Below are positions 1-64,000 of a stretch of 64,000 nt of DNA, in pieces. The stretch lies in assembly GCF_002909255.1 (NCBI RefSeq), contig NZ_PIOB01000001.1, forward strand, positions 434,001 through 498,000, given 5' to 3'. The notes under the pieces are model-generated. The model was not told where the DNA came from. It did no database searches and saw only the letters and a program-made list of their open reading frames with translations. This DNA comes from Arenibacter hampyeongensis. GTDB taxonomy: Bacteria > Bacteroidota > Bacteroidia > Flavobacteriales > Flavobacteriaceae. The translations under genes and the position numbers were made by a program. How positions within the stretch are numbered: position 1 is the stretch's first letter; each line of letters begins with the position of its first letter.

Positions 1-195
1 CATTAATTCCTTGCCTTTGGTAGCTGGAAAAATGCTCACATATATTTTGGCAATGGAAAGGTCAGAGGTGACCGACACTTTGGATACCGAAAGAAGCGTA
101 CCTCTTAGTCCACCATCGGTTGCCGCACGTTGTAAAATATCCGCGATATCTTTTTGTATTACCCCGCCTATTTTCTTCTGTCGTTGTGTTTCCAT
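1..195 (-). CDS. rbfA: Ribosome-binding factor A, N-terminal part (cut by window edge)
   Basis: The minus strand reads an open frame of 65 codons from an ATG at 195 to the first base of the window, with no stop, so the C-terminal half lies outside. The start METQRQKKIGGVIQKDI, followed by an ILQ helix and a segment ending in KIYVSIFP, is the typical beginning of flavobacterial RbfA. RbfA is a small KH-fold protein that binds the 30S subunit and helps mature 16S rRNA, mainly during cold growth. It is divergent to the methylmalonyl-CoA epimerase gene, which I recall as a frequent flavobacterial arrangement. Family call is secure; the length cannot be checked. Confidence 0.85.
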   Translation of the reverse strand, partial: METQRQKKIGGVIQKDIADILQRAATDGGLRGTLLSVSKVSVTSDLSIAKIYVSIFPATKGKELM

Positions 196-381
196 AGGGC
201 AAAAATACGATATATTTATATAGATTCTATGATTGGGACCGGATTAGCTTTAGATTATGAGGAATGTAGTATTTTTGAAAGAATAGGTCGATAAGTCCTT
301 TAGGAAATCCAATTAATTGATGTGGAGGGGGCAAAAACAAACCAGACCCAAGTAAATAGTTATGGGCTAAATATGGTAAAA

Positions 382-810
382 ATGAACAAAATTGAACATT
401 TGGGAATAGCAGTACATGATCTGGAGGCCTCCAATGCTTTGTTTGAAAAATTATTGGGAGTGCCACACTATAAAATTGAAGAGGTGGCTTCTGAAGGAGT
501 GAAAACGTCCTTTTTTAAGGCTGGTCCCAATAAGATCGAACTGTTACAAGCGACTGATGACAATAGTACTATAGCAAAATTTTTACAGAAAAGGGGGGAG
601 GGTGTGCACCATATTGCCTTTGCAGTAGATGATATAGAAGCTGAAATTGATCGTTTAACCAGGGCGGGATTTACGGTTTTAAACACAACTCCAAAAAAGG
701 GTGCAGACAACAAACTGGTAGCCTTTTTACACCCCAAGGGTACCAATGGGGTGTTGATAGAGCTTTGCCAGGAAGATACCTCGGCAACTCGCCAAAGTGG
801 AGAGGAATGA
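382..810 (+). CDS. mce: Methylmalonyl-CoA epimerase (VOC family)
   Basis: Small vicinal-oxygen-chelate protein that interconverts (R)- and (S)-methylmalonyl-CoA in the propionate / succinate route. The frame holds the hallmarks of the family: MNKIEHLGIAV at the N-terminus with the first metal-binding His, a central HHIAFAVDD with the second His region, and a C-terminal GVLIELCQ with the metal-binding Glu. I chose the ATG at 382 (142 residues) because homologues start with M-x-K-I-E-H. In-frame ATGs at 373 and 322 would add 3 or 20 residues that do not look like family sequence. No clear Shine-Dalgarno is visible, as is usual in Bacteroidota. It is a core gene outside the mobile element. Confidence 0.9.
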   Translation: MNKIEHLGIAVHDLEASNALFEKLLGVPHYKIEEVASEGVKTSFFKAGPNKIELLQATDDNSTIAKFLQKRGEGVHHIAFAVDDIEAEIDRLTRAGFTVLNTTPKKGADNKLVAFLHPKGTNGVLIELCQEDTSATRQSGEE

Positions 811-860
811 TATTTGTTGGGTCAGGGGTTACTTAAGTCCAATTAAGCTTGTAATTTTGT

Positions 861-891
861 TTGCAGTGTTGAAAAATAAGTAGTAATATTG
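861..891 (+). promoter_or_regulatory. Probable promoter of the tRNA gene
   Basis: TTG at 861-863 and TAATATTG at 884-891 are separated by 20 nt. This fits the Bacteroidota vegetative pattern TTG / TAnnTTTG with one mismatch. The following GCATCCGC resembles the start region I recall upstream of many flavobacterial tRNA genes. Transcription would begin near 898, leaving a leader of about 60 nt before the tRNA. Confidence 0.45.
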
Positions 892-961
892 CATCCGCAA
901 TTTGCGGTTCCCGAATGCTTTTTCAGATAAGCGTATTTGAAAACGGAAGCAAAAAGGAAAT

Positions 962-1035
962 GGTCCTATAGCTCAGTTGGTTAGAGCACCTGACTCATAA
1001 TCAGGTGGTCCCTGGTTCGAGCCCAGGTGGGACCA
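962..1035 (+). tRNA. tRNA with anticodon CAT (Met, or Ile2 if lysidine-modified)
   Basis: A complete cloverleaf can be drawn. The acceptor stem is GGTCCTA with TGGGACC, the D arm is GCTCAGTTGGTTAGAGC, the anticodon arm is CCTGA-CTCATAA-TCAGG, and the T arm is CCTGG-TTCGAGC-CCAGG. The discriminator base is A at 1035 and CCA is not encoded. A CAT anticodon serves elongator Met or, after TilS modification, Ile on AUA codons; I cannot decide between them by eye. The 3' part from 990 is also the left attachment site of the mobile element, which restores the whole tRNA on integration. Confidence 0.93.
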
Positions 1036-1036
1036 C
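990..1036 (+). repeat. attL: left 47-bp attachment repeat in the tRNA 3' half
   Basis: Identical over 47 bp to 24071-24117 and in the same orientation. It covers the anticodon arm, variable loop, T arm and acceptor 3' strand, plus the discriminator base and one base beyond. Flanking bases differ at once (989 C against 24070 A; 1037 T against 24118 A), so the ends of the repeat are sharp. Confidence 0.92.
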
Positions 1037-1045
1037 TTAGAAATC

Positions 1046-1078
1046 AGACAGTTACATAGTTTTGTAGCTGTCTTTTTT
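1046..1078 (+). terminator. Rho-independent terminator after the tRNA, brought by the element
   Basis: AGACAGTTACA pairs with TGTAGCTGTCT (one G-T pair) around a six-base loop and runs into TTTTTT. It sits 10 nt past the tRNA and inside the element, so it replaces the original chromosomal terminator now stranded at 24131-24160. Confidence 0.8.
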
Positions 1079-1083
1079 ATTTA

Positions 1084-1109
1084 TCGGCGTGCTTTCGGCG
1101 TGCTTTTTT
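1084..1109. repeat. Left copy of a subterminal 26-bp repeat (two CGGCGTGCTTT units)
   Basis: Two tandem copies of CGGCGTGCTTT followed by a T-run. The same 26 bases occur at 23949-23974 in the same orientation, near the other end of the element and next to the integrase start. Such paired repeats near both att sites are what arm-type binding sites of tyrosine integrases look like. The function is inferred. Confidence 0.6.
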
Positions 1110-1218
1110 AATTTTGATTTTCTTTGATTTCACTACTTAATACAATTTTGATTTGCAATAGATTGCCACATCGTCTTTAGTAATTCATTAAGTACTACCT
1201 CGATTCGCTATGTTTTAT

Positions 1219-2433
1219 TTAAAACCATTCTAATATTTCGGTTCCACAATTCTCTTTTAAAACGCCATTCTCTAAAATATTCAATCTTCCAATAGCACAC
1301 TTTTGTTTTTCTCCATTGAAGGATATAAAATCTGGCTTTTCAGTTTCCAATGAGGGATAGAGCAACAAAGCTTTAAACGAATCCCAATATTTGTTATATA
1401 CATACATTTGTCGCAAATCGTTGGTCGAAGGCTTACTGTTACCGATATTCTTCCATTTTGTATCTATCACATAAGTTTGGCCGTTCTTGTGAAGAACAAT
1501 ATCGGGTCTAATCTTAATGCCATTCCAAAAAGGTTTGGAATTTTGCCCTTTTATAATAAGACCGTTAGTTGGAACGACTTTTAATTTTGCCAATATATAT
1601 TCTTCCCACAAACTGTTCATATCGAAAAGTAGGGCCAACATCTTTTCCTTTCCGCTTGAGATATTCGGGGCAAAATTTAAAATGATTAACCTAGCAATTA
1701 CGAGAGCTGTCTCGTAAGGTTTGGTTTTTCTGTTGCTGACCAGTCTATCGAACGTATGGGCATTAGAAGAAATATAAGAGACATCAGGAAAATCAGCTTG
1801 AACTTTTTTGCATTTGGAATACAAATAAGTTCCTGATGAAAATTGGCTGATAATGCCAAGTGCTAGTGATAAAATTTGATGGATTTGATGGTCATAATCA
1901 TACACTTGATGTGCGGTATAGAACCTTTCTTTGTGAATCAGATTACGATTTAGATGTGTTGCAAATTCCAATTTCCCTTTTAGCGCTTTTACATTTCCTT
2001 TCTTAGTGCGGTACTGTTTTATAAGACCTTGTCGTATTAATAGTTGTGTTTCGTTCAGAAACCATTCAAAATAAATATCCAACAAATGAATTTGCTGCTT
2101 GCTGACTTTGGCTTGACCCACCTTATTGACTTTTAAACCTCTAGTAGCCCTAAGCATATTAATCAATACTTTTTGCCAAAGCAATTCGTCGTCTGAACCA
2201 CCGTCAATTTTTGGTAAAATTTCAATGGTAAGGCCATCAATTTGAATTACACCTACGTATTGAGAGAATTTTATGCCTTTATGTAGTAGTGTAAAATATT
2301 CTTTGTTGTGCAGTTGGTTTAATTTAGCTAAGGCATTTAGGTGCTTTTCTTCGAAAAGAATATCATTATATTCCCGACCAACTTGTAGCTTGCCATGTTC
2401 AAAAACCTGAAGTACGTTTTTCGGTTTAGTCAT
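1219..2433 (-). CDS. mcrC: McrC-family nuclease subunit of a McrBC-type restriction system
   Basis: McrC is the PD-(D/E)xK nuclease partner that the McrB GTPase ring drives; together they cut modified DNA. In this 404-residue protein the C-terminal third holds RPD (D311), then VIDTKWK (D324, K326), which is the PD-D-x-K active site. The N-terminal part contains the segment GLTIEILPKID, seen in McrC N-terminal domains. Length suits the family. It overlaps the end of mcrB by 8 bp, so the two are probably translationally coupled. It is the last gene of the six-gene operon running from 13590. An alternative name would be LlaJI-type restriction endonuclease subunit, which shares this fold. Confidence 0.88.
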   Translation of the reverse strand: MTKPKNVLQVFEHGKLQVGREYNDILFEEKHLNALAKLNQLHNKEYFTLLHKGIKFSQYVGVIQIDGLTIEILPKIDGGSDDELLWQKVLINMLRATRGLKVNKVGQAKVSKQQIHLLDIYFEWFLNETQLLIRQGLIKQYRTKKGNVKALKGKLEFATHLNRNLIHKERFYTAHQVYDYDHQIHQILSLALGIISQFSSGTYLYSKCKKVQADFPDVSYISSNAHTFDRLVSNRKTKPYETALVIARLIILNFAPNISSGKEKMLALLFDMNSLWEEYILAKLKVVPTNGLIIKGQNSKPFWNGIKIRPDIVLHKNGQTYVIDTKWKNIGNSKPSTNDLRQMYVYNKYWDSFKALLLYPSLETEKPDFISFNGEKQKCAIGRLNILENGVLKENCGTEILEWF

Positions 2434-4258
2434 TAGGTCTATTCAGCAATAAACCAACAGCAACTTCAATATTTTCAATCTGAGTGAGTAACTCGTAAAC
2501 CGTATTGGTTTCAGGTATTTCTATGTTTTTAAATTTTGCGAATTTAATTTTCTCGGCAGCTTTTTCTGTTACAAAACCCTCGCCAAGTACCAAAGCAATT
2601 TTTTCATAGTCGTTGTAAAAATACTCTTGTAATAAAGGGATTATGTTATTCTTAAAGACATGTGAAAGTCCCTTTTTATCGCCGCTTTCCAATTTAATAA
2701 AGTACGAATGCCCAATTTTATGATCTCTATCTAACAATGCTTCAATACGCCCGTTTATCGTCTCTAATACTTCCCGAAGATTAAAGCCCTCATATGTAAT
2801 CTTTTCCAACAAATGTGGTTTGGGCATAACCTCTTCAAAGACAAATCGTCTTCTTAGGGCAGTGTCCAAAGCTTCTACACTTCTATCCGCCGTGTTCATC
2901 GTGCCAATGATAGAGATATTTGGTGGCACACCAAATTCAATCTTTGAATAGGGAAGTTTGGTTCTTAGTTCTTGAGGATTACCAATTCTCTTGTCTTCCT
3001 CAATTAACGTTATAAGTTCGCCAAATATAGCGGAAACATTACCTCGGTTGATTTCGTCGATAAATATAGCGTAGTAATTTTCTATATCGTTTTCGGCCCT
3101 TTGGCATAGTTTTTTAAAGACACCATCTGTAATTTCATATTCCAATTTTGTATTTCCTTCGTCCAATCTAGGCTTTATGCCCTCTACAAAATCTTCGTAG
3201 CTAAACGATTGATGAAAAGTAACTAACTCATAATTTTTTATGGGCTCATCCTTATTTGTTTGAAAGCTTTTTACTTTTTTTAAAAGTTCAATTCCTTCAG
3301 GATATAATTCTTCTACTAGTTCTGGAATTATTCGCCACTCCGAATCACTTTCCTTAACGAATAGCATGGGTTCATTTCTATCTGTAACATTCACATTAGG
3401 ACAATCCATTACTGTATGTGCCTGCATTCGACTCCAAGCGATAGGTCTGATATTTTTTGCTTTGGACATACTTTCTTTCGCCATAACAATCTCATGTTGC
3501 AGCAAATTATTTACCGATGTTTTGCCAGAATCATACAATGCAATTGCAAATGTTTGCCACCAAGTTAATTCAGAAACTAGATTGATGATATATTGTTCTT
3601 TGGTAAGTGATGATTCGCTTATCGTAAACCTTTCAAAATACTCATTCTTTAGCCTATATGTCTTTCCGGTACCCGGAGGCCCATAGAGAATAATGTTAAG
3701 AGCTTTATTTTCCATAGTAGTTTGATTTTTATTTGGTGTATTGGCATATCTATATTCGTTAATTTTCAGAAGCATTTGTTCAAATTTCTTATCACTTACA
3801 AGAACCGACTGCTTACCCCGTTTTTTAAATTCATTTAAAAGGAGTTCGTAGTTCTTATCCAGGAAAGTATATAACTGTGAAAAATCATTATCAGTCAAAT
3901 CCCCAATGCGAGCATTATATTTAGTGTCTCCAACAGATTTAATTCCGGGGATTTTTTTAGCCAAGGCCTCGTAACAAGATATAAGTTCTTTGTCTTTTTC
4001 TTCATTAAACACAATCTCCAAATAACAACTATAGCTTTTTGCTGTGGGATTAATGGAAATGCCAACGCTTCTGGTTCTATTGCTTCCCCCACTTGCATTT
4101 ATAAGCCCTACAAAGGCATAATCATCATTGCCTTGAAACCAATGCCCACTTTCAAAACGTTTACCCGCACCGGAACGTTGGCGAGTTAGAAATTTAAAAT
4201 CAGGATTCGCTTCCCGATATTCCAATAGTTTTTTTAAGATTGTTTCGTGGAAGGTCAT
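2426..4258 (-). CDS. mcrB: McrB-family AAA+ GTPase
   Basis: McrB forms a hexameric GTP-dependent motor that recognises modified DNA through its N-terminal domain and recruits McrC. Visible motifs in the 610 residues are Walker A GPPGTGKT (193-200), Walker B IFIDEINR (398-405), the McrB-type MNTADRS signature (454-460), and the arginine finger region ALRRRFVF. Residues 1 to about 170 are a separate N-terminal domain that I do not recognise as the EVE, YTH-like or DUF3578 type, so the modified base it reads is unknown. It overlaps mcrC by 8 bp and the KAP gene by 4 bp (ATGA). Family assignment is firm; target specificity is open. Confidence 0.9.
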   Translation of the reverse strand: MTFHETILKKLLEYREANPDFKFLTRQRSGAGKRFESGHWFQGNDDYAFVGLINASGGSNRTRSVGISINPTAKSYSCYLEIVFNEEKDKELISCYEALAKKIPGIKSVGDTKYNARIGDLTDNDFSQLYTFLDKNYELLLNEFKKRGKQSVLVSDKKFEQMLLKINEYRYANTPNKNQTTMENKALNIILYGPPGTGKTYRLKNEYFERFTISESSLTKEQYIINLVSELTWWQTFAIALYDSGKTSVNNLLQHEIVMAKESMSKAKNIRPIAWSRMQAHTVMDCPNVNVTDRNEPMLFVKESDSEWRIIPELVEELYPEGIELLKKVKSFQTNKDEPIKNYELVTFHQSFSYEDFVEGIKPRLDEGNTKLEYEITDGVFKKLCQRAENDIENYYAIFIDEINRGNVSAIFGELITLIEEDKRIGNPQELRTKLPYSKIEFGVPPNISIIGTMNTADRSVEALDTALRRRFVFEEVMPKPHLLEKITYEGFNLREVLETINGRIEALLDRDHKIGHSYFIKLESGDKKGLSHVFKNNIIPLLQEYFYNDYEKIALVLGEGFVTEKAAEKIKFAKFKNIEIPETNTVYELLTQIENIEVAVGLLLNRPND

Positions 4259-6966
4259 TGTTTATAATTGTTTTGTCCCCAAACTTCTTGAAACTCTTTT
4301 TGATTAAGGCTCTTATAACCCTTTTCAACATATTTTTCTAAAGTTTTAATTGTATTTACAATTTTATCTTTTTCATTGCCTTGAGTCTTCGTAAGCATAA
4401 TCTTTAAAAAAGCTACCAAGTTGTTCATTCCATCTTTTTCAAAATCGTTAAAAGCTTCGGGATTGTTAATTTGTTCAATTAGTTTGTTATAAGAACCTTC
4501 AGAAGCGAAGATTTGTTTCAAAAAATCATTGGGTTTATAACCTCTAAATTCTGCTTCTCGCTTATCTGCCTTATCCGAAATCATCTGAAAAAGAGGTGTA
4601 TCGTAGTACTTTAAGAAGTCCTCCACTATTTCTTTCCTTAACAAATTATTTGCTTCAAAAGGTCTTATTATTGATTGCTGGGGAGTAATTTTTTCTGTAA
4701 TTAAATGATATGCCTCCAAAATCTCATTCGTTTCGGCTTTTTTATTGATTAAGACCTTAAGTTTGTGAAGAAGTAATGATTTTAACTCATCTGAAAAGAA
4801 GTTATTATTATACTTGGTATAACCACCAGGATAGTTTTCCCCTACTTCCTTTCTTTTCAAATTATGGTTTATACTACTTAACAATCTGTCAAGATATCCG
4901 ATGGAACTAATGCTCAAAACATTACTCAAAAATTCAATAAAATCTTTTCCCTGATTAGGATAAAAAGTTTCGACACCGTTCTTAAGAATTGCCAAAACTT
5001 TTTCATCATCAGAGTGAGTTCCATCTGACATGAAAATGTTTAAGGATAGCACTAAATCTTCAAATTGTTCACGAGTTTGGGGTTTAGCTCTGAAAGCAAA
5101 ATATTTTAACTCATTCTGAATCGAAAACTCTTTATAATCGGGGCTAGTACCTATCTTATCCACCAATTCATAAAGTTTGCTAGTTTCAAATGCTTTTTGA
5201 ATTTCAGAAAGTGTAATATTACCTGCGGCAATATTATTTCTCAGATAAAGATCTGTGTAGTAAATTTTGGAAATACTAGTAGGATTATCCGTATAAAACT
5301 CTATCCCTTTTTCTCCGAATAATTGACATAGAACTGAATTTATGACTTCGAAGTCTCCTAATTTTCCTAAGTTTTCAAGCATTGAACGCAGTATTTCTTG
5401 TTCTTTTGGATTATAGCTTTCAGAGCCATCTAATGGCTTCCATTTATACAGCCATATGTCATTATAGAACCCAGTTCCTATTACTATTTTATTATTAACC
5501 GAGTCTATCTTTCCTTTGGAGAAGAATGTTTCCATTCTATTTAGAACTAAATCTTGAACGTATCTGAATTTATAGGTTAAAAGCCTAAGAAGTATATACT
5601 GGGATAAATTAACATCAGTAAGAGAATCTAAAAAACCAATATTAAATTTAAATTCATTTACAAATCGTTTAACATCCCTTGGAGTTTCTAAAAAGTCCGA
5701 ATATGATAATGATTTTTGAGTGCACGGCGTTGACACCAAACCTTCAATGTTAATCACGAATTGGCGATTATCGAACAATTCTTTAAATGAATTTATTAGG
5801 CTAGTATCAAATTCACTATTAGCTTGTTGAGAAGATATTTTTTCTATTTCCACCAACAATTCTTGAAGAATAAAGTTTTCATCAAATGGTAACAAATTGA
5901 TTTCCACATTAAAAACTTTATCGATATAATTATCTTTCGGTTTGGAAATACTTTCTATTACATATTGTCTGTCATAACCGGCTATAAATATAATGTTATT
6001 GAAATCGGACAGGGTACGCATCAATTTCATGGTATTTAAAATCTCCTCCCCTTCAAGTCGATCAAGGTCATCTAAAAGGACAATAATTTGTCTATCTATT
6101 TTTTTTAAAATTCTATTAATCGAGTTATAGTGTTCCTCAAGGGACTTGTTACCGGTAATCATTTCCCCTCCCAAAGCCAATGCTTTTCCCAACTCATGAT
6201 GTGGCAGTTTTAATATCGCATCAACATAGCCCTTAAATTCTGTATCGAGTTCCCCTGATAACGGCCTTAAAGCTGTACCCAGTTCGTGAAAGAAGTTTTC
6301 AATAATCGCATTTACTCCTTTGTTTTTCCATACCCTATACCAAAAAACCACGGCTTTTGGTTCTTTTTTCTCATATTCGGCCTTAAAACGTCTTAAGAAT
6401 GTGCTTTTCCCATAACCCCAAACAGCATTGATTCCAACCGAAAAGGCAGAGCTAGGCCAAAAATCTTTTAAACTGATTATTAATTTTTGAAGAATTTTCT
6501 CATTGGCTATTTCTCCTTCTTCATAGAGGTTATCCTCTAAAAAGAAAGGTAAGCTTTTCTGCCTGCTTTTTTTGAATAGGGTAAGACTTAAAAGTATGGT
6601 ATAGAGTACGCCTATAGGAATTAAGATATCAAAATATTTTAGAAGCTTGTTCAATGGTAATAATGCTATTTCATCAACTCCATCAAGTCGCAGAAATAAG
6701 TAAAAACAAAGTACAATACAAATTACGTAGGTTAGGTTCTTGTGAGGAATATATTCTCTCCTAATCGCAATAATCAAGAAAACAATAGCCACTAAACAGA
6801 CAGTTCCGTAGCCAATCCAAAAACCGATAGATTCATAATTAATATGACTTCCAATTTTTGTGAAAAGGTTACTAACGGGGTATGCAAAAAGAAGCAAAAG
6901 AGCCATTGAAATTATCAACAAAAGAATATATCTAGTAGTGTATGTTGGATTACTATTTTCGCTCAT
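4255..6966 (-). CDS. Membrane-anchored KAP family P-loop NTPase
   Basis: KAP NTPases are STAND/AAA-like ATPases, usually with transmembrane helices inserted near the P-loop. Several occur in bacterial defence loci, but their action is not well known. Here four hydrophobic helices lie at about residues 13-30, 47-68, 79-94 and 113-131. Walker A (GINAVWGYGKST, 178-189) and Walker B with the double Asp (VLLDDLDRL, about 296-304) follow. The remaining 600 residues are a helical C-terminal region without a motif I know. The protein has 903 residues. It starts 6 nt after hsdS and its stop overlaps the start of mcrB, so it is made together with both restriction systems. A role as sensor or effector at the membrane is inference. 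Confidence 0.85.
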   Translation of the reverse strand: MSENSNPTYTTRYILLLIISMALLLLFAYPVSNLFTKIGSHINYESIGFWIGYGTVCLVAIVFLIIAIRREYIPHKNLTYVICIVLCFYLFLRLDGVDEIALLPLNKLLKYFDILIPIGVLYTILLSLTLFKKSRQKSLPFFLEDNLYEEGEIANEKILQKLIISLKDFWPSSAFSVGINAVWGYGKSTFLRRFKAEYEKKEPKAVVFWYRVWKNKGVNAIIENFFHELGTALRPLSGELDTEFKGYVDAILKLPHHELGKALALGGEMITGNKSLEEHYNSINRILKKIDRQIIVLLDDLDRLEGEEILNTMKLMRTLSDFNNIIFIAGYDRQYVIESISKPKDNYIDKVFNVEINLLPFDENFILQELLVEIEKISSQQANSEFDTSLINSFKELFDNRQFVINIEGLVSTPCTQKSLSYSDFLETPRDVKRFVNEFKFNIGFLDSLTDVNLSQYILLRLLTYKFRYVQDLVLNRMETFFSKGKIDSVNNKIVIGTGFYNDIWLYKWKPLDGSESYNPKEQEILRSMLENLGKLGDFEVINSVLCQLFGEKGIEFYTDNPTSISKIYYTDLYLRNNIAAGNITLSEIQKAFETSKLYELVDKIGTSPDYKEFSIQNELKYFAFRAKPQTREQFEDLVLSLNIFMSDGTHSDDEKVLAILKNGVETFYPNQGKDFIEFLSNVLSISSIGYLDRLLSSINHNLKRKEVGENYPGGYTKYNNNFFSDELKSLLLHKLKVLINKKAETNEILEAYHLITEKITPQQSIIRPFEANNLLRKEIVEDFLKYYDTPLFQMISDKADKREAEFRGYKPNDFLKQIFASEGSYNKLIEQINNPEAFNDFEKDGMNNLVAFLKIMLTKTQGNEKDKIVNTIKTLEKYVEKGYKSLNQKEFQEVWGQNNYKQ

Positions 6967-6972
6967 CTTAAT

Positions 6973-8910
6973 TTAATTCTTGATATATGGTTTAACAAAC
7001 CCAATCATATGCAACGTCTCATTCTCCGAAAATTTTTCAGCCTTAGTCTTGTTATATTCTTCCTCCATTTTCCACATTGCCATTTTATCACGGATGGCTT
7101 GTAAATTATCAGTTTCTATAACTTTCATACATTCAAGAACTGTGTTTAGCAATTCTATGCGATCCATATCCCTATTGATAAGGGGTTTTTCGTAGAGGTC
7201 GAGCATTTGATTTACCTGAGTAACAAAATCTTTATTTTCAGGTGCTCCCATCCAAGTCATAATTTCTTTTGTGGCGTTGGGTCTTACTTTTAGTACTTCT
7301 GCGCCATGGTCTAAGCGATGAAAATAGATGAATTTTTGGGTATCTATTGTTTTGGCAATGGCTTTGGAGAACATGCCCCAGCCTTTTTCTTTAAAGGCCA
7401 ATTCCTTGAATTTTGGCATGGTATTCAGCAATTCGATATTGCTGAACATTTTGTGGGTGTATTTTTTACCGTAGGTAAAACCAAAACGCCGTTGGGTCAA
7501 TACTTGTATAGCGGCTACTTCATAATCCCAATTAAGAGTTTCGAATAGGGTATCAATCGCCGTTTGTTCTTTTTCATAAACGATTTCAGGCTCCGCCGCA
7601 ACCCTTAACTGCTCTTCTTCATTTTTATAAGTAGTACCCACCGTAACCTGCCCATTCATCAACATGGGCAATAGCCAATCTCTTAGTTTGGATAGTTCTT
7701 TGTTTTCCTTTTCAGCAATTTTTATTCTTTCTGATAGTGGATTGATTTTTGAGATGAATAATTCAAGTACTTTCTTGTCTGGGATTACCGTTTTTACATT
7801 TGAAAAAACTTCTTTTGATATTTCTTTAAATGTTGAGCCAACACCTATTTTTTGAAGATGTGGAACATTAAACTTTACCGTATAGTAAACGTATTCCACA
7901 CCAAACCTGTCAAATGGCACAATGGACTTGAACCCTTGATTTGTGCATACTTCATTAAGAGATACGCCTATGTATCCAATAGGAGCACGAGTTGTAAGTA
8001 AAATTGAATTTTCAGGCATCAGCTTAGCTGAACTATTATTAAGTCCCAATTCCGTTATATCCGTTGCACCTTTGTCGATGTATTTGTTTTTACTAATTGA
8101 TAAATCTTTTGGGCTAATCCAAGCGATTCCATCTTCGGTAAAGTAATCTCTATTTTTTGTTGATGGAGTTCCTCCAGTCACTATTTCTCCTAAATCTCCA
8201 AAAAAACCATCTTCCCAACCCACCGGAATCTCCCTTTTCAACTCGGCATTAAATTCCATCTTCCCACCAGACGATTTATAAGGCTTGCCATTTTCTCTGG
8301 GCTTGCCTTGAGCGAAGTCGAAGGGAAAATCAAACTGCACAAACCAATAGTCATAAATCAACTTGGCCATCGCCTCTAGCTCTGTATTGATTTTGTTATT
8401 GAGTTCTATTTTGGTGTCTAAGTCGGAAAGAACCCTAACAATTCTATCCTGATTTTTTTTCGAGGGGAATTTAAATTTTAGATTGCCAATATCATATGGG
8501 GAAATAGAGGGATATGCAGATACGCCACTAGTGCCTAAGATTTGTAAATACTCTGTTATGCTGTTTTGAGTTAAGAGATAGTACAAATATTTGGGACTGA
8601 TACTTTTGTCAAAAACATCGATAGTTGTAAAACCTGTCGATACTACTAAGCCGTCAATTTCCTTTTCAATGTAACCGTAATGCTCTTGATTAGGTCGAAC
8701 GGTAGAATATAAAATAGTATCTCTTTTAGTCTTTCTTTGCGCTCTACTGGGTATTTTATCTTTAGCAGTATCTAAGATTTGGAAAGAATCGATTTTATTT
8801 TTAGTCAGATTACCTGTATCTAGATATTTAATGAACCTTGGAAAACTACCTTTCTTATAGGTTTCCTTATTCAAAAATGCAATGTCAGACACCCTCAAAA
8901 CTTTATTCAT
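6973..8910 (-). CDS. hsdS: Type I restriction specificity subunit HsdS with a 220-residue C-terminal extension
   Basis: HsdS gives sequence recognition to the type I complex. Two target-recognition domains are visible (about 1-150 and 230-400), each followed by the conserved coiled-coil spacer (TKIELNNKINTELEAMAKLIYDYWF around 166-190 in pieces; KENKELSKLRDWLLPMLMNGQV near 401-422, likewise). Normal HsdS ends there; this one continues to residue 645 with a region of unknown function containing FGFTYGKKYTHKMF and FIYFHRLDHGAEVLKV. I recall related tails in other Bacteroidota HsdS proteins. The central linker also carries an extra FDFAQGKPR next to the usual ENGKPYKSSGG motif. It overlaps hsdM by 8 bp and the KAP gene follows after 6 nt. 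Confidence 0.92.
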   Translation of the reverse strand: MNKVLRVSDIAFLNKETYKKGSFPRFIKYLDTGNLTKNKIDSFQILDTAKDKIPSRAQRKTKRDTILYSTVRPNQEHYGYIEKEIDGLVVSTGFTTIDVFDKSISPKYLYYLLTQNSITEYLQILGTSGVSAYPSISPYDIGNLKFKFPSKKNQDRIVRVLSDLDTKIELNNKINTELEAMAKLIYDYWFVQFDFPFDFAQGKPRENGKPYKSSGGKMEFNAELKREIPVGWEDGFFGDLGEIVTGGTPSTKNRDYFTEDGIAWISPKDLSISKNKYIDKGATDITELGLNNSSAKLMPENSILLTTRAPIGYIGVSLNEVCTNQGFKSIVPFDRFGVEYVYYTVKFNVPHLQKIGVGSTFKEISKEVFSNVKTVIPDKKVLELFISKINPLSERIKIAEKENKELSKLRDWLLPMLMNGQVTVGTTYKNEEEQLRVAAEPEIVYEKEQTAIDTLFETLNWDYEVAAIQVLTQRRFGFTYGKKYTHKMFSNIELLNTMPKFKELAFKEKGWGMFSKAIAKTIDTQKFIYFHRLDHGAEVLKVRPNATKEIMTWMGAPENKDFVTQVNQMLDLYEKPLINRDMDRIELLNTVLECMKVIETDNLQAIRDKMAMWKMEEEYNKTKAEKFSENETLHMIGFVKPYIKN

Positions 8911-10525
8911 ATCTGAATGTCTTCAAATTTTCCTTGATTTGCCTTTCCAAATGCCCACTTTTTTCAAATAGCATATCGAGCTTATAAGAAAAACTGTTCA
9001 TTTTCTCCTTAAACTCCTCTTTAGAAACATCAACATACTCGATCTTAACCTCAAAATACTGCCCTGCACTCAGCGATAGATTTTTTGCCTTAATATCATC
9101 ATAACCGACCACCACCGAAAAATCATCAACTGCTTCTTTGGCATTAAACGTATTGATTATCAAATCTTCCTCTTCTTCCGATAAGACAGTTTTTTGGTTT
9201 TTACCTTCCTTGACCTTAGTACCCAGGTTAGAGGCATCGATCAAGACAACATCCTCTTTATTTTCCTTGTCCAAAAACAAAATGGAGACATTGGTGCCGG
9301 TAGTAGCGAAAATATTGCTGGGCATACTGACCACACCGGCCAACATTTTTTCCTTGACCAGTTTTTGGCGTATTTTTTTGTCGATACCGCTCTGGGCGGT
9401 AATAAAACCCGTGGGTACTACAATGGCCGCCTTGCCTTTATCTTTTAGCGAATACATGATGTGCTGAATAAACAACAAGTAAATCGCCATAGCTTCTTTT
9501 TTCTTGGCCGGTATGTTGGGAATGCCCGCAAAAAAGCGTTCGTGGTTTTCCTTGGTATCCAAATCTTCGCTGTAATCGGAAAAATCGAGTTTAAACGGCG
9601 GGTTGGAGACGATGTAATCAAACTTTTCCAACCGGCCTAAATCGTCTTTATGATAGGGTTCTAAAATGGTATTGCCCTTGACGATATTGGGAATGGAGTG
9701 TACCAAATCGTTTAGTATCAAATTCAGGCGTAAAAGTCCCGATGATTTTTGTGAAATATCTTGGGAGTAAATGGTACAGTTTTGCTCCCCAATTTGGTGG
9801 GCGAGATTCATGAGCAGGGTGCCGCTGCCCGCCGACGGATCATAGCAGGTGGCATCTTCTACCTCTCCTTGGACTAAACAGCGCGCCATAATTTTTGATA
9901 CGGCATGGGGCGTAAAGTATTCCGCATATTTTCCGCCGCTATTGGTGTTGTAATCTTTGATCAGGTATTCGAAAATCGTCGCATAAAAATCGAACTTCTC
10001 CTCAAAAATATGCTCAAAACTAAAATTGATGAGTTTGTTGATGATTGCCTTGCAGAATTCGTCGCGTTTGTCGGTCACATATTTGCTGATGTTTTCGAAC
10101 AGCACTATTTTTTCGCCACCTTCGGTAATTACGGAGAAAATATTACTGTTTTCTTTGGCAATGTCCAATAGGGTATTATCAAAGGTTTCGGCGAACTTGG
10201 GCTTGTCTTGCCCTCTGAACAGATGAGGAATAAAGTGTTCCGGCCGCATCCGTGCCGTACTTTCCGGCAATAGTGCCATGAGCATTTCGTAGTCCTCATC
10301 TGATTTTGCCCTTAAGGTAGCTTCCCAATCATCGGCCTTCGCCACTTCTTTATCTTTCTTTTTTGCCTCGTATACGAACTTGTCGTTCAAAAACTTGTAC
10401 AGGAAAACCTGTGTAATGATCTTAAACTCATTACCATCGTTTCCCAAGCCATAATTGGCGCATACACTTTTAAGGTCGTCGATGAGTTTTTTCGTTTTTG
10501 TTTCAAATGTTACTACTGCCGTCAT
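8903..10525 (-). CDS. hsdM: Type I restriction-modification DNA methyltransferase HsdM
   Basis: HsdM is the N6-adenine methyltransferase subunit that protects host DNA and is required for cleavage. The 540-residue protein shows an N-terminal helical HsdM_N domain, then the SAM-binding motif DPSAGSGT (229-236) and the catalytic motif IV NPPF (308-311), the order expected for gamma-type adenine methylases. The segment YAEYFTPHAVS before motif I is also typical. Its start codon overlaps the stop of hsdR by 4 bp (ATGA) and its end overlaps hsdS by 8 bp. Nothing looks broken, so the system is probably active. Confidence 0.95.
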   Translation of the reverse strand: MTAVVTFETKTKKLIDDLKSVCANYGLGNDGNEFKIITQVFLYKFLNDKFVYEAKKKDKEVAKADDWEATLRAKSDEDYEMLMALLPESTARMRPEHFIPHLFRGQDKPKFAETFDNTLLDIAKENSNIFSVITEGGEKIVLFENISKYVTDKRDEFCKAIINKLINFSFEHIFEEKFDFYATIFEYLIKDYNTNSGGKYAEYFTPHAVSKIMARCLVQGEVEDATCYDPSAGSGTLLMNLAHQIGEQNCTIYSQDISQKSSGLLRLNLILNDLVHSIPNIVKGNTILEPYHKDDLGRLEKFDYIVSNPPFKLDFSDYSEDLDTKENHERFFAGIPNIPAKKKEAMAIYLLFIQHIMYSLKDKGKAAIVVPTGFITAQSGIDKKIRQKLVKEKMLAGVVSMPSNIFATTGTNVSILFLDKENKEDVVLIDASNLGTKVKEGKNQKTVLSEEEEDLIINTFNAKEAVDDFSVVVGYDDIKAKNLSLSAGQYFEVKIEYVDVSKEEFKEKMNSFSYKLDMLFEKSGHLERQIKENLKTFRYE

Positions 10526-13500
10526 GCTACCCTACCATTATATTCGTTCATATATTCACGTACGATCATTGCGTTGATTCGTTTTGCGTTGGCCATATCC
10601 AACGGAATGTGGTGTTCATTTTTTAATTGTTCCAATACCAACCGCATGGTCATACGCTCTACAAAGCTTTCGTTATCCAATATTTTTGAGTTTTTGACAA
10701 TCTGGTTGTCCACTTCGCCCTTTAATGCGTTCAAGGCCTCGAAGAGCTTCAATTCGCTATCCGTTAGCGGGTCTTTCTCCATAAGGCGTTTGTGCAGGCG
10801 GGCGTATTTTTCGTCATTTTGGTATTTGGCGCGCAATAGTTGGTTTTTGCGTTCCAGCTCACGTGCTCTATCGTATATTTTCTGGAGTTCCTTGATGTTG
10901 TTTTCCATTTCAGCTTTGGTCACTTCGCTCAGGTTTTTCTTTTTGAAGAGACGTTCTAATTCTTCCTTCAGGGAAATGAAAAATGGATCTTTTTGGTCGA
11001 AATTGCCGCCTAATGCTTCCCTTGTTCGTTGTAGGATGTTTTTCAATTCATCCGCCAATACCATTTCCTCCTCCTTGACTTTAACAAAGGCAAATAGAAC
11101 ATCCTCCAAAGCCACATTCAAAAGATTTGTAGTATCGACGTTACTTTCCAAGGCCTCTTTGGTATTTATCAGGGCCAAATGGTTATTGGCTTCACGGGAA
11201 AGCACGGTCAACAGCTTAAAATCCAGTTTTTCCAATAACTCGTAGTTACCTGAAAGTCGAATCAAGTTATACAGACTTTTGGCGTTGTTCAAAGCTCTGG
11301 TAATCTTTAACATTACCCCACGGTCTTTAATCTGCGTAATCTGCTGCGAAAAAACTTCGGCATTCTTCGTATCGAAATGAAAAAGCACCTCTTTAATTTC
11401 ATTAATTTCAGTGGCAATCTCTTCTTCGGATTTGAAGATATTAGTGTAGTGTTCCAACTCATCGCCCAATTCGGACTGTAGTTCATTGAAGTAATCCCGA
11501 TTAGTCTTATCGAATTCCTTTTGTATGTCGGCAAAATCGACTACATAGCCGTACTTGAAATCCTTATAGGTTCTATTGACACGTGTCAGTGTCTGCAGTA
11601 AGTTATGCGCTTTGATTACCCGCCCTATATACAATTTTTTAAGTCGTTTGGCATCAAAACCAGTCAACAGCATGTTGAACACAAAGAGCAGATCTATTTT
11701 GCCTTCTTTAAAATCATCCACAAAATCCTTTCGGTCTTGTTTGGTTCCTATATCGTGTAGAATGACCGCTGCGGAGGTAACCTTGCTCCCTTTTTTCTTG
11801 TTTTCTCCATAGCTGCTATTCGGCTCTGCCACCATCAATAACGGAGTGCTTTCGCTTTGAGCATATTTGTATTGAAATATTTCGTACATCTTTTTGGCCT
11901 GGTCCGCCGAATCGCAGACCACCATACCCCCAATGGTATTGTCGCCCATGGCTACCCTTGCCTTTTCAAAATCAGAAACGATATAGTCGAGCATCGGTTC
12001 TACGAATTTATGGTGGGCATATACCGTCTTTTTATCCGCATTCCCTTTCAGGATTTCGATTTCTTCCAAGGCTTGCTGTAAAGTGAGTTTGTAACTCGTT
12101 TCGATTTCCTCTCGAATCAATCTCAGCGTATAGCCGTCGGCAATGGAAGCGTTATAATAATATTTGTGGATGTAACCGCCAAATAGGGATTTCGAATTAT
12201 AGTCGGACCCCAATAGTGGCGTTCCGGTCAATCCGATTTTTACCGAATTGGGATCTGCTTGTTGTAAATTGGCCAAAAAACTTCCCTTGGGATTGTAACT
12301 TCTATGTACTTCATCCAAAAAGAAAACCCGCTGAATGTTCAGTTTATAGTCGGTATTTTTAACCACATCGTGGTCGTCCTTAAATTTTTGGATGTTGACC
12401 ACCGTGATCTCGGCCTTACCGGAATTGTTATGGATAACGCTGGTGGATTTGATATCCCTTGAAAATTCCTCCCGTGAGTTTATGTTATGTACGACCAAAC
12501 CTCGGCTCTTAAACTCTCGACCCGCCTGAATCAACAGATCGAGCCTATCGACAATGAAATAAAACTTGGGAACAACCCCTTTTTTCAGGTAATAATGGGT
12601 CAAGTATTTGACATTGTAAAAAGTCAAGGCCGTTTTTCCGCTTCCTTGGGTATGCCAAATAATCCCTCTATTTATACCATTATCAAGTTTCTGTTCGATA
12701 GCCTTTGTAGCAAAGAGCTGCGGATACCGCATGAGGTGTTTTTGCAGACCGTTTTTTTCCTTGACGTAGGCAAATGCATATTGCAAGATGAACTTCAACC
12801 TCTCTGGTTGGAACAGAGAAGTGAGAATTTTGTTTGTTGGCGTATCGGGTTTTTTGTTGGTAATGAATTCTTCGGAATTTCTTATACCTACTAAATTGTT
12901 GTCCTTCAAAACAGCCAATTCGGTTGCTTCGGAAATGTTTGATAGTAGTTTTTCCAATTCAAAGTTTTCTTCCTCCCGAAAATAATTGAATACTGGTTTT
13001 TCATAGGAAGAAGTCGCATAGAAAGCTCCCTCTATAGGCATCGGGGAACTGTCATCATATTCCATATTGTTTGAAAACACCATCATTTGGGTAATGTTCA
13101 CAAACTTTCTGAATTTGGTATTCTGAAATCGGGTTTGAATACGTTTATGTTCCGCAACAATTCCATCTCGATTATTCGGTTTTTTCACCTCGATAAAGAC
13201 CAGCGGCATGCCATTGATCAATAGAATAACATCCGGTCGAAACTCTTCATCATCTTTTTTATAGGTAAGTTCGGTAACGACATGCAGGTCGTTGTTGTTG
13301 AAATTTTCAAAATCGATTAGTTTGATACCCGACTGTTCTGTAAGTTTTTCGTAGAAAGCCTTGCCCAAATCCTCGTTTTCAAGACAAAGCGAAACTTCTG
13401 TATAAAATCTAGAAACGGTATCCGGATCTAATTCAGGATTCAACCGCTGAACACTTTTCTCAAAAATATCGGTAAAGATGTTCGTTGATACGTCCCACTG

Positions 13501-13590
13501 ATTATTCGCCAAGGATAGGTAATTGTATCCCAATCGAATAAGATGCAATATGGAAGGTATTTTTACCCTTGAGTCTTCGTTGAAAATCAT
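10522..13590 (-). CDS. hsdR: Type I restriction endonuclease HsdR (nuclease and translocase subunit)
   Basis: HsdR moves DNA through the complex and cuts it after collision. Residues 108-137 hold the nuclease site RPD (D120) and IEVKK (E134, K136). Then come the SF2 helicase motifs QGSGKT (315-320), DEVH (426-429), LTGTP, and motif VI QTLTRVNR, followed by a helical C-terminal domain. The length of 1022 residues is normal and no frameshift is seen. It is the first gene of the six-gene minus-strand operon and is divergent to the AlbA_2 gene over a 177-bp spacer that should contain both promoters. Confidence 0.95.
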   Translation of the reverse strand: MIFNEDSRVKIPSILHLIRLGYNYLSLANNQWDVSTNIFTDIFEKSVQRLNPELDPDTVSRFYTEVSLCLENEDLGKAFYEKLTEQSGIKLIDFENFNNNDLHVVTELTYKKDDEEFRPDVILLINGMPLVFIEVKKPNNRDGIVAEHKRIQTRFQNTKFRKFVNITQMMVFSNNMEYDDSSPMPIEGAFYATSSYEKPVFNYFREEENFELEKLLSNISEATELAVLKDNNLVGIRNSEEFITNKKPDTPTNKILTSLFQPERLKFILQYAFAYVKEKNGLQKHLMRYPQLFATKAIEQKLDNGINRGIIWHTQGSGKTALTFYNVKYLTHYYLKKGVVPKFYFIVDRLDLLIQAGREFKSRGLVVHNINSREEFSRDIKSTSVIHNNSGKAEITVVNIQKFKDDHDVVKNTDYKLNIQRVFFLDEVHRSYNPKGSFLANLQQADPNSVKIGLTGTPLLGSDYNSKSLFGGYIHKYYYNASIADGYTLRLIREEIETSYKLTLQQALEEIEILKGNADKKTVYAHHKFVEPMLDYIVSDFEKARVAMGDNTIGGMVVCDSADQAKKMYEIFQYKYAQSESTPLLMVAEPNSSYGENKKKGSKVTSAAVILHDIGTKQDRKDFVDDFKEGKIDLLFVFNMLLTGFDAKRLKKLYIGRVIKAHNLLQTLTRVNRTYKDFKYGYVVDFADIQKEFDKTNRDYFNELQSELGDELEHYTNIFKSEEEIATEINEIKEVLFHFDTKNAEVFSQQITQIKDRGVMLKITRALNNAKSLYNLIRLSGNYELLEKLDFKLLTVLSREANNHLALINTKEALESNVDTTNLLNVALEDVLFAFVKVKEEEMVLADELKNILQRTREALGGNFDQKDPFFISLKEELERLFKKKNLSEVTKAEMENNIKELQKIYDRARELERKNQLLRAKYQNDEKYARLHKRLMEKDPLTDSELKLFEALNALKGEVDNQIVKNSKILDNESFVERMTMRLVLEQLKNEHHIPLDMANAKRINAMIVREYMNEYNGRVA

Positions 13591-13735
13591 TAATGGATGG
13601 TAGTGCTGTTCAGCGGCCTAAAATAGGGCATTTTTTCTGATTACGGGAAAAATTAATAAGAAACTCTTGGTTATAAATCTTACTTTATGATTGGGTTTAG
13701 GCTTAACGAATATAGGCTCAACAATAAATTATACC

Positions 13736-13743
13736 TAGTTTTG
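13736..13743 (+). promoter_or_regulatory. Candidate -7 element for the AlbA_2 gene
   Basis: TAGTTTTG matches the flavobacterial -7 consensus TAnnTTTG fully and lies 24 nt before the GTG start at 13768. No good TTG -33 element is present at the usual 17-21 nt distance, so an activator or a weak promoter is possible. No equally good element was found for hsdR on the other strand. Confidence 0.35.
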
Positions 13744-13767
13744 TGATACAACACATCCTCATTAAAA

Positions 13768-15246
13768 GTGCTTATAGAAAGGGTAAAACATATCATAGGG
13801 AAGGGCGAGGGAATAAGATCCGAGTTCAAGGAGTCACGTTCAAAACTGCCTAAAAACCTCTTCGAGTCCATTTGTGCCATGCTCAATAGAGACGGTGGGG
13901 ATATTATTTTGGGAGTAGATGATAGAGGTATTATCACTGGTGTAGATAAAAATATAGTTTACGAACTCACAAGCAATCTAATTACGCTCTCCAATAACCC
14001 TAATAAGTTAGACCCTCCTTTTATTCTTTTTCCTCAGATATATGAAATTGGGGATGAAACAGTAATTCATTTACAAGTACCAGCAAGTTCTCAAATGCAC
14101 AAAAGCGCAGGTCATATTTATGACAGAAGTAGCGATGGGGACTTTAAGGTAGGCGAACCGCAACTTATCGCCGATATCTACAATAGAAAAAGAAACCATT
14201 ATTCCGAGGGAACCATTTATCCTATGGTGCAGCTATCCGATTTCAATACAGATCTGTTCCGAACAGCTAGGAATTTGATTCGGGGCAATAACCAAAACCA
14301 TCCGTGGTTGTCGCTCTCCGACGAACAATTATTACAGAAAGCAGGGCTTTGGAAGAAAGATTATGCCTCTGGGCAAGTGGGGTACACTTTGGCGGCCGTA
14401 TTGTTGTTTGGGAAAGACGAAACAATTCAGCAAATTTTACCACACTATAAAATCGATGCCTTAGTGCGGAAGTATAATGTTGAGCGTTTTGACGATAGGT
14501 TGTACTGTACAACCAATCTTATAGATGCCTATGACCAGTTAATGGATTTTGTTGCCAAACATCTTTCGGATCCTTTCTTTTTAGATGGAACACAACGAAG
14601 AAGTCTACGGGGTATCATTTTCCGGGAAATCATTGTAAATATGATCGTACATAGGGAATACAGCAATGCCCAGCCTGCCACCTTTATTATTTATAGGGAC
14701 AGGGTCGAGACTGAAAATGCGAACAACCCACATGGGGAAGGCCTATTATCACCGACAAATTTTTCTCCCTTTCCAAAAAACCCGTCAATCGCCAAGTTCT
14801 TTATGCAATTGGGCAGGTTTGATGAATTGGGTTCGGGTATCCTGAATGTAAACAAATATATTAAAGCTTATTCTGGTAAAGACAATCCCCAATTTATTGA
14901 AGGAGCTACTTTTAAGACTATCATTCCTACCGGTGGAGTAGATGATGGAGGAACTAGTGGAGTTAATGAGGGAGCAATTGAGGGAGCAATTGAGGGAGCA
15001 ATTGAGGGAGTAACTGACGGAGTAAAAGAAAGACTTGTTCTACTTCTAACCGCTATAGCCGATGATGAAGGTAAAAGAGTTCCTGAATATAGAGAAAAGA
15101 CAAAACTTGCCGAAAGTTCAATAGAAAGATACATTGCTCAGCTGCGTACTGCTGGTCTAATTGAATTTAAAGGGGATGCGCCTCAGACCGGGGGGTATTT
15201 TTTAAAAGATACTGTTAGACAATTGATAGATAACGTGAAATCGTAG
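13768..15246 (+). CDS. AlbA_2 (Schlafen-type) domain protein with GHKL-like and winged-helix parts
   Basis: The protein (492 residues) starts at a GTG. Residues about 14-135 form the AlbA_2 domain (EFKESRSK, then DGGDIILGVDDRG), a fold shared with Schlafen nucleases and many transcription regulators. Residues about 270-390 resemble the HATPase_c_4 part found in this family (NMIVHREY and FDELGSGI). A repetitive linker with three Gly-Ala-Ile-Glu units (401-412) leads to a C-terminal winged helix. Relatives are labelled ATP-binding protein, putative DNA-binding protein or transcriptional regulator. It is divergent from the restriction operon, so it may regulate it or act as separate defence cargo. 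The exact function is not known. Confidence 0.8.
   Translation: MLIERVKHIIGKGEGIRSEFKESRSKLPKNLFESICAMLNRDGGDIILGVDDRGIITGVDKNIVYELTSNLITLSNNPNKLDPPFILFPQIYEIGDETVIHLQVPASSQMHKSAGHIYDRSSDGDFKVGEPQLIADIYNRKRNHYSEGTIYPMVQLSDFNTDLFRTARNLIRGNNQNHPWLSLSDEQLLQKAGLWKKDYASGQVGYTLAAVLLFGKDETIQQILPHYKIDALVRKYNVERFDDRLYCTTNLIDAYDQLMDFVAKHLSDPFFLDGTQRRSLRGIIFREIIVNMIVHREYSNAQPATFIIYRDRVETENANNPHGEGLLSPTNFSPFPKNPSIAKFFMQLGRFDELGSGILNVNKYIKAYSGKDNPQFIEGATFKTIIPTGGVDDGGTSGVNEGAIEGAIEGAIEGVTDGVKERLVLLLTAIADDEGKRVPEYREKTKLAESSIERYIAQLRTAGLIEFKGDAPQTGGYFLKDTVRQLIDNVKS
14968..15010. repeat. In-frame 12-bp tandem repeat (GAGGGAGCAATT x3 plus partial)
   Basis: Three perfect units at 14968-14979, 14980-14991 and 14992-15003, then a partial unit to 15010. 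Each unit encodes four residues of the linker between the GHKL-like and winged-helix parts of the AlbA_2 protein. Because 12 is a multiple of 3, copy-number change keeps the frame and would only alter linker length. Confidence 0.9.
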
Positions 15247-15422
15247 TATTGGATAAATTGCAGGATAAAGTGTGGGCTTGAATTTTTATTACTAGGATTT
15301 TTATTTTTTGATATTCAACCGTAACCTATAGGAATGACTTGTAAAATCTGGGGTATACATACTTTGAATGGTGGTGATGCCGTTTGAAATAGTCACTTTT
15401 ATTTCAACTTTTTCTAAAAAAT

Positions 15423-15447
15423 AAAAAAGGAGAGCGTTAACTCTCCT
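15423..15447 (-). terminator. Terminator of the yegP-like gene
   Basis: On the minus strand GGAGAG pairs with CTCTCC around a six-base loop and is followed by a T-run. It lies directly after the stop codon of the DUF1508 gene. Confidence 0.75.
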
Positions 15448-15452
15448 CCATT

Positions 15453-15794
15453 CTAGGATAAATCTTCAATAGGTGCTGTTGGCGCCGTACTTTTGACAGC
15501 CCCAATGCCATTTTCTCGGGCCGCAGTCGTAGTATACGTTTCACTTACTCCAATAGGTTCTCCATTAGAAGCTTTCAAAACAAAGTAATATTGGCCATTA
15601 ACAGCGGTTTTTCGCTCATAACGCTCATCGTGTGGCGAGTTCCGCTTGACGGAGTCAATGCCGTTTAAACAACTTTGTTTTGTTGTATATCCTTCTCCGT
15701 GAAGGATAATCTCGCCATTTCTCGCTCTTAATCGATAGCGATACTCTGTACCAGATCTATATATCTGGAATTTTGGGTTTGTTACTGTACTCAT
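15453..15794 (-). CDS. YegP-family protein (two DUF1508 repeats)
   Basis: A 113-residue protein built from two copies of the DUF1508 unit. The first is around FQIYRSGTEYRYRLRARNGEII, split by the usual GY-TT-K-x-xxxNGIDSVKRN. The second is around YYFVLKASNGEPI and ARENGIGAVKS. YegP-like proteins are small single-layer beta proteins, common in bacteria and on mobile elements, with no settled function. It forms a pair with the 58-residue protein just upstream, both read leftwards, and ends at a clear terminator. Confidence 0.88.
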   Translation of the reverse strand: MSTVTNPKFQIYRSGTEYRYRLRARNGEIILHGEGYTTKQSCLNGIDSVKRNSPHDERYERKTAVNGQYYFVLKASNGEPIGVSETYTTTAARENGIGAVKSTAPTAPIEDLS

Positions 15795-15860
15795 GATTTG
15801 AGGTTTAGTATTAATAAAAAACAGTTTTCGAATCTTTTAAAGTCTTTTTCAGGACCTGAA

Positions 15861-16037
15861 TTATTTTTCTTTCGTCACTCCTCTAAATGGTTTGTTACTT
15901 GATGTTTTTACATCCATGAAACGTCCCGTGTCACCATCTCTTTTGACCCACTGATTCGTTTTCGGATTTTTTACTTGAGAACGGTTCTTAACTGCTCCAT
16001 GTCTTCTATTATCTCCTGATTTTCCATTAGTTGCCAT
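15861..16037 (-). CDS. Small basic protein of 58 residues, conserved in Bacteroidota
   Basis: An ATG at 16037 opens a 58-codon frame ending in TAA at 15861-15863. The product begins MATNGKSGDNRRHGAVKNRS, continues with NPKTNQW and a DTGRFMDVK stretch, and ends PFRGVTKEK. It is rich in Lys, Arg, Asn and Gly. I recall small proteins of this pattern (GKSGDxRRxGAVKxRSQ ... DxKTxxxPFKGVRKEK) in many Bacteroidota genomes, usually annotated as hypothetical. The intact frame and the position directly upstream of the yegP-like gene support it being real. Its role is unknown; nucleic-acid binding would suit the charge. Confidence 0.7.
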   Translation of the reverse strand: MATNGKSGDNRRHGAVKNRSQVKNPKTNQWVKRDGDTGRFMDVKTSSNKPFRGVTKEK

Positions 16038-16074
16038 AATTATCGGGTTTTAAATCGTTTACAATTTCATATAT

Positions 16075-16112
16075 AAAAAACCGTGACCGAAATACACTTG
16101 TCACGGTTTTTT
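16075..16112. terminator. Bidirectional terminator-like hairpin in a divergent spacer
   Basis: AAAAAACCGTGAC and GTCACGGTTTTTT form a perfect 13-bp inverted repeat around a 12-base loop. It would work as a terminator on both strands, yet it lies between two divergent genes (58-residue protein to the left, sigma factor to the right), where none is expected. It could be an attenuator in the leader of either gene, an operator, or the end of a small RNA. Confidence 0.65.
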
Positions 16113-16203
16113 ATATATCTTATTAAAAACAAGTATTAACCTATCAAGTTTAACGACATGAAAATTATGAAAACAACCAAAATCGAGACCCAACCACTTA
16201 AAC

Positions 16204-16872
16204 ATGAACACTTTGAAAAAAGAAGAACTTGAAGAGATATTATTAAAATTCTCTTACCAGGAAGAAAATGAGCAAGAAGCTCAAAAAGCATTTACTATTT
16301 TTTACCGTGAGTATTCGAAGTATCTCTACAAGGTCATTTATGAAGCCAAAAAATCGGCTACATATTTTTATAATGACCTCATTGATATTGTGGTACAAAA
16401 CACTTTTTTAAAAATCTACGAAAAACCATTGGACTTTATCATCGAGGAAGATGAAACTGATATTGAAGTAGATAAAAAACTGAAAGGTTATTTATCTGTA
16501 GTGGCAAAAAATGAATTAAAAGGTCTTTTAAACAAGAAATACTGCGCACAAGAACATCATTTAATCATCGACGATGATGAATCCTTTTTCGACCCACCAG
16601 ACATTAAAATAAGTGAGATGGAAGAATTAAGCCATAATCAAAAGGTTCTTCAGGAAGTCTTGCTGACGTTTTCCGAAAGAGACCGTTTAATCCTTTTATC
16701 CCTATATGATTGCCATGAAGAAGGTAAAAAAACACCAAAGAATACCATGGCATGGCTCATCAAAACCCATAGAACAAGCGACGTGAATATTAGAAAAATC
16801 AAGTCCAGATGTGAAAAGAAAATCAGGGAATACTTTGAGAAGAACACCACACTTAAACCCATAAAGAGGTGA
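16204..16872 (+). CDS. RNA polymerase sigma-70-like factor (ECF type)
   Basis: The 222-residue protein has the two-domain layout of ECF sigma factors. A region 2-like helical part spans about residues 25-100 (AFTIFYREYSKYLYKVIYEA, then DLIDIVVQNTFLKIYEKP). A region 4-like helix-turn-helix spans about 145-215 (LLTFSERDRLILLSLYD ... VNIRKIKSRCEKKIREYF). The -10 reading helix is divergent. Its stop overlaps the GTG start of the next gene (GTGA), so the two are translationally coupled, and an ImmA/IrrE protease gene follows. It may control element genes, as ImmR does in ICEBs1, but by promoter choice rather than repression. That role is inference. Confidence 0.75.
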   Translation: MNTLKKEELEEILLKFSYQEENEQEAQKAFTIFYREYSKYLYKVIYEAKKSATYFYNDLIDIVVQNTFLKIYEKPLDFIIEEDETDIEVDKKLKGYLSVVAKNELKGLLNKKYCAQEHHLIIDDDESFFDPPDIKISEMEELSHNQKVLQEVLLTFSERDRLILLSLYDCHEEGKKTPKNTMAWLIKTHRTSDVNIRKIKSRCEKKIREYFEKNTTLKPIKR

Positions 16873-17171
16873 CACAAATTGACAACATATTAAAATTGCT
16901 GGAATCTTTGGGATATTTATTTCCAACTACTCCAGAAACAGTAACAGAATTCGAGAAGCGATATATGAAAGAGATTGCGCAAATAAAACCTAAGCATTGG
17001 GATAATCCTTTAGAGATATTGAAGAAAGGTAGAACGGAAAACATAAGGACTATTCGGAAAGTTGAAAACCCTAGCTATGAAGGTTTAGCGCAAGCTGCAA
17101 GACATGGTAAAGCTATTTCTGCCGAGATGAAAAAGAAGATGCTAGAAGATCGTAAAAATGTTAAAAACTAA
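16869..17171 (+). CDS. Small protein of unknown function between sigma factor and ImmA-type protease
   Basis: A 100-residue, highly charged protein starting with GTG inside the stop codon of the sigma gene and overlapping the protease gene by 14 bp. I recognise no domain. It has a helical N-terminus (NILKLLESLGYLFPTTPETV), a central KRYMKEIAQIKPKHWDNPLEIL and a Lys-rich tail. The tight coupling with a sigma factor before it and a metalloprotease after it makes an anti-sigma factor or protease substrate the simplest guess, but nothing in the sequence proves this. No transmembrane helix is present. Confidence 0.7.
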   Translation: MTQIDNILKLLESLGYLFPTTPETVTEFEKRYMKEIAQIKPKHWDNPLEILKKGRTENIRTIRKVENPSYEGLAQAARHGKAISAEMKKKMLEDRKNVKN

Positions 17172-17973
17172 AGAGAAATATTTATCAGGCTATAGAAAAA
17201 AGGAAATCTCTGAACTTGCCGAATTTATTGCTGAAACTTATTGCCCAAAAAATCTCGTAAACCCAGAGTTAATTGCCGAAAAGAGAGGAATTTCTTTTAG
17301 TCAAAATGATTATGGCGATTATTTTGATGGTTTAATCGAACACCTTAATGATAGATTCCATATTTATATCAATACATGGAGATTAGGACATTCATACACC
17401 ACAAGAGCTAGATATACCTTTGGCCATGAACTTGGGCATTATTTTCTGGATGGGCATCGAAATGCTCTTGCTTCTGGCGAAGCTCCATCTCACTCTTCAT
17501 TTACTAATTTCAAATCAGAAATTTATACTGAATGGGAAGCTGATTATTTCTCCGCGTGTCTTCTAATGCCTGAAAATCGTTTCAAAAAAGACTGTGTTCG
17601 TCGAAAATTTAGCTTTGACTTCCTCGATGAGCTATCAAAAAAATATCAAACAAGTTTAACTTCCACTGCAATTAGGTTTGCCGATATCGGCAATCATCCT
17701 TTGATGATTGTCTATTGCGAAAATAATCGAATCAAATGGTACTGGTATAGCGAGGATTTCCCATATATTCAATTACTACATGGGAGATTAAAAATTCCCA
17801 ATGATACTGCTATGGGTGAATATTTCAATGATGGGAGAAAGCACGAAAGAACACAAGAAGTATGGGCTATTGATTGGTTTAATTATGTTCCCAATTATAG
17901 AACCAATCAAAAATTCAAAGAACATTGCATTCCTTTTAAAAATAAGGCTTTGAGCATTATTTGGAAAGATTGA
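17158..17973 (+). CDS. ImmA/IrrE family metallo-endopeptidase
   Basis: Residues 87-94 hold the zinc site HELGH (H90, E91, H94), with the third ligand in EWEAD (125-129) followed by FSACLLMPE, the standard IrrE_N_like / DUF955 pattern. In ICEBs1 ImmA cleaves the repressor ImmR after DNA damage, and in Deinococcus IrrE cleaves DdrO. Here no Xre-type repressor accompanies it; the upstream partners are a sigma factor and a 100-residue protein. Residues 165-271 are a C-terminal domain with many aromatic residues, possibly a sensor. It overlaps the preceding gene by 14 bp, so all three are one transcript. Confidence 0.9.
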   Translation: MLKTKEKYLSGYRKKEISELAEFIAETYCPKNLVNPELIAEKRGISFSQNDYGDYFDGLIEHLNDRFHIYINTWRLGHSYTTRARYTFGHELGHYFLDGHRNALASGEAPSHSSFTNFKSEIYTEWEADYFSACLLMPENRFKKDCVRRKFSFDFLDELSKKYQTSLTSTAIRFADIGNHPLMIVYCENNRIKWYWYSEDFPYIQLLHGRLKIPNDTAMGEYFNDGRKHERTQEVWAIDWFNYVPNYRTNQKFKEHCIPFKNKALSIIWKD

Positions 17974-18425
17974 AACTTTAATTAAGTATCTGCCAACGAT
18001 ATTCTTGCCTTTCCTGCGGAAGTCGCACAACCCTTCCACTACAATCCTCCCCAACCGGACACCCTTCGCCAGTCCCGCTTGTGAAGTCTTTCCGTTCCAG
18101 TTTTGCACTACACCCTTGGAGCCGTGCAAAAGAACAAGCGGCAAAAAAGCCGCTCGATCTTTCTTCACCCTACCCACAAAAAAAAAGGATTTTTCCATGA
18201 TTCCTTAATTTTTTCAATACCATATTGGACCAGATAAATTTTCTTTCTTTACCCATTTGAACTCAAATGATTCCATATGATTTATAAGGTTAAATTATTG
18301 ATTATTAGTCTTTTATATTTCAAATTCATCGACTATATTTATCCTTGGAAAGGATAGCAAGTTGTATTCTAAGTAACTTAGAATTGTCTACTTCTGACGA
18401 AGTGTTTGCCTAAAGATCAAAGGAA
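17974..18425. other. Non-coding spacer before the mob genes, with GC-rich block
   Basis: From about 18000 to 18180 the DNA is pyrimidine-rich on the plus strand and richer in GC than its surroundings. It contains the perfect hairpin AGCGGC-AAAAAA-GCCGCT (18137-18154). From 18190 the sequence becomes AT-rich up to two tight inverted repeats just before mobC. A 136-codon minus-strand frame runs across this region, but it also covers the 3' end of the protease gene and looks accidental. The spacer most likely holds mob regulatory DNA and oriT. Confidence 0.5.
18366..18403. other. Candidate oriT: two adjacent inverted repeats before mobC
   Basis: ATTCTAAG-TAA-CTTAGAAT (18366-18384) is a perfect 8-bp inverted repeat, and ACTTC-TGAC-GAAGT (18390-18403) follows after 5 nt. 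Origins of transfer of mobilizable elements usually combine such repeats with a nick site a few bases downstream and lie directly upstream of the mob genes; mobC starts at 18426. No nick-site consensus could be assigned by eye. An operator for MobC autoregulation is the alternative. Confidence 0.5.
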
Positions 18426-18812
18426 ATGGAACAACGGAAAAGAGGCCGGAAACGATTGGGAAACAGGAAGCGGTACCATAATGTAATGCTCCGGTTCAAC
18501 GATACCGAATATGATAAATTGAGGCGGATCTGCGAATCTTATCACTTGGATATTTCCGAAAGGGGCGTGATAAGTCCCTTTCTGAGAAGGCTGGTATTGG
18601 ACCGGGAATCGGAGGAAAAGGAAAAGCTCCCGAACACCTTTGACCTTGCCCACCATATCAACAGGATAGGCAGCAACATCAACCAACTGGTGAAACTGGC
18701 ACACTTCAAGAACCAGAGAAGTCCCAACAGTGGTTTGATGGACGAGGTACGAAGGACCAATGAACTGCTTGGCGCACTTATTGAAATTACATTACAAGAA
18801 CAATTGGGATGA
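18426..18812 (+). CDS. mobC: Mobilization accessory protein MobC-like (relaxosome)
   Basis: A 128-residue basic protein with an N-terminal Arg/Lys-rich stretch, a ribbon-helix-helix-like segment (NVMLRFNDTEYDKLRRICE) and the MobC motif INRIGSNINQLVKLA (about 79-93). MobC proteins bind oriT and help the relaxase to open the strands. The ATG follows the candidate oriT by 22 nt. The stop overlaps the start of the relaxase gene by 4 bp (ATGA). Position and motif agree well with Bacteroidota mobilizable elements. Confidence 0.85.
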   Translation: MEQRKRGRKRLGNRKRYHNVMLRFNDTEYDKLRRICESYHLDISERGVISPFLRRLVLDRESEEKEKLPNTFDLAHHINRIGSNINQLVKLAHFKNQRSPNSGLMDEVRRTNELLGALIEITLQEQLG

Positions 18813-21109
18813 TAGGAAGGATAGGATATGGGGAAAGCTGTCAGGGAATGCTGAAGTATGTCTTCGGCAAGGAGGGCATGTGCATACTCGGCTATGGGAA
18901 CATGTACTCCCAGGACATATCGCAAAAATTCTTCGGGAGGGTACTCCACTTTCAGGGGCAGCGCAATGCCACCAAGAACCGCTATGTCCATATTACCCTA
19001 AATCTTCCCCTGGGGGAACACCTGGATGACAAAACCTTCCAAGCAGTATCAAGGGAATACATGGCGCAAATGGGCTATGGCGGACAGCCCTATGCAATGG
19101 TAAGGCACACCGATACCGGGCACGAGCATGTCCATATCATTACGACCAATGTGGACGATGATGGAAAGGTCCTCGGGATCTTCAACAGCTACAGAAGGAA
19201 CGTGGCCACCCAAAGGTACCTTGAAAAAAAGTTCGGACTATCGCCCTCGCCACGTACAAAACAACAAAGGGAGCTCCCGATCCTCAGGTCGCCAGAACTA
19301 CCGTTCGGCACGGACCCTGCCCAAGGGACGAAGTTCTATTTACAGGATGTGCTCAATGGCATCCTGCAAAAACACAAAGTGCGGAGTTTTGGGGAACTGG
19401 CCAAACTGGTAAAGCCCTATCACATACAGGTAAGGCAAACAAAAAACATATCGGGAAGGCTAGGGGTGGCCTATGGCCTGGACAATCAAAAGGGCTATAG
19501 GACCAGGTTCATCAACGGCTCCACCGTACACCGAAGCTTGAGCGGCCCGAAACTGCAAAAGGTATTCGAGGCCAATTCAAAATCGAAACTGCTTCCGATG
19601 CACCGCAAGCGTTTGCTGAAACAAATAGAAACTACCTATGGACTTTTCAAAACAATACAGCCTAACGAACTGGCAGAAGTGCTCAAAGAATATCAGGACA
19701 TCGATATCAAACTGGACAGAAAAGGGGATGCCGTCAAGGGATATACCATCCATGACAGATCGGGTTATGTGTTCAGGGAAAGGGAGCTGGGACAAAATAT
19801 CCGAATAGAGAATCAAGCGGATATTTTTGGAAACGACGACGAACCCACGGAAATCGATACCAATAGCAGGCAATTCGGCATAGAGATCCAAAAACTGATA
19901 AAGGAGGCATTCCGAACATCCCATCTTAAATCTCCGAAACGGGAGGGACTATTCTCGGAAGATATCATGACCAAAAACCTAATGGACATCCTTCCGTTTA
20001 TTATAGACTCAAAAAGCTACATTTTCCTTGAACGGTATATACCAGGGAATCAAAAAAAAATAATACTGGAAATACTTAAACGAGAATTCACAACGGTCAG
20101 GGATAGATTGTTCCAATTGGAGACCAAGAAGGAAATGGAAACCTTGAAAGGTAAGTTCAACCTTATCGGCAAGGTCTTGGAAAAGGGCATATTCGATGTC
20201 GGGATGGAAAAGGGAAGCGTCCGGCTATTGTTCCAGGCTTTGGGGGTAAAGTATCACGACAACCAGTTGTCCTTTGCCAATTCGAACAGGCATACGGTCC
20301 CAGTCCGTTTGGGAAATTTACCTTTCTCTAAGGCCATGGAGGAATATGTATCCACAGGATTCGTAAGTCAGAATCATTCGGTGCTGGAACTATTGGCCGA
20401 AAAGAATTCGGAGAACGGCCCGAAGCTGGCGGCATCCGCTTTTTTCCTGCCCATGATCTTTCCAAAGCTTTATGAAAAAATGGATCCTGTATACCAAAAG
20501 CAATATGAAAGTGTCGCCTTGGGTTCCTATGTGAAATACGCCGAACGGATGCACGCCCCATATGAAAAATCCCCAAGGGATTACATTGCATTTTTCAATG
20601 CCAAAGGGTTCTATTTTACCAGAACGGAAAAAGGATTCGAGGTCAAATCCATTTATACGGACAAAGGAACAGGTTGCACGCTGTCTAAAAGGACGGGCCT
20701 TTATTTGAATTCCATTCCCGATCTGTCTAAAACATTAAATGAACAACAGTCGATCATCAACGGACTTGTTAAAGACGGCAGGGACCATCTGAAGAACCTA
20801 TGGGCGGGCCATTTAATAGAAAGGGAGATGTACCATAGGGTTGCTTTTATGTTAACGGAGGAAAAGGTTTATCCGAATCTATATCCAGAGATGGTGCACC
20901 ACCACATGGACAACGGGCTTCGTAGAATTGTGGGCGAAGCGATCAAAAGACAATCAAATATCCAACAGAACCGCTTATTGCGGAAAGGCGTCTATGCCAT
21001 AAGTTCGTTGTTGGGCAATAGGGGCAAAGGGCAAGAAGAGGTCTATAACGGGTTCAAGGATGAATTCACGGATTATTCAATGTACAAGGGCAGGGGGATC
21101 TCGTTGTAG
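18809..21109 (+). CDS. Relaxase / mobilization nuclease (MobA type)
   Basis: Relaxases nick oriT through an active Tyr and stay bound to the transferred strand. The N-terminal 250 residues match the relaxase/mobilization nuclease domain. Metal-binding motif III is HTDTGHEHVHII (100-111), with histidines 105, 107 and 109; the catalytic Tyr is probably among the few near the N-terminus (Y7, Y17 or Y29). Residues 250-766 are a long helical tail without a motif I know. The gene is translationally coupled to mobC. The absence of a coupling protein and mating-pair genes marks the carrier as mobilizable, not self-transmissible. GC content of this stretch looks higher than that of the defence operon. 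Confidence 0.9.
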   Translation: MIGRIGYGESCQGMLKYVFGKEGMCILGYGNMYSQDISQKFFGRVLHFQGQRNATKNRYVHITLNLPLGEHLDDKTFQAVSREYMAQMGYGGQPYAMVRHTDTGHEHVHIITTNVDDDGKVLGIFNSYRRNVATQRYLEKKFGLSPSPRTKQQRELPILRSPELPFGTDPAQGTKFYLQDVLNGILQKHKVRSFGELAKLVKPYHIQVRQTKNISGRLGVAYGLDNQKGYRTRFINGSTVHRSLSGPKLQKVFEANSKSKLLPMHRKRLLKQIETTYGLFKTIQPNELAEVLKEYQDIDIKLDRKGDAVKGYTIHDRSGYVFRERELGQNIRIENQADIFGNDDEPTEIDTNSRQFGIEIQKLIKEAFRTSHLKSPKREGLFSEDIMTKNLMDILPFIIDSKSYIFLERYIPGNQKKIILEILKREFTTVRDRLFQLETKKEMETLKGKFNLIGKVLEKGIFDVGMEKGSVRLLFQALGVKYHDNQLSFANSNRHTVPVRLGNLPFSKAMEEYVSTGFVSQNHSVLELLAEKNSENGPKLAASAFFLPMIFPKLYEKMDPVYQKQYESVALGSYVKYAERMHAPYEKSPRDYIAFFNAKGFYFTRTEKGFEVKSIYTDKGTGCTLSKRTGLYLNSIPDLSKTLNEQQSIINGLVKDGRDHLKNLWAGHLIEREMYHRVAFMLTEEKVYPNLYPEMVHHHMDNGLRRIVGEAIKRQSNIQQNRLLRKGVYAISSLLGNRGKGQEEVYNGFKDEFTDYSMYKGRGISL

Positions 21110-21312
21110 ACTTCAAAAAATTCGTTTCGTTATTGGAATTAACACTCTATGGTCCTTTTGTTTGTGATTAGGGGAAAGTGGATAAAGTGGACAAAACACT
21201 TTGGATTTCCCATTGGGCTGTATCTATCTAAACGTTAATGATATTCAATAGAAGGAGATATGACATTAAGTTATGGGTCGATGTGTCTCCAAAAGCTTAA
21301 ACAAGAAGCTAG

Positions 21313-21378
21313 TTATTTAAGTTTTTATACAAAAACCTTAAATAAGAATATTGGTATTTAAGAAAAATTGTAATTTTG
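21313..21378 (+). promoter_or_regulatory. fic promoter with three overlapping TATTTAAG half-sites
   Basis: TTG (21351-21353), 17 nt, then TAATTTTG (21371-21378) is a perfect match to the flavobacterial TTG / TAnnTTTG promoter and lies 32 nt before the fic ATG. TTATTTAAG (21313-21321) and CTTAAATAA (21337-21345) are a perfect 9-bp inverted repeat. A further TATTTAAG (21355-21362) sits between the -33 and -7 elements. A regulator binding these half-sites would block or modulate the promoter. The rest of the 301-bp spacer (21110-21410) shows nothing clear. Confidence 0.65.
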
Positions 21379-21410
21379 TTAATTAAGGATGATTTAAGTA
21401 AAGGAAAAAA

Positions 21411-22541
21411 ATGAAGGAATTTAAAGCAGGGAAATCGATCAATCAAGGATATTATAAAAGTTTCCAACCCAACCATATAAATAAAGAATGGAAGGTTGAC
21501 GATATGGAAGTACTTTCCCTCTTAAGTAAAGCAGACCGACATTTGGGGCGATTGGATATGTACTCGGAGTATGTGAACATCGACTTATTCATAAGCATGC
21601 ACATTGCTAAAGAAGCAACACAATCTTCAAAGATAGAAGGGACACAAACCAATATGGAAGAAGCCTTTTTGAAAAAAGATGAAATTTCTGTAGAAAAAAG
21701 GGATGATTGGGAAGAAGTACAAAATTATATTGCGGCAATGAACGAGGCGGTAAAAATGCTCCACAGATTACCGTTTTCGTCAAGACTTATCAGGCAGACC
21801 CATAACATTCTCTCACAAGGTGTAAGGGGACAGAACAAATTGCCGGGAGAATACCGGACCAGCCAAAATTGGATCGGCGGAGCAACCATAAACGATGCTG
21901 TTTTTATTCCTCCAGCACATACTTCAATAAACGACCTAATGTCGGACATCGAAAAATTTGCCAATGATGAGTTGAACCACCTTCCGGACCTATTAAAAAT
22001 TGCTTTAATACATTATCAATTTGAAACTATACATCCTTTTTTAGACGGTAACGGAAGGGTCGGAAGGTTATTAATAACGTTATATCTTGTAAGTAAAGGA
22101 ATTCTAAAACAGCCTATATTGTACCTATCTGACTTTTTTGAGAAGAACAGAACCTTTTATTACGATAATTTGATGAGGGTAAGGACACATAATGACCTTT
22201 CTCAATGGTTTAAGTTTTTCCTTACCGGAGTTGTGGAAACTGCTAAATCAGGTGTAACGACGTTCGATAGCATTATGCAATTACAAAAGGCCTTAGAGGT
22301 TAAATTAAAGACATTGGGAAATAGGAGCGTTGATGCTCGAAAAGTTATCGAGAGCCTTTATATAAGGCCCGTCATCGATGTGAATAGGATTGAAAGTATA
22401 ATTGAAAAATCGAATGTTTCCGCCTATAAACTAATAACATCAATGGTGCAATTGGAAATTCTACATGAAATAACAGGTTCTCAAAGAGATAGGCTATATG
22501 TCTTTAAGGATTATATAGATTTGTTTAAGAATAGCCTTTGA
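21411..22541 (+). CDS. Fic family protein, class II (N-terminal inhibitory helix)
   Basis: Fic enzymes usually transfer AMP from ATP to a hydroxyl of a target protein. The core motif HPFLDGNGRVGR is intact at residues 208-219 (catalytic His208). The N-terminal helix contains SSKIEG (72-77), which fits the class II self-inhibition motif (S/T)xxxE(G/N). Hence no separate antitoxin is needed. The C-terminal 90 residues resemble the winged helix found in many Fic proteins of 370-380 residues. It stands alone behind a strong consensus promoter, tail to tail with the integrase. The target is unknown; a stress or defence role on the element is inference. Confidence 0.92.
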   Translation: MKEFKAGKSINQGYYKSFQPNHINKEWKVDDMEVLSLLSKADRHLGRLDMYSEYVNIDLFISMHIAKEATQSSKIEGTQTNMEEAFLKKDEISVEKRDDWEEVQNYIAAMNEAVKMLHRLPFSSRLIRQTHNILSQGVRGQNKLPGEYRTSQNWIGGATINDAVFIPPAHTSINDLMSDIEKFANDELNHLPDLLKIALIHYQFETIHPFLDGNGRVGRLLITLYLVSKGILKQPILYLSDFFEKNRTFYYDNLMRVRTHNDLSQWFKFFLTGVVETAKSGVTTFDSIMQLQKALEVKLKTLGNRSVDARKVIESLYIRPVIDVNRIESIIEKSNVSAYKLITSMVQLEILHEITGSQRDRLYVFKDYIDLFKNSL

Positions 22542-22607
22542 TGATTGGCAATGTAGGAAAGGAATAACCAACTGGCTTCATTCAAAAAGGAACTATCCGA
22601 TTATTAT

Positions 22608-23930
22608 TTACGAACTCTGCACTTTTGTAATTTTAGCATTAATTTCATCTAGTATTTTTGCTGTAACGCTTTTGCCGTAGTGTTTTTCAGTTACTTGGAC
22701 ACTCGAATGACCTAATCCAGATGATATTTTTCGAATATCTATACCCATATCAAGGCCAATATTGGTCCATGTGTCTCGAAGAGTGTACGTAGTAATCTTT
22801 TTTTCTATTCCCAACAAAGTGGCAATTCTCGCCGCATACTCATTAAAAATTTTTGCTTTTGCTTTGTTTACTTTATGCAAGCGTTCAGGTGAAGTATTTT
22901 CAGGTATGATAGGAAATAGGTATTCGTTATCTTTTTGACCGTTTAAATAATGATTTATAATTTTTAATGATTCATCACTTTGCAGTACGCTAAAATAATC
23001 CCCTTCATAATGAGTTTTTTTTCGAAAATACTTGATTCGATTATCCTCAAACTGGAAACGTTTTAATATTGCCATATCAAAAAAATTCATTCCCATATTA
23101 TTGAACATGAACAATAGATAATTTCGATTGTCCCAAATCGGGGTTCTAGGCTCTAATTCCAACATTCTAATTTTATGAATATCTTCCAAATCAAGTGGGG
23201 CAGGAGCATTCGCATGGCTCTTCTTTTTGATGTTCGATAATGGCTTATGGCTTCTTAGATCCTCAAAAGTCTTACTTGCATCGTTCATAATAGCTTGTAA
23301 ACTTCTTAGGAATATTGCCGGCGTATTTTTTGATTTATAGCGGTTACTTAAATAGGCTTTAAAGTCCTTCGCAAAACCATAGTCTATGGCCTTGATTTCC
23401 ATGTCCAAATCCTTGAATTCATCAAGAGGCACCAATTTGTCTTCTTTGATTTCATAAAGAGTTTTTATTTTAGTGTCCGTCATACCTTTTAAATGTCTCC
23501 TAAATTTAATCAGGGACTTTAATGCATCTTCGTAAGAACTGGCGGTGGAAAAGCGTTGTTCCAGGCGCAAGCGAGAAAGATATTTCCCTCCATGGTTTAA
23601 GATGGTTCGGGACGGTGAAATTTTAAAAAAGCGTTCTTCAATTTCTGATTTCAAACGATCCATTTCCCATTTCTTGATTTCGCCCTGGTTTTCATGGACC
23701 CATAAATCCACATCCGAATAGATTTTATGGGTTCGCTTGGTATGGCGCACGGCATTCAATATACCTGTTATTTTTCCAGTGTTAAAATTGTATTGATTTT
23801 CTTTTAAGTGTAAATTGAATGGAATATCTCGTGTTTTTCCGGCGTGCCCTATGCGTAAAACCAACGGGTGTTTATTATCTTTGGTAGTGTGGTCTGCCCG
23901 TTTATCAAGGGCTATCTTAATAGTGGCCAT
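22608..23930 (-). CDS. int: Tyrosine recombinase / integrase of the element
   Basis: The 440-residue protein has the layout of Bacteroidota tRNA-targeting integrases: an N-terminal arm-binding part, a SAM-like core-binding domain (about 100-220) and a C-terminal catalytic domain. In the catalytic part TYTLRD supplies the second Arg, and GLGHSSVQVTEKHYGKS supplies the conserved His and the nucleophile Tyr. The first catalytic Arg, usually within an RGM-like motif, reads MGM here (NNMGMNFFDM), so either the Arg is displaced or this group differs. The gene starts 140 bp from attR and reads away from it, with the paired repeat 23949-23974 directly upstream. Confidence 0.88.
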   Translation of the reverse strand: MATIKIALDKRADHTTKDNKHPLVLRIGHAGKTRDIPFNLHLKENQYNFNTGKITGILNAVRHTKRTHKIYSDVDLWVHENQGEIKKWEMDRLKSEIEERFFKISPSRTILNHGGKYLSRLRLEQRFSTASSYEDALKSLIKFRRHLKGMTDTKIKTLYEIKEDKLVPLDEFKDLDMEIKAIDYGFAKDFKAYLSNRYKSKNTPAIFLRSLQAIMNDASKTFEDLRSHKPLSNIKKKSHANAPAPLDLEDIHKIRMLELEPRTPIWDNRNYLLFMFNNMGMNFFDMAILKRFQFEDNRIKYFRKKTHYEGDYFSVLQSDESLKIINHYLNGQKDNEYLFPIIPENTSPERLHKVNKAKAKIFNEYAARIATLLGIEKKITTYTLRDTWTNIGLDMGIDIRKISSGLGHSSVQVTEKHYGKSVTAKILDEINAKITKVQSS

Positions 23931-23948
23931 AAAAAGTGAGTGTTTTTT

Positions 23949-23974
23949 TCGGCGTGCTTTCGGCGTGCTTTTTT
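23949..23974. repeat. Right copy of the subterminal 26-bp repeat
   Basis: Same 26 bases as 1084-1109, same orientation: two CGGCGTGCTTT units followed by Ts. It lies 97 bp inside attR and immediately upstream of the integrase start codon, so integrase binding here could also control its own transcription. Confidence 0.6.
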
Positions 23975-24070
23975 TGATTTATGATGGTTTAATTTGATAT
24001 TGAAGATACTAAAAATACCCGTAAAATGGGCATTTAAAGCCATATTAAGTTATATGAGACCATATTTGGA

Positions 24071-24117
24071 CTGACTCATAATCAGGTGGTCCCTGGTTCG
24101 AGCCCAGGTGGGACCAC
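24071..24117 (+). repeat. attR: right 47-bp attachment repeat, orphan tRNA fragment
   Basis: Perfect copy of 990-1036. It lacks the 5' acceptor strand and D arm, so it cannot be a functional tRNA. It marks the right end of the element. Confidence 0.92.
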
Positions 24118-24130
24118 AACGTGGTAACAA

Positions 24131-24160
24131 AAAGTCCTAGTGAAAGCTAGGACTTTTTTT
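24131..24160 (+). terminator. Original chromosomal terminator of the tRNA gene
   Basis: AAGTCCTAG and CTAGGACTT pair around a six-base loop, followed by a T-run, 13 nt past attR. Before integration it would have lain 13 nt past the same 47-bp sequence at the tRNA end, so the empty site can be rebuilt by joining 1-1036 to 24118. Confidence 0.8.
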
Positions 24161-24610
24161 GTGGAGCAAAACCTGGTCGAGAAGTCCATGTCGACCAAGG
24201 AGGTAAGACAGGTGGAACCGAATCTACAAAAATACGGCTTCCCAGAAATCGGAGGGTTTTTAAATTTAAGGAGGGTTTCGCCAATCACGTTTATTTTACA
24301 TTTCTTCACGCTTGTATAAATTATTTATTAAAGGATGGAATTTTTTAGGGGGATATCGTCCGACCCGCATTAATTAAACAGTCAAAAGGGTACTGCGTCC
24401 AGCGGTTTTAGAATAAGTAGTCTGGATGAAAAAAGTGAAACAAAATCCTTTTCCCAATTTCCCTATATTTAAATATTAGTAAGTCCGTGATTTAGAATGA
24501 TCAAGGAGTATAATTAATGCTACAACCCCTATGGGGAGGGAAGTGGATGATTTTATCCAGATGGTCATAGTTTGGCATTTTAAGTTTAAACATATAAATA
24601 CTTACCATAT
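24161..24610. other. Intergenic region between the element and the polysaccharide locus
   Basis: No convincing gene, RNA or repeat was found here. The regulatory box seen before the other operons of the locus is absent, and no clear TTG / TAnnTTTG pair was found before the ATG at 24611. The only open frame on the minus strand ends inside attR and is accidental. Confidence 0.5.
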
Positions 24611-26032
24611 ATGAAGACTAATTTAGACCATAGTAATCTTTATCAATTTGCCATCTTCATTATTGGGCTCAATATTGTCCTTTCCATAGTCCACATTGTC
24701 GTTAGCTCCCTTTTGGGACCCTCGTTCTTCTATTTTAACGATCATTTTGTTCCTTGGTTCATCTTGGTAATGATAAGCGCAGTTGCGCTTCATTTGGTGT
24801 TAATCTGGTATTATCATATAAAAAATTTCAAGTTTGCCTTATTGGCCATTATGATTTCCCTTGTTGCCACTTTGGGGTATAGCCTATTTTTTTATCTGGC
24901 ATTGACCAATAGGTTTTTGCAAAATATGGTTGCTGGGGCGTATGTAATGGTGCTATTTGTTGGTTCTATATATTCGGCATGCCTTTTTACCTCTAGGACG
25001 AAGCAAAGACTTTGGTTATATTGGGCAGGAATCAGCGGATTTTTAGTGCAGGGGATTTTAATTGGGCTGTATCTCTGGGCCATGAACACCAAGAATATTA
25101 CCATTCTCGGTGGCATTGAAATGGCCATACCCTGGATATCGTTGGTAGGAAGCGCAACACTTATTTTCTATAGCCTGAATTTCAAAGTTGAGTTGAAATC
25201 CCTGGACACAAAGGACATGCCTATTCCTTCCAAATTATTGACCGGAACAAGTAACGGGCTTGGGGTAATTTCGGCAATCGCTATTTTTTTGGTTTTGAAT
25301 CAAGGAATCAAAGGGTATGCATGGCAAAAGGGAAAAGCGGCAAGATCTCTGAAAATGGCGGAACTTTTTGAGGCCAGAATTTACGTGAACAGGCAAAATG
25401 ATACCCTTAGATATCGTTTATTAAAACCTAAAGATTATAATGGCAACAAAGAGTACCCCATAGTAGTTGACCTACACCATGGGGGAGGAATGGGGAATGA
25501 CAATCTGATTCAATTGGACGCGGCTGATCCGTCCAAGTTATTATCGACCGATGAAAACCGGGAAAAATATCCGACTTTTATTATAGTACCTCAATGTCCT
25601 ATGTACTCTAGTTTTAGGGCACTTCCCGATCATGAGGGTATTTCTTCCTTGATTTTTGAAGCCATGGATACCTTGGAGGAGGAGTTTAATATAGATGAAA
25701 AGCGGCGCTATGTAATGGGAATATCACTTGGAGGTTATGGCACATGGTATTTTATTGGGTCCCGACCGGAGAAGTTTGCAGCAGCCATACCCATATGCGG
25801 GGGAGGTGATTCGGGTATGGCCAATAATATGATCAACGTTCCCATTTGGGCCTTTCATGGTAAAAATGACAAAAGTGTTCCTGTAAATTTAACAAGGGAC
25901 GTGATCAAGGCCGTTAGGACTTTTGGCGGAAGTCCAAAGTATACTGAATATTCTGCGGGCCACGACATTTGGAATCAGGTTTATAAAACTCCTGGATTGC
26001 TGGAATGGCTTTTTGCCCAAAAAAAGGATTGA
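24611..26032 (+). CDS. Membrane-bound alpha/beta hydrolase (carboxylesterase type) with seven N-terminal helices
   Basis: The first 235 residues carry about seven hydrophobic helices (near 10-34, 46-68, 74-98, 104-126, 134-157, 165-189 and 214-231). The rest is an alpha/beta hydrolase related to CE1 / dienelactone-hydrolase-like esterases. It has the nucleophile elbow GISLGG (Ser372), the acid region HGKNDKSVP, and a C-terminal SAGHDIW with the catalytic His. The catalytic domain probably faces the periplasm, where it could remove ester groups from imported oligosaccharides. It is the first of four plus-strand genes (esterase, acetylesterase, two sulfatases). The joining of a multi-helix membrane part to this esterase is uncommon to my knowledge. 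Confidence 0.8.
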   Translation: MKTNLDHSNLYQFAIFIIGLNIVLSIVHIVVSSLLGPSFFYFNDHFVPWFILVMISAVALHLVLIWYYHIKNFKFALLAIMISLVATLGYSLFFYLALTNRFLQNMVAGAYVMVLFVGSIYSACLFTSRTKQRLWLYWAGISGFLVQGILIGLYLWAMNTKNITILGGIEMAIPWISLVGSATLIFYSLNFKVELKSLDTKDMPIPSKLLTGTSNGLGVISAIAIFLVLNQGIKGYAWQKGKAARSLKMAELFEARIYVNRQNDTLRYRLLKPKDYNGNKEYPIVVDLHHGGGMGNDNLIQLDAADPSKLLSTDENREKYPTFIIVPQCPMYSSFRALPDHEGISSLIFEAMDTLEEEFNIDEKRRYVMGISLGGYGTWYFIGSRPEKFAAAIPICGGGDSGMANNMINVPIWAFHGKNDKSVPVNLTRDVIKAVRTFGGSPKYTEYSAGHDIWNQVYKTPGLLEWLFAQKKD

Positions 26033-26126
26033 GCTGTTCTTTGTATTTGGTAACAGGGTTGTTGGCCTCAATGAAATAAGATTGACTCCTGAGGGAAGTA
26101 TGGAATAAAACCAATAATTTAGAGGA

Positions 26127-27665
26127 ATGACTAAAAAGCCATACATTTTAGTACAACTTGTTTTTCTATTACTCAATAGTTCAATTGCATATTCCCAAGA
26201 ATTAAAGCCGTCCAGTTTATTCTGCAATAATATGGTATTGCAACGTGGCACTGAGGTTCCCGTATGGGGAGTTGCAGCGCCGAAGGAAAGGATAACGGTA
26301 AAATTTGCCGATCAGACCTCCACAACAAAAGCAGGGAAAGATGGTAGGTGGATGGTTGAATTGGCTCCCTTAAAAGCTTCAAAAATTCCTCGTGAAATGA
26401 CTATTGGCGGAAAAACGGAAATAGTCTTGTCCAATGTGGTAGTTGGTGATGTTTGGATATGTTCAGGACAGTCCAACATGCAATTTTCGGTAGACAATGT
26501 CCCTGAAACAAAAGCACTGTTGGCTTCTTCAAAAAATATTAGAAGTTTTGAGGTGAAGAGAACGGTTTCCTTTAAAGAAGTGGACAATGTCATCGGAAAA
26601 TGGGAAGATGTTCCCCCGAGCAGTGCGGTGGCATTTGGTTTTGCATACTTCCTTGAGAAGTCCGAAGACATTCCTATTGGAATAATACATGCCTCTTGGG
26701 GAAGTTCTTCCCTTGAAGCTTGGATGCCACGTGATATGGCAGAAGAGTTTCCCTATTTCAAAGATATAATGGACGATTTTGATGCCGATACCTTAACTAG
26801 GAATAGAATAAACACCTCGATTTCTTCCTCTCAAGGTTGGTCTATCCAAGAGGATATTTTTATGCGCAGGCAACCCAATATTCTTTATAATGCCATGATG
26901 AAGCCTTTGGCTCCTTATGCTTGTAGTGGCTTGGTTTGGTACCAAGGGGAACGCAATACGCGCTACTTTTCCGGGGTACCGGAAGTAACGGAGGACAACT
27001 GGTACCATAGGGTCATAGGAATGAATGAATATGGAGATGTTCTTAAATCATGGATCAAGCGGTGCAGAAAAGAATGGAAAAACAATAAAATGCATTTCTC
27101 CGTAGTAATGCTTCCGGGGTATGGCAAAGGCACTAACAACAATCCGGATATAGACCCTAAAAGTCCTACCGCCTTATCTTGGGCATGGATGCGTGAATCG
27201 CAATTAAAAGTATTGGACCTTCCCCATACCAGTGTTGTCAACACCATAGATCTAGGTGATGAAAAGAATATTCATCCCAAGGATAAACTTCCCATTGGCA
27301 TTAGATTGGCACTGCTTGCAGAAAAACAAACCCTTAATAAGGATGTGGTTGCTATAGGCCCTATACTAGAAGAAGTAAAGGCACAAAATAATACACTTGT
27401 AGTTCATTTTAATAATGCGCATGGTTTAAAAACTATCGATGGAAAAGCACCTTTAGGATTCTGGATTGCAGATGAGTCATTGCAATGGCAAGTTGCGGAT
27501 TCAAAATTGGAGGGAGAAACGGTAGTACTGTCGAATGATAAAATAATGAAGCCTATTTATGTTCGCTATGCCTTTGCCGGAAAACCGGATGTAAACTTGG
27601 TCAATGGCGCGGACTTGCCTGCATATCCCTTTAGAACTGATAATGAAATTCCTAAAGATGAATAA
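26127..27665 (+). CDS. Sialate O-acetylesterase-like secreted esterase (SASA, SGNH fold)
   Basis: A signal peptide (about 1-24, ending SIAYSQ) precedes a 512-residue protein of the SASA family. The nucleophile motif is GQSNMQ (Ser116), followed by ASWGSSSLEAWMP and the conserved WYQGERN. Members remove acetyl groups from sialic acids or, in polysaccharide loci, from plant and algal sugars. No sialidase or sialic-acid catabolism gene is near, so acetyl groups on an algal glycan are the likelier target. It sits 94 nt downstream of the membrane esterase and before two sulfatases, so all four probably strip substituents from one substrate. Confidence 0.88.
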   Translation: MTKKPYILVQLVFLLLNSSIAYSQELKPSSLFCNNMVLQRGTEVPVWGVAAPKERITVKFADQTSTTKAGKDGRWMVELAPLKASKIPREMTIGGKTEIVLSNVVVGDVWICSGQSNMQFSVDNVPETKALLASSKNIRSFEVKRTVSFKEVDNVIGKWEDVPPSSAVAFGFAYFLEKSEDIPIGIIHASWGSSSLEAWMPRDMAEEFPYFKDIMDDFDADTLTRNRINTSISSSQGWSIQEDIFMRRQPNILYNAMMKPLAPYACSGLVWYQGERNTRYFSGVPEVTEDNWYHRVIGMNEYGDVLKSWIKRCRKEWKNNKMHFSVVMLPGYGKGTNNNPDIDPKSPTALSWAWMRESQLKVLDLPHTSVVNTIDLGDEKNIHPKDKLPIGIRLALLAEKQTLNKDVVAIGPILEEVKAQNNTLVVHFNNAHGLKTIDGKAPLGFWIADESLQWQVADSKLEGETVVLSNDKIMKPIYVRYAFAGKPDVNLVNGADLPAYPFRTDNEIPKDE

Positions 27666-27810
27666 ATTTTATGGAATTTTGACTTTATTTGGAAAACACG
27701 ATTTATAGAAAGTACGGTTCATTATCGCCAGAGTCTAGGAGATCATTGCTCAAAGTTAGTAAGGGTATCCGTCAGAAATAGATTTTATATAAATTAATTT
27801 AAAAGCGTTT

Positions 27811-29394
27811 ATGCATTTATCCAAACAGATTCTTAAAGTTTTATTGTTATTATTTTCGGTAACGACTGGGGCTCAAAATGTACAGAAACCAAATATAATC
27901 ATCATTTATACCGATGACCAAGGTTGTGGCGATGTGGGAGCTATAAATCCTGAGGCTAAATTTAGGACCCCAAACATGGACAAGTTGGCCAATGAGGGTA
28001 TAATTTTTTTAGACGGTCATAGTAGTGATGCTGTGTGCACCCCCTCCAGATACTCCTTATTAACAGGGCGGTACAGCTGGAGGACATCTTTAAAAAAAGG
28101 GGTTCTTGGTGCGGATGGCCCCTGTTTGATAGAAAAGGATAGGATGACCATTGCCTCCTTGCTGAGGGATAATGGCTATAGTACTGCTATGGTAGGGAAA
28201 TGGCATCTACAGATGGAATTCCAGGGAAGTTTGGGCAAGGATCGCGACTGGTCCAAACCCTTTACCGATGGTCCTATTGAAAAGGGGTTCGACTTTTTTT
28301 TCGGGATTCCCGCATCCATGAACTACGGCATTCTTACCTATTTGGAAAATGATAGGGTTTTGGATCCCCCGGTCTTATGGACTAAAAAGAAAGATGATGA
28401 TAAGCCAAGGTCTTACGGAAACCGGATAAACCCGGCAGCCTACAGAATGATGCCCCCATATGAAAAAGAGGGAGGTAAAGGCTGGATAGAGGCAGCACCA
28501 TCGTTTAATGATGAGTTGGTACTTGAAACTCTGGCAAATAGAGCAGTGCAGTATATTGATGAATCGTCCAAGGAGGCAAAAAATGGCAAGCCCTTCTTTT
28601 TATATCTGCCATTGACCAGTCCACATTTACCACATAGTACCCACCCCGATTTTCAAGGTCGTAGTAACTGTGGCAATTATGGCGATTTTATGGAAGAAAC
28701 GGATTATAGGGTTGGACAGGTACTGGATGCCTTGAAAGCCAACGGTATTGAAGACAATACTTTGGTGATTTTTTCTTCGGATAATGGTGCGGAAACCAAT
28801 TACGTTATTCAACGGGATGACCATGATCATTATAGTAGTTTGAATTTTAAGGGTGGCAAACGCGACATTTATGAAGGCGGTCATCGCGTACCTTTCCTAA
28901 TGCGTTGGCCGGCACTGATCAAGGCCGGTGTAAAATCGGATGTCCCAGTGTGCCAGACAGATTATCTGGCGACTATTGCTGATATCATTGGAGTAAAGCT
29001 GCCCGATAATGCGGGTGAAGATAGTTATAGCCTGTTGCCGATATTAAAAGGGGAGACTTACAATGAAAAAATAAGAGGGCCGGTAATCCATCATTCCGTA
29101 ACGGGTGCCTTTGCCATACGCGATGGAAAATGGAAATTGAACATGCTGCGTGGTTCAGGGGGTTCCTTGGAACCTAGATTTATTCAACCCAAAGAAGGGG
29201 AAGCGGTATTTGAACTTTATAATATGGAGGAAGACCCGGGAGAAACCACCAACCTCTATTTTGAGCACCCTGATCAGGTTAAAAAGCTGACCAAAAAAAT
29301 AATCAATATCATAAAGGACGGAAGAACAACTGCCGGTACACCCCAGGCTTATGTAAAAGAGAATTGGGTGTTGCCCAATTGGATCAAATCGTAG
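27811..29394 (+). CDS. Secreted type I sulfatase (formylglycine-dependent)
   Basis: The active-site signature CTPSR starts at Cys76, which an anaerobic or aerobic sulfatase-maturing enzyme would turn into formylglycine; LLTGR follows as usual. Metal ligands are visible in YTDDQG near the N-terminus and in SSDNGAE further on, with GKWHLQ in between. An N-terminal signal peptide (about 1-21) sends the 527-residue enzyme to the periplasm. Subfamily within S1 cannot be fixed by eye; the long middle insertion (PAAYRMMPPYEKEGG) recalls arylsulfatase A-like marine enzymes. No maturing enzyme is encoded in this window. Confidence 0.93.
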   Translation: MHLSKQILKVLLLLFSVTTGAQNVQKPNIIIIYTDDQGCGDVGAINPEAKFRTPNMDKLANEGIIFLDGHSSDAVCTPSRYSLLTGRYSWRTSLKKGVLGADGPCLIEKDRMTIASLLRDNGYSTAMVGKWHLQMEFQGSLGKDRDWSKPFTDGPIEKGFDFFFGIPASMNYGILTYLENDRVLDPPVLWTKKKDDDKPRSYGNRINPAAYRMMPPYEKEGGKGWIEAAPSFNDELVLETLANRAVQYIDESSKEAKNGKPFFLYLPLTSPHLPHSTHPDFQGRSNCGNYGDFMEETDYRVGQVLDALKANGIEDNTLVIFSSDNGAETNYVIQRDDHDHYSSLNFKGGKRDIYEGGHRVPFLMRWPALIKAGVKSDVPVCQTDYLATIADIIGVKLPDNAGEDSYSLLPILKGETYNEKIRGPVIHHSVTGAFAIRDGKWKLNMLRGSGGSLEPRFIQPKEGEAVFELYNMEEDPGETTNLYFEHPDQVKKLTKKIINIIKDGRTTAGTPQAYVKENWVLPNWIKS

Positions 29395-29565
29395 GTCTGA
29401 TCTAAACGAAATGTTGCGATAATTCAATTCCCGCCATATTGATAGAAATGAGAAAAAGAAAGGGCGAACTGAGAAATCGTATTATAAGGGTAACCCTTAG
29501 GTTTGCCCAAAGCCCAATTTCCTTTTTCATATTTATAACCCATGCTTAAAAATAAAAATTAAGAA

Positions 29566-30975
29566 ATGAAAATAAGAACTATAATCTTGTCCTTTAGCTC
29601 CCTACTGATCCTATCATGTGCTGGCAAGCAAGAAGCTAAAAAAGAATCAATTTCCAAGGAAGAAACCCGACCGAATATCATATTCATTTTCGCGGATGAT
29701 TGGGGATATGGCGATTTGGGAATTCACGGAAGTAGCTTTTGCAAAACACCACACCTGGATAAAATGGCAGCAGAAGGTATCGATTTTCAAAACTTCTCCG
29801 TTGTTAATCCTGTTTGCTCACCTAGCCGGGTGGCTGTAATGACAGGTCAATACCCTGCACGACAAAGTGTGCATGGGCATTTTGCTTCAGTTGAATCACA
29901 TATTGATAGAGATATGCCGGATTGGTTAAACCCCCAAGCGCCTTTACTTCCCAAAATGTTAAAGAAAGCGGGTTACACCACAGCTCATTTTGGTAAATGG
30001 CATTTGTCCAACACCCATGTTGAAGATGCACCTTCTCCATTGGAATATGGATACGATGAGTACGGTGCATTTAATTTACCGAGCAATTTACATCAAATGC
30101 AGGCGGATTCTACCTTGTATAAAACTATTGATTTTGTGAAACGCAATAAGGATAAACCATTTTTTGTAAATGCTTGGATACATGCAACGCATACTCCGCA
30201 TTACCCCAAGGAGGAGTACATGCAACAATTTGCACATTTAGGAGAACAGGAACAAGTCTATGCCGCCGTTGTAGCGGAATATGATGCCCGCATAGGAGAA
30301 TTGTTTGCCATTCTAAAAACTTTGGGAATCGATGAGAATACACTGGTTGTCTTCTCCTCTGACAATGGGCCCGAAATAACAGGTAAAAATAAAATAACGG
30401 AGGACAATTCTACTGGCCCAGGTTTGGGAACCTATTATTCGGTAGGGGAAACTGGCGGACTAAAAGGGCGCAAGCGTTCCCTTTTCGCAGGCGGTGTGCG
30501 TATACCGTTTTTGGTGCGCTGGCCGAGTGTAGTGCCAGTTGGTAGGATAGATAAAACTACCGAATTGGCTACGGTAGATCTGCTACCAACATTTTTGGAT
30601 CTGGCAGGCGCAAAATATCCCGAGAATTACCAAGCTGATGGAGTAAGTATTGTATCTGCTATTATGGGAAACGCTTTTAACCGACAAAAGTCCATCTTTT
30701 GGGATTGGCGTTTTTCCAATGATCGACCTGGTTTTTGGCCCAGTGCCGCTGTACAAGAAGGCAACTGGAAGTTATTGACGAATAATAATTTAGGAAGGGC
30801 CGAACTATATAATATTGGTTTGGATTGGGCGGAGAAGAAGGATGTGTCCACTGAAAATCCTGAAAAGCTCAAGGAATTAATGAAAAAACTCCAGGCCTTT
30901 CAAGAGACCCTACCTAAATTGGCGCCTGAAAATAGTTTTTCAAATGCAAGAACAGCCCTTAATGTTGGGGAATAG
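29566..30975 (+). CDS. Sulfatase lipoprotein (formylglycine-dependent)
   Basis: The N-terminus ends in the lipobox LLILSCAG (Cys18), so the protein is probably a lipoprotein in the periplasm or on the surface. The sulfatase signature CSPSR starts at Cys84, preceded by ADDWGYGDLG and followed by MTGQYPAR, with GKWHLS and SSDNGPE carrying further active-site residues. It has 469 residues, normal for S1 sulfatases. It follows the previous sulfatase after 171 nt on the same strand. Sequence differs clearly from the other two sulfatases here, so each likely attacks a different sulfate position. Confidence 0.93.
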   Translation: MKIRTIILSFSSLLILSCAGKQEAKKESISKEETRPNIIFIFADDWGYGDLGIHGSSFCKTPHLDKMAAEGIDFQNFSVVNPVCSPSRVAVMTGQYPARQSVHGHFASVESHIDRDMPDWLNPQAPLLPKMLKKAGYTTAHFGKWHLSNTHVEDAPSPLEYGYDEYGAFNLPSNLHQMQADSTLYKTIDFVKRNKDKPFFVNAWIHATHTPHYPKEEYMQQFAHLGEQEQVYAAVVAEYDARIGELFAILKTLGIDENTLVVFSSDNGPEITGKNKITEDNSTGPGLGTYYSVGETGGLKGRKRSLFAGGVRIPFLVRWPSVVPVGRIDKTTELATVDLLPTFLDLAGAKYPENYQADGVSIVSAIMGNAFNRQKSIFWDWRFSNDRPGFWPSAAVQEGNWKLLTNNNLGRAELYNIGLDWAEKKDVSTENPEKLKELMKKLQAFQETLPKLAPENSFSNARTALNVGE

Positions 30976-31078
30976 ATGAGGATTATCTACCACTGAAGAA
31001 AACAAGACATTTTTATAAGGTGATGGGCTGAATTTACACCTAGGATTTTTCGCTGCGATATTTTTCTGGGAACAGGTC

Positions 31079-31813
31079 CTATTCTGCGGCTGCCAACCTA
31101 AAAACTTGAAAATTATCTATGGTCATATGGTTGTTTACTGTTCTAAAACCAAAGTATCCGCTTGTGTATGGAGAATGGTCATAAAAGTCTATGATCAGAT
31201 TCCCATCCCTATAGTACTGAATGATGCCTTTATAAGCGATGATTTTTATTTGTGTAATTTGATTGGACTGGATAAGAAATTTTGGTTCCGAAAGATCATG
31301 CTCTGGCAATAGGGGCCTATCCCCGGTTCCCATATAGCGTCTGAACCGGGTTTTTGTATTGTCATGTCCACCAACCCCCATATAATAAAGTCTTAGGCTG
31401 TCATAATTGCTAAATTTTCCTCCGCGCTTTTCTGAATTGGCAAAGATGTTATTTAGGTTTTCGAGGTCTTTGGCCATCCAAAAACAATTAAGATCGGAAA
31501 CGCGGTCTTGAGATCCCCCTTGGTCTATTACATAGGCATCATATTGGATCATAATAGGGCCTTCCAATTGTTTTTTGAACCAAATGGTACAACCTGCCAC
31601 ATCTGTAATTTCCAGTTTTCCATCGGTATTGGCAACGATACCACCTGGCATCTGCTCCACCTTCCAACTATCAAGTCCGTTTTTGAAATTATCTTTATGG
31701 AGCAATTTTGCTTTCACGATTAGGGTATCGTTAATCACCACATCCTTTACCATTTGGGGATAGGCCTCCAAGAACAACATAATCAACATAAATGTTAGGA
31801 TTGCTTGTTTCAT
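31079..31813 (-). CDS. Secreted DUF6250 protein (beta-sandwich, unknown function)
   Basis: A 244-residue protein with a signal peptide (about 1-20). It has the features of DUF6250: an N-terminal LLHKDNFKNGLDSW, the RVSDLNCFWMA motif, a YDSLRLYYMGVGG stretch and a C-terminal GYFGFRTVNNHM. Such domains occur alone or next to lyases and rhamnosidase-type enzymes in polysaccharide loci and look like concanavalin-type sandwiches, so glycan binding or a lyase role is possible. It is the last gene of the DUF4861 operon, after a 160-nt gap, and convergent with the sulfatase on the other strand. Confidence 0.75.
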   Translation of the reverse strand: MKQAILTFMLIMLFLEAYPQMVKDVVINDTLIVKAKLLHKDNFKNGLDSWKVEQMPGGIVANTDGKLEITDVAGCTIWFKKQLEGPIMIQYDAYVIDQGGSQDRVSDLNCFWMAKDLENLNNIFANSEKRGGKFSNYDSLRLYYMGVGGHDNTKTRFRRYMGTGDRPLLPEHDLSEPKFLIQSNQITQIKIIAYKGIIQYYRDGNLIIDFYDHSPYTSGYFGFRTVNNHMTIDNFQVFRLAAAE

Positions 31814-31973
31814 AAATTTTTATAGTTATCGGTTTTAGGTTTTAAGCATTTTGGAATTATTTGTGTCCAATATCCCAATGAGACCTATTGTTCTAATTAG
31901 ATTTTATATTCCACAAACTATGTGGAACATTATGGCTACAATTTGTTCTAACAATAGTTCCCAGAAAGGTTTC

Positions 31974-33197
31974 CTAATGCCACGTAATTTTGGCCTTCTT
32001 TATTTCGGTATTGACCCAAATACTTGCATGCTCAAATTCACGTGTAAAAATCCATCCATCAGGTTTTTCTCGTTTATAGGCTCCTTTTGGGCTTCCCAGT
32101 GGCTTTTGTAAGGCAGGATAGTCTATTAGGTTTCCATCCTCTAAATTCCAACCCCAATTCCATTGAAAATACGAATAAGGCTGTGCCCCAATAAGGAAAC
32201 AAGCATGGTAATATTCCAATTGTTCCTTAGACCTTTGTTCTATGCCAACTGTTTCCGTAGCTCCCATTGTGATATCGTTTCGCCCTTTTCCTTTAGCACC
32301 GAAACGATAAATTGATATTTTTCCAGCCTTGGCAATCCGGACCATATCTCCCCATTCTTTGAGTAGATTTTCCTTATTGGTAACTGTAGCATTATAATGC
32401 TCGAACATAAAAGCATCACAGTGAGGAAAAACATCGTTAGTAGTGGCCGCATTGTTACCGACCAATATTTTATCGGGACCCATTTGTTCTTTCAATGTGG
32501 CCATCATTTCTCCTTTGGCCTTGGCTAATTCGGTTAAATCATCCATAGGGTAATTTGCATTTTCGTCCACATTCATACGATCGATAAAAATTCCATCGGC
32601 ACCTGAAATTTTAACCCCTTCAACGGCAGATGCCACCCACCATTTACGAAATTCAGGATTTAAAGCATCAAAATAGTATGAAAATGTCGGTCCATTCGTT
32701 TTTTCCAAGAGTTTTCCGGTCTTTGGATCAACGGCCAAAAATTTGGCCAATTCTTTGTTCTGGGCAATGCCCTCAGGGGTAAGTTCTTTATTGAATTGGG
32801 TGAAGGGCCATGCAACGTACGAATTGTAATAGAATAATATTTTAGAATCAGGTTTTATTTTATGAAATGCTTCCACTTCGTGCTTTGTTCCAAGGACAGC
32901 GTCACCAAGCATGTTGAATGCATGTGATTTTTCTATGCATATAAAATCTGTTCTTTCTGCAATAAATTTAACCTCTTCCGGTAACAAAACCCGGTCAATA
33001 TCACCAAAATGATAGTACATAGGTGTTGTTTCCCAACTAAATTTTGGAAAATAGGTCTTTGACTTAAAATTGGAACCATCACTAATAGCCAGTAATGATT
33101 TTTGTTGTCCGTAGGAACAAAGGCTTAGTGTCATTAAACAACATATAATGCTCAGTGTTTTAAAAGACCAAATCCACAAAAGTACTTTTTCTCCCAT
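31974..33197 (-). CDS. Putative secreted glycoside hydrolase (GHL15-like TIM barrel)
   Basis: The 407-residue protein has a hydrophobic N-terminus (ending LCSYGQ) and reads like the hypothetical glycosyl hydrolase family GHL15. Supporting segments are ILFYYNSYVAWPF, a YYFDALNPEFRKWW segment, GADGIFIDRMNV, LVGNNAAT and FMFEHYN. Acidic residues in IDRMNVDE and FEHY would be candidates for catalysis. The activity of this family is not established as far as I know. It is 9 nt downstream of the lyase gene in the operon, so it should act on the same glycan. The start could also be at an internal Met about 22 codons later, which would leave a poor signal peptide. Confidence 0.65.
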   Translation of the reverse strand: MGEKVLLWIWSFKTLSIICCLMTLSLCSYGQQKSLLAISDGSNFKSKTYFPKFSWETTPMYYHFGDIDRVLLPEEVKFIAERTDFICIEKSHAFNMLGDAVLGTKHEVEAFHKIKPDSKILFYYNSYVAWPFTQFNKELTPEGIAQNKELAKFLAVDPKTGKLLEKTNGPTFSYYFDALNPEFRKWWVASAVEGVKISGADGIFIDRMNVDENANYPMDDLTELAKAKGEMMATLKEQMGPDKILVGNNAATTNDVFPHCDAFMFEHYNATVTNKENLLKEWGDMVRIAKAGKISIYRFGAKGKGRNDITMGATETVGIEQRSKEQLEYYHACFLIGAQPYSYFQWNWGWNLEDGNLIDYPALQKPLGSPKGAYKREKPDGWIFTREFEHASIWVNTEIKKAKITWH

Positions 33198-33206
33198 TTT
33201 TATAAT

Positions 33207-35981
33207 TTATTCCAAAACAATATTACGCAATGCCCCGGCATTGAATTTCTTTACTGAATTTTTGTGTGTGATAGTCACAGCTACTTCGTTATGTAATTGA
33301 AGTTGACCTTCTTTAAACTCCAACACCACATTAGTTACTTCAGGAGCTGAAATAGTGTATCCTTTGGCAGTAACATCTTTTCCATTACCTATAAAAATTA
33401 CCCAATCCCCGTTCTTTTCGTTGGCTATCAATGCATATGTGGCATCGGTTGTTACCTCTTTGTATTTTACATTTTGATGGTTGGCTGAAGAAAAAACCAA
33501 ATCTTCACGGCCCGATTTATGGGTAATGTTAAGACCCACAAATTCCGTATTTCCATTTTCGTCTTCAAAACTTATAATCTGCCTTATGCTTTTTCCTTCG
33601 GTCGAGGTAAAAGGTTCGTAAACAGAAACGAATGGATATTCCCAAGCCGGCCCATGTTGTCTTGCTGCAAAGGTTAAATAGGGTGCCTTGTCAACGTCAT
33701 AGGGCAAGCCATGGTCTCCCTTAAAAGCTTTGTTGGGAGGTGATTTGATGGAGAACACTTCACGGCCTTCTGTTCCTTTCATCCATAAATTCATAAAAAC
33801 ATCATCTTGCCCTTCCGGCATATCTATCTTCCATTCCGCCTGATAATCATCTTCTAGCTTTACCGATTTTTTATCCCACATATAATCCAAGGCATACAAG
33901 TGGCCACCAGCAAAAGCCATTTCTTCACTTGGAGCAAGTTCCAACGAACTCCCATCGGCATCCATGATTTTCATGCTCTGCCCCAGATTGTGGTAATAAT
34001 AATCGTGGAATTTATCACCCTTGCGCTGTTTTTTCGAACGGAAAATATCTATATAATAGCCCGTTTCTTCTCCAGTTTTTACAATACTCACCAAACGGGA
34101 TTGGTCACTACGGGTTTCAGGCTCCAAAAAATAAACATCAGAATAGGTAATGTCCGGATAATAACCTTCTTTTTGTCCGGATTTTGGGTATTGCCCCATG
34201 AGATCAAAAGCATGGTAACTCAACATTTCGGTATAGGATGATACGCCATCGACCATCACCGTATTATGAGCTGGAAACTGCGAGTAATACTCTAAATAAA
34301 TTGGTTGTAGATATCCTGCGCCTTTTCCGGGGTCGGCACCTTGTACAAAACCCTTTCCGTACAGTTCCAAGTTTATTCCGTTGGCATGCATATGGTTGCC
34401 CAATGAGGCGTTCAAAGAAGCCATCATGCCATTTTTACCATTGCCCATACGTTGTACATGCCAACTTACATTGGGGGCGTAAAAGGTTTGGGTGATGTAA
34501 TCATCTAGAACGCCTTTTTGGTACTTTGAATTTAAGGATAATGGCTTACTAGCAAAGAATGATTTGATATCTGCCCTGGGTTGTCTGTTTTGTTCGGTCT
34601 GTTCACCATCCGCGAACAAGCCATACAAAGGGGTAAAGTCTTCCTCAAGCTCTTTATTATTGTTTTTCTGGGCGATACGAATCATGTCGCTTATGGGTTC
34701 CGGGCTTAATGGGCCATAATAGCTATCCCCAAATGCTACCGTGTGCCCGTTGGGAAATAAATATTGCGGTAACATTTTAATGGCCTTTTCCATTACCGGC
34801 ATATAAGGCAGGATGTTGTGGTTGAAAGTGTTGTTAAAATCCTCTATAAAATTTGTGAGATCCTTGGTAACTCCTATGGAATAGCCTGGACATTCTGCCC
34901 AAACGCCATTGGTTTTGTCATAGCCATAATCCATAAATTTAGTTAGTGACCATTGGCGGGCCGAGGTGACATTTAAAATATAATCGATGTAATATTCCCG
35001 CCCTTTTTTGTCCTCATAATACTTATTATCCTGCAATACCATTGCCGCTTTAAGAATAATTTTGGCTTGATGTAGGTTCCAGTTGTTTTGTGGTACGCCA
35101 TTTTTAATGATTTGATCCGTCCATCGCTTGATGGTGGTATCGTACTTAGCAATGTGCTGTGGATAATTTTCTTCGATATAAGGGTGTAAAAAATCATATA
35201 GTTCGGCTATATCGATAAGCACATTCTCATGGATCACCTGAAAATTGGTAAATCCGATCAAGGTTTGAATGTGGCCGTTGAGCAAGTCGATAGGTTCGCT
35301 TCTATACGACATGCCTTCCATATAAGTATGAAAAATATCGAATGAAAATTTGGCATATTCCTTTTCATTTTCCAGCCAATAAACGAAGGCGGCATCACGG
35401 GCAAGGCCAATTATCTCTTCGTTAATGGAATATACTATTCGTCCCGTTTTAGACGGTTCCGCCCATTCAAAAGGGTTGCCTTCTTTGGAACGGTTCGGCA
35501 AATACAACCCTCTGGGGTCATCCATATATGGCAAAATATCTTCCAATTTTGGTTTACCATAGGGTGTGGTATAATCCCTGGACCCCACAAAGCGAACCGT
35601 GGGAACCGGGGCCTCGCCATCGGCGTGGGAATAATGAATACCTTTAACATAAATGTTGGTCGCCTTGGTTTTCCAGTGCATTTGTAGGCGGGAAACCATC
35701 CACTCTGGATCTGCAATATGGCGTTCTACATGCTTGTCTAGACGCTCATGAATGCCCTGTAAAACCTCCTTTGCCCACTGCTCTTTTTGGATGGTTTTTT
35801 GTAGATCTTTTTTCCCGGATTCCGTGATATACAGCCGTGGATACCCTTGTTCCAAATTGGTTGGCAAGGGAATTTCAGAACTATCTTGTGCCTTGGTCAA
35901 AGAAGATAGCAGACATAAACCGAATGCAAGAACATATGATTTTGCTGAATATGTAATTGCGCTATAAGTTTTTTTAAACAT
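33207..35981 (-). CDS. Heparinase II/III-like polysaccharide lyase (paralogue 1)
   Basis: A 924-residue secreted protein (signal peptide about 1-31). Its N-terminal (alpha/alpha) toroid region contains NNWNLHQAK, and a C-terminal beta region contains GNHMHANGINLELYGKGF and YYSQFPAHNTVMVDG. The His in the GNH and AHN motifs and a nearby Tyr are the likely lyase residues. Such lyases open uronic-acid-containing chains by beta-elimination. CAZy families with this architecture include several ulvan, alginate and glycosaminoglycan lyases; I cannot fix the family without a search. A close paralogue is at 43690-46503. It is in the operon with GH88, which would remove the unsaturated uronate formed. 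Confidence 0.82.
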   Translation of the reverse strand: MFKKTYSAITYSAKSYVLAFGLCLLSSLTKAQDSSEIPLPTNLEQGYPRLYITESGKKDLQKTIQKEQWAKEVLQGIHERLDKHVERHIADPEWMVSRLQMHWKTKATNIYVKGIHYSHADGEAPVPTVRFVGSRDYTTPYGKPKLEDILPYMDDPRGLYLPNRSKEGNPFEWAEPSKTGRIVYSINEEIIGLARDAAFVYWLENEKEYAKFSFDIFHTYMEGMSYRSEPIDLLNGHIQTLIGFTNFQVIHENVLIDIAELYDFLHPYIEENYPQHIAKYDTTIKRWTDQIIKNGVPQNNWNLHQAKIILKAAMVLQDNKYYEDKKGREYYIDYILNVTSARQWSLTKFMDYGYDKTNGVWAECPGYSIGVTKDLTNFIEDFNNTFNHNILPYMPVMEKAIKMLPQYLFPNGHTVAFGDSYYGPLSPEPISDMIRIAQKNNNKELEEDFTPLYGLFADGEQTEQNRQPRADIKSFFASKPLSLNSKYQKGVLDDYITQTFYAPNVSWHVQRMGNGKNGMMASLNASLGNHMHANGINLELYGKGFVQGADPGKGAGYLQPIYLEYYSQFPAHNTVMVDGVSSYTEMLSYHAFDLMGQYPKSGQKEGYYPDITYSDVYFLEPETRSDQSRLVSIVKTGEETGYYIDIFRSKKQRKGDKFHDYYYHNLGQSMKIMDADGSSLELAPSEEMAFAGGHLYALDYMWDKKSVKLEDDYQAEWKIDMPEGQDDVFMNLWMKGTEGREVFSIKSPPNKAFKGDHGLPYDVDKAPYLTFAARQHGPAWEYPFVSVYEPFTSTEGKSIRQIISFEDENGNTEFVGLNITHKSGREDLVFSSANHQNVKYKEVTTDATYALIANEKNGDWVIFIGNGKDVTAKGYTISAPEVTNVVLEFKEGQLQLHNEVAVTITHKNSVKKFNAGALRNIVLE

Positions 35982-36039
35982 GCTAGTTCTAATGTTTATA
36001 GTAATATATAATTAATAATGCCACATAGATAATATCGGT

Positions 36040-37401
36040 TTATCGCAATTCCAATTTAATTACGCTTACCGATTGGTCCGGTGCTTCTTTTGGCAGTTGT
36101 AGCACAGTACCATTAGCTATTTTGTTGGAACTGATTTCGGTTTGGGGTGCCAGCAATAAAGTAGCCTTTTTTAATTTAATGTTTTTATTGATAACCAATT
36201 GGCCATCCTCAGGCCAATCAAAAACATGGGCATAGACAACCCCATCCTTTTTAGTATATCTGCCCCATTCGGGCATATCGTACGGACTGGCCGTGGCGCC
36301 ATAAATTGCATTTCCGTTGGCATCGGTCCAATCCCCCATGGCCTTTAACCTTCTAATACTTTGTGCGGGAAACCTACCAAATCCATCGGGACCTATATTC
36401 AATAAAAAATTACCGCCTTTAGAAACAATATCTACCAATTTTTGAATAAGGTCTTCACTGCTTTTCCACTTGGTGTCGTCCGGTTTATATCCCCAAGTAC
36501 CGTTCATGGTCATACAAGCTTCCCAATCTGAGTCGATTCCTGTAGCCGGGATTTCTTGTTCAGGAGTACCAAAATCCCCAGCAAAATTGCCTTCCATATC
36601 CATACCTTCCATTCCCTTTCTACCTTTGTCGACCCTATTATTGATAATGGTGTTAGGCTGTAACTCCCTAATGTAACTATACATCTCCTTGCCCATTTCA
36701 GTGGTATAATCGGCAATCCAATCCCCATCAAACCAAACCACGTCTATATCCCCATAATTGGTCAACAATTCTTTTACCTGTGGTTTTAGATAGTTTTTGT
36801 AATATTCCGGAAATTCGGGATTTACCACAGTCTGGTCTTTTTGACCCGCATTGTAATTGGGGAATAGATTTCCCTGTGCCTGGGGATGGTGCCAATCTAC
36901 GATAGAATGGTACACTCCGAATTTAATACCTTGTTTTCTTGACGCTTCGGCCAACTCTTTAATAATATCACGTTTAATTGGAGCGGTGTCCATGATATCA
37001 TAGTCTGTAACTTCTGAATCCCAAAGACAAAAGCCATCATGGTGTTTGGAGGTAATTACAATATACTTCATGCCCGCATCCTTGGCCATTTTTACCCAAT
37101 CATCCGCGTTGAATAATTGGGGATCGAACATTTTTGGAAATTTTTCATACTCTTCAATGGTAAAATCCAATTTGTCCATTGCCCATTCCGCACCGCCCCC
37201 GGCAATTCGCTCTCCGCGTTCACCACCTATTATGGAGTATGCTCCCCAGTGAATGAACAATCCAAATTTGGCATCACGCCACCATTCCATCCGTTCGTCA
37301 TCCGATAATTTTTTTATGTGGGATGTATTCTGGGAATAGCCCGTGTTAAGTGCTGTCATAAATATTAGGATAACGACTATAGATTTTTTTAAGGATTTCA
37401 T
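36040..37401 (-). CDS. GH29 alpha-L-fucosidase-type glycoside hydrolase
   Basis: Starting at the ATG at 37401 gives 453 residues with a proper signal peptide (MKSLKKSIVV ... NTGYSQ). A longer open frame to 37755 exists but its first 118 codons read antisense into the transporter gene and are not protein-like. GH29 marks are FIHWGAYS, ITSKHHDGFCLWDS, and the nucleophile region DVVWFDGDW (Asp225); GGNFLLNIGPDGFG near the end is also typical. GH29 enzymes release alpha-L-fucose and some act on related sugars. It lies between the sugar porter and the lyase in the operon, which supports fucose or a fucose-like sugar in the substrate. Confidence 0.9.
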   Translation of the reverse strand: MKSLKKSIVVILIFMTALNTGYSQNTSHIKKLSDDERMEWWRDAKFGLFIHWGAYSIIGGERGERIAGGGAEWAMDKLDFTIEEYEKFPKMFDPQLFNADDWVKMAKDAGMKYIVITSKHHDGFCLWDSEVTDYDIMDTAPIKRDIIKELAEASRKQGIKFGVYHSIVDWHHPQAQGNLFPNYNAGQKDQTVVNPEFPEYYKNYLKPQVKELLTNYGDIDVVWFDGDWIADYTTEMGKEMYSYIRELQPNTIINNRVDKGRKGMEGMDMEGNFAGDFGTPEQEIPATGIDSDWEACMTMNGTWGYKPDDTKWKSSEDLIQKLVDIVSKGGNFLLNIGPDGFGRFPAQSIRRLKAMGDWTDANGNAIYGATASPYDMPEWGRYTKKDGVVYAHVFDWPEDGQLVINKNIKLKKATLLLAPQTEISSNKIANGTVLQLPKEAPDQSVSVIKLELR

Positions 37402-37424
37402 TTTCAACGGTTTAATTTTATGTA

Positions 37425-38738
37425 TTATTTCAGTATAGTTTCCTGTAGTTCTTCCAAGGTTTTTCCTTTGGTTTCCGGCATCATGAAAATCACGAACAAT
37501 AATTGTAGCACCATCATGGCTGCAAAAAACAAGAACACATATCCGGGACTGGAAAGACCTGCCATGGCCAAAGGCATAAAAAGGGTTATTAAGGCAGCTA
37601 GGACCCAATGGGTGGAACTTCCAAACGACTGCCCTTGAGCCCTTACTTCTGTTGGAAATATCTCTGATATGAACACCCAAATTACGGAGCCTTGGCCAAT
37701 GGCGTGGGCGGCTATAAACAGAAATAGGAAAATGGGGACCATTATTCCTTCCCAATCCAATAAAAAGGCCATGGCAACCAGGGATAAGGAAACAATATAT
37801 CCAAATGAGCCAATATACATCAGTGTTTTTCTACCTAATCTGTCTATTAAGTAAAGGCCTAAAAGGGTAAATACCAAATTGGTTACACCAATTCCAATAC
37901 TGCTCAATAAGGAGGCACTGGATTCCAGACCAGCAGATTCAAATATTCTAGGGGCATAGTATAGGAAAGCATTTATGCCCGAGAGTTGGTTGAAAAAAGC
38001 GATAAAAAAGGCCAAGAGTAAGGGAAATCGGTATTTTTTATCAAAGAGAGGTTTTTTCGGGTTTTGTTTATGCTCGGGTGTTGACCACAAGGCAAGGTCC
38101 ATTTCCGTACCTGTGAGCTCCAGATATTTTTCCTTTGCCTTTTCCACATCCCCTTTTTTATCCAAAAGCCATCTCGGACTTTCGGGAATGCGGCTAATGG
38201 CTATAACATAAATTAATGCCGGTAGAGCTTCTATTCCTACCATCCATCGCCACGGCTGTATTCCTACATCTTTCAATAAATAATTGGAAATAAAGGCGAT
38301 CAAGATGCCCAAAACAATGTTTAATTGGTAAAGCACTACCAGTTTTCCCCGATTTTTAGCAGGAGCAATCTCAGAAACATAGGTGGGTGCTGCCACTGTA
38401 GAGGCCCCTACTCCTAGGCCTCCCAAAAATCGGAAGAAGGAGAAAGTATAGGGGTCGGATGCAAGCCCGGAACCCAAAGCGGATATTAGATAAAGTACCC
38501 CAATCCAGAACAGGGTTTTTTTTCTCCCGAGCCCGTTGCAGGGTATGTGAGCAAATATGGCACCGATTACGGTTCCCCATAGGGCCATTGACATCACAAA
38601 GGTACCATGAAACAAATCAGATGTTTTCCATAAATTCTGTAATTGTTGGTCGGCACCGGAAATAACAACGGTATCAAAACCAAATAGAAAACCGGCCATG
38701 GCCACCACAAAGGCAGTATACAATAGTTTATTGTTCAT
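37425..38738 (-). CDS. Sugar porter of the major facilitator superfamily
   Basis: About 12 transmembrane helices in 437 residues. The sugar-porter marks include FLFGFDTVVISG in helix 1, GRKKTLFWIG after helix 2, PESPRWLLDKKG before the central loop and PTEVRAQGQSF before the C-terminal half. It should carry a monosaccharide or disaccharide through the inner membrane, most likely with protons. Its place between GH88 (17 nt) and GH29 (23 nt) suggests that it imports a sugar they release. The exact sugar is not readable from the sequence. Confidence 0.9.
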   Translation of the reverse strand: MNNKLLYTAFVVAMAGFLFGFDTVVISGADQQLQNLWKTSDLFHGTFVMSMALWGTVIGAIFAHIPCNGLGRKKTLFWIGVLYLISALGSGLASDPYTFSFFRFLGGLGVGASTVAAPTYVSEIAPAKNRGKLVVLYQLNIVLGILIAFISNYLLKDVGIQPWRWMVGIEALPALIYVIAISRIPESPRWLLDKKGDVEKAKEKYLELTGTEMDLALWSTPEHKQNPKKPLFDKKYRFPLLLAFFIAFFNQLSGINAFLYYAPRIFESAGLESSASLLSSIGIGVTNLVFTLLGLYLIDRLGRKTLMYIGSFGYIVSLSLVAMAFLLDWEGIMVPIFLFLFIAAHAIGQGSVIWVFISEIFPTEVRAQGQSFGSSTHWVLAALITLFMPLAMAGLSSPGYVFLFFAAMMVLQLLFVIFMMPETKGKTLEELQETILK

Positions 38739-38755
38739 ATGTTTGGTTTTGAACT

Positions 38756-40015
38756 TTAATCTTTTTGTTTGATAGTGGTTGGTAGAGGTTTGGTCAAAGG
38801 AATACCTGCCTTAAGCTTTTTTAACCTTAGCAATGCTTCCACGTAATAGTAATCTGCGTAGTTGATGGAATAGTCAATTTCACTGCCATTGGGTTTATGG
38901 CCTGTGGAATGCAGTAAAAAGGCAGAATTGGCATCTCCGCTTTGATAGTTTTGGGATAGTTCTGCAAGCATTTTTTCTGCTTTGTCCATGTAATTTTTAG
39001 CTAATAGTTTATCTTTTGTAAATGTAGAAAGTTCCAAAAGCGCTGATGAAACCAATGCCGCAGCCGAGGCATCCCTTGGTTCGTTGGGGATGTTGGGCGC
39101 ATTAAAATCCCAATAGGGAATAAAATCATTAGGTAGACGTTCCAAATATACTTTGGCAGTCTTATGCGCATAATCCAGATACTTGGCATCACCCGTTTCT
39201 CTGTATACCATGGTATACCCATAAATGGCCCATCCTTGTCCACGGGCCCACATACTATCGTCGGCATATCCTTGATGTGTAACCCCTTTAATTTTTTCCC
39301 CCGTTTCCCGGTCGTATACTACTACATGATACGAAGTGTAATCTGGTCTAAAATGATTTTTCATAGTTACATCGGCATGGCTCACTGCAATATCATAAAG
39401 GGATTTATCCCCTCCATTTTTTGACGCCCAGAACAAGAGTTCCAAGTTGATCATGTTGTCCATAATGGTATTGTGCTGTGGCCATTCCATATTGGGTACC
39501 TCACGGGGCCAAGAAAGGATGGTACCTACTTTTGGATTGAACAAAGTAGCCAAGGTGTCCGCGGTTTTAAGTATAATTTCCTTGTATTCAGGATTTCCGG
39601 TTAGCCTGTATCCGTTTCCAAAACTGTTGAAGACCTGAAAGCCTAGATCATGGTCCAGGGCGGGAGTAACCGAAAGAGGGGTAAGATACCTACTGAAGGC
39701 GTCAGCTTGTTCTTTCCATTTTGCATCATTGGTATTTTCATATAGATACCACAGGGTTCCTGGCCAAAATCCGCTTGTCCAGTCTTTATAATTGATAAAA
39801 CGCCATTCCTGACTTTCTGGGGCGATATTTCTCGGAATACTCTTGTTATCGTTTGGAATAAGTTTTAAGGTCTTGGTGGCCTGATGCTCGCAATATGCCA
39901 GTTGCCCATCTATATCAAAACTGGGGAAATTGCTTTTTTGAGGTTTTTTATTGCCGCAGCCAATAGCAAGGGATATTAAAAATAAGGAAGCTAAAACTTG
40001 TAATTTATTTGTCAT
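38756..40015 (-). CDS. GH88 unsaturated glucuronyl hydrolase lipoprotein
   Basis: The lipobox LAIGC (Cys20) marks a periplasmic or surface lipoprotein. GH88 residues are clear: the HDLGF segment (Asp123) and MDNMINLELL (Asp186) correspond to the two catalytic Asp of unsaturated glucuronyl hydrolases. WARGQGWAIYGY follows, as usual. The enzyme hydrates and so cleaves the 4,5-unsaturated uronic acid left by polysaccharide lyases. That makes it the direct partner of the two heparinase-like lyases here and shows that the substrate contains uronic acid. The length of 419 residues is normal. Confidence 0.92.
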   Translation of the reverse strand: MTNKLQVLASLFLISLAIGCGNKKPQKSNFPSFDIDGQLAYCEHQATKTLKLIPNDNKSIPRNIAPESQEWRFINYKDWTSGFWPGTLWYLYENTNDAKWKEQADAFSRYLTPLSVTPALDHDLGFQVFNSFGNGYRLTGNPEYKEIILKTADTLATLFNPKVGTILSWPREVPNMEWPQHNTIMDNMINLELLFWASKNGGDKSLYDIAVSHADVTMKNHFRPDYTSYHVVVYDRETGEKIKGVTHQGYADDSMWARGQGWAIYGYTMVYRETGDAKYLDYAHKTAKVYLERLPNDFIPYWDFNAPNIPNEPRDASAAALVSSALLELSTFTKDKLLAKNYMDKAEKMLAELSQNYQSGDANSAFLLHSTGHKPNGSEIDYSINYADYYYVEALLRLKKLKAGIPLTKPLPTTIKQKD

Positions 40016-40125
40016 TATTTAATGGTTAGTCATTTGTGATGTTCAGTTGATAGGTGTTACCCATTGGGGCATTACCTTATGATATTGATTTGCCAATTGT
40101 TTTTATTGGGATTATTTTTGTTTGA

Positions 40126-41337
40126 TTATTCTTTTATTAATACTTCTAAAGGGTTGGCAATAATTTTGGCTTGTTGTGAGAGTATGTTATCCCAGTCTTC
40201 AACGTTTGAAATCTGTCCGCTTTTTGCCCAGGAAAACCCAGCATAATAAGTCAAACTACCTTTGGGTTTGGCGATGACCAACAAATTGCTTTGATCTGTT
40301 ATTTTGCTTTCGCGCACAAAGGCTGTATCTACGACCGAAGTGTCAATTACAATACCTTCGCCCAAATAGGTGCCGTCCATGGTCTCCCAATAACGGAACC
40401 AACCCTCCTTTTGGTTGAGTTTGGCTTCCCCTTCGTTTTCATGAAGAGTGACGCCTATTGCAATATTGGGGACTTCTTTTTCAGGTGATAAAACAATTTC
40501 AAATTTTGAAAAGTTGCTTCCTAGGTCCAAACTTATTCTTTTGGTTTCCCTCAGGCCATATTCGCTCCAAGGGGCATAATCCAGTTCAAATACTGTACGA
40601 AGAGGGCCATCTGCTATGGTCCTGGCTTCGGTAAAATTTTGGGAAACATATAGGCTGTCGTTTTTATAGATGCCGATTCCTCCCGTACCCCGACTTGCGC
40701 CCACATGGTAGGGGTCGTATCCTTCTCCGTGATCTATGTGGTAGTAACCGGGTGTTTTTAAGTGTTCGGAATACCACTTATTAATTACTGACTGTTTGGT
40801 TCGTTTTAGCCAAAGATCAATTCCACTGGAAAGCGTACTGCCCGGTACACCTTCCAAAGCCTCTTTCTGACCAGCTGGGCCGTAGGTGCGGAAGGCCACT
40901 TTGTCGTTTTCCCAGGTATAATCGTCCGTCCGCTCAGGTACCAATCGTGAATATGCAACAACATCAGATTCTGGGACCATTTTGGTACTATCCAAGGTAA
41001 TTATGTATTTGGATACTGAATTGGCAGCCACTTCGGCCTCAAACAATAATTCATCCTCAGTGCCATCTTGATCGTAATCGATCCATTGGGTTCTCTGATA
41101 GTCATTGGAATCTTCTTTACGTATTCTAAGGTGTTCCTTTTTTTCGTTTTCCAGAAAATTTTTCAATTTTTGGGTGGATAATGAAACCACTTCGGTTCGG
41201 GGAATATTGAGCCCATTTGTGACCTGTAAAGTCAATTTTTCTTTTTCAGTTGGATTATTACAGGAAACGGCTACCATAGCTACCAACAAATAGCCCTTTA
41301 TCAATATTGTTCCAATGCTTAATTTCATATATTTCAT
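40126..41337 (-). CDS. DUF4861 lipoprotein, possible oligosaccharide dehydratase
   Basis: First gene of the operon under box A. The 403-residue protein has a lipobox (VAVSCNN) and DUF4861 features: WIDYDQDGTEDELLFEAE, a FRTYGPAG segment, GYYHIDHGEGYDPYHVGASRG and WSEYGLRETKRISLDLGS. I recall that a DUF4861 protein of a marine ulvan locus was described as an oligosaccharide dehydratase acting with lyases and GH88/GH105 enzymes; I cannot verify this here. The gene context fits such a role. The conserved HIDHGEGYDPYH stretch would be the place to look for catalytic residues. A second Met three codons later is an alternative start. Confidence 0.75.
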   Translation of the reverse strand: MKYMKLSIGTILIKGYLLVAMVAVSCNNPTEKEKLTLQVTNGLNIPRTEVVSLSTQKLKNFLENEKKEHLRIRKEDSNDYQRTQWIDYDQDGTEDELLFEAEVAANSVSKYIITLDSTKMVPESDVVAYSRLVPERTDDYTWENDKVAFRTYGPAGQKEALEGVPGSTLSSGIDLWLKRTKQSVINKWYSEHLKTPGYYHIDHGEGYDPYHVGASRGTGGIGIYKNDSLYVSQNFTEARTIADGPLRTVFELDYAPWSEYGLRETKRISLDLGSNFSKFEIVLSPEKEVPNIAIGVTLHENEGEAKLNQKEGWFRYWETMDGTYLGEGIVIDTSVVDTAFVRESKITDQSNLLVIAKPKGSLTYYAGFSWAKSGQISNVEDWDNILSQQAKIIANPLEVLIKE

Positions 41338-41443
41338 CGTCTTTGTTCTATTTCTAGAATCTTGGTTCCATGGAGTGCAATCATCCGAGGTTCTCGTTTT
41401 TTACATTATTAGCTGTTGGGGACATGCACATAAACATCTAGTA

Positions 41444-41503
41444 CAAGATTAGCCAGAATGTGAATTGGATAACATAAAATATAGTTCAAAGGGTATAAAT
41501 TAT
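41444..41503 (-). promoter_or_regulatory. Box A: activator box plus -7 element of the DUF4861-GH88-GH29-lyase operon
   Basis: Read toward the gene: ATAATTTA, TACCCTTTGAA, two bases, ATATTTTA (41503 down to 41475), then 23 nt and the -7 element TAATCTTG (41451-41444). The half-sites start 21 bp apart, which is two helical turns. The 42-bp segment 41473-41514 matches 48162-48203 at 39 positions. The start codon follows at 41337. The remaining part of the 362-bp spacer (41338-41699) shows nothing else. Confidence 0.85.
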
Positions 41504-41699
41504 GATTCTTTATGGGGTCCTTTGATAAACTTTATGGCCATTTCGCCCCTATTTACAAAACAGTGACCCTTTTTGGGAAACTACCTGCTCTTTTTTTGTA
41601 CTTACGCCATTTTTTTTGACTTTAAAGAAACCATTCCTATTGCTTGCAAAAGGGACAGCAATTTCAAGTGGGATATTTTACTCATCGGGTTAATTTTGA

Positions 41700-43685
41700 T
41701 TATAACTTAGTGATATGTACAACAAAACCATTGTTGCTTTTCAGGTCTATGTTTAATTTTGAACTGTTTGTGACTTCAATTTCTTCAATTTTAACTTGAG
41801 TTCTGGTTTTAACCGCTTCATCATCTGTATACACTTTGGCTTCATATGTAGTACCAGACTCTAAAAATGAAAAATTCAGTTCTACTTGCCGTGCGGTTTT
41901 GCCATTGATGCCTCCCACAAACCAATCGTTTCCTTTTCTCCGGGCTATCACACCAATTTCTCCAATTTCAGCTTGAAATACCTTTGTTTCGTCCCAAGTG
42001 GTTGGCACATTATTGAAGAACTCCAACTCCGGCTCATTTCCAATAGTCTTGGTATCGCCCCAAAGCCCATCGTCTTTAACCGGGGCTGCCGGAGCTTTAT
42101 CGTACCAGTATAAAAACTGCAGCGGACTAAAAATGCATACCGTTTTCGCTAATTGAGATGCGTGCGAGCCCATTTTATCGACACGTGTATTAAAATAGCA
42201 CACCGTGTTATCGGCTGCTCCTGCCAACATTCTGGTAAACATAGTAATTAACGTATGTTCATTGGGTACGGTTTCCTCGTCGCCGCGAATACCTTCTTGG
42301 GTCAGCAGGTTGGGATAGGTTCTAGAAAATCCCGTGGGTCTATATTCATCGTGCACATCTACAACCATTTCAAACTCGGCCGCTTTTTTTATGGCTTCAT
42401 GCATCCAGGTAGTTGCATCTTGGTCTCCCACCCGCACAAAACCAAATTTAATCCCGGAAACGCCCCATTCTTTAAACAATGGTAATATCTCGTCCAATTG
42501 TTTTTCCAAAGCTCTACGGTTTACATATAGCATAACCTTAACGCCGTTTTCTTTGGCGTACTTACAAATAGCAACAATATCAAAAGGACCTTTGGAACGT
42601 TTGGGGTCTAAAGTAACCGTTGTGGCATCGGAAGCATTGTCCATCTCGTTGCCATACCAACCGGCATCAAAATGCACATATTGCATATTATGGCTGGCTA
42701 CAAAATCGATGGCTGCGAAACCGCCTTGAGTGGTTAAGGTGCTTTCACGAAGTACCTTTCCAGGGGTAATCCATGATTCGTCTTCAATTTCCGTAGGAGG
42801 ATTTAAATTTTGAATTATATAATTATTTTCAAGTAATTGTCCATAACTACTGCCGATCATGACTACACGCCATGGTGATTGAAAAGGTAGCTTTTTATGC
42901 ACCATAGCGCCTTCAATTTTACTTTCGCCAATCACAGCTCCCGTTATGGTGTCTTGTTTTTGCTCCCCTGTTTTACCATCAGGCGAAGACACTATACTGT
43001 ATTTGGATGACTTGCCTTTATTAAAACTCAATCGGCCATAATCTACCAATCCTGCTTCCGCTAAGGCAATTTTTACACTATCACCAATTTCAATCAACAA
43101 TGGACGGTCTGCCCCTTCTTGTAAATCCGTTATGGGAATTTTTCTGTATTCCCCTTGCGCCGTAAGTACTCCTTTTTCACGTTTTGGGGTGGACCAAACC
43201 GGAAAATCTTCAGAAAAATTGTAGTGAACATTTTCACTTAAACCTATTTCTTCCAATCCCTTTTGCTCAGGAATTTCATAAGCGAAAGCTATCCCTTCAT
43301 CGTAAGCTCTTGCTATTATATTGACTTTCGCCTCACCCTGTCTTAAATGTATTTTTGTTTGATTGTAATGATTTGGAATGGTACTCAATTCATTAAACCT
43401 TGAATTCCAAATAGCGTTTTCCGAAGTATGTTCTATTTTTTCTACAGAGACTTTTCCTATAAAATGCAATTCTTCTGAAAGTAATTCCAAAACTGAGGTT
43501 TGAATAATTTTCTTATTATCATAATAAACCGAAAAAGTAAGGTCGTTTTGATTTTGATTGTCCAAGAACTCTATTTTTTTAGTTCCGTCCGGTGAGGTCA
43601 ATGCAATGACTTCTGTTTGTTTACAACTACTGAAACTTAATAATAGCAAGAGTGCTACCCTACACTTTTTTAAAAATAGGTTCAT
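41700..43685 (-). CDS. GH97 alpha-glycosidase lipoprotein
   Basis: A 661-residue protein with a lipobox (LLSFSSCK). The family segments are SPDGTKKIEF at the N-terminus, YVHFDAGWYG, then VDVHDEYRPTGFSRTYPNLLTQEG in pieces, and GADNTVCYFN. GH97 includes inverting alpha-glucosidases (SusB type) and retaining alpha-galactosidases. In retaining members I recall the nucleophile Asp in a K-x-D-F motif; here that place reads GIKFGF, so the Asp is missing and an inverting mechanism with catalytic Glu residues is more likely. It closes the three-gene operon of box B, 4 nt after the lyase. Confidence 0.9.
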   Translation of the reverse strand: MNLFLKKCRVALLLLLSFSSCKQTEVIALTSPDGTKKIEFLDNQNQNDLTFSVYYDNKKIIQTSVLELLSEELHFIGKVSVEKIEHTSENAIWNSRFNELSTIPNHYNQTKIHLRQGEAKVNIIARAYDEGIAFAYEIPEQKGLEEIGLSENVHYNFSEDFPVWSTPKREKGVLTAQGEYRKIPITDLQEGADRPLLIEIGDSVKIALAEAGLVDYGRLSFNKGKSSKYSIVSSPDGKTGEQKQDTITGAVIGESKIEGAMVHKKLPFQSPWRVVMIGSSYGQLLENNYIIQNLNPPTEIEDESWITPGKVLRESTLTTQGGFAAIDFVASHNMQYVHFDAGWYGNEMDNASDATTVTLDPKRSKGPFDIVAICKYAKENGVKVMLYVNRRALEKQLDEILPLFKEWGVSGIKFGFVRVGDQDATTWMHEAIKKAAEFEMVVDVHDEYRPTGFSRTYPNLLTQEGIRGDEETVPNEHTLITMFTRMLAGAADNTVCYFNTRVDKMGSHASQLAKTVCIFSPLQFLYWYDKAPAAPVKDDGLWGDTKTIGNEPELEFFNNVPTTWDETKVFQAEIGEIGVIARRKGNDWFVGGINGKTARQVELNFSFLESGTTYEAKVYTDDEAVKTRTQVKIEEIEVTNSSKLNIDLKSNNGFVVHITKL

Positions 43686-43689
43686 TAAT

Positions 43690-46503
43690 TTATTGTTTTA
43701 GTTCAATTGAAATATTTTGAAAATTTGTTGGTGGTACTTTAAACTGTACTACTTTTTCACCGTTTATATTCCTTCTTCCGCCTCGCAACTCTTTAAAACC
43801 GAAATTTAGAACCACTTCGCCTTCTTTATAATTATCGGGTACGGTCAATAAAAGTGCGTCGTTACAAGTTAACTTTAATTGCTGCCCTGTAACCAAGGTG
43901 GCCGAGCTCGAGTTTTTCCCTAGTATTTCAATGGTATAACCATCAAAACCCATTTCTTTTCCAGCCCCAATAAAAAGTGTTGCCGAATTGCCATCTTGGG
44001 TCAACACCCCAAAAGTTCCTGTAAATTCAATTGATTTATGTTGATACGAATCATAGACCTCGGAAGAAAACACATAATCCGTTCTATCTGTTTTACTATC
44101 GATTTGTAGTCCTACAAAATTTGGCTTATCATTAGAGACAGCAAAAGGTTTTACCGCTTTGATGGTTGCTGGTTCTTTGGTAGTAGAAGGCTCGAAAACG
44201 GCAACAAAAGGACTTTTCCAAGCTTCGCCATATTGCCTAAGCACGGTGGTCAGCAAGGGTGCTTTCTCTATTTTTTCTGGAAGTATGTTTCTGAAGGCCT
44301 CGGAATGGGGCGATTTTACCTTAAAAAGTTCGCGGTTTTCATTCCCGTTCATCCACATATTCATCTTTATGTTCTCCTCGTTGATAGATAAATTGTATGT
44401 TGCCTTAAACGGACTATCTATTCTTGTGGATGACTCATCAAACAAATAATCATATGCTTTTATGTTGCCCAATTTTGAGTTTAATTTTGATGATGGCTTT
44501 AATGTTATTGGTTGATTATCTGCTGTTGTGAAGTGTAATTCTTGCCCCAAATTATGGTAGAAATAGTCGTGATAATCAGCATTATTGGCTTTGGTTCTAG
44601 ATCTGAAAATATCAATATAGTAGCCCGTCTTCTCCCCTGTCCTAACAATAGCCATTACCCGGTTTTGATCAGATTTGGTACTGGGTTCGTTGAAATAAAG
44701 ATTGGAAAAGCCGATATAAGGGTAGTACCCTGTTTTCCTTTCGCTCTTTGGGTATAGGTCATTCACCTGAAAGGGGTAATAGCTCCGCATTTTTTCGTAT
44801 TGCGATTTTCCATTTACGGAAACCGTGTTGTGGGCAGGAAATTGGGAATAGTATTCGCGATAGTCGGGCTGAAAATAACTGGAGCCCCTACCGCCTTCAG
44901 GTCCCAGGATATAGCCTTTGCCATAAAGTTCCATGGCCATACCGTTGGAGTGCGCATGGTTGCCCAAGGATGCTACCTGGGATATCATTAGGCCGTGTTC
45001 GGCGTCGTGGCCGTTTCGCATGGCCAGCCAACTAACATTAGGAGCATAAAAGGTTTGGGTCATAAAATCATCTTGCTTTGCAGCGGCGATGCCCGTATCC
45101 AGCAATACTTCCGTATTAAATAGAAAATCAAAAAACGGATCTTTTCTCCTTTTTTCCTTCAGCAAGTCCTGCTTGCCGTTGAGCATATACATCAAGGCAG
45201 TAAATTTTTCCTCTTGCTGGGATTTACCAAACATTTGGGCATTGGCCACTAGATCTATAATGGGTTCTGATTCCAAGGTTCCATAGTGCGAGTCGCCAAA
45301 GGCCACTATATGTTTGTTGGGGAACAAATATTGTGGCATGACCTCCACTGCTTTTGGAATTATTGACATGGCCGGAATAATATCTACCCCAACGGCTTCT
45401 TGGATTATCCTTGCCATATGGGTATAGCCTTTGGCAACACTTAAGGCATAGCCGGCACTTTCATTCCAAACTCCATTATCCTGATCGTAACCATAGGCCA
45501 AAACATCGGCAACCGACCATTGTCTGGCTTCTGTCTCGTTAAATACGCGATGCAAGTAGTATTGACAGCCCTTACCGTCTTCATAATCCTTATCATCATT
45601 CAAAGCCAGGGCCAGTTGTATTACAAAATTTGCCTGATGGAGGTTCCAGTTATTATCGGGAACCCCATTTTTTATGATTATTTCAGCCAATTTTTTTAGA
45701 GACCCCGTATATATGGAAACCATAGGCTTTTTCTTCTCCTGAATATATTCATAGAGAAATCCATAGGTTTCCGCCAGTTCGTCTACAATGTTTTCTTTGA
45801 TGACCTGGAAAGATGTGAGACCAATGATTCGCTGTACATTCCCATGCTGAAGATCTACAACCTCTTTCCTGTAATACAACCCCTGCATGTACACATCAAA
45901 GAGATGGGCCGCTAATTGGGCATAATCTTCATCGCGTTCAATAAAGTACACGATGGCCGCATTGCGGGCTATTTTCATGATGTTCTCATTGGTGTTTTCT
46001 ATGATCCTTCCCGTTTTGGATGGGGGCACCCATTCCCAATCATTTGTATTTTTGTTTTGTAAATACAAGCCTCTTTCGTCCTCCAAATAGGGTTTTATAT
46101 CCTGTAGCTCGGGAGATTTATAGGCCGTAACATAATCTCTCTGCCCTGTAAACCTTACAGTAGGTACCGGGGCACGACCTGTGGCGTGGGAATATAATTC
46201 CCCCTCCACGAACACATCGGTGGCATGCGATTTCCAATACATTTGAAAACGGGAAGACAACCACTCCGGATTCTTCTTATATTGGTCCACATACTTTATT
46301 AGTCCACTTTTAAATGCCGTATAGGCCGACTTAATTTCTTCTGAATTTTCAATTTTCTGTAGGATGTTGTCCTTGTTTAAATGCGGGACCAACATTCGGG
46401 GATGCGCCCTTTCTATGGAATCGGGAAAAAGGAATTGTGCAAATGCCCAATCACAATTACATAGGAAGACGATTGTCGCAAAAACAAAAATTTTATTTCT
46501 CAT
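43690..46503 (-). CDS. Heparinase II/III-like polysaccharide lyase (paralogue 2)
   Basis: Start chosen at the ATG at 46503, which gives a clean signal peptide (MRNKIFVFATIVFLCNCDWAF, about 23 residues); an upstream Met 11 codons earlier would overlap the sulfatase gene. The protein has 937 residues and the same architecture as the 33207-35981 lyase. Shared segments include SKTGRI, GVPDNNWNLHQA, GNHAHSNGMAMELYGKGY, and EYYSQFPAHNTV. The two enzymes differ along their whole length, so the duplication is old and they probably cut different linkages or chain regions. It is preceded by a sulfatase (5 nt) and followed by GH97 (4 nt). Confidence 0.82.
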   Translation of the reverse strand: MRNKIFVFATIVFLCNCDWAFAQFLFPDSIERAHPRMLVPHLNKDNILQKIENSEEIKSAYTAFKSGLIKYVDQYKKNPEWLSSRFQMYWKSHATDVFVEGELYSHATGRAPVPTVRFTGQRDYVTAYKSPELQDIKPYLEDERGLYLQNKNTNDWEWVPPSKTGRIIENTNENIMKIARNAAIVYFIERDEDYAQLAAHLFDVYMQGLYYRKEVVDLQHGNVQRIIGLTSFQVIKENIVDELAETYGFLYEYIQEKKKPMVSIYTGSLKKLAEIIIKNGVPDNNWNLHQANFVIQLALALNDDKDYEDGKGCQYYLHRVFNETEARQWSVADVLAYGYDQDNGVWNESAGYALSVAKGYTHMARIIQEAVGVDIIPAMSIIPKAVEVMPQYLFPNKHIVAFGDSHYGTLESEPIIDLVANAQMFGKSQQEEKFTALMYMLNGKQDLLKEKRRKDPFFDFLFNTEVLLDTGIAAAKQDDFMTQTFYAPNVSWLAMRNGHDAEHGLMISQVASLGNHAHSNGMAMELYGKGYILGPEGGRGSSYFQPDYREYYSQFPAHNTVSVNGKSQYEKMRSYYPFQVNDLYPKSERKTGYYPYIGFSNLYFNEPSTKSDQNRVMAIVRTGEKTGYYIDIFRSRTKANNADYHDYFYHNLGQELHFTTADNQPITLKPSSKLNSKLGNIKAYDYLFDESSTRIDSPFKATYNLSINEENIKMNMWMNGNENRELFKVKSPHSEAFRNILPEKIEKAPLLTTVLRQYGEAWKSPFVAVFEPSTTKEPATIKAVKPFAVSNDKPNFVGLQIDSKTDRTDYVFSSEVYDSYQHKSIEFTGTFGVLTQDGNSATLFIGAGKEMGFDGYTIEILGKNSSSATLVTGQQLKLTCNDALLLTVPDNYKEGEVVLNFGFKELRGGRRNINGEKVVQFKVPPTNFQNISIELKQ

Positions 46504-46508
46504 ATATT

Positions 46509-48005
46509 TTATTTGCTGTCCTGCTTCCTTTCCCAAATGTGACTATCGTTTAAAAGGGCCTTATATTCCTGGCGAAGCTCTTTTTTCAGCCGTTCAAGAA
46601 CCTCAGGATGTTTTGTTGAAAGGTCCTGCGTTTCCGCGATATCTTGCTTTAGGTTATACAGGACAAAATCGGTAAGTGTGGCATTTTTCACCAAAGCCTC
46701 GTTGCCGCGATGTATATTTAGGATTTTAGGGAGATACCCATCTTCGTTCTTTAGTCGGGCCATTATTTTCCAATCACCACTGCGCATGGCGATTACATGT
46801 TGGTTGAGTGCATTGTAAAAACCCCATAGCAAGGGTTTGCTTCGTGCAACAGTTCCCGTGTTTAAAAATGATGTGATCGATTGACCATTCAATTCCTTCT
46901 TTGGTAAACCGGCTCTGGCCAATTCCGAAAAAGTGGGTAGAAAATCCAAAGCGGACACTACTGCATCCGAAGTTCCGATATAGGTCTCTTTGCCCAACCA
47001 ATTTATAATACAGGGTACTCGAAAACCGGCTTCGCTGGTCCATAATTTCATTCCTTTTAAATTGCCGGGGGAACCATAGGAACGTTTTGCCCGGTTATAC
47101 CTCAACAGGGTTTCAGGGCCGTTGTCCGAAGTAAATACTACAAGGGTGTTTTTATCCAAGCCATTATTTTTTAAATAGGCCATTAATCTGCCTACAGCAA
47201 TATCTACGTTTTCCACGTTTGCGAAATATTCCGCTTCTTCAACCGTATCAGTAAATTCAAGGTATTTTTCTACCAAGGCTTCCGGTGATGCGATAGGTTC
47301 GTGGGGCTCATGAAAGGCAACCTCCAGAAAGAAAGGATTGTCTCCCTCTTTTTTGTCGAGCCAATGTTTAGCCTCATCAACGATAAGCTGACTGCTAAAT
47401 CCTTCCAATTTGCCCACCTGGGCCCCATTACGGACAAAGTTCTTTGGATCTTTATGACTGGGAGATGCATTGTTATGGGTAGCAAACCAGTGCTGGAAAC
47501 CAAAGTGGTCCGGTTGTGGCTGTTCTTCGGAATTGAACAAAGAACTGCCGTGCCACTTACCTACCAAACAAGTGCTATATCCAGCAGAATTAAGTAGCTG
47601 TGGAATGGTTTCCTCATCGGCTTGCAAATGAACCAGATCCTTTAAATCGTCACTTTCCTTATGACCGCCAACAATAAAATCGTACAAGCCTGCCCTATTC
47701 GGGCTTCTACCCGTTAATAACCCTACCCTTGAAGGGGAACATACAGGAGCGGCGGAATAAAAATTGGTAAGCTTTATTCCAGTCTCGGCCAATTTATCAA
47801 GGTTGGGTGTTTTAATAACGGGGTGGCCATAGGAGGCAAGGTCTCCATAACCTAGATCGTCGCAAAGCAGTACAATAATGTTGGGTCGGGACTTGTCAAC
47901 CACCTTCACGGAATTGGGGGTAGATTTGCACGATGTTACTATCAGGCAACATATCCCCAAAACAAATACAAAAACTCTCATATAATAAAGTTTAAATTTC
48001 TCCAT
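46509..48005 (-). CDS. Sulfatase lipoprotein (formylglycine-dependent), first gene of box B operon
   Basis: Lipobox LIVTSCKS (Cys26) and sulfatase signature CSPSR starting at Cys89, preceded by LCDDLGYGDLASYG and followed by LLTGRSPNRAGL. Further active-site parts are GKWHGS and TSDNGPE. The length of 498 residues is normal. The tight gaps to the lyase and GH97 genes show one transcript, started from the box B promoter 120 nt upstream. Desulfation is often needed before a lyase can act, which would explain the pairing. A second Met at codon 9 is an alternative start. Confidence 0.93.
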   Translation of the reverse strand: MEKFKLYYMRVFVFVLGICCLIVTSCKSTPNSVKVVDKSRPNIIVLLCDDLGYGDLASYGHPVIKTPNLDKLAETGIKLTNFYSAAPVCSPSRVGLLTGRSPNRAGLYDFIVGGHKESDDLKDLVHLQADEETIPQLLNSAGYSTCLVGKWHGSSLFNSEEQPQPDHFGFQHWFATHNNASPSHKDPKNFVRNGAQVGKLEGFSSQLIVDEAKHWLDKKEGDNPFFLEVAFHEPHEPIASPEALVEKYLEFTDTVEEAEYFANVENVDIAVGRLMAYLKNNGLDKNTLVVFTSDNGPETLLRYNRAKRSYGSPGNLKGMKLWTSEAGFRVPCIINWLGKETYIGTSDAVVSALDFLPTFSELARAGLPKKELNGQSITSFLNTGTVARSKPLLWGFYNALNQHVIAMRSGDWKIMARLKNEDGYLPKILNIHRGNEALVKNATLTDFVLYNLKQDIAETQDLSTKHPEVLERLKKELRQEYKALLNDSHIWERKQDSK

Positions 48006-48132
48006 AGTTGGAAGCCTCGTATTTCATTTTTCTTTGGCAGTAACTAATGGTGCAAAAAGCAAAATTCCGTTGTTTAAGGCATATTATTTCTACAGTGTTG
48101 AGTTCATAATAAAACTGGACTTTCCTGTATTA

Positions 48133-48192
48133 CAATTTTAGTTAGAGTTTTATTAAGGAAGCATAAAGTATGGTTCAAAGGGTATAAATTAT
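48133..48192 (-). promoter_or_regulatory. Box B: activator box plus -7 element of the sulfatase-lyase-GH97 operon
   Basis: Read toward the gene: ATAATTTA, TACCCTTTGAA, two bases, ATACTTTA (48192 down to 48164), then 23 nt and the -7 element TAAAATTG (48140-48133). Spacing is identical to boxes A and C. The sulfatase start codon is at 48005. No TTG is kept at the -33 position, as expected for an activator-dependent promoter. Confidence 0.85.
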
Positions 48193-48511
48193 GATTCCTT
48201 ATGCACCTATTTGTCCGCTAGGTGGGCCTTTCTACAAGATTAAAGAATTATTCTTCCATTTACTTACCAATATTCAGTATCCTTAAATACGGCTTAAAAT
48301 ATAAGTTTTCCAATCCTAAAGATTCTTCGGGAACACCAATAAAATCCACACTATTGGTACTGGGGTACAATATGTGATTTGTTAAGTGCATTTTTAAATG
48401 CTGATCAAAGGTTGATTTTGGGGACACTTTTAAATTACAGAAATGGGGGTGATTTTACACTAATGAACGCTTCAGGGTAATGATTTTGCCATTTTAGGCG
48501 GTAAAGGAGTG

Positions 48512-48571
48512 ATAATTTATACCCTTTGAATCATAATTTAAACCTTGGACCTAGAATTCTTTTTAACATTG
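48512..48571 (+). promoter_or_regulatory. Box C: activator box plus -7 element of susC-susD
   Basis: ATAATTTA (48512-48519), TACCCTTTGAA, two bases and ATAATTTA (48533-48540) form a direct repeat with a 21-bp period. After 23 nt comes TAACATTG (48564-48571). A TTG at 48545-48547 could serve as -33 element with a 16-nt spacer. Transcription would start near 48578, giving a leader of about 87 nt before the susC ATG. Boxes B and C face away from each other in the 659-bp spacer 48006-48664. Confidence 0.85.
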
Positions 48572-48664
48572 CCTTAACAAATATTAACGCCAAGAACGTG
48601 GTATTAAATTGTTGGCAAATTCATTCACAATTAACCAATAAACAACCATTTAAATGAAACTTTT

Positions 48665-51600
48665 ATGATTACGGAAAAAAACAAACAATTTAGTTTAAAG
48701 TACGTTACCGGATTTATGGTAATAGTAGGGTTATTGCTCGGTGGATCAACTGGGTTAATGGCAGCCGGCACAAATAGTGTTTTGGGAGTGCCAATTTTAG
48801 AATTGGAAATGGATCAGGAGTTGACTATCACCGGTACGGTGACCAGTTCCGAAGACGGGATGCCAATTCCGGCGGTCAATGTAATAGTAAAGGGTACCAA
48901 TAGTGGTACTACCTCCGATTTTGATGGAAATTACGCAATTACCGTTCCCTCGGGCAATAGTGTACTTGTGTTTTCCTCCATGGGTTATGCTACCAAAGAA
49001 ATTGTGGTAGGGTCCAATAGGGTAATAAACATATCATTGGATACCGATGTAAGTGCTCTTGATGAGGTAGTGGTAGTAGGTTATGGTTCGGCAAAAAAGG
49101 AAACGCTAACTGGTTCTATTGAACAGGTTAAAGCTGAAGCTTTTGAAGATTTGGCAGTAGGTAGTCCAGCTTTGGCACTACAGGGTAGAACTCCTGGTCT
49201 GGTTGTTACTCGTACATCTTCAAGACCAGGAGACGAAGGTGTTAATTTTCTTATTAGAGGTGCCTCTTCTATAAATGGAATAGATCCTCTTATTGTTATA
49301 GATGGTATTCCGGCAATAAATTCATCCTCTTTTAATGATATGAACCCAAATGATATTGAAAGCATAAGTGTTTTAAAAGGTGGTTCTGCATCTGTATACG
49401 GTTCTCGTGCCGCTGGTGGGGTAATTTTGGTAACCACTAAAAAAGGAAAAGGAGATGTTAAGGTCGATATTAGTACCATAACCCGTATGGGTACCATAGG
49501 GATTCGTCCACCATCACCAACGATGTCTCAATATGGACAACTATTTGCAGCTGCAGCTCGTGAAGATTTAGCTTCTGGAAAACCACCACGTTATTTCTTT
49601 TGGAATGACCTTGAAACTGTAGACAGAATCGCTTCAGGAGAGGAAGGATATTATGATTTACCTATAAATGGAAATATATGGTTGGGTAATGCTCCTAGAT
49701 TTGATGAAATGTTTGGCAACTCTTACTCTAGCCAGCACAATATAAGTGTATCCGGAGGTACTGAAAAAAGTAATTTCCGTATTTCAGCAGGCTATGATGA
49801 AAATGTCGGTGGTTTGAAAGTAGCGGATGATAGTGCCGATAGATATAATTTCTCCATAAATTATGGTGTTGATATTAGTGATAAGCTAAGTTTAAATACC
49901 AATATCAATTATTTACATAATAAGTTTTCAGGACCAACGTCTGGTTTGGCCAGGGAAGCAGCTACATGGGATGCACCTTTATTCCCTACCTATAACCCTG
50001 ATGGACAATATTACGCCAATTTTGGTGGTGTTAATATTACAGGTGATAGAAACGCAATAGCGCAAGTTAAAGATGGAGGCCGAGAAAATAAAGCTGTTGA
50101 GCAGTTTAAAATAGCTGCACAGGCAACCTATAAATTTACGGACAATTTAAATTTTACGGGATCTTATGCCATAAGTAGGCAAAACAGCGAATATCAAGCA
50201 TATGCGGTTTCAGTTCCTCTTTATAGTTGGGACGGAGGATTCTCCAATAATATAAATAATACAAGTTATATCCAGGAAGGAACTGGGCCAGATAACAATG
50301 ACGGTAACATTACCTATAAGAACTATAAAGGGGCTTTAAATTACACAGATAGCTTTGGTGACCATAATATTTCTGGATTATTAGCCATAGAAGGAGAGAA
50401 AAATGAACTAAATGAGTACAATGTTAGGAGAAATGGCTTTGTTGATTATGGTGTGTACGATTTAAATTTAGGAGCCACAGATCAACTTGTGACAACCTCT
50501 GGAGGAGGTAACACATGGGGATTTTTTGGTTATATCGGACGTATAAATTATGATTATAAAGGGAAATATCTATTGGAATTCCAAGGCAGAAGGGATGGAT
50601 CTTCAAGGTTTGCAGATGGCGCTAAATGGTCTAACTACGGCAGTGTATCCGGCGGTTGGGTCTTAAGTGCGGAAGAATTTCTTAAAGACAGTGATGTCGT
50701 ATCATTTTTAAAAATAAGAGGTGGTTATGGTGAATTAGGTAGTACTTCCGGTATTGGTAATTTTGGGTATTTATCAACAGTTGGCTTTGGTACTACTGTT
50801 TTTGGCGAAACAAATGCAAATCAACAAGCAACTTCAAGAGCCAGTAGTTTATTTAGTAGTACTACAACATGGGAACGTATTGTTTCAAAAGAAATTGGTT
50901 TGGACTTTAGATTATTTAATAACAAGGTATTCGGTTCATTGGACCTTTATCAAAAAGATAATGTAGGGATGCTCGTTAGAGGGATTACGCCAGATGTGCT
51001 TGGAACGGCAACTCCATTTACCAATATAGGTACTTTAGAGACCAAAGGTTGGGAAGCAATGTTAGGTTGGCAGGGTAAAGTTGGTGATTTGGACTTCACT
51101 ATAAGTGCAAATATGAGTGATTCTAGAAATGAAATTACAGAATATGATGGAGCTCAAACAATTTTTGAAAACCTAAATGATACAGATAGATCTAGAAACA
51201 TTTTAGGAAAACCAATTAACTCGTTTTATTTATGGGAAACGGATGGTTATTTTGATTCTCAGGCCCAAGTTGACGCCTATTATGCAAGTCTTGACCCAGG
51301 AGGCATATTGCCATCACAAAGCTCAAACGATGCTTTGCGTCCTGGAGATATGATTGTTGTAGATTCCAATGGTGATGGGAGTCTTGATAATGATGATTTA
51401 ACGTACCAAGGAGATGCTGCTCCCCATTATGTTTACGGACTAAATTTTGATATAAAATACAAGAATTTTGATGTAAGTGCATTTTTTCAAGGCGCTCTAG
51501 ATCATCAAATATATAGGGAAGGTTATTTTGCACAACCTTTTCAGGCAGAATGGCAGAACCAATCCAATACATGGTTAGGCAGAACATGGACTGAGGATAA

Positions 51601-51910
51601 CCGCAATGCAGAGTTTCCTAGGTTAACTACCCAACGCGGGCTATCTGCTTGGAACTATAGAAGTAAGGACCATATTTTACAAAATAATAGATATGTTAGA
51701 TTAAAATCCCTTATTGTGGGCTATAATTTTAAAGGATTACAAATAGGAAATACACCCATTAATACAGTACGTATTTATTTTTCAGGAAATGATTTGTTTG
51801 AGTCTACAAGCGTAAAAGATGGTTATGACCCTGAATTTCAGCGTAGTTCAAATAACAGTGCATATCCATTCATGCGTACATGGGCCTTGGGTTTAAAAGT
51901 GTCGCTGTAA
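48665..51910 (+). CDS. SusC-type TonB-dependent outer-membrane transporter
   Basis: The 1081-residue protein has an N-terminal signal region, a carboxypeptidase-regulatory-like domain (about 55-125, starting ITGTVTSSEDGMPIPAVNV), the TonB-box-like LDEVVVVGYG near 132-141, a plug domain with IRGASSINGIDPLIVIDG, and a 22-strand barrel ending in an aromatic-rich WALGLKVSL. It imports oligosaccharides that the SusD lipoprotein next door captures, driven by TonB. The ATG at 48665 is preceded by a short out-of-frame start at 48654 that stops after four codons. The carboxypeptidase-like domain and length are normal for flavobacterial SusC. Confidence 0.95.
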   Translation: MITEKNKQFSLKYVTGFMVIVGLLLGGSTGLMAAGTNSVLGVPILELEMDQELTITGTVTSSEDGMPIPAVNVIVKGTNSGTTSDFDGNYAITVPSGNSVLVFSSMGYATKEIVVGSNRVINISLDTDVSALDEVVVVGYGSAKKETLTGSIEQVKAEAFEDLAVGSPALALQGRTPGLVVTRTSSRPGDEGVNFLIRGASSINGIDPLIVIDGIPAINSSSFNDMNPNDIESISVLKGGSASVYGSRAAGGVILVTTKKGKGDVKVDISTITRMGTIGIRPPSPTMSQYGQLFAAAAREDLASGKPPRYFFWNDLETVDRIASGEEGYYDLPINGNIWLGNAPRFDEMFGNSYSSQHNISVSGGTEKSNFRISAGYDENVGGLKVADDSADRYNFSINYGVDISDKLSLNTNINYLHNKFSGPTSGLAREAATWDAPLFPTYNPDGQYYANFGGVNITGDRNAIAQVKDGGRENKAVEQFKIAAQATYKFTDNLNFTGSYAISRQNSEYQAYAVSVPLYSWDGGFSNNINNTSYIQEGTGPDNNDGNITYKNYKGALNYTDSFGDHNISGLLAIEGEKNELNEYNVRRNGFVDYGVYDLNLGATDQLVTTSGGGNTWGFFGYIGRINYDYKGKYLLEFQGRRDGSSRFADGAKWSNYGSVSGGWVLSAEEFLKDSDVVSFLKIRGGYGELGSTSGIGNFGYLSTVGFGTTVFGETNANQQATSRASSLFSSTTTWERIVSKEIGLDFRLFNNKVFGSLDLYQKDNVGMLVRGITPDVLGTATPFTNIGTLETKGWEAMLGWQGKVGDLDFTISANMSDSRNEITEYDGAQTIFENLNDTDRSRNILGKPINSFYLWETDGYFDSQAQVDAYYASLDPGGILPSQSSNDALRPGDMIVVDSNGDGSLDNDDLTYQGDAAPHYVYGLNFDIKYKNFDVSAFFQGALDHQIYREGYFAQPFQAEWQNQSNTWLGRTWTEDNRNAEFPRLTTQRGLSAWNYRSKDHILQNNRYVRLKSLIVGYNFKGLQIGNTPINTVRIYFSGNDLFESTSVKDGYDPEFQRSSNNSAYPFMRTWALGLKVSL

Positions 51911-51951
51911 GGTATTGTAGCTATTTAATATTTAAATTAAAAAACATTCAA

Positions 51952-53736
51952 ATGAAAAAAGTAATATATAAAGTTTTACCATGTATTATGGTACTCTTTG
52001 CATCATGTGCAGACGAATTTATAGATTTAACACCACCAGCATCAATAACGGACGAAGTTTATTATACGGAAGCTGAGCATTTTTTAACGGGCTCCAACAG
52101 GTTTTATACTAACCTAATAGGGTGGGGAGACCAAGGTATTTATGCAGATCACGGTTCCGATTTGGTCGGTTATACTGAAGACGGTGGGATGCAGGAATAT
52201 AGTAGGGGAGACACCCAGGCACCGGAGACCGATGCTTATTATTCCAATGCTTATTCGGCTATTAGAGACATGAACCTTTTACTTGCAAGAGCTGAAGCTT
52301 ATGATGGAGAAGGAAGCATAGGAGAATATGTGGCAGCAACTAAATTTCATAGGGCTTGGCAGTATTTCTTTTTGGTACAACGTTTTGGAGGTGTTACTTT
52401 GGTAACCGAACCTCTAGATGTTGATTCTGAAGAATTATATGGACCGCGCAATAGTAGATATGAAGTGGTTGCCCAAATTTTAGCAGATCTGGATGATGCT
52501 ATAGCCGGGTTACCTACAGAACAGGAAATTAGTTCTTCTGATAAAGGTAAGATTAGTAAATGGGCTGCCATGGCATTTAAAGCGGAAGTTTTATTACATG
52601 AAGCAACTTGGATGAAATATGTTGGTGACAGTACGGATGGTGATGGCTTAAGTACTGGAGCTGGAAGTGCTGGATACGATACAGGTAAAATAAATACTTA
52701 TTTACAGGAAGTTGCCACTTTAACGAAAACGGTTATGGATCAAGGCGGTTATGAGCTTTGGAATAATAACGATGTTCTTGATAATTTGAGTTCAAATTTC
52801 TTATTTAACCTGGAAGATGGTGGATCCAATCCAGGTGGATTGGACAAGGCGTCAAATAAAGAGTTCATTTTTTATAATAAATACGATTTTACTTTTAGAC
52901 AAGCTGGCACACTAGTAAGTCACGTTTTTGAAGGAAGAGTAAAACCCAGTAGAAAGATGATGGATATGTTTTTATGTGATGACGGACTACCAATAGATCA
53001 GTCATTAAAATTTATGGGATATGCAAATACGGAGGATGAGTTCCAAAACAGGGATTTAAGAATGAGGGCTTATTTTACCTATCATAAAAATCTTGGTGAG
53101 ATTCCTGAAACTGGAGACGTGCTTTTAAATGGAACAAATAATTTCGGCTACTTCAATTCTAAGTTCATGAGTTGGAACTGGGGAACCGATATTGCTTATA
53201 GAGCCACAACGACTGAAGCCTATGATATGCCTTTTTTACGACTGGCAGAAGTGTATTTAATGTATGCTGAAGCTTTGTACGAGTTAAACGGAAGTTTAAC
53301 TGACGCTGAAATGAATGAATCTATCAATTTAGTTAAAGCTAGGGCTGGATTACCGCCTATAAGCAATGTTTTCTTAACGGCTAACGGCATGGATATAGGT
53401 ACAGAAATTCGTAGAGAACGTACCATTGAACTTTATGCGGAAAGCGCAACAAGATTTAACGATTTAAAAAGATGGGGCATTGCCGAAGAAGAATTAGGTG
53501 AAACCATTTACGGCGCAGTTATAGAGGGTACTGCATATGAAGGAAACACGGCCTTATATAATCCGGCTGCCTATGGTTTTGGAGAAGCAACCACCACAAC
53601 AGGTGTTGGCGAAAGAAGATGTCTCATAGTACAGCCATCTTCTATTCGTAACTTTACCAGAGATAATTACTTATTCCCTCTACCTACATCCCAGACGGGT
53701 TTAAATGATAATTTGCTTCAAAATCCCGGGTACTAA
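51952..53736 (+). CDS. SusD-type glycan-binding lipoprotein
   Basis: The start at 51952 (594 residues) gives a typical lipoprotein signal, MKKVIYKVLPCIMVLFASC, with Cys19 as lipid anchor; the frame is open further upstream but that part overlaps susC. The protein shows the SusD/RagB helical layout: YYTEAEHFLTGSNRFYTNL, then AIRDMNLLL, KFHRAWQYFFLVQRFGGV, and near the end LRLAEVYLMYAEALY and IRRERTIELYAE. SusD sits on the outer face of SusC and acts as a lid that binds the glycan. The gap to susC is 41 nt and a terminator follows, so susC and susD form a closed two-gene operon. Confidence 0.95.
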   Translation: MKKVIYKVLPCIMVLFASCADEFIDLTPPASITDEVYYTEAEHFLTGSNRFYTNLIGWGDQGIYADHGSDLVGYTEDGGMQEYSRGDTQAPETDAYYSNAYSAIRDMNLLLARAEAYDGEGSIGEYVAATKFHRAWQYFFLVQRFGGVTLVTEPLDVDSEELYGPRNSRYEVVAQILADLDDAIAGLPTEQEISSSDKGKISKWAAMAFKAEVLLHEATWMKYVGDSTDGDGLSTGAGSAGYDTGKINTYLQEVATLTKTVMDQGGYELWNNNDVLDNLSSNFLFNLEDGGSNPGGLDKASNKEFIFYNKYDFTFRQAGTLVSHVFEGRVKPSRKMMDMFLCDDGLPIDQSLKFMGYANTEDEFQNRDLRMRAYFTYHKNLGEIPETGDVLLNGTNNFGYFNSKFMSWNWGTDIAYRATTTEAYDMPFLRLAEVYLMYAEALYELNGSLTDAEMNESINLVKARAGLPPISNVFLTANGMDIGTEIRRERTIELYAESATRFNDLKRWGIAEEELGETIYGAVIEGTAYEGNTALYNPAAYGFGEATTTTGVGERRCLIVQPSSIRNFTRDNYLFPLPTSQTGLNDNLLQNPGY

Positions 53737-53766
53737 AAAATAGTAGTTTTAGTTAGTTTGTTAATG

Positions 53767-53803
53767 GCAGCCAAAGCTTTATGTTTTGGCTGCTCCTTTT
53801 TTT
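53767..53803 (+). terminator. Terminator of susC-susD
   Basis: GCAGCCAAA and TTTGGCTGC form a perfect 9-bp stem around a nine-base loop, followed after three bases by seven Ts. It ends the susCD transcript before the convergent regulator gene. Confidence 0.85.
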
Positions 53804-53872
53804 GGAATGGATTGGGCTAAAAGCTCCTAAGACGAAAATGCGTCTGTACGTTGACCGAGCTATTCGCCTGGT

Positions 53873-56800
53873 TTAATTCTGTTTAACATTGGATTTCTGT
53901 TCCATAAATTCGGTAGGGGTCATGTTAAATAATTCCCGAAAGGTCTTGCTAAAATAGGCAGTAGAATTAAATCCACTCATATAGGTTACCTCTTTTATGG
54001 TGTATTGGCTGTTTTGCAGCAACTCCGAAGCGTACCTTAACCTAATGGTACGTATAAAGTGGCTAGGGTTTTTGCCTGTGAGCGAATTTATTTTTCGGTA
54101 AAGTTGTGATCTGCCGATCCCCAATTCCTTTGAGAGGTCCTCTTGCTTGAAGTCTACATTACTAATGTTTTGAATGATGTTCCTGGTAGCTTTATCCAAA
54201 AACACCTCGTCCAAATTGTTTGATGTTATCTCACTGGACGAAAATATACCTCCTATTTCTGAAAACCGTTCCCTTAGCCTATTTTTTGTTGTTAGCAAAT
54301 TACTGATTCGGGCTTTGAGGACACTTGTGACAAAAGGTTTGGCCAGGTAGCCGTCTGCTCCGCTTTTGTACCCTTCAACTCTATCATAATCCAAGCTTCT
54401 GGCTGTAAGCAACAATACAGGTATATGACAGGTATCAAAGTCGGCCTTTATTTCCTTGCACAGTTCAAAGCCATCCATTTTGGGCATCATTACATCGCTA
54501 ATAATTAAATCTGGGAAGATTTTTTTTGCCATTTTCAACCCTTTGCTGCCATTGGCGGCTTCCTTAATGATATAGTCACTTTGAAGATCGGATGCAAGGT
54601 GTCTCCTCAATTCATTATTGTCTTCTATGATTAATACAGTAGGTAATTTTTTATTGGTGTCGTGATCTTTTTTTATGGATGGGATTGGTTCCTCATTTGC
54701 TATACTCATTTCATAGTCTACCGCGGTCATAGAGTTGATAAGGAATTCATTTTTTACATTTTCAACATCTTCAGGCTCAGAATCAAAGTTCATAGGCAGT
54801 TTAACGGTAAACGTACTTCCCTTCTTACGTTGGCTTTCAACCATTATTTCTCCTTTGTGGATTCCTACTAGTGCCTTCGTAAAATTTAATCCTATTCCGG
54901 TACCCGATGTTGTGCTATCTGGGTGATAAAACCGGCTAAAAATATTCTTTAGTTGCTCTTTGTCCAATCCCACACCACTGTCGGTAATCACTATTTCTAC
55001 ATATTCGTTTAAGCTCTCCTTCTTTGCCCAAAATCCGGGTTTTCCATTGCCTTTAGCTAACTTTTTGTGGACCGAAACACCAATGGCCCCCCCCCTTTCT
55101 GTAAATTTAATGGCATTGGAAATTAGGTTGGTAATTATTTTTTCAACTTTGTCAAAATCAAAAAGGGTGGTAATATTTTTAGTATCGGCTTCAAATTTAT
55201 ATTGCAGTTCTTTTTTCGTGGCTATTGGCTCGAATAGGGAAAAAATATCCTCACAGAATTTGACTATATTTCCTTTCTCCAATTGTAAGGGGGACATTCC
55301 CACATCCATTTTTCTATAATCCAATAATTGGTTTACGAGGTGCAACAGTCTTCTTGCACTTCTTTGAATTGTAATTGCCGAAGATTTAATTTGATCGGAA
55401 TCCGTGATACTCGATAAAATTTTATCTACCGGGTTGAGTATTAATGTTAATGGAGTTCTGAACTCATGGGAGACATTCACAAAGAACTCCAGTTTCATTT
55501 GGTCAAGTTCACGACGTTGGGAGGCTTTTACCCTTAGTGTGTAAAAATTAATTAGTGCCCATAATATTAATCCCCCCACGATCAAGTAAATAATCTTCAT
55601 CCACCACGTTTTCCAGAAAGGAGGCAATATTTTAATATCAATTCTTGAAGAACTGGCATCTGACCATTGGCCGTCCAAGGTCGCCTTTACCTCAAAAATA
55701 TAATTCCCGGGTTTTAAATTGGAAAGGTTAACCACCCTATTATTGCCGGCATCAATAAAATTATCATCCAAACCATGCATTTTATATGCATATTGTACCA
55801 GTTCGGGATTTTCATAATGTAGCGCTACAAATTCAAAAGAGATATAATTTTCATCGTGTTTTAAGAGCAAATTTTGGATTTCGTTGATCGGCTTGTTGAG
55901 AAGTATTCTTCCGTTAACAGAATCGTTGGGGTTGATTTTGGAATTGTTTAACTTAAAACTGGTAATGTTCGGCCTTAACTTGGGTACAGAATCCAATTCA
56001 AAATTATTGGGGTCGAATATATTGAAGCCGTTGATGCCACCAATAATTATACGTCCATCTTTGGTTTTTTCAATGGACTTGCTTTGATATTCCGGCCCTT
56101 GCAGGCCATCATGAACGTTGAAATTTCTAAATTGATGTGTAATGGGATTCAATAGGGAAAGACCGCTTTTTGTTGTTACCCATAGATTATGGTTGTTGTC
56201 TTCTTTTATTCCTACCACTAGATTATTGGGAAGTTCGTTTTTGGTGGTATACGATCTTATAACCTTCAGGTTGCTATCAAGTTTAAAAATTCCGTTGTCT
56301 GTTCCCAACCAAATATTCCCAAGATGATCCTCTTTAATATAATTTATGCCATTGCCTTCTAAACCATTTTCTTTTATTTGCTGGAATTGGATTTGTTCTG
56401 GTACAAATTCTTCCAGTTTATTTAATTCTAAATAATTTAAACCCAGTGATGTACCTATTAGCAAACGATTTTTGGAATCTATATATAGAAAGAACACAAA
56501 ATTACTGGCCAAGCCATTATCATTTTGAATAGTATTTTTGTAGTTTTTAAATCGTCCGGTATTTTGGTCAAACAAACTTAGTCCCTCGGTTCTAAGCCCA
56601 AACCAAAGCCTATTTTTGTCGTCTTCCACGCCTGTCCACACAGAACTTTCACCAATAGAGTAGGAATTTGCGGGATTATGTACAAACCGTTTAAACGTTT
56701 TAAGTTCGGGGTCAAATTTATTTACGCCACCATCTAAAGTGCAAATCCAAATATGGCCGCTGGAAGATTCATAAGTATATAGTATTTTGTTGGAACTTAA

Positions 56801-58051
56801 GGAATTGGGATTTTTTGGGTCATGGCTAAAATGTTTATAGGAAATATTCTCCTCATCAAATAGATTAAGTCCGCCATTGTAGGCACTGATCCAAATTCTT
56901 TCCTTGGAATCCTCTAAAACCGACTGCACTATTTTTTCATTGAGACCATTGGGATTATTTGGTTGGTAATAATAATGTCCGAAAAAATATTTTAATGGGT
57001 CCAACTTGCTTACACCCTTATCATAACTTCCGATCCATAAAATGCCGCTTTCGTCCTCGTATATGACCGAGGGTTTGTCATTGGGGATGGAAAACGGATC
57101 AAAAGGATCATTTAAAATATTTTGGACTGCCTTTTTTTCTTCCCTGTTGAAAAGGAAAAGGCCATGGCCATCTGTAGACACCCAAACTGTTCCATTTTTA
57201 TCTAGGTGGAAATCCCTAATCGGAATATCGCCATCAACCAATGAAAGGGGTGTAAATTTGTTGTCATTTCTGGTCCACAAAATTATATTCGACAAATTAT
57301 TTCCTATCCAGAAATCGTCATTGGAGTCGATATAAACGTTTTTTGGTAAATGGTTAAGTTCATAGGGAACGGAGACATTAATGTGCACTCTATTAAAATT
57401 ATCCTTATCGGGATCGTATCTATTTAGATATTGGCCATTGGTCACAAACCAAAGGGCACTTTTACTATCCTTTAATATAAAATTTACGCCGTTGTTGTCC
57501 AAGGAATTGCTATTGGCCGCTTCATTGTAATAATTGGATATGTCCAACTTTTGGTTATCGCTTGGATTGTCCTGCAGATCAATTTTAATTACCCCGTTAT
57601 TGGTTGCTATCCAAAGTTTGTTGTTCGCCGAATCATACAATAAATTATTTATTATTTTTCTGGGACTCTTGGAAAGGGTTTGTTCCCCATATAAGTTGAT
57701 ACGATGAAATCTATTGGTATTTTTATCCAAAAAATTAAGCCCATTGCTCGTTCCAACCCAAAGATTGCCAAATTTGTCCTCAACTATCGCGTTAATTCTA
57801 TTATTGCTAATTGAGGTGGAATCGTTTAGAATTGATCGGTAAATTTCAAACCCATAGCCGTCATATTTATTTAGACCATCTATAGTGCCAAACCACATAA
57901 AACCATCACTATCTTGAAAAATCGCCGTACAGGTACTGCTGGACAGACCGTCTATGGTATTTAAATTTTCAAATTTGAGATTGTTGAATTGCCCCAATAC
58001 CGGATTGGATAAAAAACAAGCCATAATGATTGCACATATGCGTATGATCAT
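53873..58051 (-). CDS. Hybrid two-component system regulator of the polysaccharide locus
   Basis: A single 1392-residue protein combining sensor and transcription factor. After a signal peptide come many two-component propeller repeats (about 25-720, with DGLSSSTCTAIFQDSDGFMW and similar units), a Y_Y_Y domain (about 745-805) and one membrane helix (about 815-838). The cytoplasmic part has a histidine kinase (NVSHEFRTPL, His near 860; NLISNAIKF; GTGIGLNF), a receiver with phospho-Asp in IISDVMMP (near 1185), and an AraC-type helix-turn-helix at the end (about 1275-1385). The periplasmic propeller binds an oligosaccharide cue. It lies convergent to susD and is the obvious candidate to bind boxes A, B and C. 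Confidence 0.95.
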   Translation of the reverse strand: MIIRICAIIMACFLSNPVLGQFNNLKFENLNTIDGLSSSTCTAIFQDSDGFMWFGTIDGLNKYDGYGFEIYRSILNDSTSISNNRINAIVEDKFGNLWVGTSNGLNFLDKNTNRFHRINLYGEQTLSKSPRKIINNLLYDSANNKLWIATNNGVIKIDLQDNPSDNQKLDISNYYNEAANSNSLDNNGVNFILKDSKSALWFVTNGQYLNRYDPDKDNFNRVHINVSVPYELNHLPKNVYIDSNDDFWIGNNLSNIILWTRNDNKFTPLSLVDGDIPIRDFHLDKNGTVWVSTDGHGLFLFNREEKKAVQNILNDPFDPFSIPNDKPSVIYEDESGILWIGSYDKGVSKLDPLKYFFGHYYYQPNNPNGLNEKIVQSVLEDSKERIWISAYNGGLNLFDEENISYKHFSHDPKNPNSLSSNKILYTYESSSGHIWICTLDGGVNKFDPELKTFKRFVHNPANSYSIGESSVWTGVEDDKNRLWFGLRTEGLSLFDQNTGRFKNYKNTIQNDNGLASNFVFFLYIDSKNRLLIGTSLGLNYLELNKLEEFVPEQIQFQQIKENGLEGNGINYIKEDHLGNIWLGTDNGIFKLDSNLKVIRSYTTKNELPNNLVVGIKEDNNHNLWVTTKSGLSLLNPITHQFRNFNVHDGLQGPEYQSKSIEKTKDGRIIIGGINGFNIFDPNNFELDSVPKLRPNITSFKLNNSKINPNDSVNGRILLNKPINEIQNLLLKHDENYISFEFVALHYENPELVQYAYKMHGLDDNFIDAGNNRVVNLSNLKPGNYIFEVKATLDGQWSDASSSRIDIKILPPFWKTWWMKIIYLIVGGLILWALINFYTLRVKASQRRELDQMKLEFFVNVSHEFRTPLTLILNPVDKILSSITDSDQIKSSAITIQRSARRLLHLVNQLLDYRKMDVGMSPLQLEKGNIVKFCEDIFSLFEPIATKKELQYKFEADTKNITTLFDFDKVEKIITNLISNAIKFTERGGAIGVSVHKKLAKGNGKPGFWAKKESLNEYVEIVITDSGVGLDKEQLKNIFSRFYHPDSTTSGTGIGLNFTKALVGIHKGEIMVESQRKKGSTFTVKLPMNFDSEPEDVENVKNEFLINSMTAVDYEMSIANEEPIPSIKKDHDTNKKLPTVLIIEDNNELRRHLASDLQSDYIIKEAANGSKGLKMAKKIFPDLIISDVMMPKMDGFELCKEIKADFDTCHIPVLLLTARSLDYDRVEGYKSGADGYLAKPFVTSVLKARISNLLTTKNRLRERFSEIGGIFSSSEITSNNLDEVFLDKATRNIIQNISNVDFKQEDLSKELGIGRSQLYRKINSLTGKNPSHFIRTIRLRYASELLQNSQYTIKEVTYMSGFNSTAYFSKTFRELFNMTPTEFMEQKSNVKQN

Positions 58052-58615
58052 TGCTTATAATTTGTGTTTTAAAAAACTATTGGTTAAGCCCATAAATTCG
58101 AGAAATTTTTATTGTAATAACTTGGAAGTTGCTATAAGCTCATTTGTGCACAATATAAGCACAAAAAAATAAACCTAAAATTAATTAACTCCCTTGAGGC
58201 CATGGTATACGGGGATTGTTTAAGCAAAGGGTTGAAAAGCTTTACTAATTTATGGCCGTAACTATAGTAGCAAGCCGAAGGGTGTGGTAACCAAAAAGTG
58301 TAATGCAAGTAAACAATTTTTCAAAAAAATTATTGTGATTCACATCTTGATTCCAATATTATTTAGTGCCAATTGAGAAATTAACTTGTACTTTATTTTA
58401 ATGTGTCTTAGGCCGTTTTTCCCGAAATAAAATTCTATTGTGGCTATGTTACTTTAATATGTATATTTAAAAGTGAATTTTCTCTGGATCTTCGCCGGCT
58501 TGGCCAGCATGTAACGGGATGGCCAGTGATTGTGTCTCCTTAAGCTCTTTATGGTCCGAAATTCGGCACTTTAAATAGCCGAAAAATTTAATAGTAACAG
58601 TTATTCTTTATCCAA
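58052..58615. other. Intergenic region between regulator and SMP-30 gene
   Basis: 564 bp without a convincing gene, RNA or repeat. It should contain the promoters of the divergent regulator and SMP-30 genes, but I found no clean TTG / TAnnTTTG pair and no copy of the regulatory box seen at A, B and C, so the regulator is probably not controlled by that box. Confidence 0.5.
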
Positions 58616-59587
58616 ATGAAAATGAATTATAGGTCAATCTCTTTTATTAAATACCAACTAATCGCCTTATGTTTTGCACTTTTTATAATAGGATGTAAAG
58701 AAAAACAGGGAAATACCTCAAAAGAAGAATCTGAGGATAATGGGATTGAACAAAAACAGGAATTGTACCAGAGCAAGGTATTTACCAAACCTTCCCTCTT
58801 TCCATCTGGAATTGAAGGCCCTGCAGTGGATGTCAATGGAATCTTATATGCTGTTAATTTCGACAGTACAGGAACCATAGGACAGGTAGACTCCAATGGT
58901 GAAGCCTCCTTATTTGTGAAGCTCCCTGAAGGCAGTATTGGAAATGGGATTCGTTTTAATAGCAAGGGCGAAATGTTCATAGCAGATTATACCAAGCACA
59001 ATATTTTAAAGGTGGATATGGATACCAAAGAAATCAGTGTGTATGCCCATAATGATAAAATGAACCAACCGAATGATGTTGCAATAATGGACAACGACAT
59101 ACTTTTCGCCAGTGATCCCGACTGGAAAAATTCCAAAGGGCAAATATGGAGAATAGATACCGATGGTGCTGTTACTTTGCTGGAAGGGGATATGGGTACT
59201 ACCAATGGTATAGAGGTTAGTCCGGACAACAAAACACTTTATGTCAACGAATCGGTGCAGCGCAACGTTTGGGCATATGACCTTTCCCCAAATGGGGAAA
59301 TAAGCAATAAACGGCTGCTTATTAAATTTGAAGATTTTGGAATGGACGGCATGCGTACAGACATCAAGGGAAATCTATACATCACCCGTCACGGAAAGGG
59401 TACAGTGGTTCAAGTTTCGCCTGATGGTAAAATTCTAAAGGAAATTGAATTAAAGGGCAAAACACCGTCCAACATAGCGTTTGGCGGAAGTGAAGGCACA
59501 AAGGCCTTTATTACGCTGCAGGACAACGGTAATTTTGAAAGCTTTGATACGGAACATCCTGGAAGGGAATTTGTAATGAAAAAGTAG
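58616..59587 (+). CDS. SMP-30 / gluconolactonase-like lipoprotein
   Basis: A 323-residue beta-propeller protein with lipobox LFIIGCKE (about Cys27). Family segments include IEGPAVDVNGILYAVNF, GNGIRFNSKGEMFIADY, MNQPNDVAIMDNDILFASDPDW, TNGIEVSPDNKTLYVNES and DGMRTDIKGNLYITRHG. The acidic and Asn residues in them are the usual metal ligands. Relatives hydrolyse sugar lactones such as gluconolactone or fuconolactone. An exported lactonase could act on oxidised sugars from the locus. It stands 326 nt ahead of the RidA operon on the same strand and may be a separate transcript. A second start codon lies two codons later. Confidence 0.85.
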   Translation: MKMNYRSISFIKYQLIALCFALFIIGCKEKQGNTSKEESEDNGIEQKQELYQSKVFTKPSLFPSGIEGPAVDVNGILYAVNFDSTGTIGQVDSNGEASLFVKLPEGSIGNGIRFNSKGEMFIADYTKHNILKVDMDTKEISVYAHNDKMNQPNDVAIMDNDILFASDPDWKNSKGQIWRIDTDGAVTLLEGDMGTTNGIEVSPDNKTLYVNESVQRNVWAYDLSPNGEISNKRLLIKFEDFGMDGMRTDIKGNLYITRHGKGTVVQVSPDGKILKEIELKGKTPSNIAFGGSEGTKAFITLQDNGNFESFDTEHPGREFVMKK

Positions 59588-59913
59588 CTTTAAATATCCA
59601 AACCCAAGAGCACTACATTTATGTACAGCTATGTTGTGGGAGTAGTTACTTGGCGTTTGGAAATTTTGGCTTACTGGAACACCTAAAACAATAATATGGT
59701 CGAATATTTCAAGGTGGTGAAAATTTCATATATTCATGATGTGGGCAATTGACGGTTAAAGACAAATCTTTAAAGGTTTTAGAGTGTCATTGGTCAATCA
59801 ATTTAAATAATAACATATCCTTTTAAGAGGGGGAGGTTTAGACTACCTAAAACAGGCAAATAGAGTGGAATTCGATTTTTTACATAATACAAATAATCAT
59901 AATTTAAATTGGC
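59588..59913. other. Intergenic region before the RidA gene
   Basis: 326 bp with no gene or repeat that I can support. It is AT-rich toward the RidA start and should hold the promoter of the following operon; no clear consensus promoter was recognised and no box of the A/B/C type is present. Confidence 0.5.
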
Positions 59914-60390
59914 ATGGAAAACAAAACAACAAGAAGAGCATCTTTTAAGAAACTAGGAATGGGATTGGCAGCCATGTTTGGCCTAGGTGCCGCCGCCAAG
60001 GCAATGGACGGTGGATCAAAACCAAAAAAAGAAGTCGTAGGCGAAATCGTCATGGATCAGGATATTCCATTATTTTCAGGAGGCGTGAAACACGGGAATA
60101 CCCTTTACATTGCTGGGAAAGGCGCGCATGTGGAACCTTATGAGATCAAGGCACATACCGAAATTGTATTGCAAGAGCTGGAAAAGGAGCTGAAAAAACA
60201 TGGTTCTTCCATGGAAAAGGTACTCAAGGTAAATGTTTATTTGGCAGATTTGGCCGACTACAAAGGCATGAACGAAGTGTTCAGGGGCCGTTTTGGACCT
60301 AACCCTCCAGTAAGGACTACCGTTGCTACCTATGGTGGCGTTCCAGGGAATTCGCTGGTGGAAATGGACTGTATAGCCGCTTTGGACTAG
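59914..60390 (+). CDS. RidA-family protein with a twin-arginine-like export signal
   Basis: The 158-residue protein has a RidA/YjgF core (about 45-157: ending with PNPPVRTTVATYGGVPGNSLVEMDCIA in pieces, including the conserved RTTV) behind an N-terminal TTRRASFKKLGMGLAAMFG that looks like a Tat signal. Cytoplasmic RidA deaminates reactive enamines; exported versions are less understood and occur in operons for catabolism of unusual compounds. It is followed after 35 nt by the RraA-like gene. The classic substrate-binding Arg is present in PPVRTT. Export as a folded protein through Tat is inference from the RR motif. Confidence 0.85.
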   Translation: MENKTTRRASFKKLGMGLAAMFGLGAAAKAMDGGSKPKKEVVGEIVMDQDIPLFSGGVKHGNTLYIAGKGAHVEPYEIKAHTEIVLQELEKELKKHGSSMEKVLKVNVYLADLADYKGMNEVFRGRFGPNPPVRTTVATYGGVPGNSLVEMDCIAALD

Positions 60391-60425
60391 ATAACCGATC
60401 AACATCTTATAAACCTTTTTGCATA

Positions 60426-61352
60426 ATGAAGTTCAATATAATTGCACTATTTCTTTTCTCGTTTTTACTCACTTTTAATGTTTTTGGACAGACGCTCCCC
60501 AAAGAGGAACTTATTTTTTTGACCTCCGAATGGAAAGGGGAACGATTTAACGACGGGCGTCCAAAAATACCGGACGATCTTTTGGAACGGGCAAAAAAAA
60601 TTGGTATCGATGATGCATGGACGGTCCTTGAAAATGAAGGATATAAGAATCAGTTCGAGGGCAATTGGAAAATGGTACATGATGATGTTCCCGTTGTAGG
60701 AAGGGCACTTACAGCCCTCTTCATGCCGAGCCGCCCCGATGTGGAGAAGAGCGTTAAGGAAAGGGGAATAAATTCGCAGGGTAGGAAGGGAAATACCAAT
60801 TCATGGCCCATTGAGGTACTCACTAAAGGCGACGTATATGTGGCCGATAGTTTTGGCAAGATCGATGCGGGTACCCTAATGGGGGCAACCCTGGCAACAT
60901 CCATTTACAGCAAGTCCGGCAACGGAGTGGTCTTTAATGGAAGTGCAAGGGATCTGGAGAGTATAAGCCAGATGGAAGGATTCAATGCCTTTGTACGCGA
61001 TTTTCACCCCTCCTTTCTTGAGGAGGAAGTGCTAATGGGACTTAATACCCCGATTCGGATAGGCCAGGTAATGGTATTGCCCGGGGATCTTGTCCTCGCC
61101 AAAAGGGAAGGCGTACTTTTTATCCCTGCGCATTTGGCCGAACAGGTAGTGGGCACTGCAGAGTTTGTGGCCCTTAAGGACCAGTTTGGATTTGAGATGG
61201 TAAGGACCAAAAAATATTCTACCGGTGAAATAGACAGTCAATGGACCGAACAGCTAAAAAAGGAATTTTTGGTGTGGTTGGACAAACATCCCGAATTGGG
61301 AAAGATGTCTAAGGAGACTTTGGACAAGGTCTTGAGCAAAAGGACATGGTAA
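60426..61352 (+). CDS. Exported RraA-family protein (aldolase-like)
   Basis: A signal peptide (about 1-21, ending NVFGQ) precedes a RraA-type domain. Supporting segments are VVGRALTALFMP, the central VYVADSFGKIDAGTLMGATLAT, GVVFNGSARDLESI with the conserved Arg-Asp pair, and GDLVLAKREGVLFIP. RraA-fold proteins include HMG/CHA aldolases and oxaloacetate decarboxylases; the original RraA is an RNase E inhibitor. An exported member among lactonase and transporter genes is more likely an enzyme acting on a keto-acid or sugar acid. The protein has 308 residues, longer than the about 160-230 of simple members because of N- and C-terminal additions. It overlaps the next gene by 7 bp. Confidence 0.85.
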   Translation: MKFNIIALFLFSFLLTFNVFGQTLPKEELIFLTSEWKGERFNDGRPKIPDDLLERAKKIGIDDAWTVLENEGYKNQFEGNWKMVHDDVPVVGRALTALFMPSRPDVEKSVKERGINSQGRKGNTNSWPIEVLTKGDVYVADSFGKIDAGTLMGATLATSIYSKSGNGVVFNGSARDLESISQMEGFNAFVRDFHPSFLEEEVLMGLNTPIRIGQVMVLPGDLVLAKREGVLFIPAHLAEQVVGTAEFVALKDQFGFEMVRTKKYSTGEIDSQWTEQLKKEFLVWLDKHPELGKMSKETLDKVLSKRTW

Positions 61353-61894
61353 TGGGACAACGTAAATTTATGAAAATGATAAACCTAAACGGCACTTGCC
61401 AAATAAGCAGCAGTTGGATCATTGCAATGTTCGCCCTGTTTGTTTTGATAGGGTGCAGGCAAAACGAAAAGCAGGCAGAGGATGAAACCATGGCCGTTTC
61501 CGCGGAGTTTGAACAGGATACTCCCACGATCGAGGAAGTTCAACAGGTCGTTGCGGCTTTCAATAAGGCCATGGTAGACCCGACCGCGGAACTCATGGAA
61601 ACGCTTTGCGCTGAGGAACTCACCTATGGTCATTCGAGCGGACTGATTCAGGACAGGGCGGCGTTTATAGATGATTTAGTGAACGGCCCGTTCGATTTTT
61701 TGTCTTTGGAAGCTGCCGATCAGACTATCCATATTTCAGGGAATACAGCAATTGTTAGACATATTTTTTTGGCCAAGGGCACCAATGCCGGGGAGCCTGC
61801 GGATGTTCGTATCGGCAATATGCAGGTATATCAAAAAGGGAAGGACGGTAAGCTTAGACTTTTGGCCAGACAGGCCTATAAATTGCCCAACTAG
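61346..61894 (+). CDS. NTF2-like (DUF4440-type) lipoprotein
   Basis: Residues about 58-180 show the SnoaL/DUF4440 pattern (VQQVVAAFNKAMVDPTAELMETL, then LTYGHSSGLIQDRAAFIDDL and a HISGNTAIVRH strand). A hydrophobic segment ending VLIGC (Cys37 from this start) marks a lipoprotein. NTF2-like proteins act as small enzymes or binding scaffolds, so the function is not predictable. The gene overlaps rraA by 7 bp at the chosen ATG; ATGs at 61352 (overlapping the rraA stop) and 61370 are equally possible starts. Coupling to rraA suggests a shared process. Confidence 0.8.
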   Translation: MVMGQRKFMKMINLNGTCQISSSWIIAMFALFVLIGCRQNEKQAEDETMAVSAEFEQDTPTIEEVQQVVAAFNKAMVDPTAELMETLCAEELTYGHSSGLIQDRAAFIDDLVNGPFDFLSLEAADQTIHISGNTAIVRHIFLAKGTNAGEPADVRIGNMQVYQKGKDGKLRLLARQAYKLPN

Positions 61895-61921
61895 AACCAT
61901 AATAACCTAAACCAAACTATT

Positions 61922-63010
61922 TTGAAAAAATTGAATATTTATTCCATTAGCCTTGGCGTGGCTGCCATATTGCTGTTGGTAGTTTTGGGTATGATCTTTA
62001 CCCATAATATTGAACATGCCGGACTTTTTATAATGGCCTTTTTTGCATTTCTTGCCCTTGGCTTCAGTGGCTTTAAGTCCCTTAACAGTTATGTTTTTAC
62101 AGCCTCCATATTTGCCGGTGTAGCACTGGCGCTATATTACCCCCAATACTTTTTGCAGATTGGCAATTTTAAACTTACCGCACTGATCATACCCTTGATC
62201 CAACTCATTATGTTCGGCATGGGCACCTCCATGAAACTGGGCGATTTTGCAGAAGTTATCAAGTCGCCCAAAGGGGTGTTGGTGGGTGTCAGTGCACAGT
62301 TGGGTATAATGCCGATCATGGGCTTTGTCCTGGCAAAATATAGCAATTTTCCACCGGAGATTGCGGCGGGGATTGTCCTCATCGGTTGTTCCCCCAGTGG
62401 GGTGGCATCCAATGTAATGGCATATTTGGCGAAGGCCAACCTAGCGCTTTCCATCACAATTACCTCCATTTCCACAATTCTTGCACCTTTTGTAACACCA
62501 CTTCTTATGAAGTTTTTGGCAGGAGAATTTATTGAGATTGATGTGTTGGACATGATGTGGAGTATTGTAAAGATGATTATTTTGCCTCTCGGTGTTGGAC
62601 TTCTCTTTAACCGTTTGCGGGGAGATAGGGCAAAATGGATGGACAAGGCACTGCCTGTAATTTCCATGTTGGGCATTGGCCTTATAATTGTAGTGATAAC
62701 GGCTGCGGGTAGGGATAGTCTTTTGGACATTGGCGGAATCTTAATGTTATTGGTACTTATCCATAACTTATTTGGCTACATGCTGGGATATTGGTACGCC
62801 CGATTATTGCGATTGAATGAGCAGGATTCTCGCACGATTGCACTGGAAGTGGGGATGCAAAATGGAGGACTCGCCTCTGGAATTGCAAACTCCTTGGGCA
62901 AGATAGCCACCATGGGCCTGGCACCGGCTGTTTTTGGACCCTTGATGAACATAACGGGCTCTATTCTCGCTTCTTATTGGCACAAAAGACCTCCAAAAGA
63001 CAGCAATTAA
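61922..63010 (+). CDS. Bile acid:sodium symporter family transporter
   Basis: A 362-residue membrane protein with about ten hydrophobic helices and the BASS family core (GFVLAKYSNFPPEIAAGIVL, then GCSPSGVASNVMAYLAKANLALS and a C-terminal QNGGLASGIANSLG). Family members move organic anions such as bile acids, pantothenate or pyruvate together with Na+. A start at TTG (61922) best fits the N-terminus MKKLNIYSISLG; no ATG lies in frame close by. With the upstream lactonase-, RidA- and RraA-like exported proteins it could import an acidic product. Confidence 0.9.
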   Translation: MKKLNIYSISLGVAAILLLVVLGMIFTHNIEHAGLFIMAFFAFLALGFSGFKSLNSYVFTASIFAGVALALYYPQYFLQIGNFKLTALIIPLIQLIMFGMGTSMKLGDFAEVIKSPKGVLVGVSAQLGIMPIMGFVLAKYSNFPPEIAAGIVLIGCSPSGVASNVMAYLAKANLALSITITSISTILAPFVTPLLMKFLAGEFIEIDVLDMMWSIVKMIILPLGVGLLFNRLRGDRAKWMDKALPVISMLGIGLIIVVITAAGRDSLLDIGGILMLLVLIHNLFGYMLGYWYARLLRLNEQDSRTIALEVGMQNGGLASGIANSLGKIATMGLAPAVFGPLMNITGSILASYWHKRPPKDSN

Positions 63011-63060
63011 TGGGTATTAAAAGTTAAATTTGATCAAACCAAAAGCACTGATATAGTAAT

Positions 63061-64000
63061 ATGCTGAAATTGAATAGATTAAAAGTGACCCTGCTTCTTC
63101 TGGTCATTGTAAGTTGTGGAAAAAAAGAATACAAGGATAAAATTTATGAAAAACCGGAAATTGTGAGGGAAGCGCCATCGGATTTTCTTTCTCCTGAAGA
63201 AAGTCTGAAAACGTTTTACCTGCCGGAAGGATATAGGATAGAATTGGTAGCAAGTGAACCTATGGTCAACGAGCCGGTAGCCATAGCATGGGACGGCAAT
63301 GGCAAGATGTATGTGGCTGAAATGAGTACCTATATGCAAAACGTAGATGGTGTTGGTGAAGACGAACCTACCAGTCAGATAAAACTCTTGGTAGATTTGG
63401 ATGGGGATGGAAAAATGGACAAGAGCACAGTGTTTATTGATAGTCTTCTTCTCCCTAGGATGATTTTACCCTTGGATGACCGACTTATAGTGAATGAAAC
63501 TTATTCCTACGATTTATGGAGCTATAGGGATACAGATGATGACGGTGTGGCCGACGAAAAAATTAGGGTTTATGAAAATCCAAAAAGGAGGGGAGGTAAC
63601 CTAGAGCACCAACAGAGTGGTCTTGTATGGAACTTGGATAATTGGGTGTATACAACCTACAATCCATTACGGTTCAGGTTTAATAAGGATGGTATACAAG
63701 TAGATTCCCTGGTAGATGGTTCCAGTGGACAATGGGGGCTAACCCAGGACGATTTAGGAAATATGTATTATTCTTCTGCAGGTGGAGAAACTGCGGCCTA
63801 TGGTTTTCAGGTACCGCCAATATACGGGGAAGTGGACTTGGAAGGGCAGATCTCGGAAGGATTTATGGAACCTTGGCCAATTGTTGGCACCCCTGACGTA
63901 CAGGGTGGTGCAGAATTAAGATTGAAGGAAGATGGTACCCTGAATAAATTTACCGGGGTAGCCGGACAGGAAATATTTAGAGGTGATAAATTGCCCCCAT
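63061..64000 (+). CDS. Large lipoprotein of the DUF7133 / PVC-type haem-binding dehydrogenase group (cut by window edge)
   Basis: An open frame from the ATG at 63061 runs to the window end without a stop (313 codons seen). It has a lipobox (LLVIVSCGK, Cys19) and then propeller-type sequence: YLPEGYRIELVASEP, VNEPVAIAWDGNGKMYVAEM, LLVDLDGDGKMDKSTVF, and GGNLEHQQSGLVWNLDN. These match the N-terminal propeller of large proteins called membrane-bound dehydrogenase or PVC-type haem-binding proteins, which often end in a c-type cytochrome CxxCH domain. The missing part should be checked for that domain. It follows the transporter after 50 nt, in the same operon. Confidence 0.78.
   Translation, partial: MLKLNRLKVTLLLLVIVSCGKKEYKDKIYEKPEIVREAPSDFLSPEESLKTFYLPEGYRIELVASEPMVNEPVAIAWDGNGKMYVAEMSTYMQNVDGVGEDEPTSQIKLLVDLDGDGKMDKSTVFIDSLLLPRMILPLDDRLIVNETYSYDLWSYRDTDDDGVADEKIRVYENPKRRGGNLEHQQSGLVWNLDNWVYTTYNPLRFRFNKDGIQVDSLVDGSSGQWGLTQDDLGNMYYSSAGGETAAYGFQVPPIYGEVDLEGQISEGFMEPWPIVGTPDVQGGAELRLKEDGTLNKFTGVAGQEIFRGDKLPP

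Follow-up and report, generated by a model that had tools for sequence, protein, structure and literature searches.

A probable tandem operator with 21-bp half-site spacing and a fixed distance to the -7 element accompanies a hybrid two-component regulator in Flavobacteriaceae

The DNA analysed here, a 64,000-nt stretch of the Arenibacter hampyeongensis genome referred to below as the window, carries a polysaccharide utilization locus (PUL). The genes susC (SusC/RagA TonB-linked outer membrane protein; 48665-51910, plus strand) and susD (51880-53736, plus) overlap and are therefore assigned to the same operon. On the minus strand, a second operon encodes a sulfatase (46509-48005), a heparinase II/III-like protein (43690-46536) matching the PL40 ulvan lyase Uly1040 (PDB 9vtk, E 6.5e-36) and a GH97 protein (41700-43685). 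A third, also on the minus strand, starts with the gene of a DUF4861 protein (40126-41337) and continues at 31079-40015 with GH88, a sugar transporter, GH29, a Uly1040-like protein (33207-35981), GHL15 and DUF6250, its extent being judged from gene direction and spacing. Four plus-strand genes at 24611-30975 encode an esterase-like protein, a SASA protein and two sulfatases. The locus thus holds two matches to PL40 Uly1040, a GH88 and sulfatases, and since two proteins resemble this enzyme (PMC12915356, as far as its available text describes it), the gene content suggests, with low confidence, that the glycan is ulvan or a similar sulfated uronate polymer; the GH29 is unexplained by ulvan use. 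A literature search for DUF4861 with polysaccharide utilization returned no paper.

Beside susC/susD lies the gene of a hybrid two-component regulator (53873-58051, minus). As in other hybrid two-component systems (HTCSs), a single polypeptide unites the sensor, here a propeller with Y_Y_Y, with HisKA (853-916), HATPase (967-1087), a receiver (1139-1249) and an AraC-type HTH (HTH_18, 1306-1384). By sequence, the closest solved chains are PDB 12aw for receiver plus HTH and PDB 4a2l, presumably the BT4663 sensor, for the sensor. The receiver carries the S/CHIP motif of phosphorylation-gated HTCSs, which reads CHIP or SHIP in 30/30 orthologues, the window's own counted. Two stretches, G1313-R-S-Q-[LF]-Y-R-K-I and N1362-S-T-A-Y-F, which we take to be the base-reading helices from the general AraC fold, are near-invariant in the 30 orthologues (50-100% identity). 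Among 111 distinct relatives below 45% identity, a comparison from which L139-L151 and L280-L291 were left out, G1313 is found in 2%, T1364 in 2% and A1365 in 7%.

The original prediction placed three copies of a bipartite box at 41503-41475 (minus), 48192-48164 (minus) and 48512-48540 (plus). All three are present exactly there, with half-sites 21 bp apart, a TAAnnTTG element 23 nt past the box and an orientation toward the DUF4861 gene, the sulfatase gene and susC, respectively. The repeat unit is longer than the one first proposed, ATANTTTA, and starts 5 bp upstream of the earlier box. At both ends, the centre common to the three copies, TACCCTTTGAA, is half-site sequence, whereas positions 10-14 in its middle are variable in sites from beyond the genus. 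Redrawn with the longer unit, operator 1 (41474-41508, minus; 48.5 bits) lies ahead of the operon that starts with the DUF4861 gene and has a distal half-site at 41508-41495 and, 21 bp from it, a proximal one at 41487-41474. Operator 2 (48163-48197, minus; 51.9 bits; half-sites 48197-48184 and 48176-48163) precedes the sulfatase/lyase-like/GH97 operon, and operator 3 (48507-48541, plus; 51.7 bits; half-sites 48507-48520 and 48528-48541) precedes susC/susD. The corresponding -7-like elements, each 23 nt from the end of its box, are TAATCTTG (41444-41451, minus), TAAAATTG (48133-48140, minus) and TAACATTG (48564-48571, plus), and from their ends to the start codons there are 106 nt (DUF4861 gene), 127 nt (sulfatase gene) and 93 nt (susC). 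The -7 box of Flavobacterium psychrophilum is mapped at -12 to -5 in the available text of PMC9723704. By analogy with this placement, transcription starts are expected near 41439, 48128 and 48576, which corrects by at most 2 nt the 5′ ends put forward originally (41437, 48126 and 48578). If the -7 element is put at -12 to -5, one half-site extends from about -69 to -56 and the other from about -48 to -35.

These three sites stand alone in the genome at the thresholds used. In the window, three box matches with up to three mismatches were observed versus 0.00 expected, and 0/100 shuffles contained three. A weight-matrix scan of the window gave no fourth site of at least 10 bits, the regulator's own gene being without a box. 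No copy beyond the three was found with up to three mismatches in the whole genome (5,431,642 bases, 28 contigs; backwards-read control 0). The genome-wide search that had been suggested as a check, for box, 23-nt spacing and TAAnnTTG together, returned the same three sites, each with 0 mismatches, no further match with up to three mismatches and 0 in the control. The claim that the box defines the regulon of the regulator is supported for the three operons that carry it; it does not extend to the four genes at 24611-30975, which have no box.

For the weight matrix, the training set comprised 23 sites with no more than seven mismatches to a consensus, taken from the window and from the neighbourhoods of seven orthologues of the regulator. 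Sites occurred in 7/7 of these neighbourhoods, while the reversed control gave 1 at eight and 10 at nine mismatches. All distinct sites of at least 17 bits, the training sites among them, form a set of 79. In this set the half-site GAAYnATAATTTAT occupies positions -5 to 8 and is repeated at 16 to 29; all 79/79 sites agree at four positions of the first half (1, 5, 6 and 7) and at two of the second (22 and 26). Positions 10-14 form a spacer. Among stringent half-site pairs, 33/41 are spaced at 21 bp, and 3 pairs have the next commonest spacing, 18 bp. Nearly all sites (78/79) lie outside any ORF of at least 100 aa on both strands; the single internal box (L122) falls within a 433-aa frame which probably starts upstream of the true start codon.

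The -7 element was not part of the weight matrix, and its position is therefore an independent result. TAnnnTTG was found exactly 23 nt past the box in 69/79 sites, the next offset, 22 nt, accounting for 2 sites. Among the 10/79 exceptions, two read TAnnTTGY at the same 23-nt offset, which is the form of motif SM5 in F. psychrophilum (PMC9723704, available text). Relative to the primary-sigma -7 consensus of Bacteroidota, TAnnTTTG, as given in the text available from PMC7366714 and PMC9723704, one place differs: where TTTG begins with T, most sites have an A (30/40). A conserved -33 TTTG was not found at these promoters, where the proximal half-site ends in that place; the accessible part of PMC7366714 reports no -33 motif in F. 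johnsoniae either. By analogy, the operator-promoter layout fits class II activation. In E. coli, AraC activates in this manner at araI1-I2, where two half-sites follow each other at a spacing of 21 bp and the proximal one adjoins the -35 region. The operators described here resemble this arrangement in the 21-bp tandem spacing and in having the proximal half-site next to or over the place of the upstream promoter element, and differ in that AraC is a soluble one-component regulator acting at a sigma-70 promoter. None of the titles and abstracts searched in the literature on HTCS binding sites and promoters announces an operator-to--7 distance.

We then turned to a held-out set of 17 groups of stretches (661 kb), 8 found via the earlier box pattern and 9 by regulator position alone. 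Sites of at least 14 bits numbered 40 versus 0 in backwards-read DNA, and 16/17 groups contained at least one; the remaining group, G323 contig 9, an orthologue stretch at a contig end, gave no site. TAnnnTTG stood at exactly 23 nt in 36/40 of these sites, and in the 9 regulator-chosen groups 14 of the 17 sites had a -7 element at this distance. Orthologue loci in named genomes belong to Maribacter, Tamlana and Flavobacterium; in the named genomes fetched by the regulator alone, sites were present in 8/8 orthologue loci, 17 of the 21 sites with the 23-nt distance. By the same scan, 13 neighbourhoods of paralogous regulators (35-38% identity) yielded 0 sites, and the 1.28 Mb of 72 loci from more distant relatives likewise 0. 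The box has, then, the form and distribution of an HTCS operator: a direct repeat about 21 bp apart ahead of PUL operons, conserved near orthologous regulators and absent beside the other regulators tested.

The earlier box pattern, allowing three mismatches, gave 24 matches in 19/397 family genomes versus 6 in the backwards-read control. Seven of these matches, one per genome (L074-L078, L083 and L088), are probably due to chance and have only weak matches to window proteins nearby. HTCS-like stretches of 25-31% identity lie near four of them (L074, L075, L076 and L083), the neighbours at L076 also including SusC (29%), SusD (25%) and sulfatase (33%) matches, and no window-protein matches were found near L077, L078 and L088. 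Five of the seven loci reach 14 bits, and in 0 of these 5 does a -7 element stand at 23 nt.

Orthologues of the regulator (53-100% identity) were found as 21 genes in 20/397 family genomes, the next relatives reaching no more than 38%. A composite 60-base pattern joining box and promoter matched with up to one mismatch in 20/20 genomes with an orthologue versus 0/377 others, in agreement with the original assignment of the boxes to this regulator, with the provisos that sites were already known from many of the 20 genomes when the pattern was drawn up and that the genomes are related, not independent. At exactly two mismatches, 10/377 orthologue-free genomes gave one match each, compared with 9 in all in the backwards-read control. 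Most composite matches in the 20 genomes (83/97) lie within 150 kb of an orthologue; in G335 and G383 the matches with up to one mismatch are those that lie beyond that distance. The same held in the genus, where 4/18 genomes have an orthologue and sites with up to one mismatch occurred in those four only (4/4 vs 0/14); seven further genomes without an orthologue gave matches at two to three mismatches.

Taking as next gene the longest ORF starting within 900 nt of a site, the 79 sites precede SusC (26), GH88-like (18), sulfatase (7), DUF4861 (4), Uly1040-like (2), GH29 (1), transporter (1), GH97 (1) and regulator (1) genes, 17 genes without a window match and, in 1 case, no ORF. In two genomes (G001 and G011) the susC genes behind the box share only about 40% identity with that of the window. 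In a third (G002) the box stands before genes without a match among the window proteins compared, and in G335 and G121 before operons about 2.3 Mb and 0.6 Mb, respectively, from the sole orthologue found. Since boxes precede divergent susC genes, unmatched genes and orthologue-distant operons, the box follows the regulator rather than particular target genes. In five genomes (G321, G323, G173, G348 and G383) the matches near the regulator span about 80-135 kb; several of them are at two mismatches and some may be chance, so that regulons possibly span more than 100 kb.

From these comparisons of sequences we consider it very probable that the boxes serve as operators for the product of the gene at 53873-58051, the hybrid two-component regulator. 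In the mechanism we propose, the periplasmic propeller of the membrane-bound dimer would sense an oligosaccharide of a sulfated, probably uronic-acid-containing polysaccharide, and phosphorylation of the receiver would free the AraC-type DNA-binding domains. Two such domains could then bind side by side, one to each GAAYnATAATTTAT half-site and both on the same face of the DNA, 21 bp corresponding to two turns. So bound, the dimer would cover about -69 to -35, with the proximal half beside or over the -33 place, and would recruit RNA polymerase to the TAAnATTG -7 element at its fixed distance. Because each carries the operator and the -7 element at fixed distance, the SusCD operon, the sulfatase-lyase-GH97 operon and the DUF4861-GH88-transporter operon would be switched on together.

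A different DNA-binding protein, one-component AraC-type or other, might instead bind the box and be co-inherited with the HTCS. The support for the HTCS is itself one of co-occurrence, and some boxes in G335 and G121 lie at loci far from the HTCS orthologue. However, by Pfam no other DNA-binding regulator is present among the remaining 16 of the 17 proteins scanned across 24611-58051, the putative recognition helices of the HTCS are conserved as well as the box, and the 21-bp tandem form is what the available text of PMC3878776 predicts for HTCSs. We regard a separate binder as improbable.

About equally unlikely is a regulator which binds the box and represses when the ligand is absent. There is a precedent, since one HTCS departing from the S/CHIP consensus is reported, in the available part of PMC11253607, to repress its own locus; here, by contrast, all 30 orthologues keep the S/CHIP motif of phosphorylation-gated HTCSs. 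The predicted position of the site is also that of an activator, as it sits at -69 to -35, upstream of the expected start.

We also considered that the box could belong to the promoter of an alternative sigma factor rather than being an activator site, given that the distance to the -7 element (69/79) is as rigid as that between two promoter hexamers. This seems very unlikely: at 35 bp, a tandem repeat whose two similar halves lie two helical turns from each other is far longer than a -33 hexamer, the -7 element is near the primary sigma type (TAnnTTTG in the portions available of PMC7366714 and PMC9723704), and the presence of the box tracks an AraC-type regulator. That the three boxes are recent duplication copies without a regulatory role, as the identical spacer of the copies within the genus might suggest, can be dismissed almost entirely, since the flanks of the copies differ and sites from beyond the genus keep the half-sites and the 23-nt distance but not the spacer, a comparison strongly against it.

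The hybrid two-component regulator being preferred, the kind of operator to which the boxes would belong is already known, since direct repeats averaging 21 bp apart were predicted for HTCSs of Bacteroides, with a motif for 16/36 HTCSs of B. thetaiotaomicron (Ravcheev et al. 2013, PMC3878776, as far as the available text goes). Among the regulators of polysaccharide use in Bacteroides, HTCSs form a major class, and output fragments of those of B. thetaiotaomicron bind susC-promoter DNA in gel shifts (both from the accessible text of PMC11253607). The present operators share with those of PMC3878776, in its available text, the AraC-type output and a location ahead of susCD and of enzyme operons in the PUL beside the regulator, at times also ahead of a distant operon. 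They differ in belonging to a regulator group of Flavobacteriaceae that has a half-site sequence of its own, a comparison that leaves the motif logos of the study aside, and in the fixed 23-nt distance to the -7 element, a distance that the available portion of the same paper does not discuss. BT4663 and BT4124 are likewise fusions of a kinase, a receiver and an AraC-type output and carry the S/CHIP motif (PMC11253607, in its available text, operators not being among the features compared); their ligands, heparin and rhamnogalacturonan, respectively, according to the available text of PMC3878776, are other than the one suggested here. As far as the literature searched shows, what is new is the precise operator of this Flavobacteriaceae group, the rigid distance that couples it to the core promoter and, for the genomes sampled, the regulon. 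The operator sequence is precise enough for the 60-base pattern, with up to one mismatch, to mark the 20/397 genomes holding the regulator and no others. Binding tests could use it as a probe, and it also offers three predicted transcription starts and a means to find the limits of very large polysaccharide loci.

A more tentative idea is that the operator takes the place of the -33 element in the promoters of this regulator group. An activator dimer locked 23 nt from the -7 element would stand in for -33 contacts, and one operator type would drive, as a single switch, regulons of maybe more than 100 kb; with half-sites particular to each group, this rule could be general for HTCS promoters, whose regulons might be read from sequence alone. 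We think this possible, though doubtful. The 23-nt rule as an HTCS-wide geometry had to be set aside, a fixed distance not being found beside other HTCSs: 45 susC promoters from 125 loci of other regulators showed no common distance to a -7 element, and the rule is for this reason claimed for the present group only. In 53 paralogue loci, the 21-bp period did not stand out clearly when 11 or 12 of 14 matches were required. The half-site spacing itself left a trace elsewhere. In the 45 susC promoters, with at least 11/14 matches, the strongest periods were 21 and 22 bp (8 and 6 promoters, respectively; no other period exceeding 4). In the 53 paralogue loci, at a threshold of at least 9/14 matches, periods of 19-22 bp were modestly enriched, with 18, 18, 18 and 19 of 223 candidates, compared with 5 to 14 for other periods.

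In Flavobacterium ajazii, a predicted operator at 9714 (+) of the DNA stretch L219, followed exactly 23 nt downstream of its end by the TAnnnTTG -7 promoter element, is located upstream of the orthologous regulator's own gene, a position which suggests that this regulator is autoregulated in that species. The regulator gene of the window has no such site. Two operators, at 15409 and 16015 (+), both with the promoter element at 23 nt, were observed in L073, a stretch from the related genome G335, ahead of a single susC (at distances of about 700 and 100 nt, respectively). This susC could possibly have a double promoter.

The PL40 ulvan lyase Uly1040 was the only PDB match (E 1.3e-29) of a 924-aa protein encoded at 33207-35981 (-) of the window, for which a Pfam search returned no family. 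Uly1040 is also matched by a separate protein at 43690-46536, and the 924-aa protein is probably a second lyase of this type.

Genes for a relaxase, a Fic protein, an IrrE-like peptidase, a Schlafen/AlbA_2 protein and a tyrosine recombinase (13768-23930) immediately adjoin the polysaccharide locus, which seems to border an integrated mobile element. Genes for type I restriction-modification, covering the restriction, methylase and specificity subunits, are found at 2426-13590 (-), in a common run with genes matching PifA/QatA-like and PtuA/type II restriction models, possibly forming a defence island.
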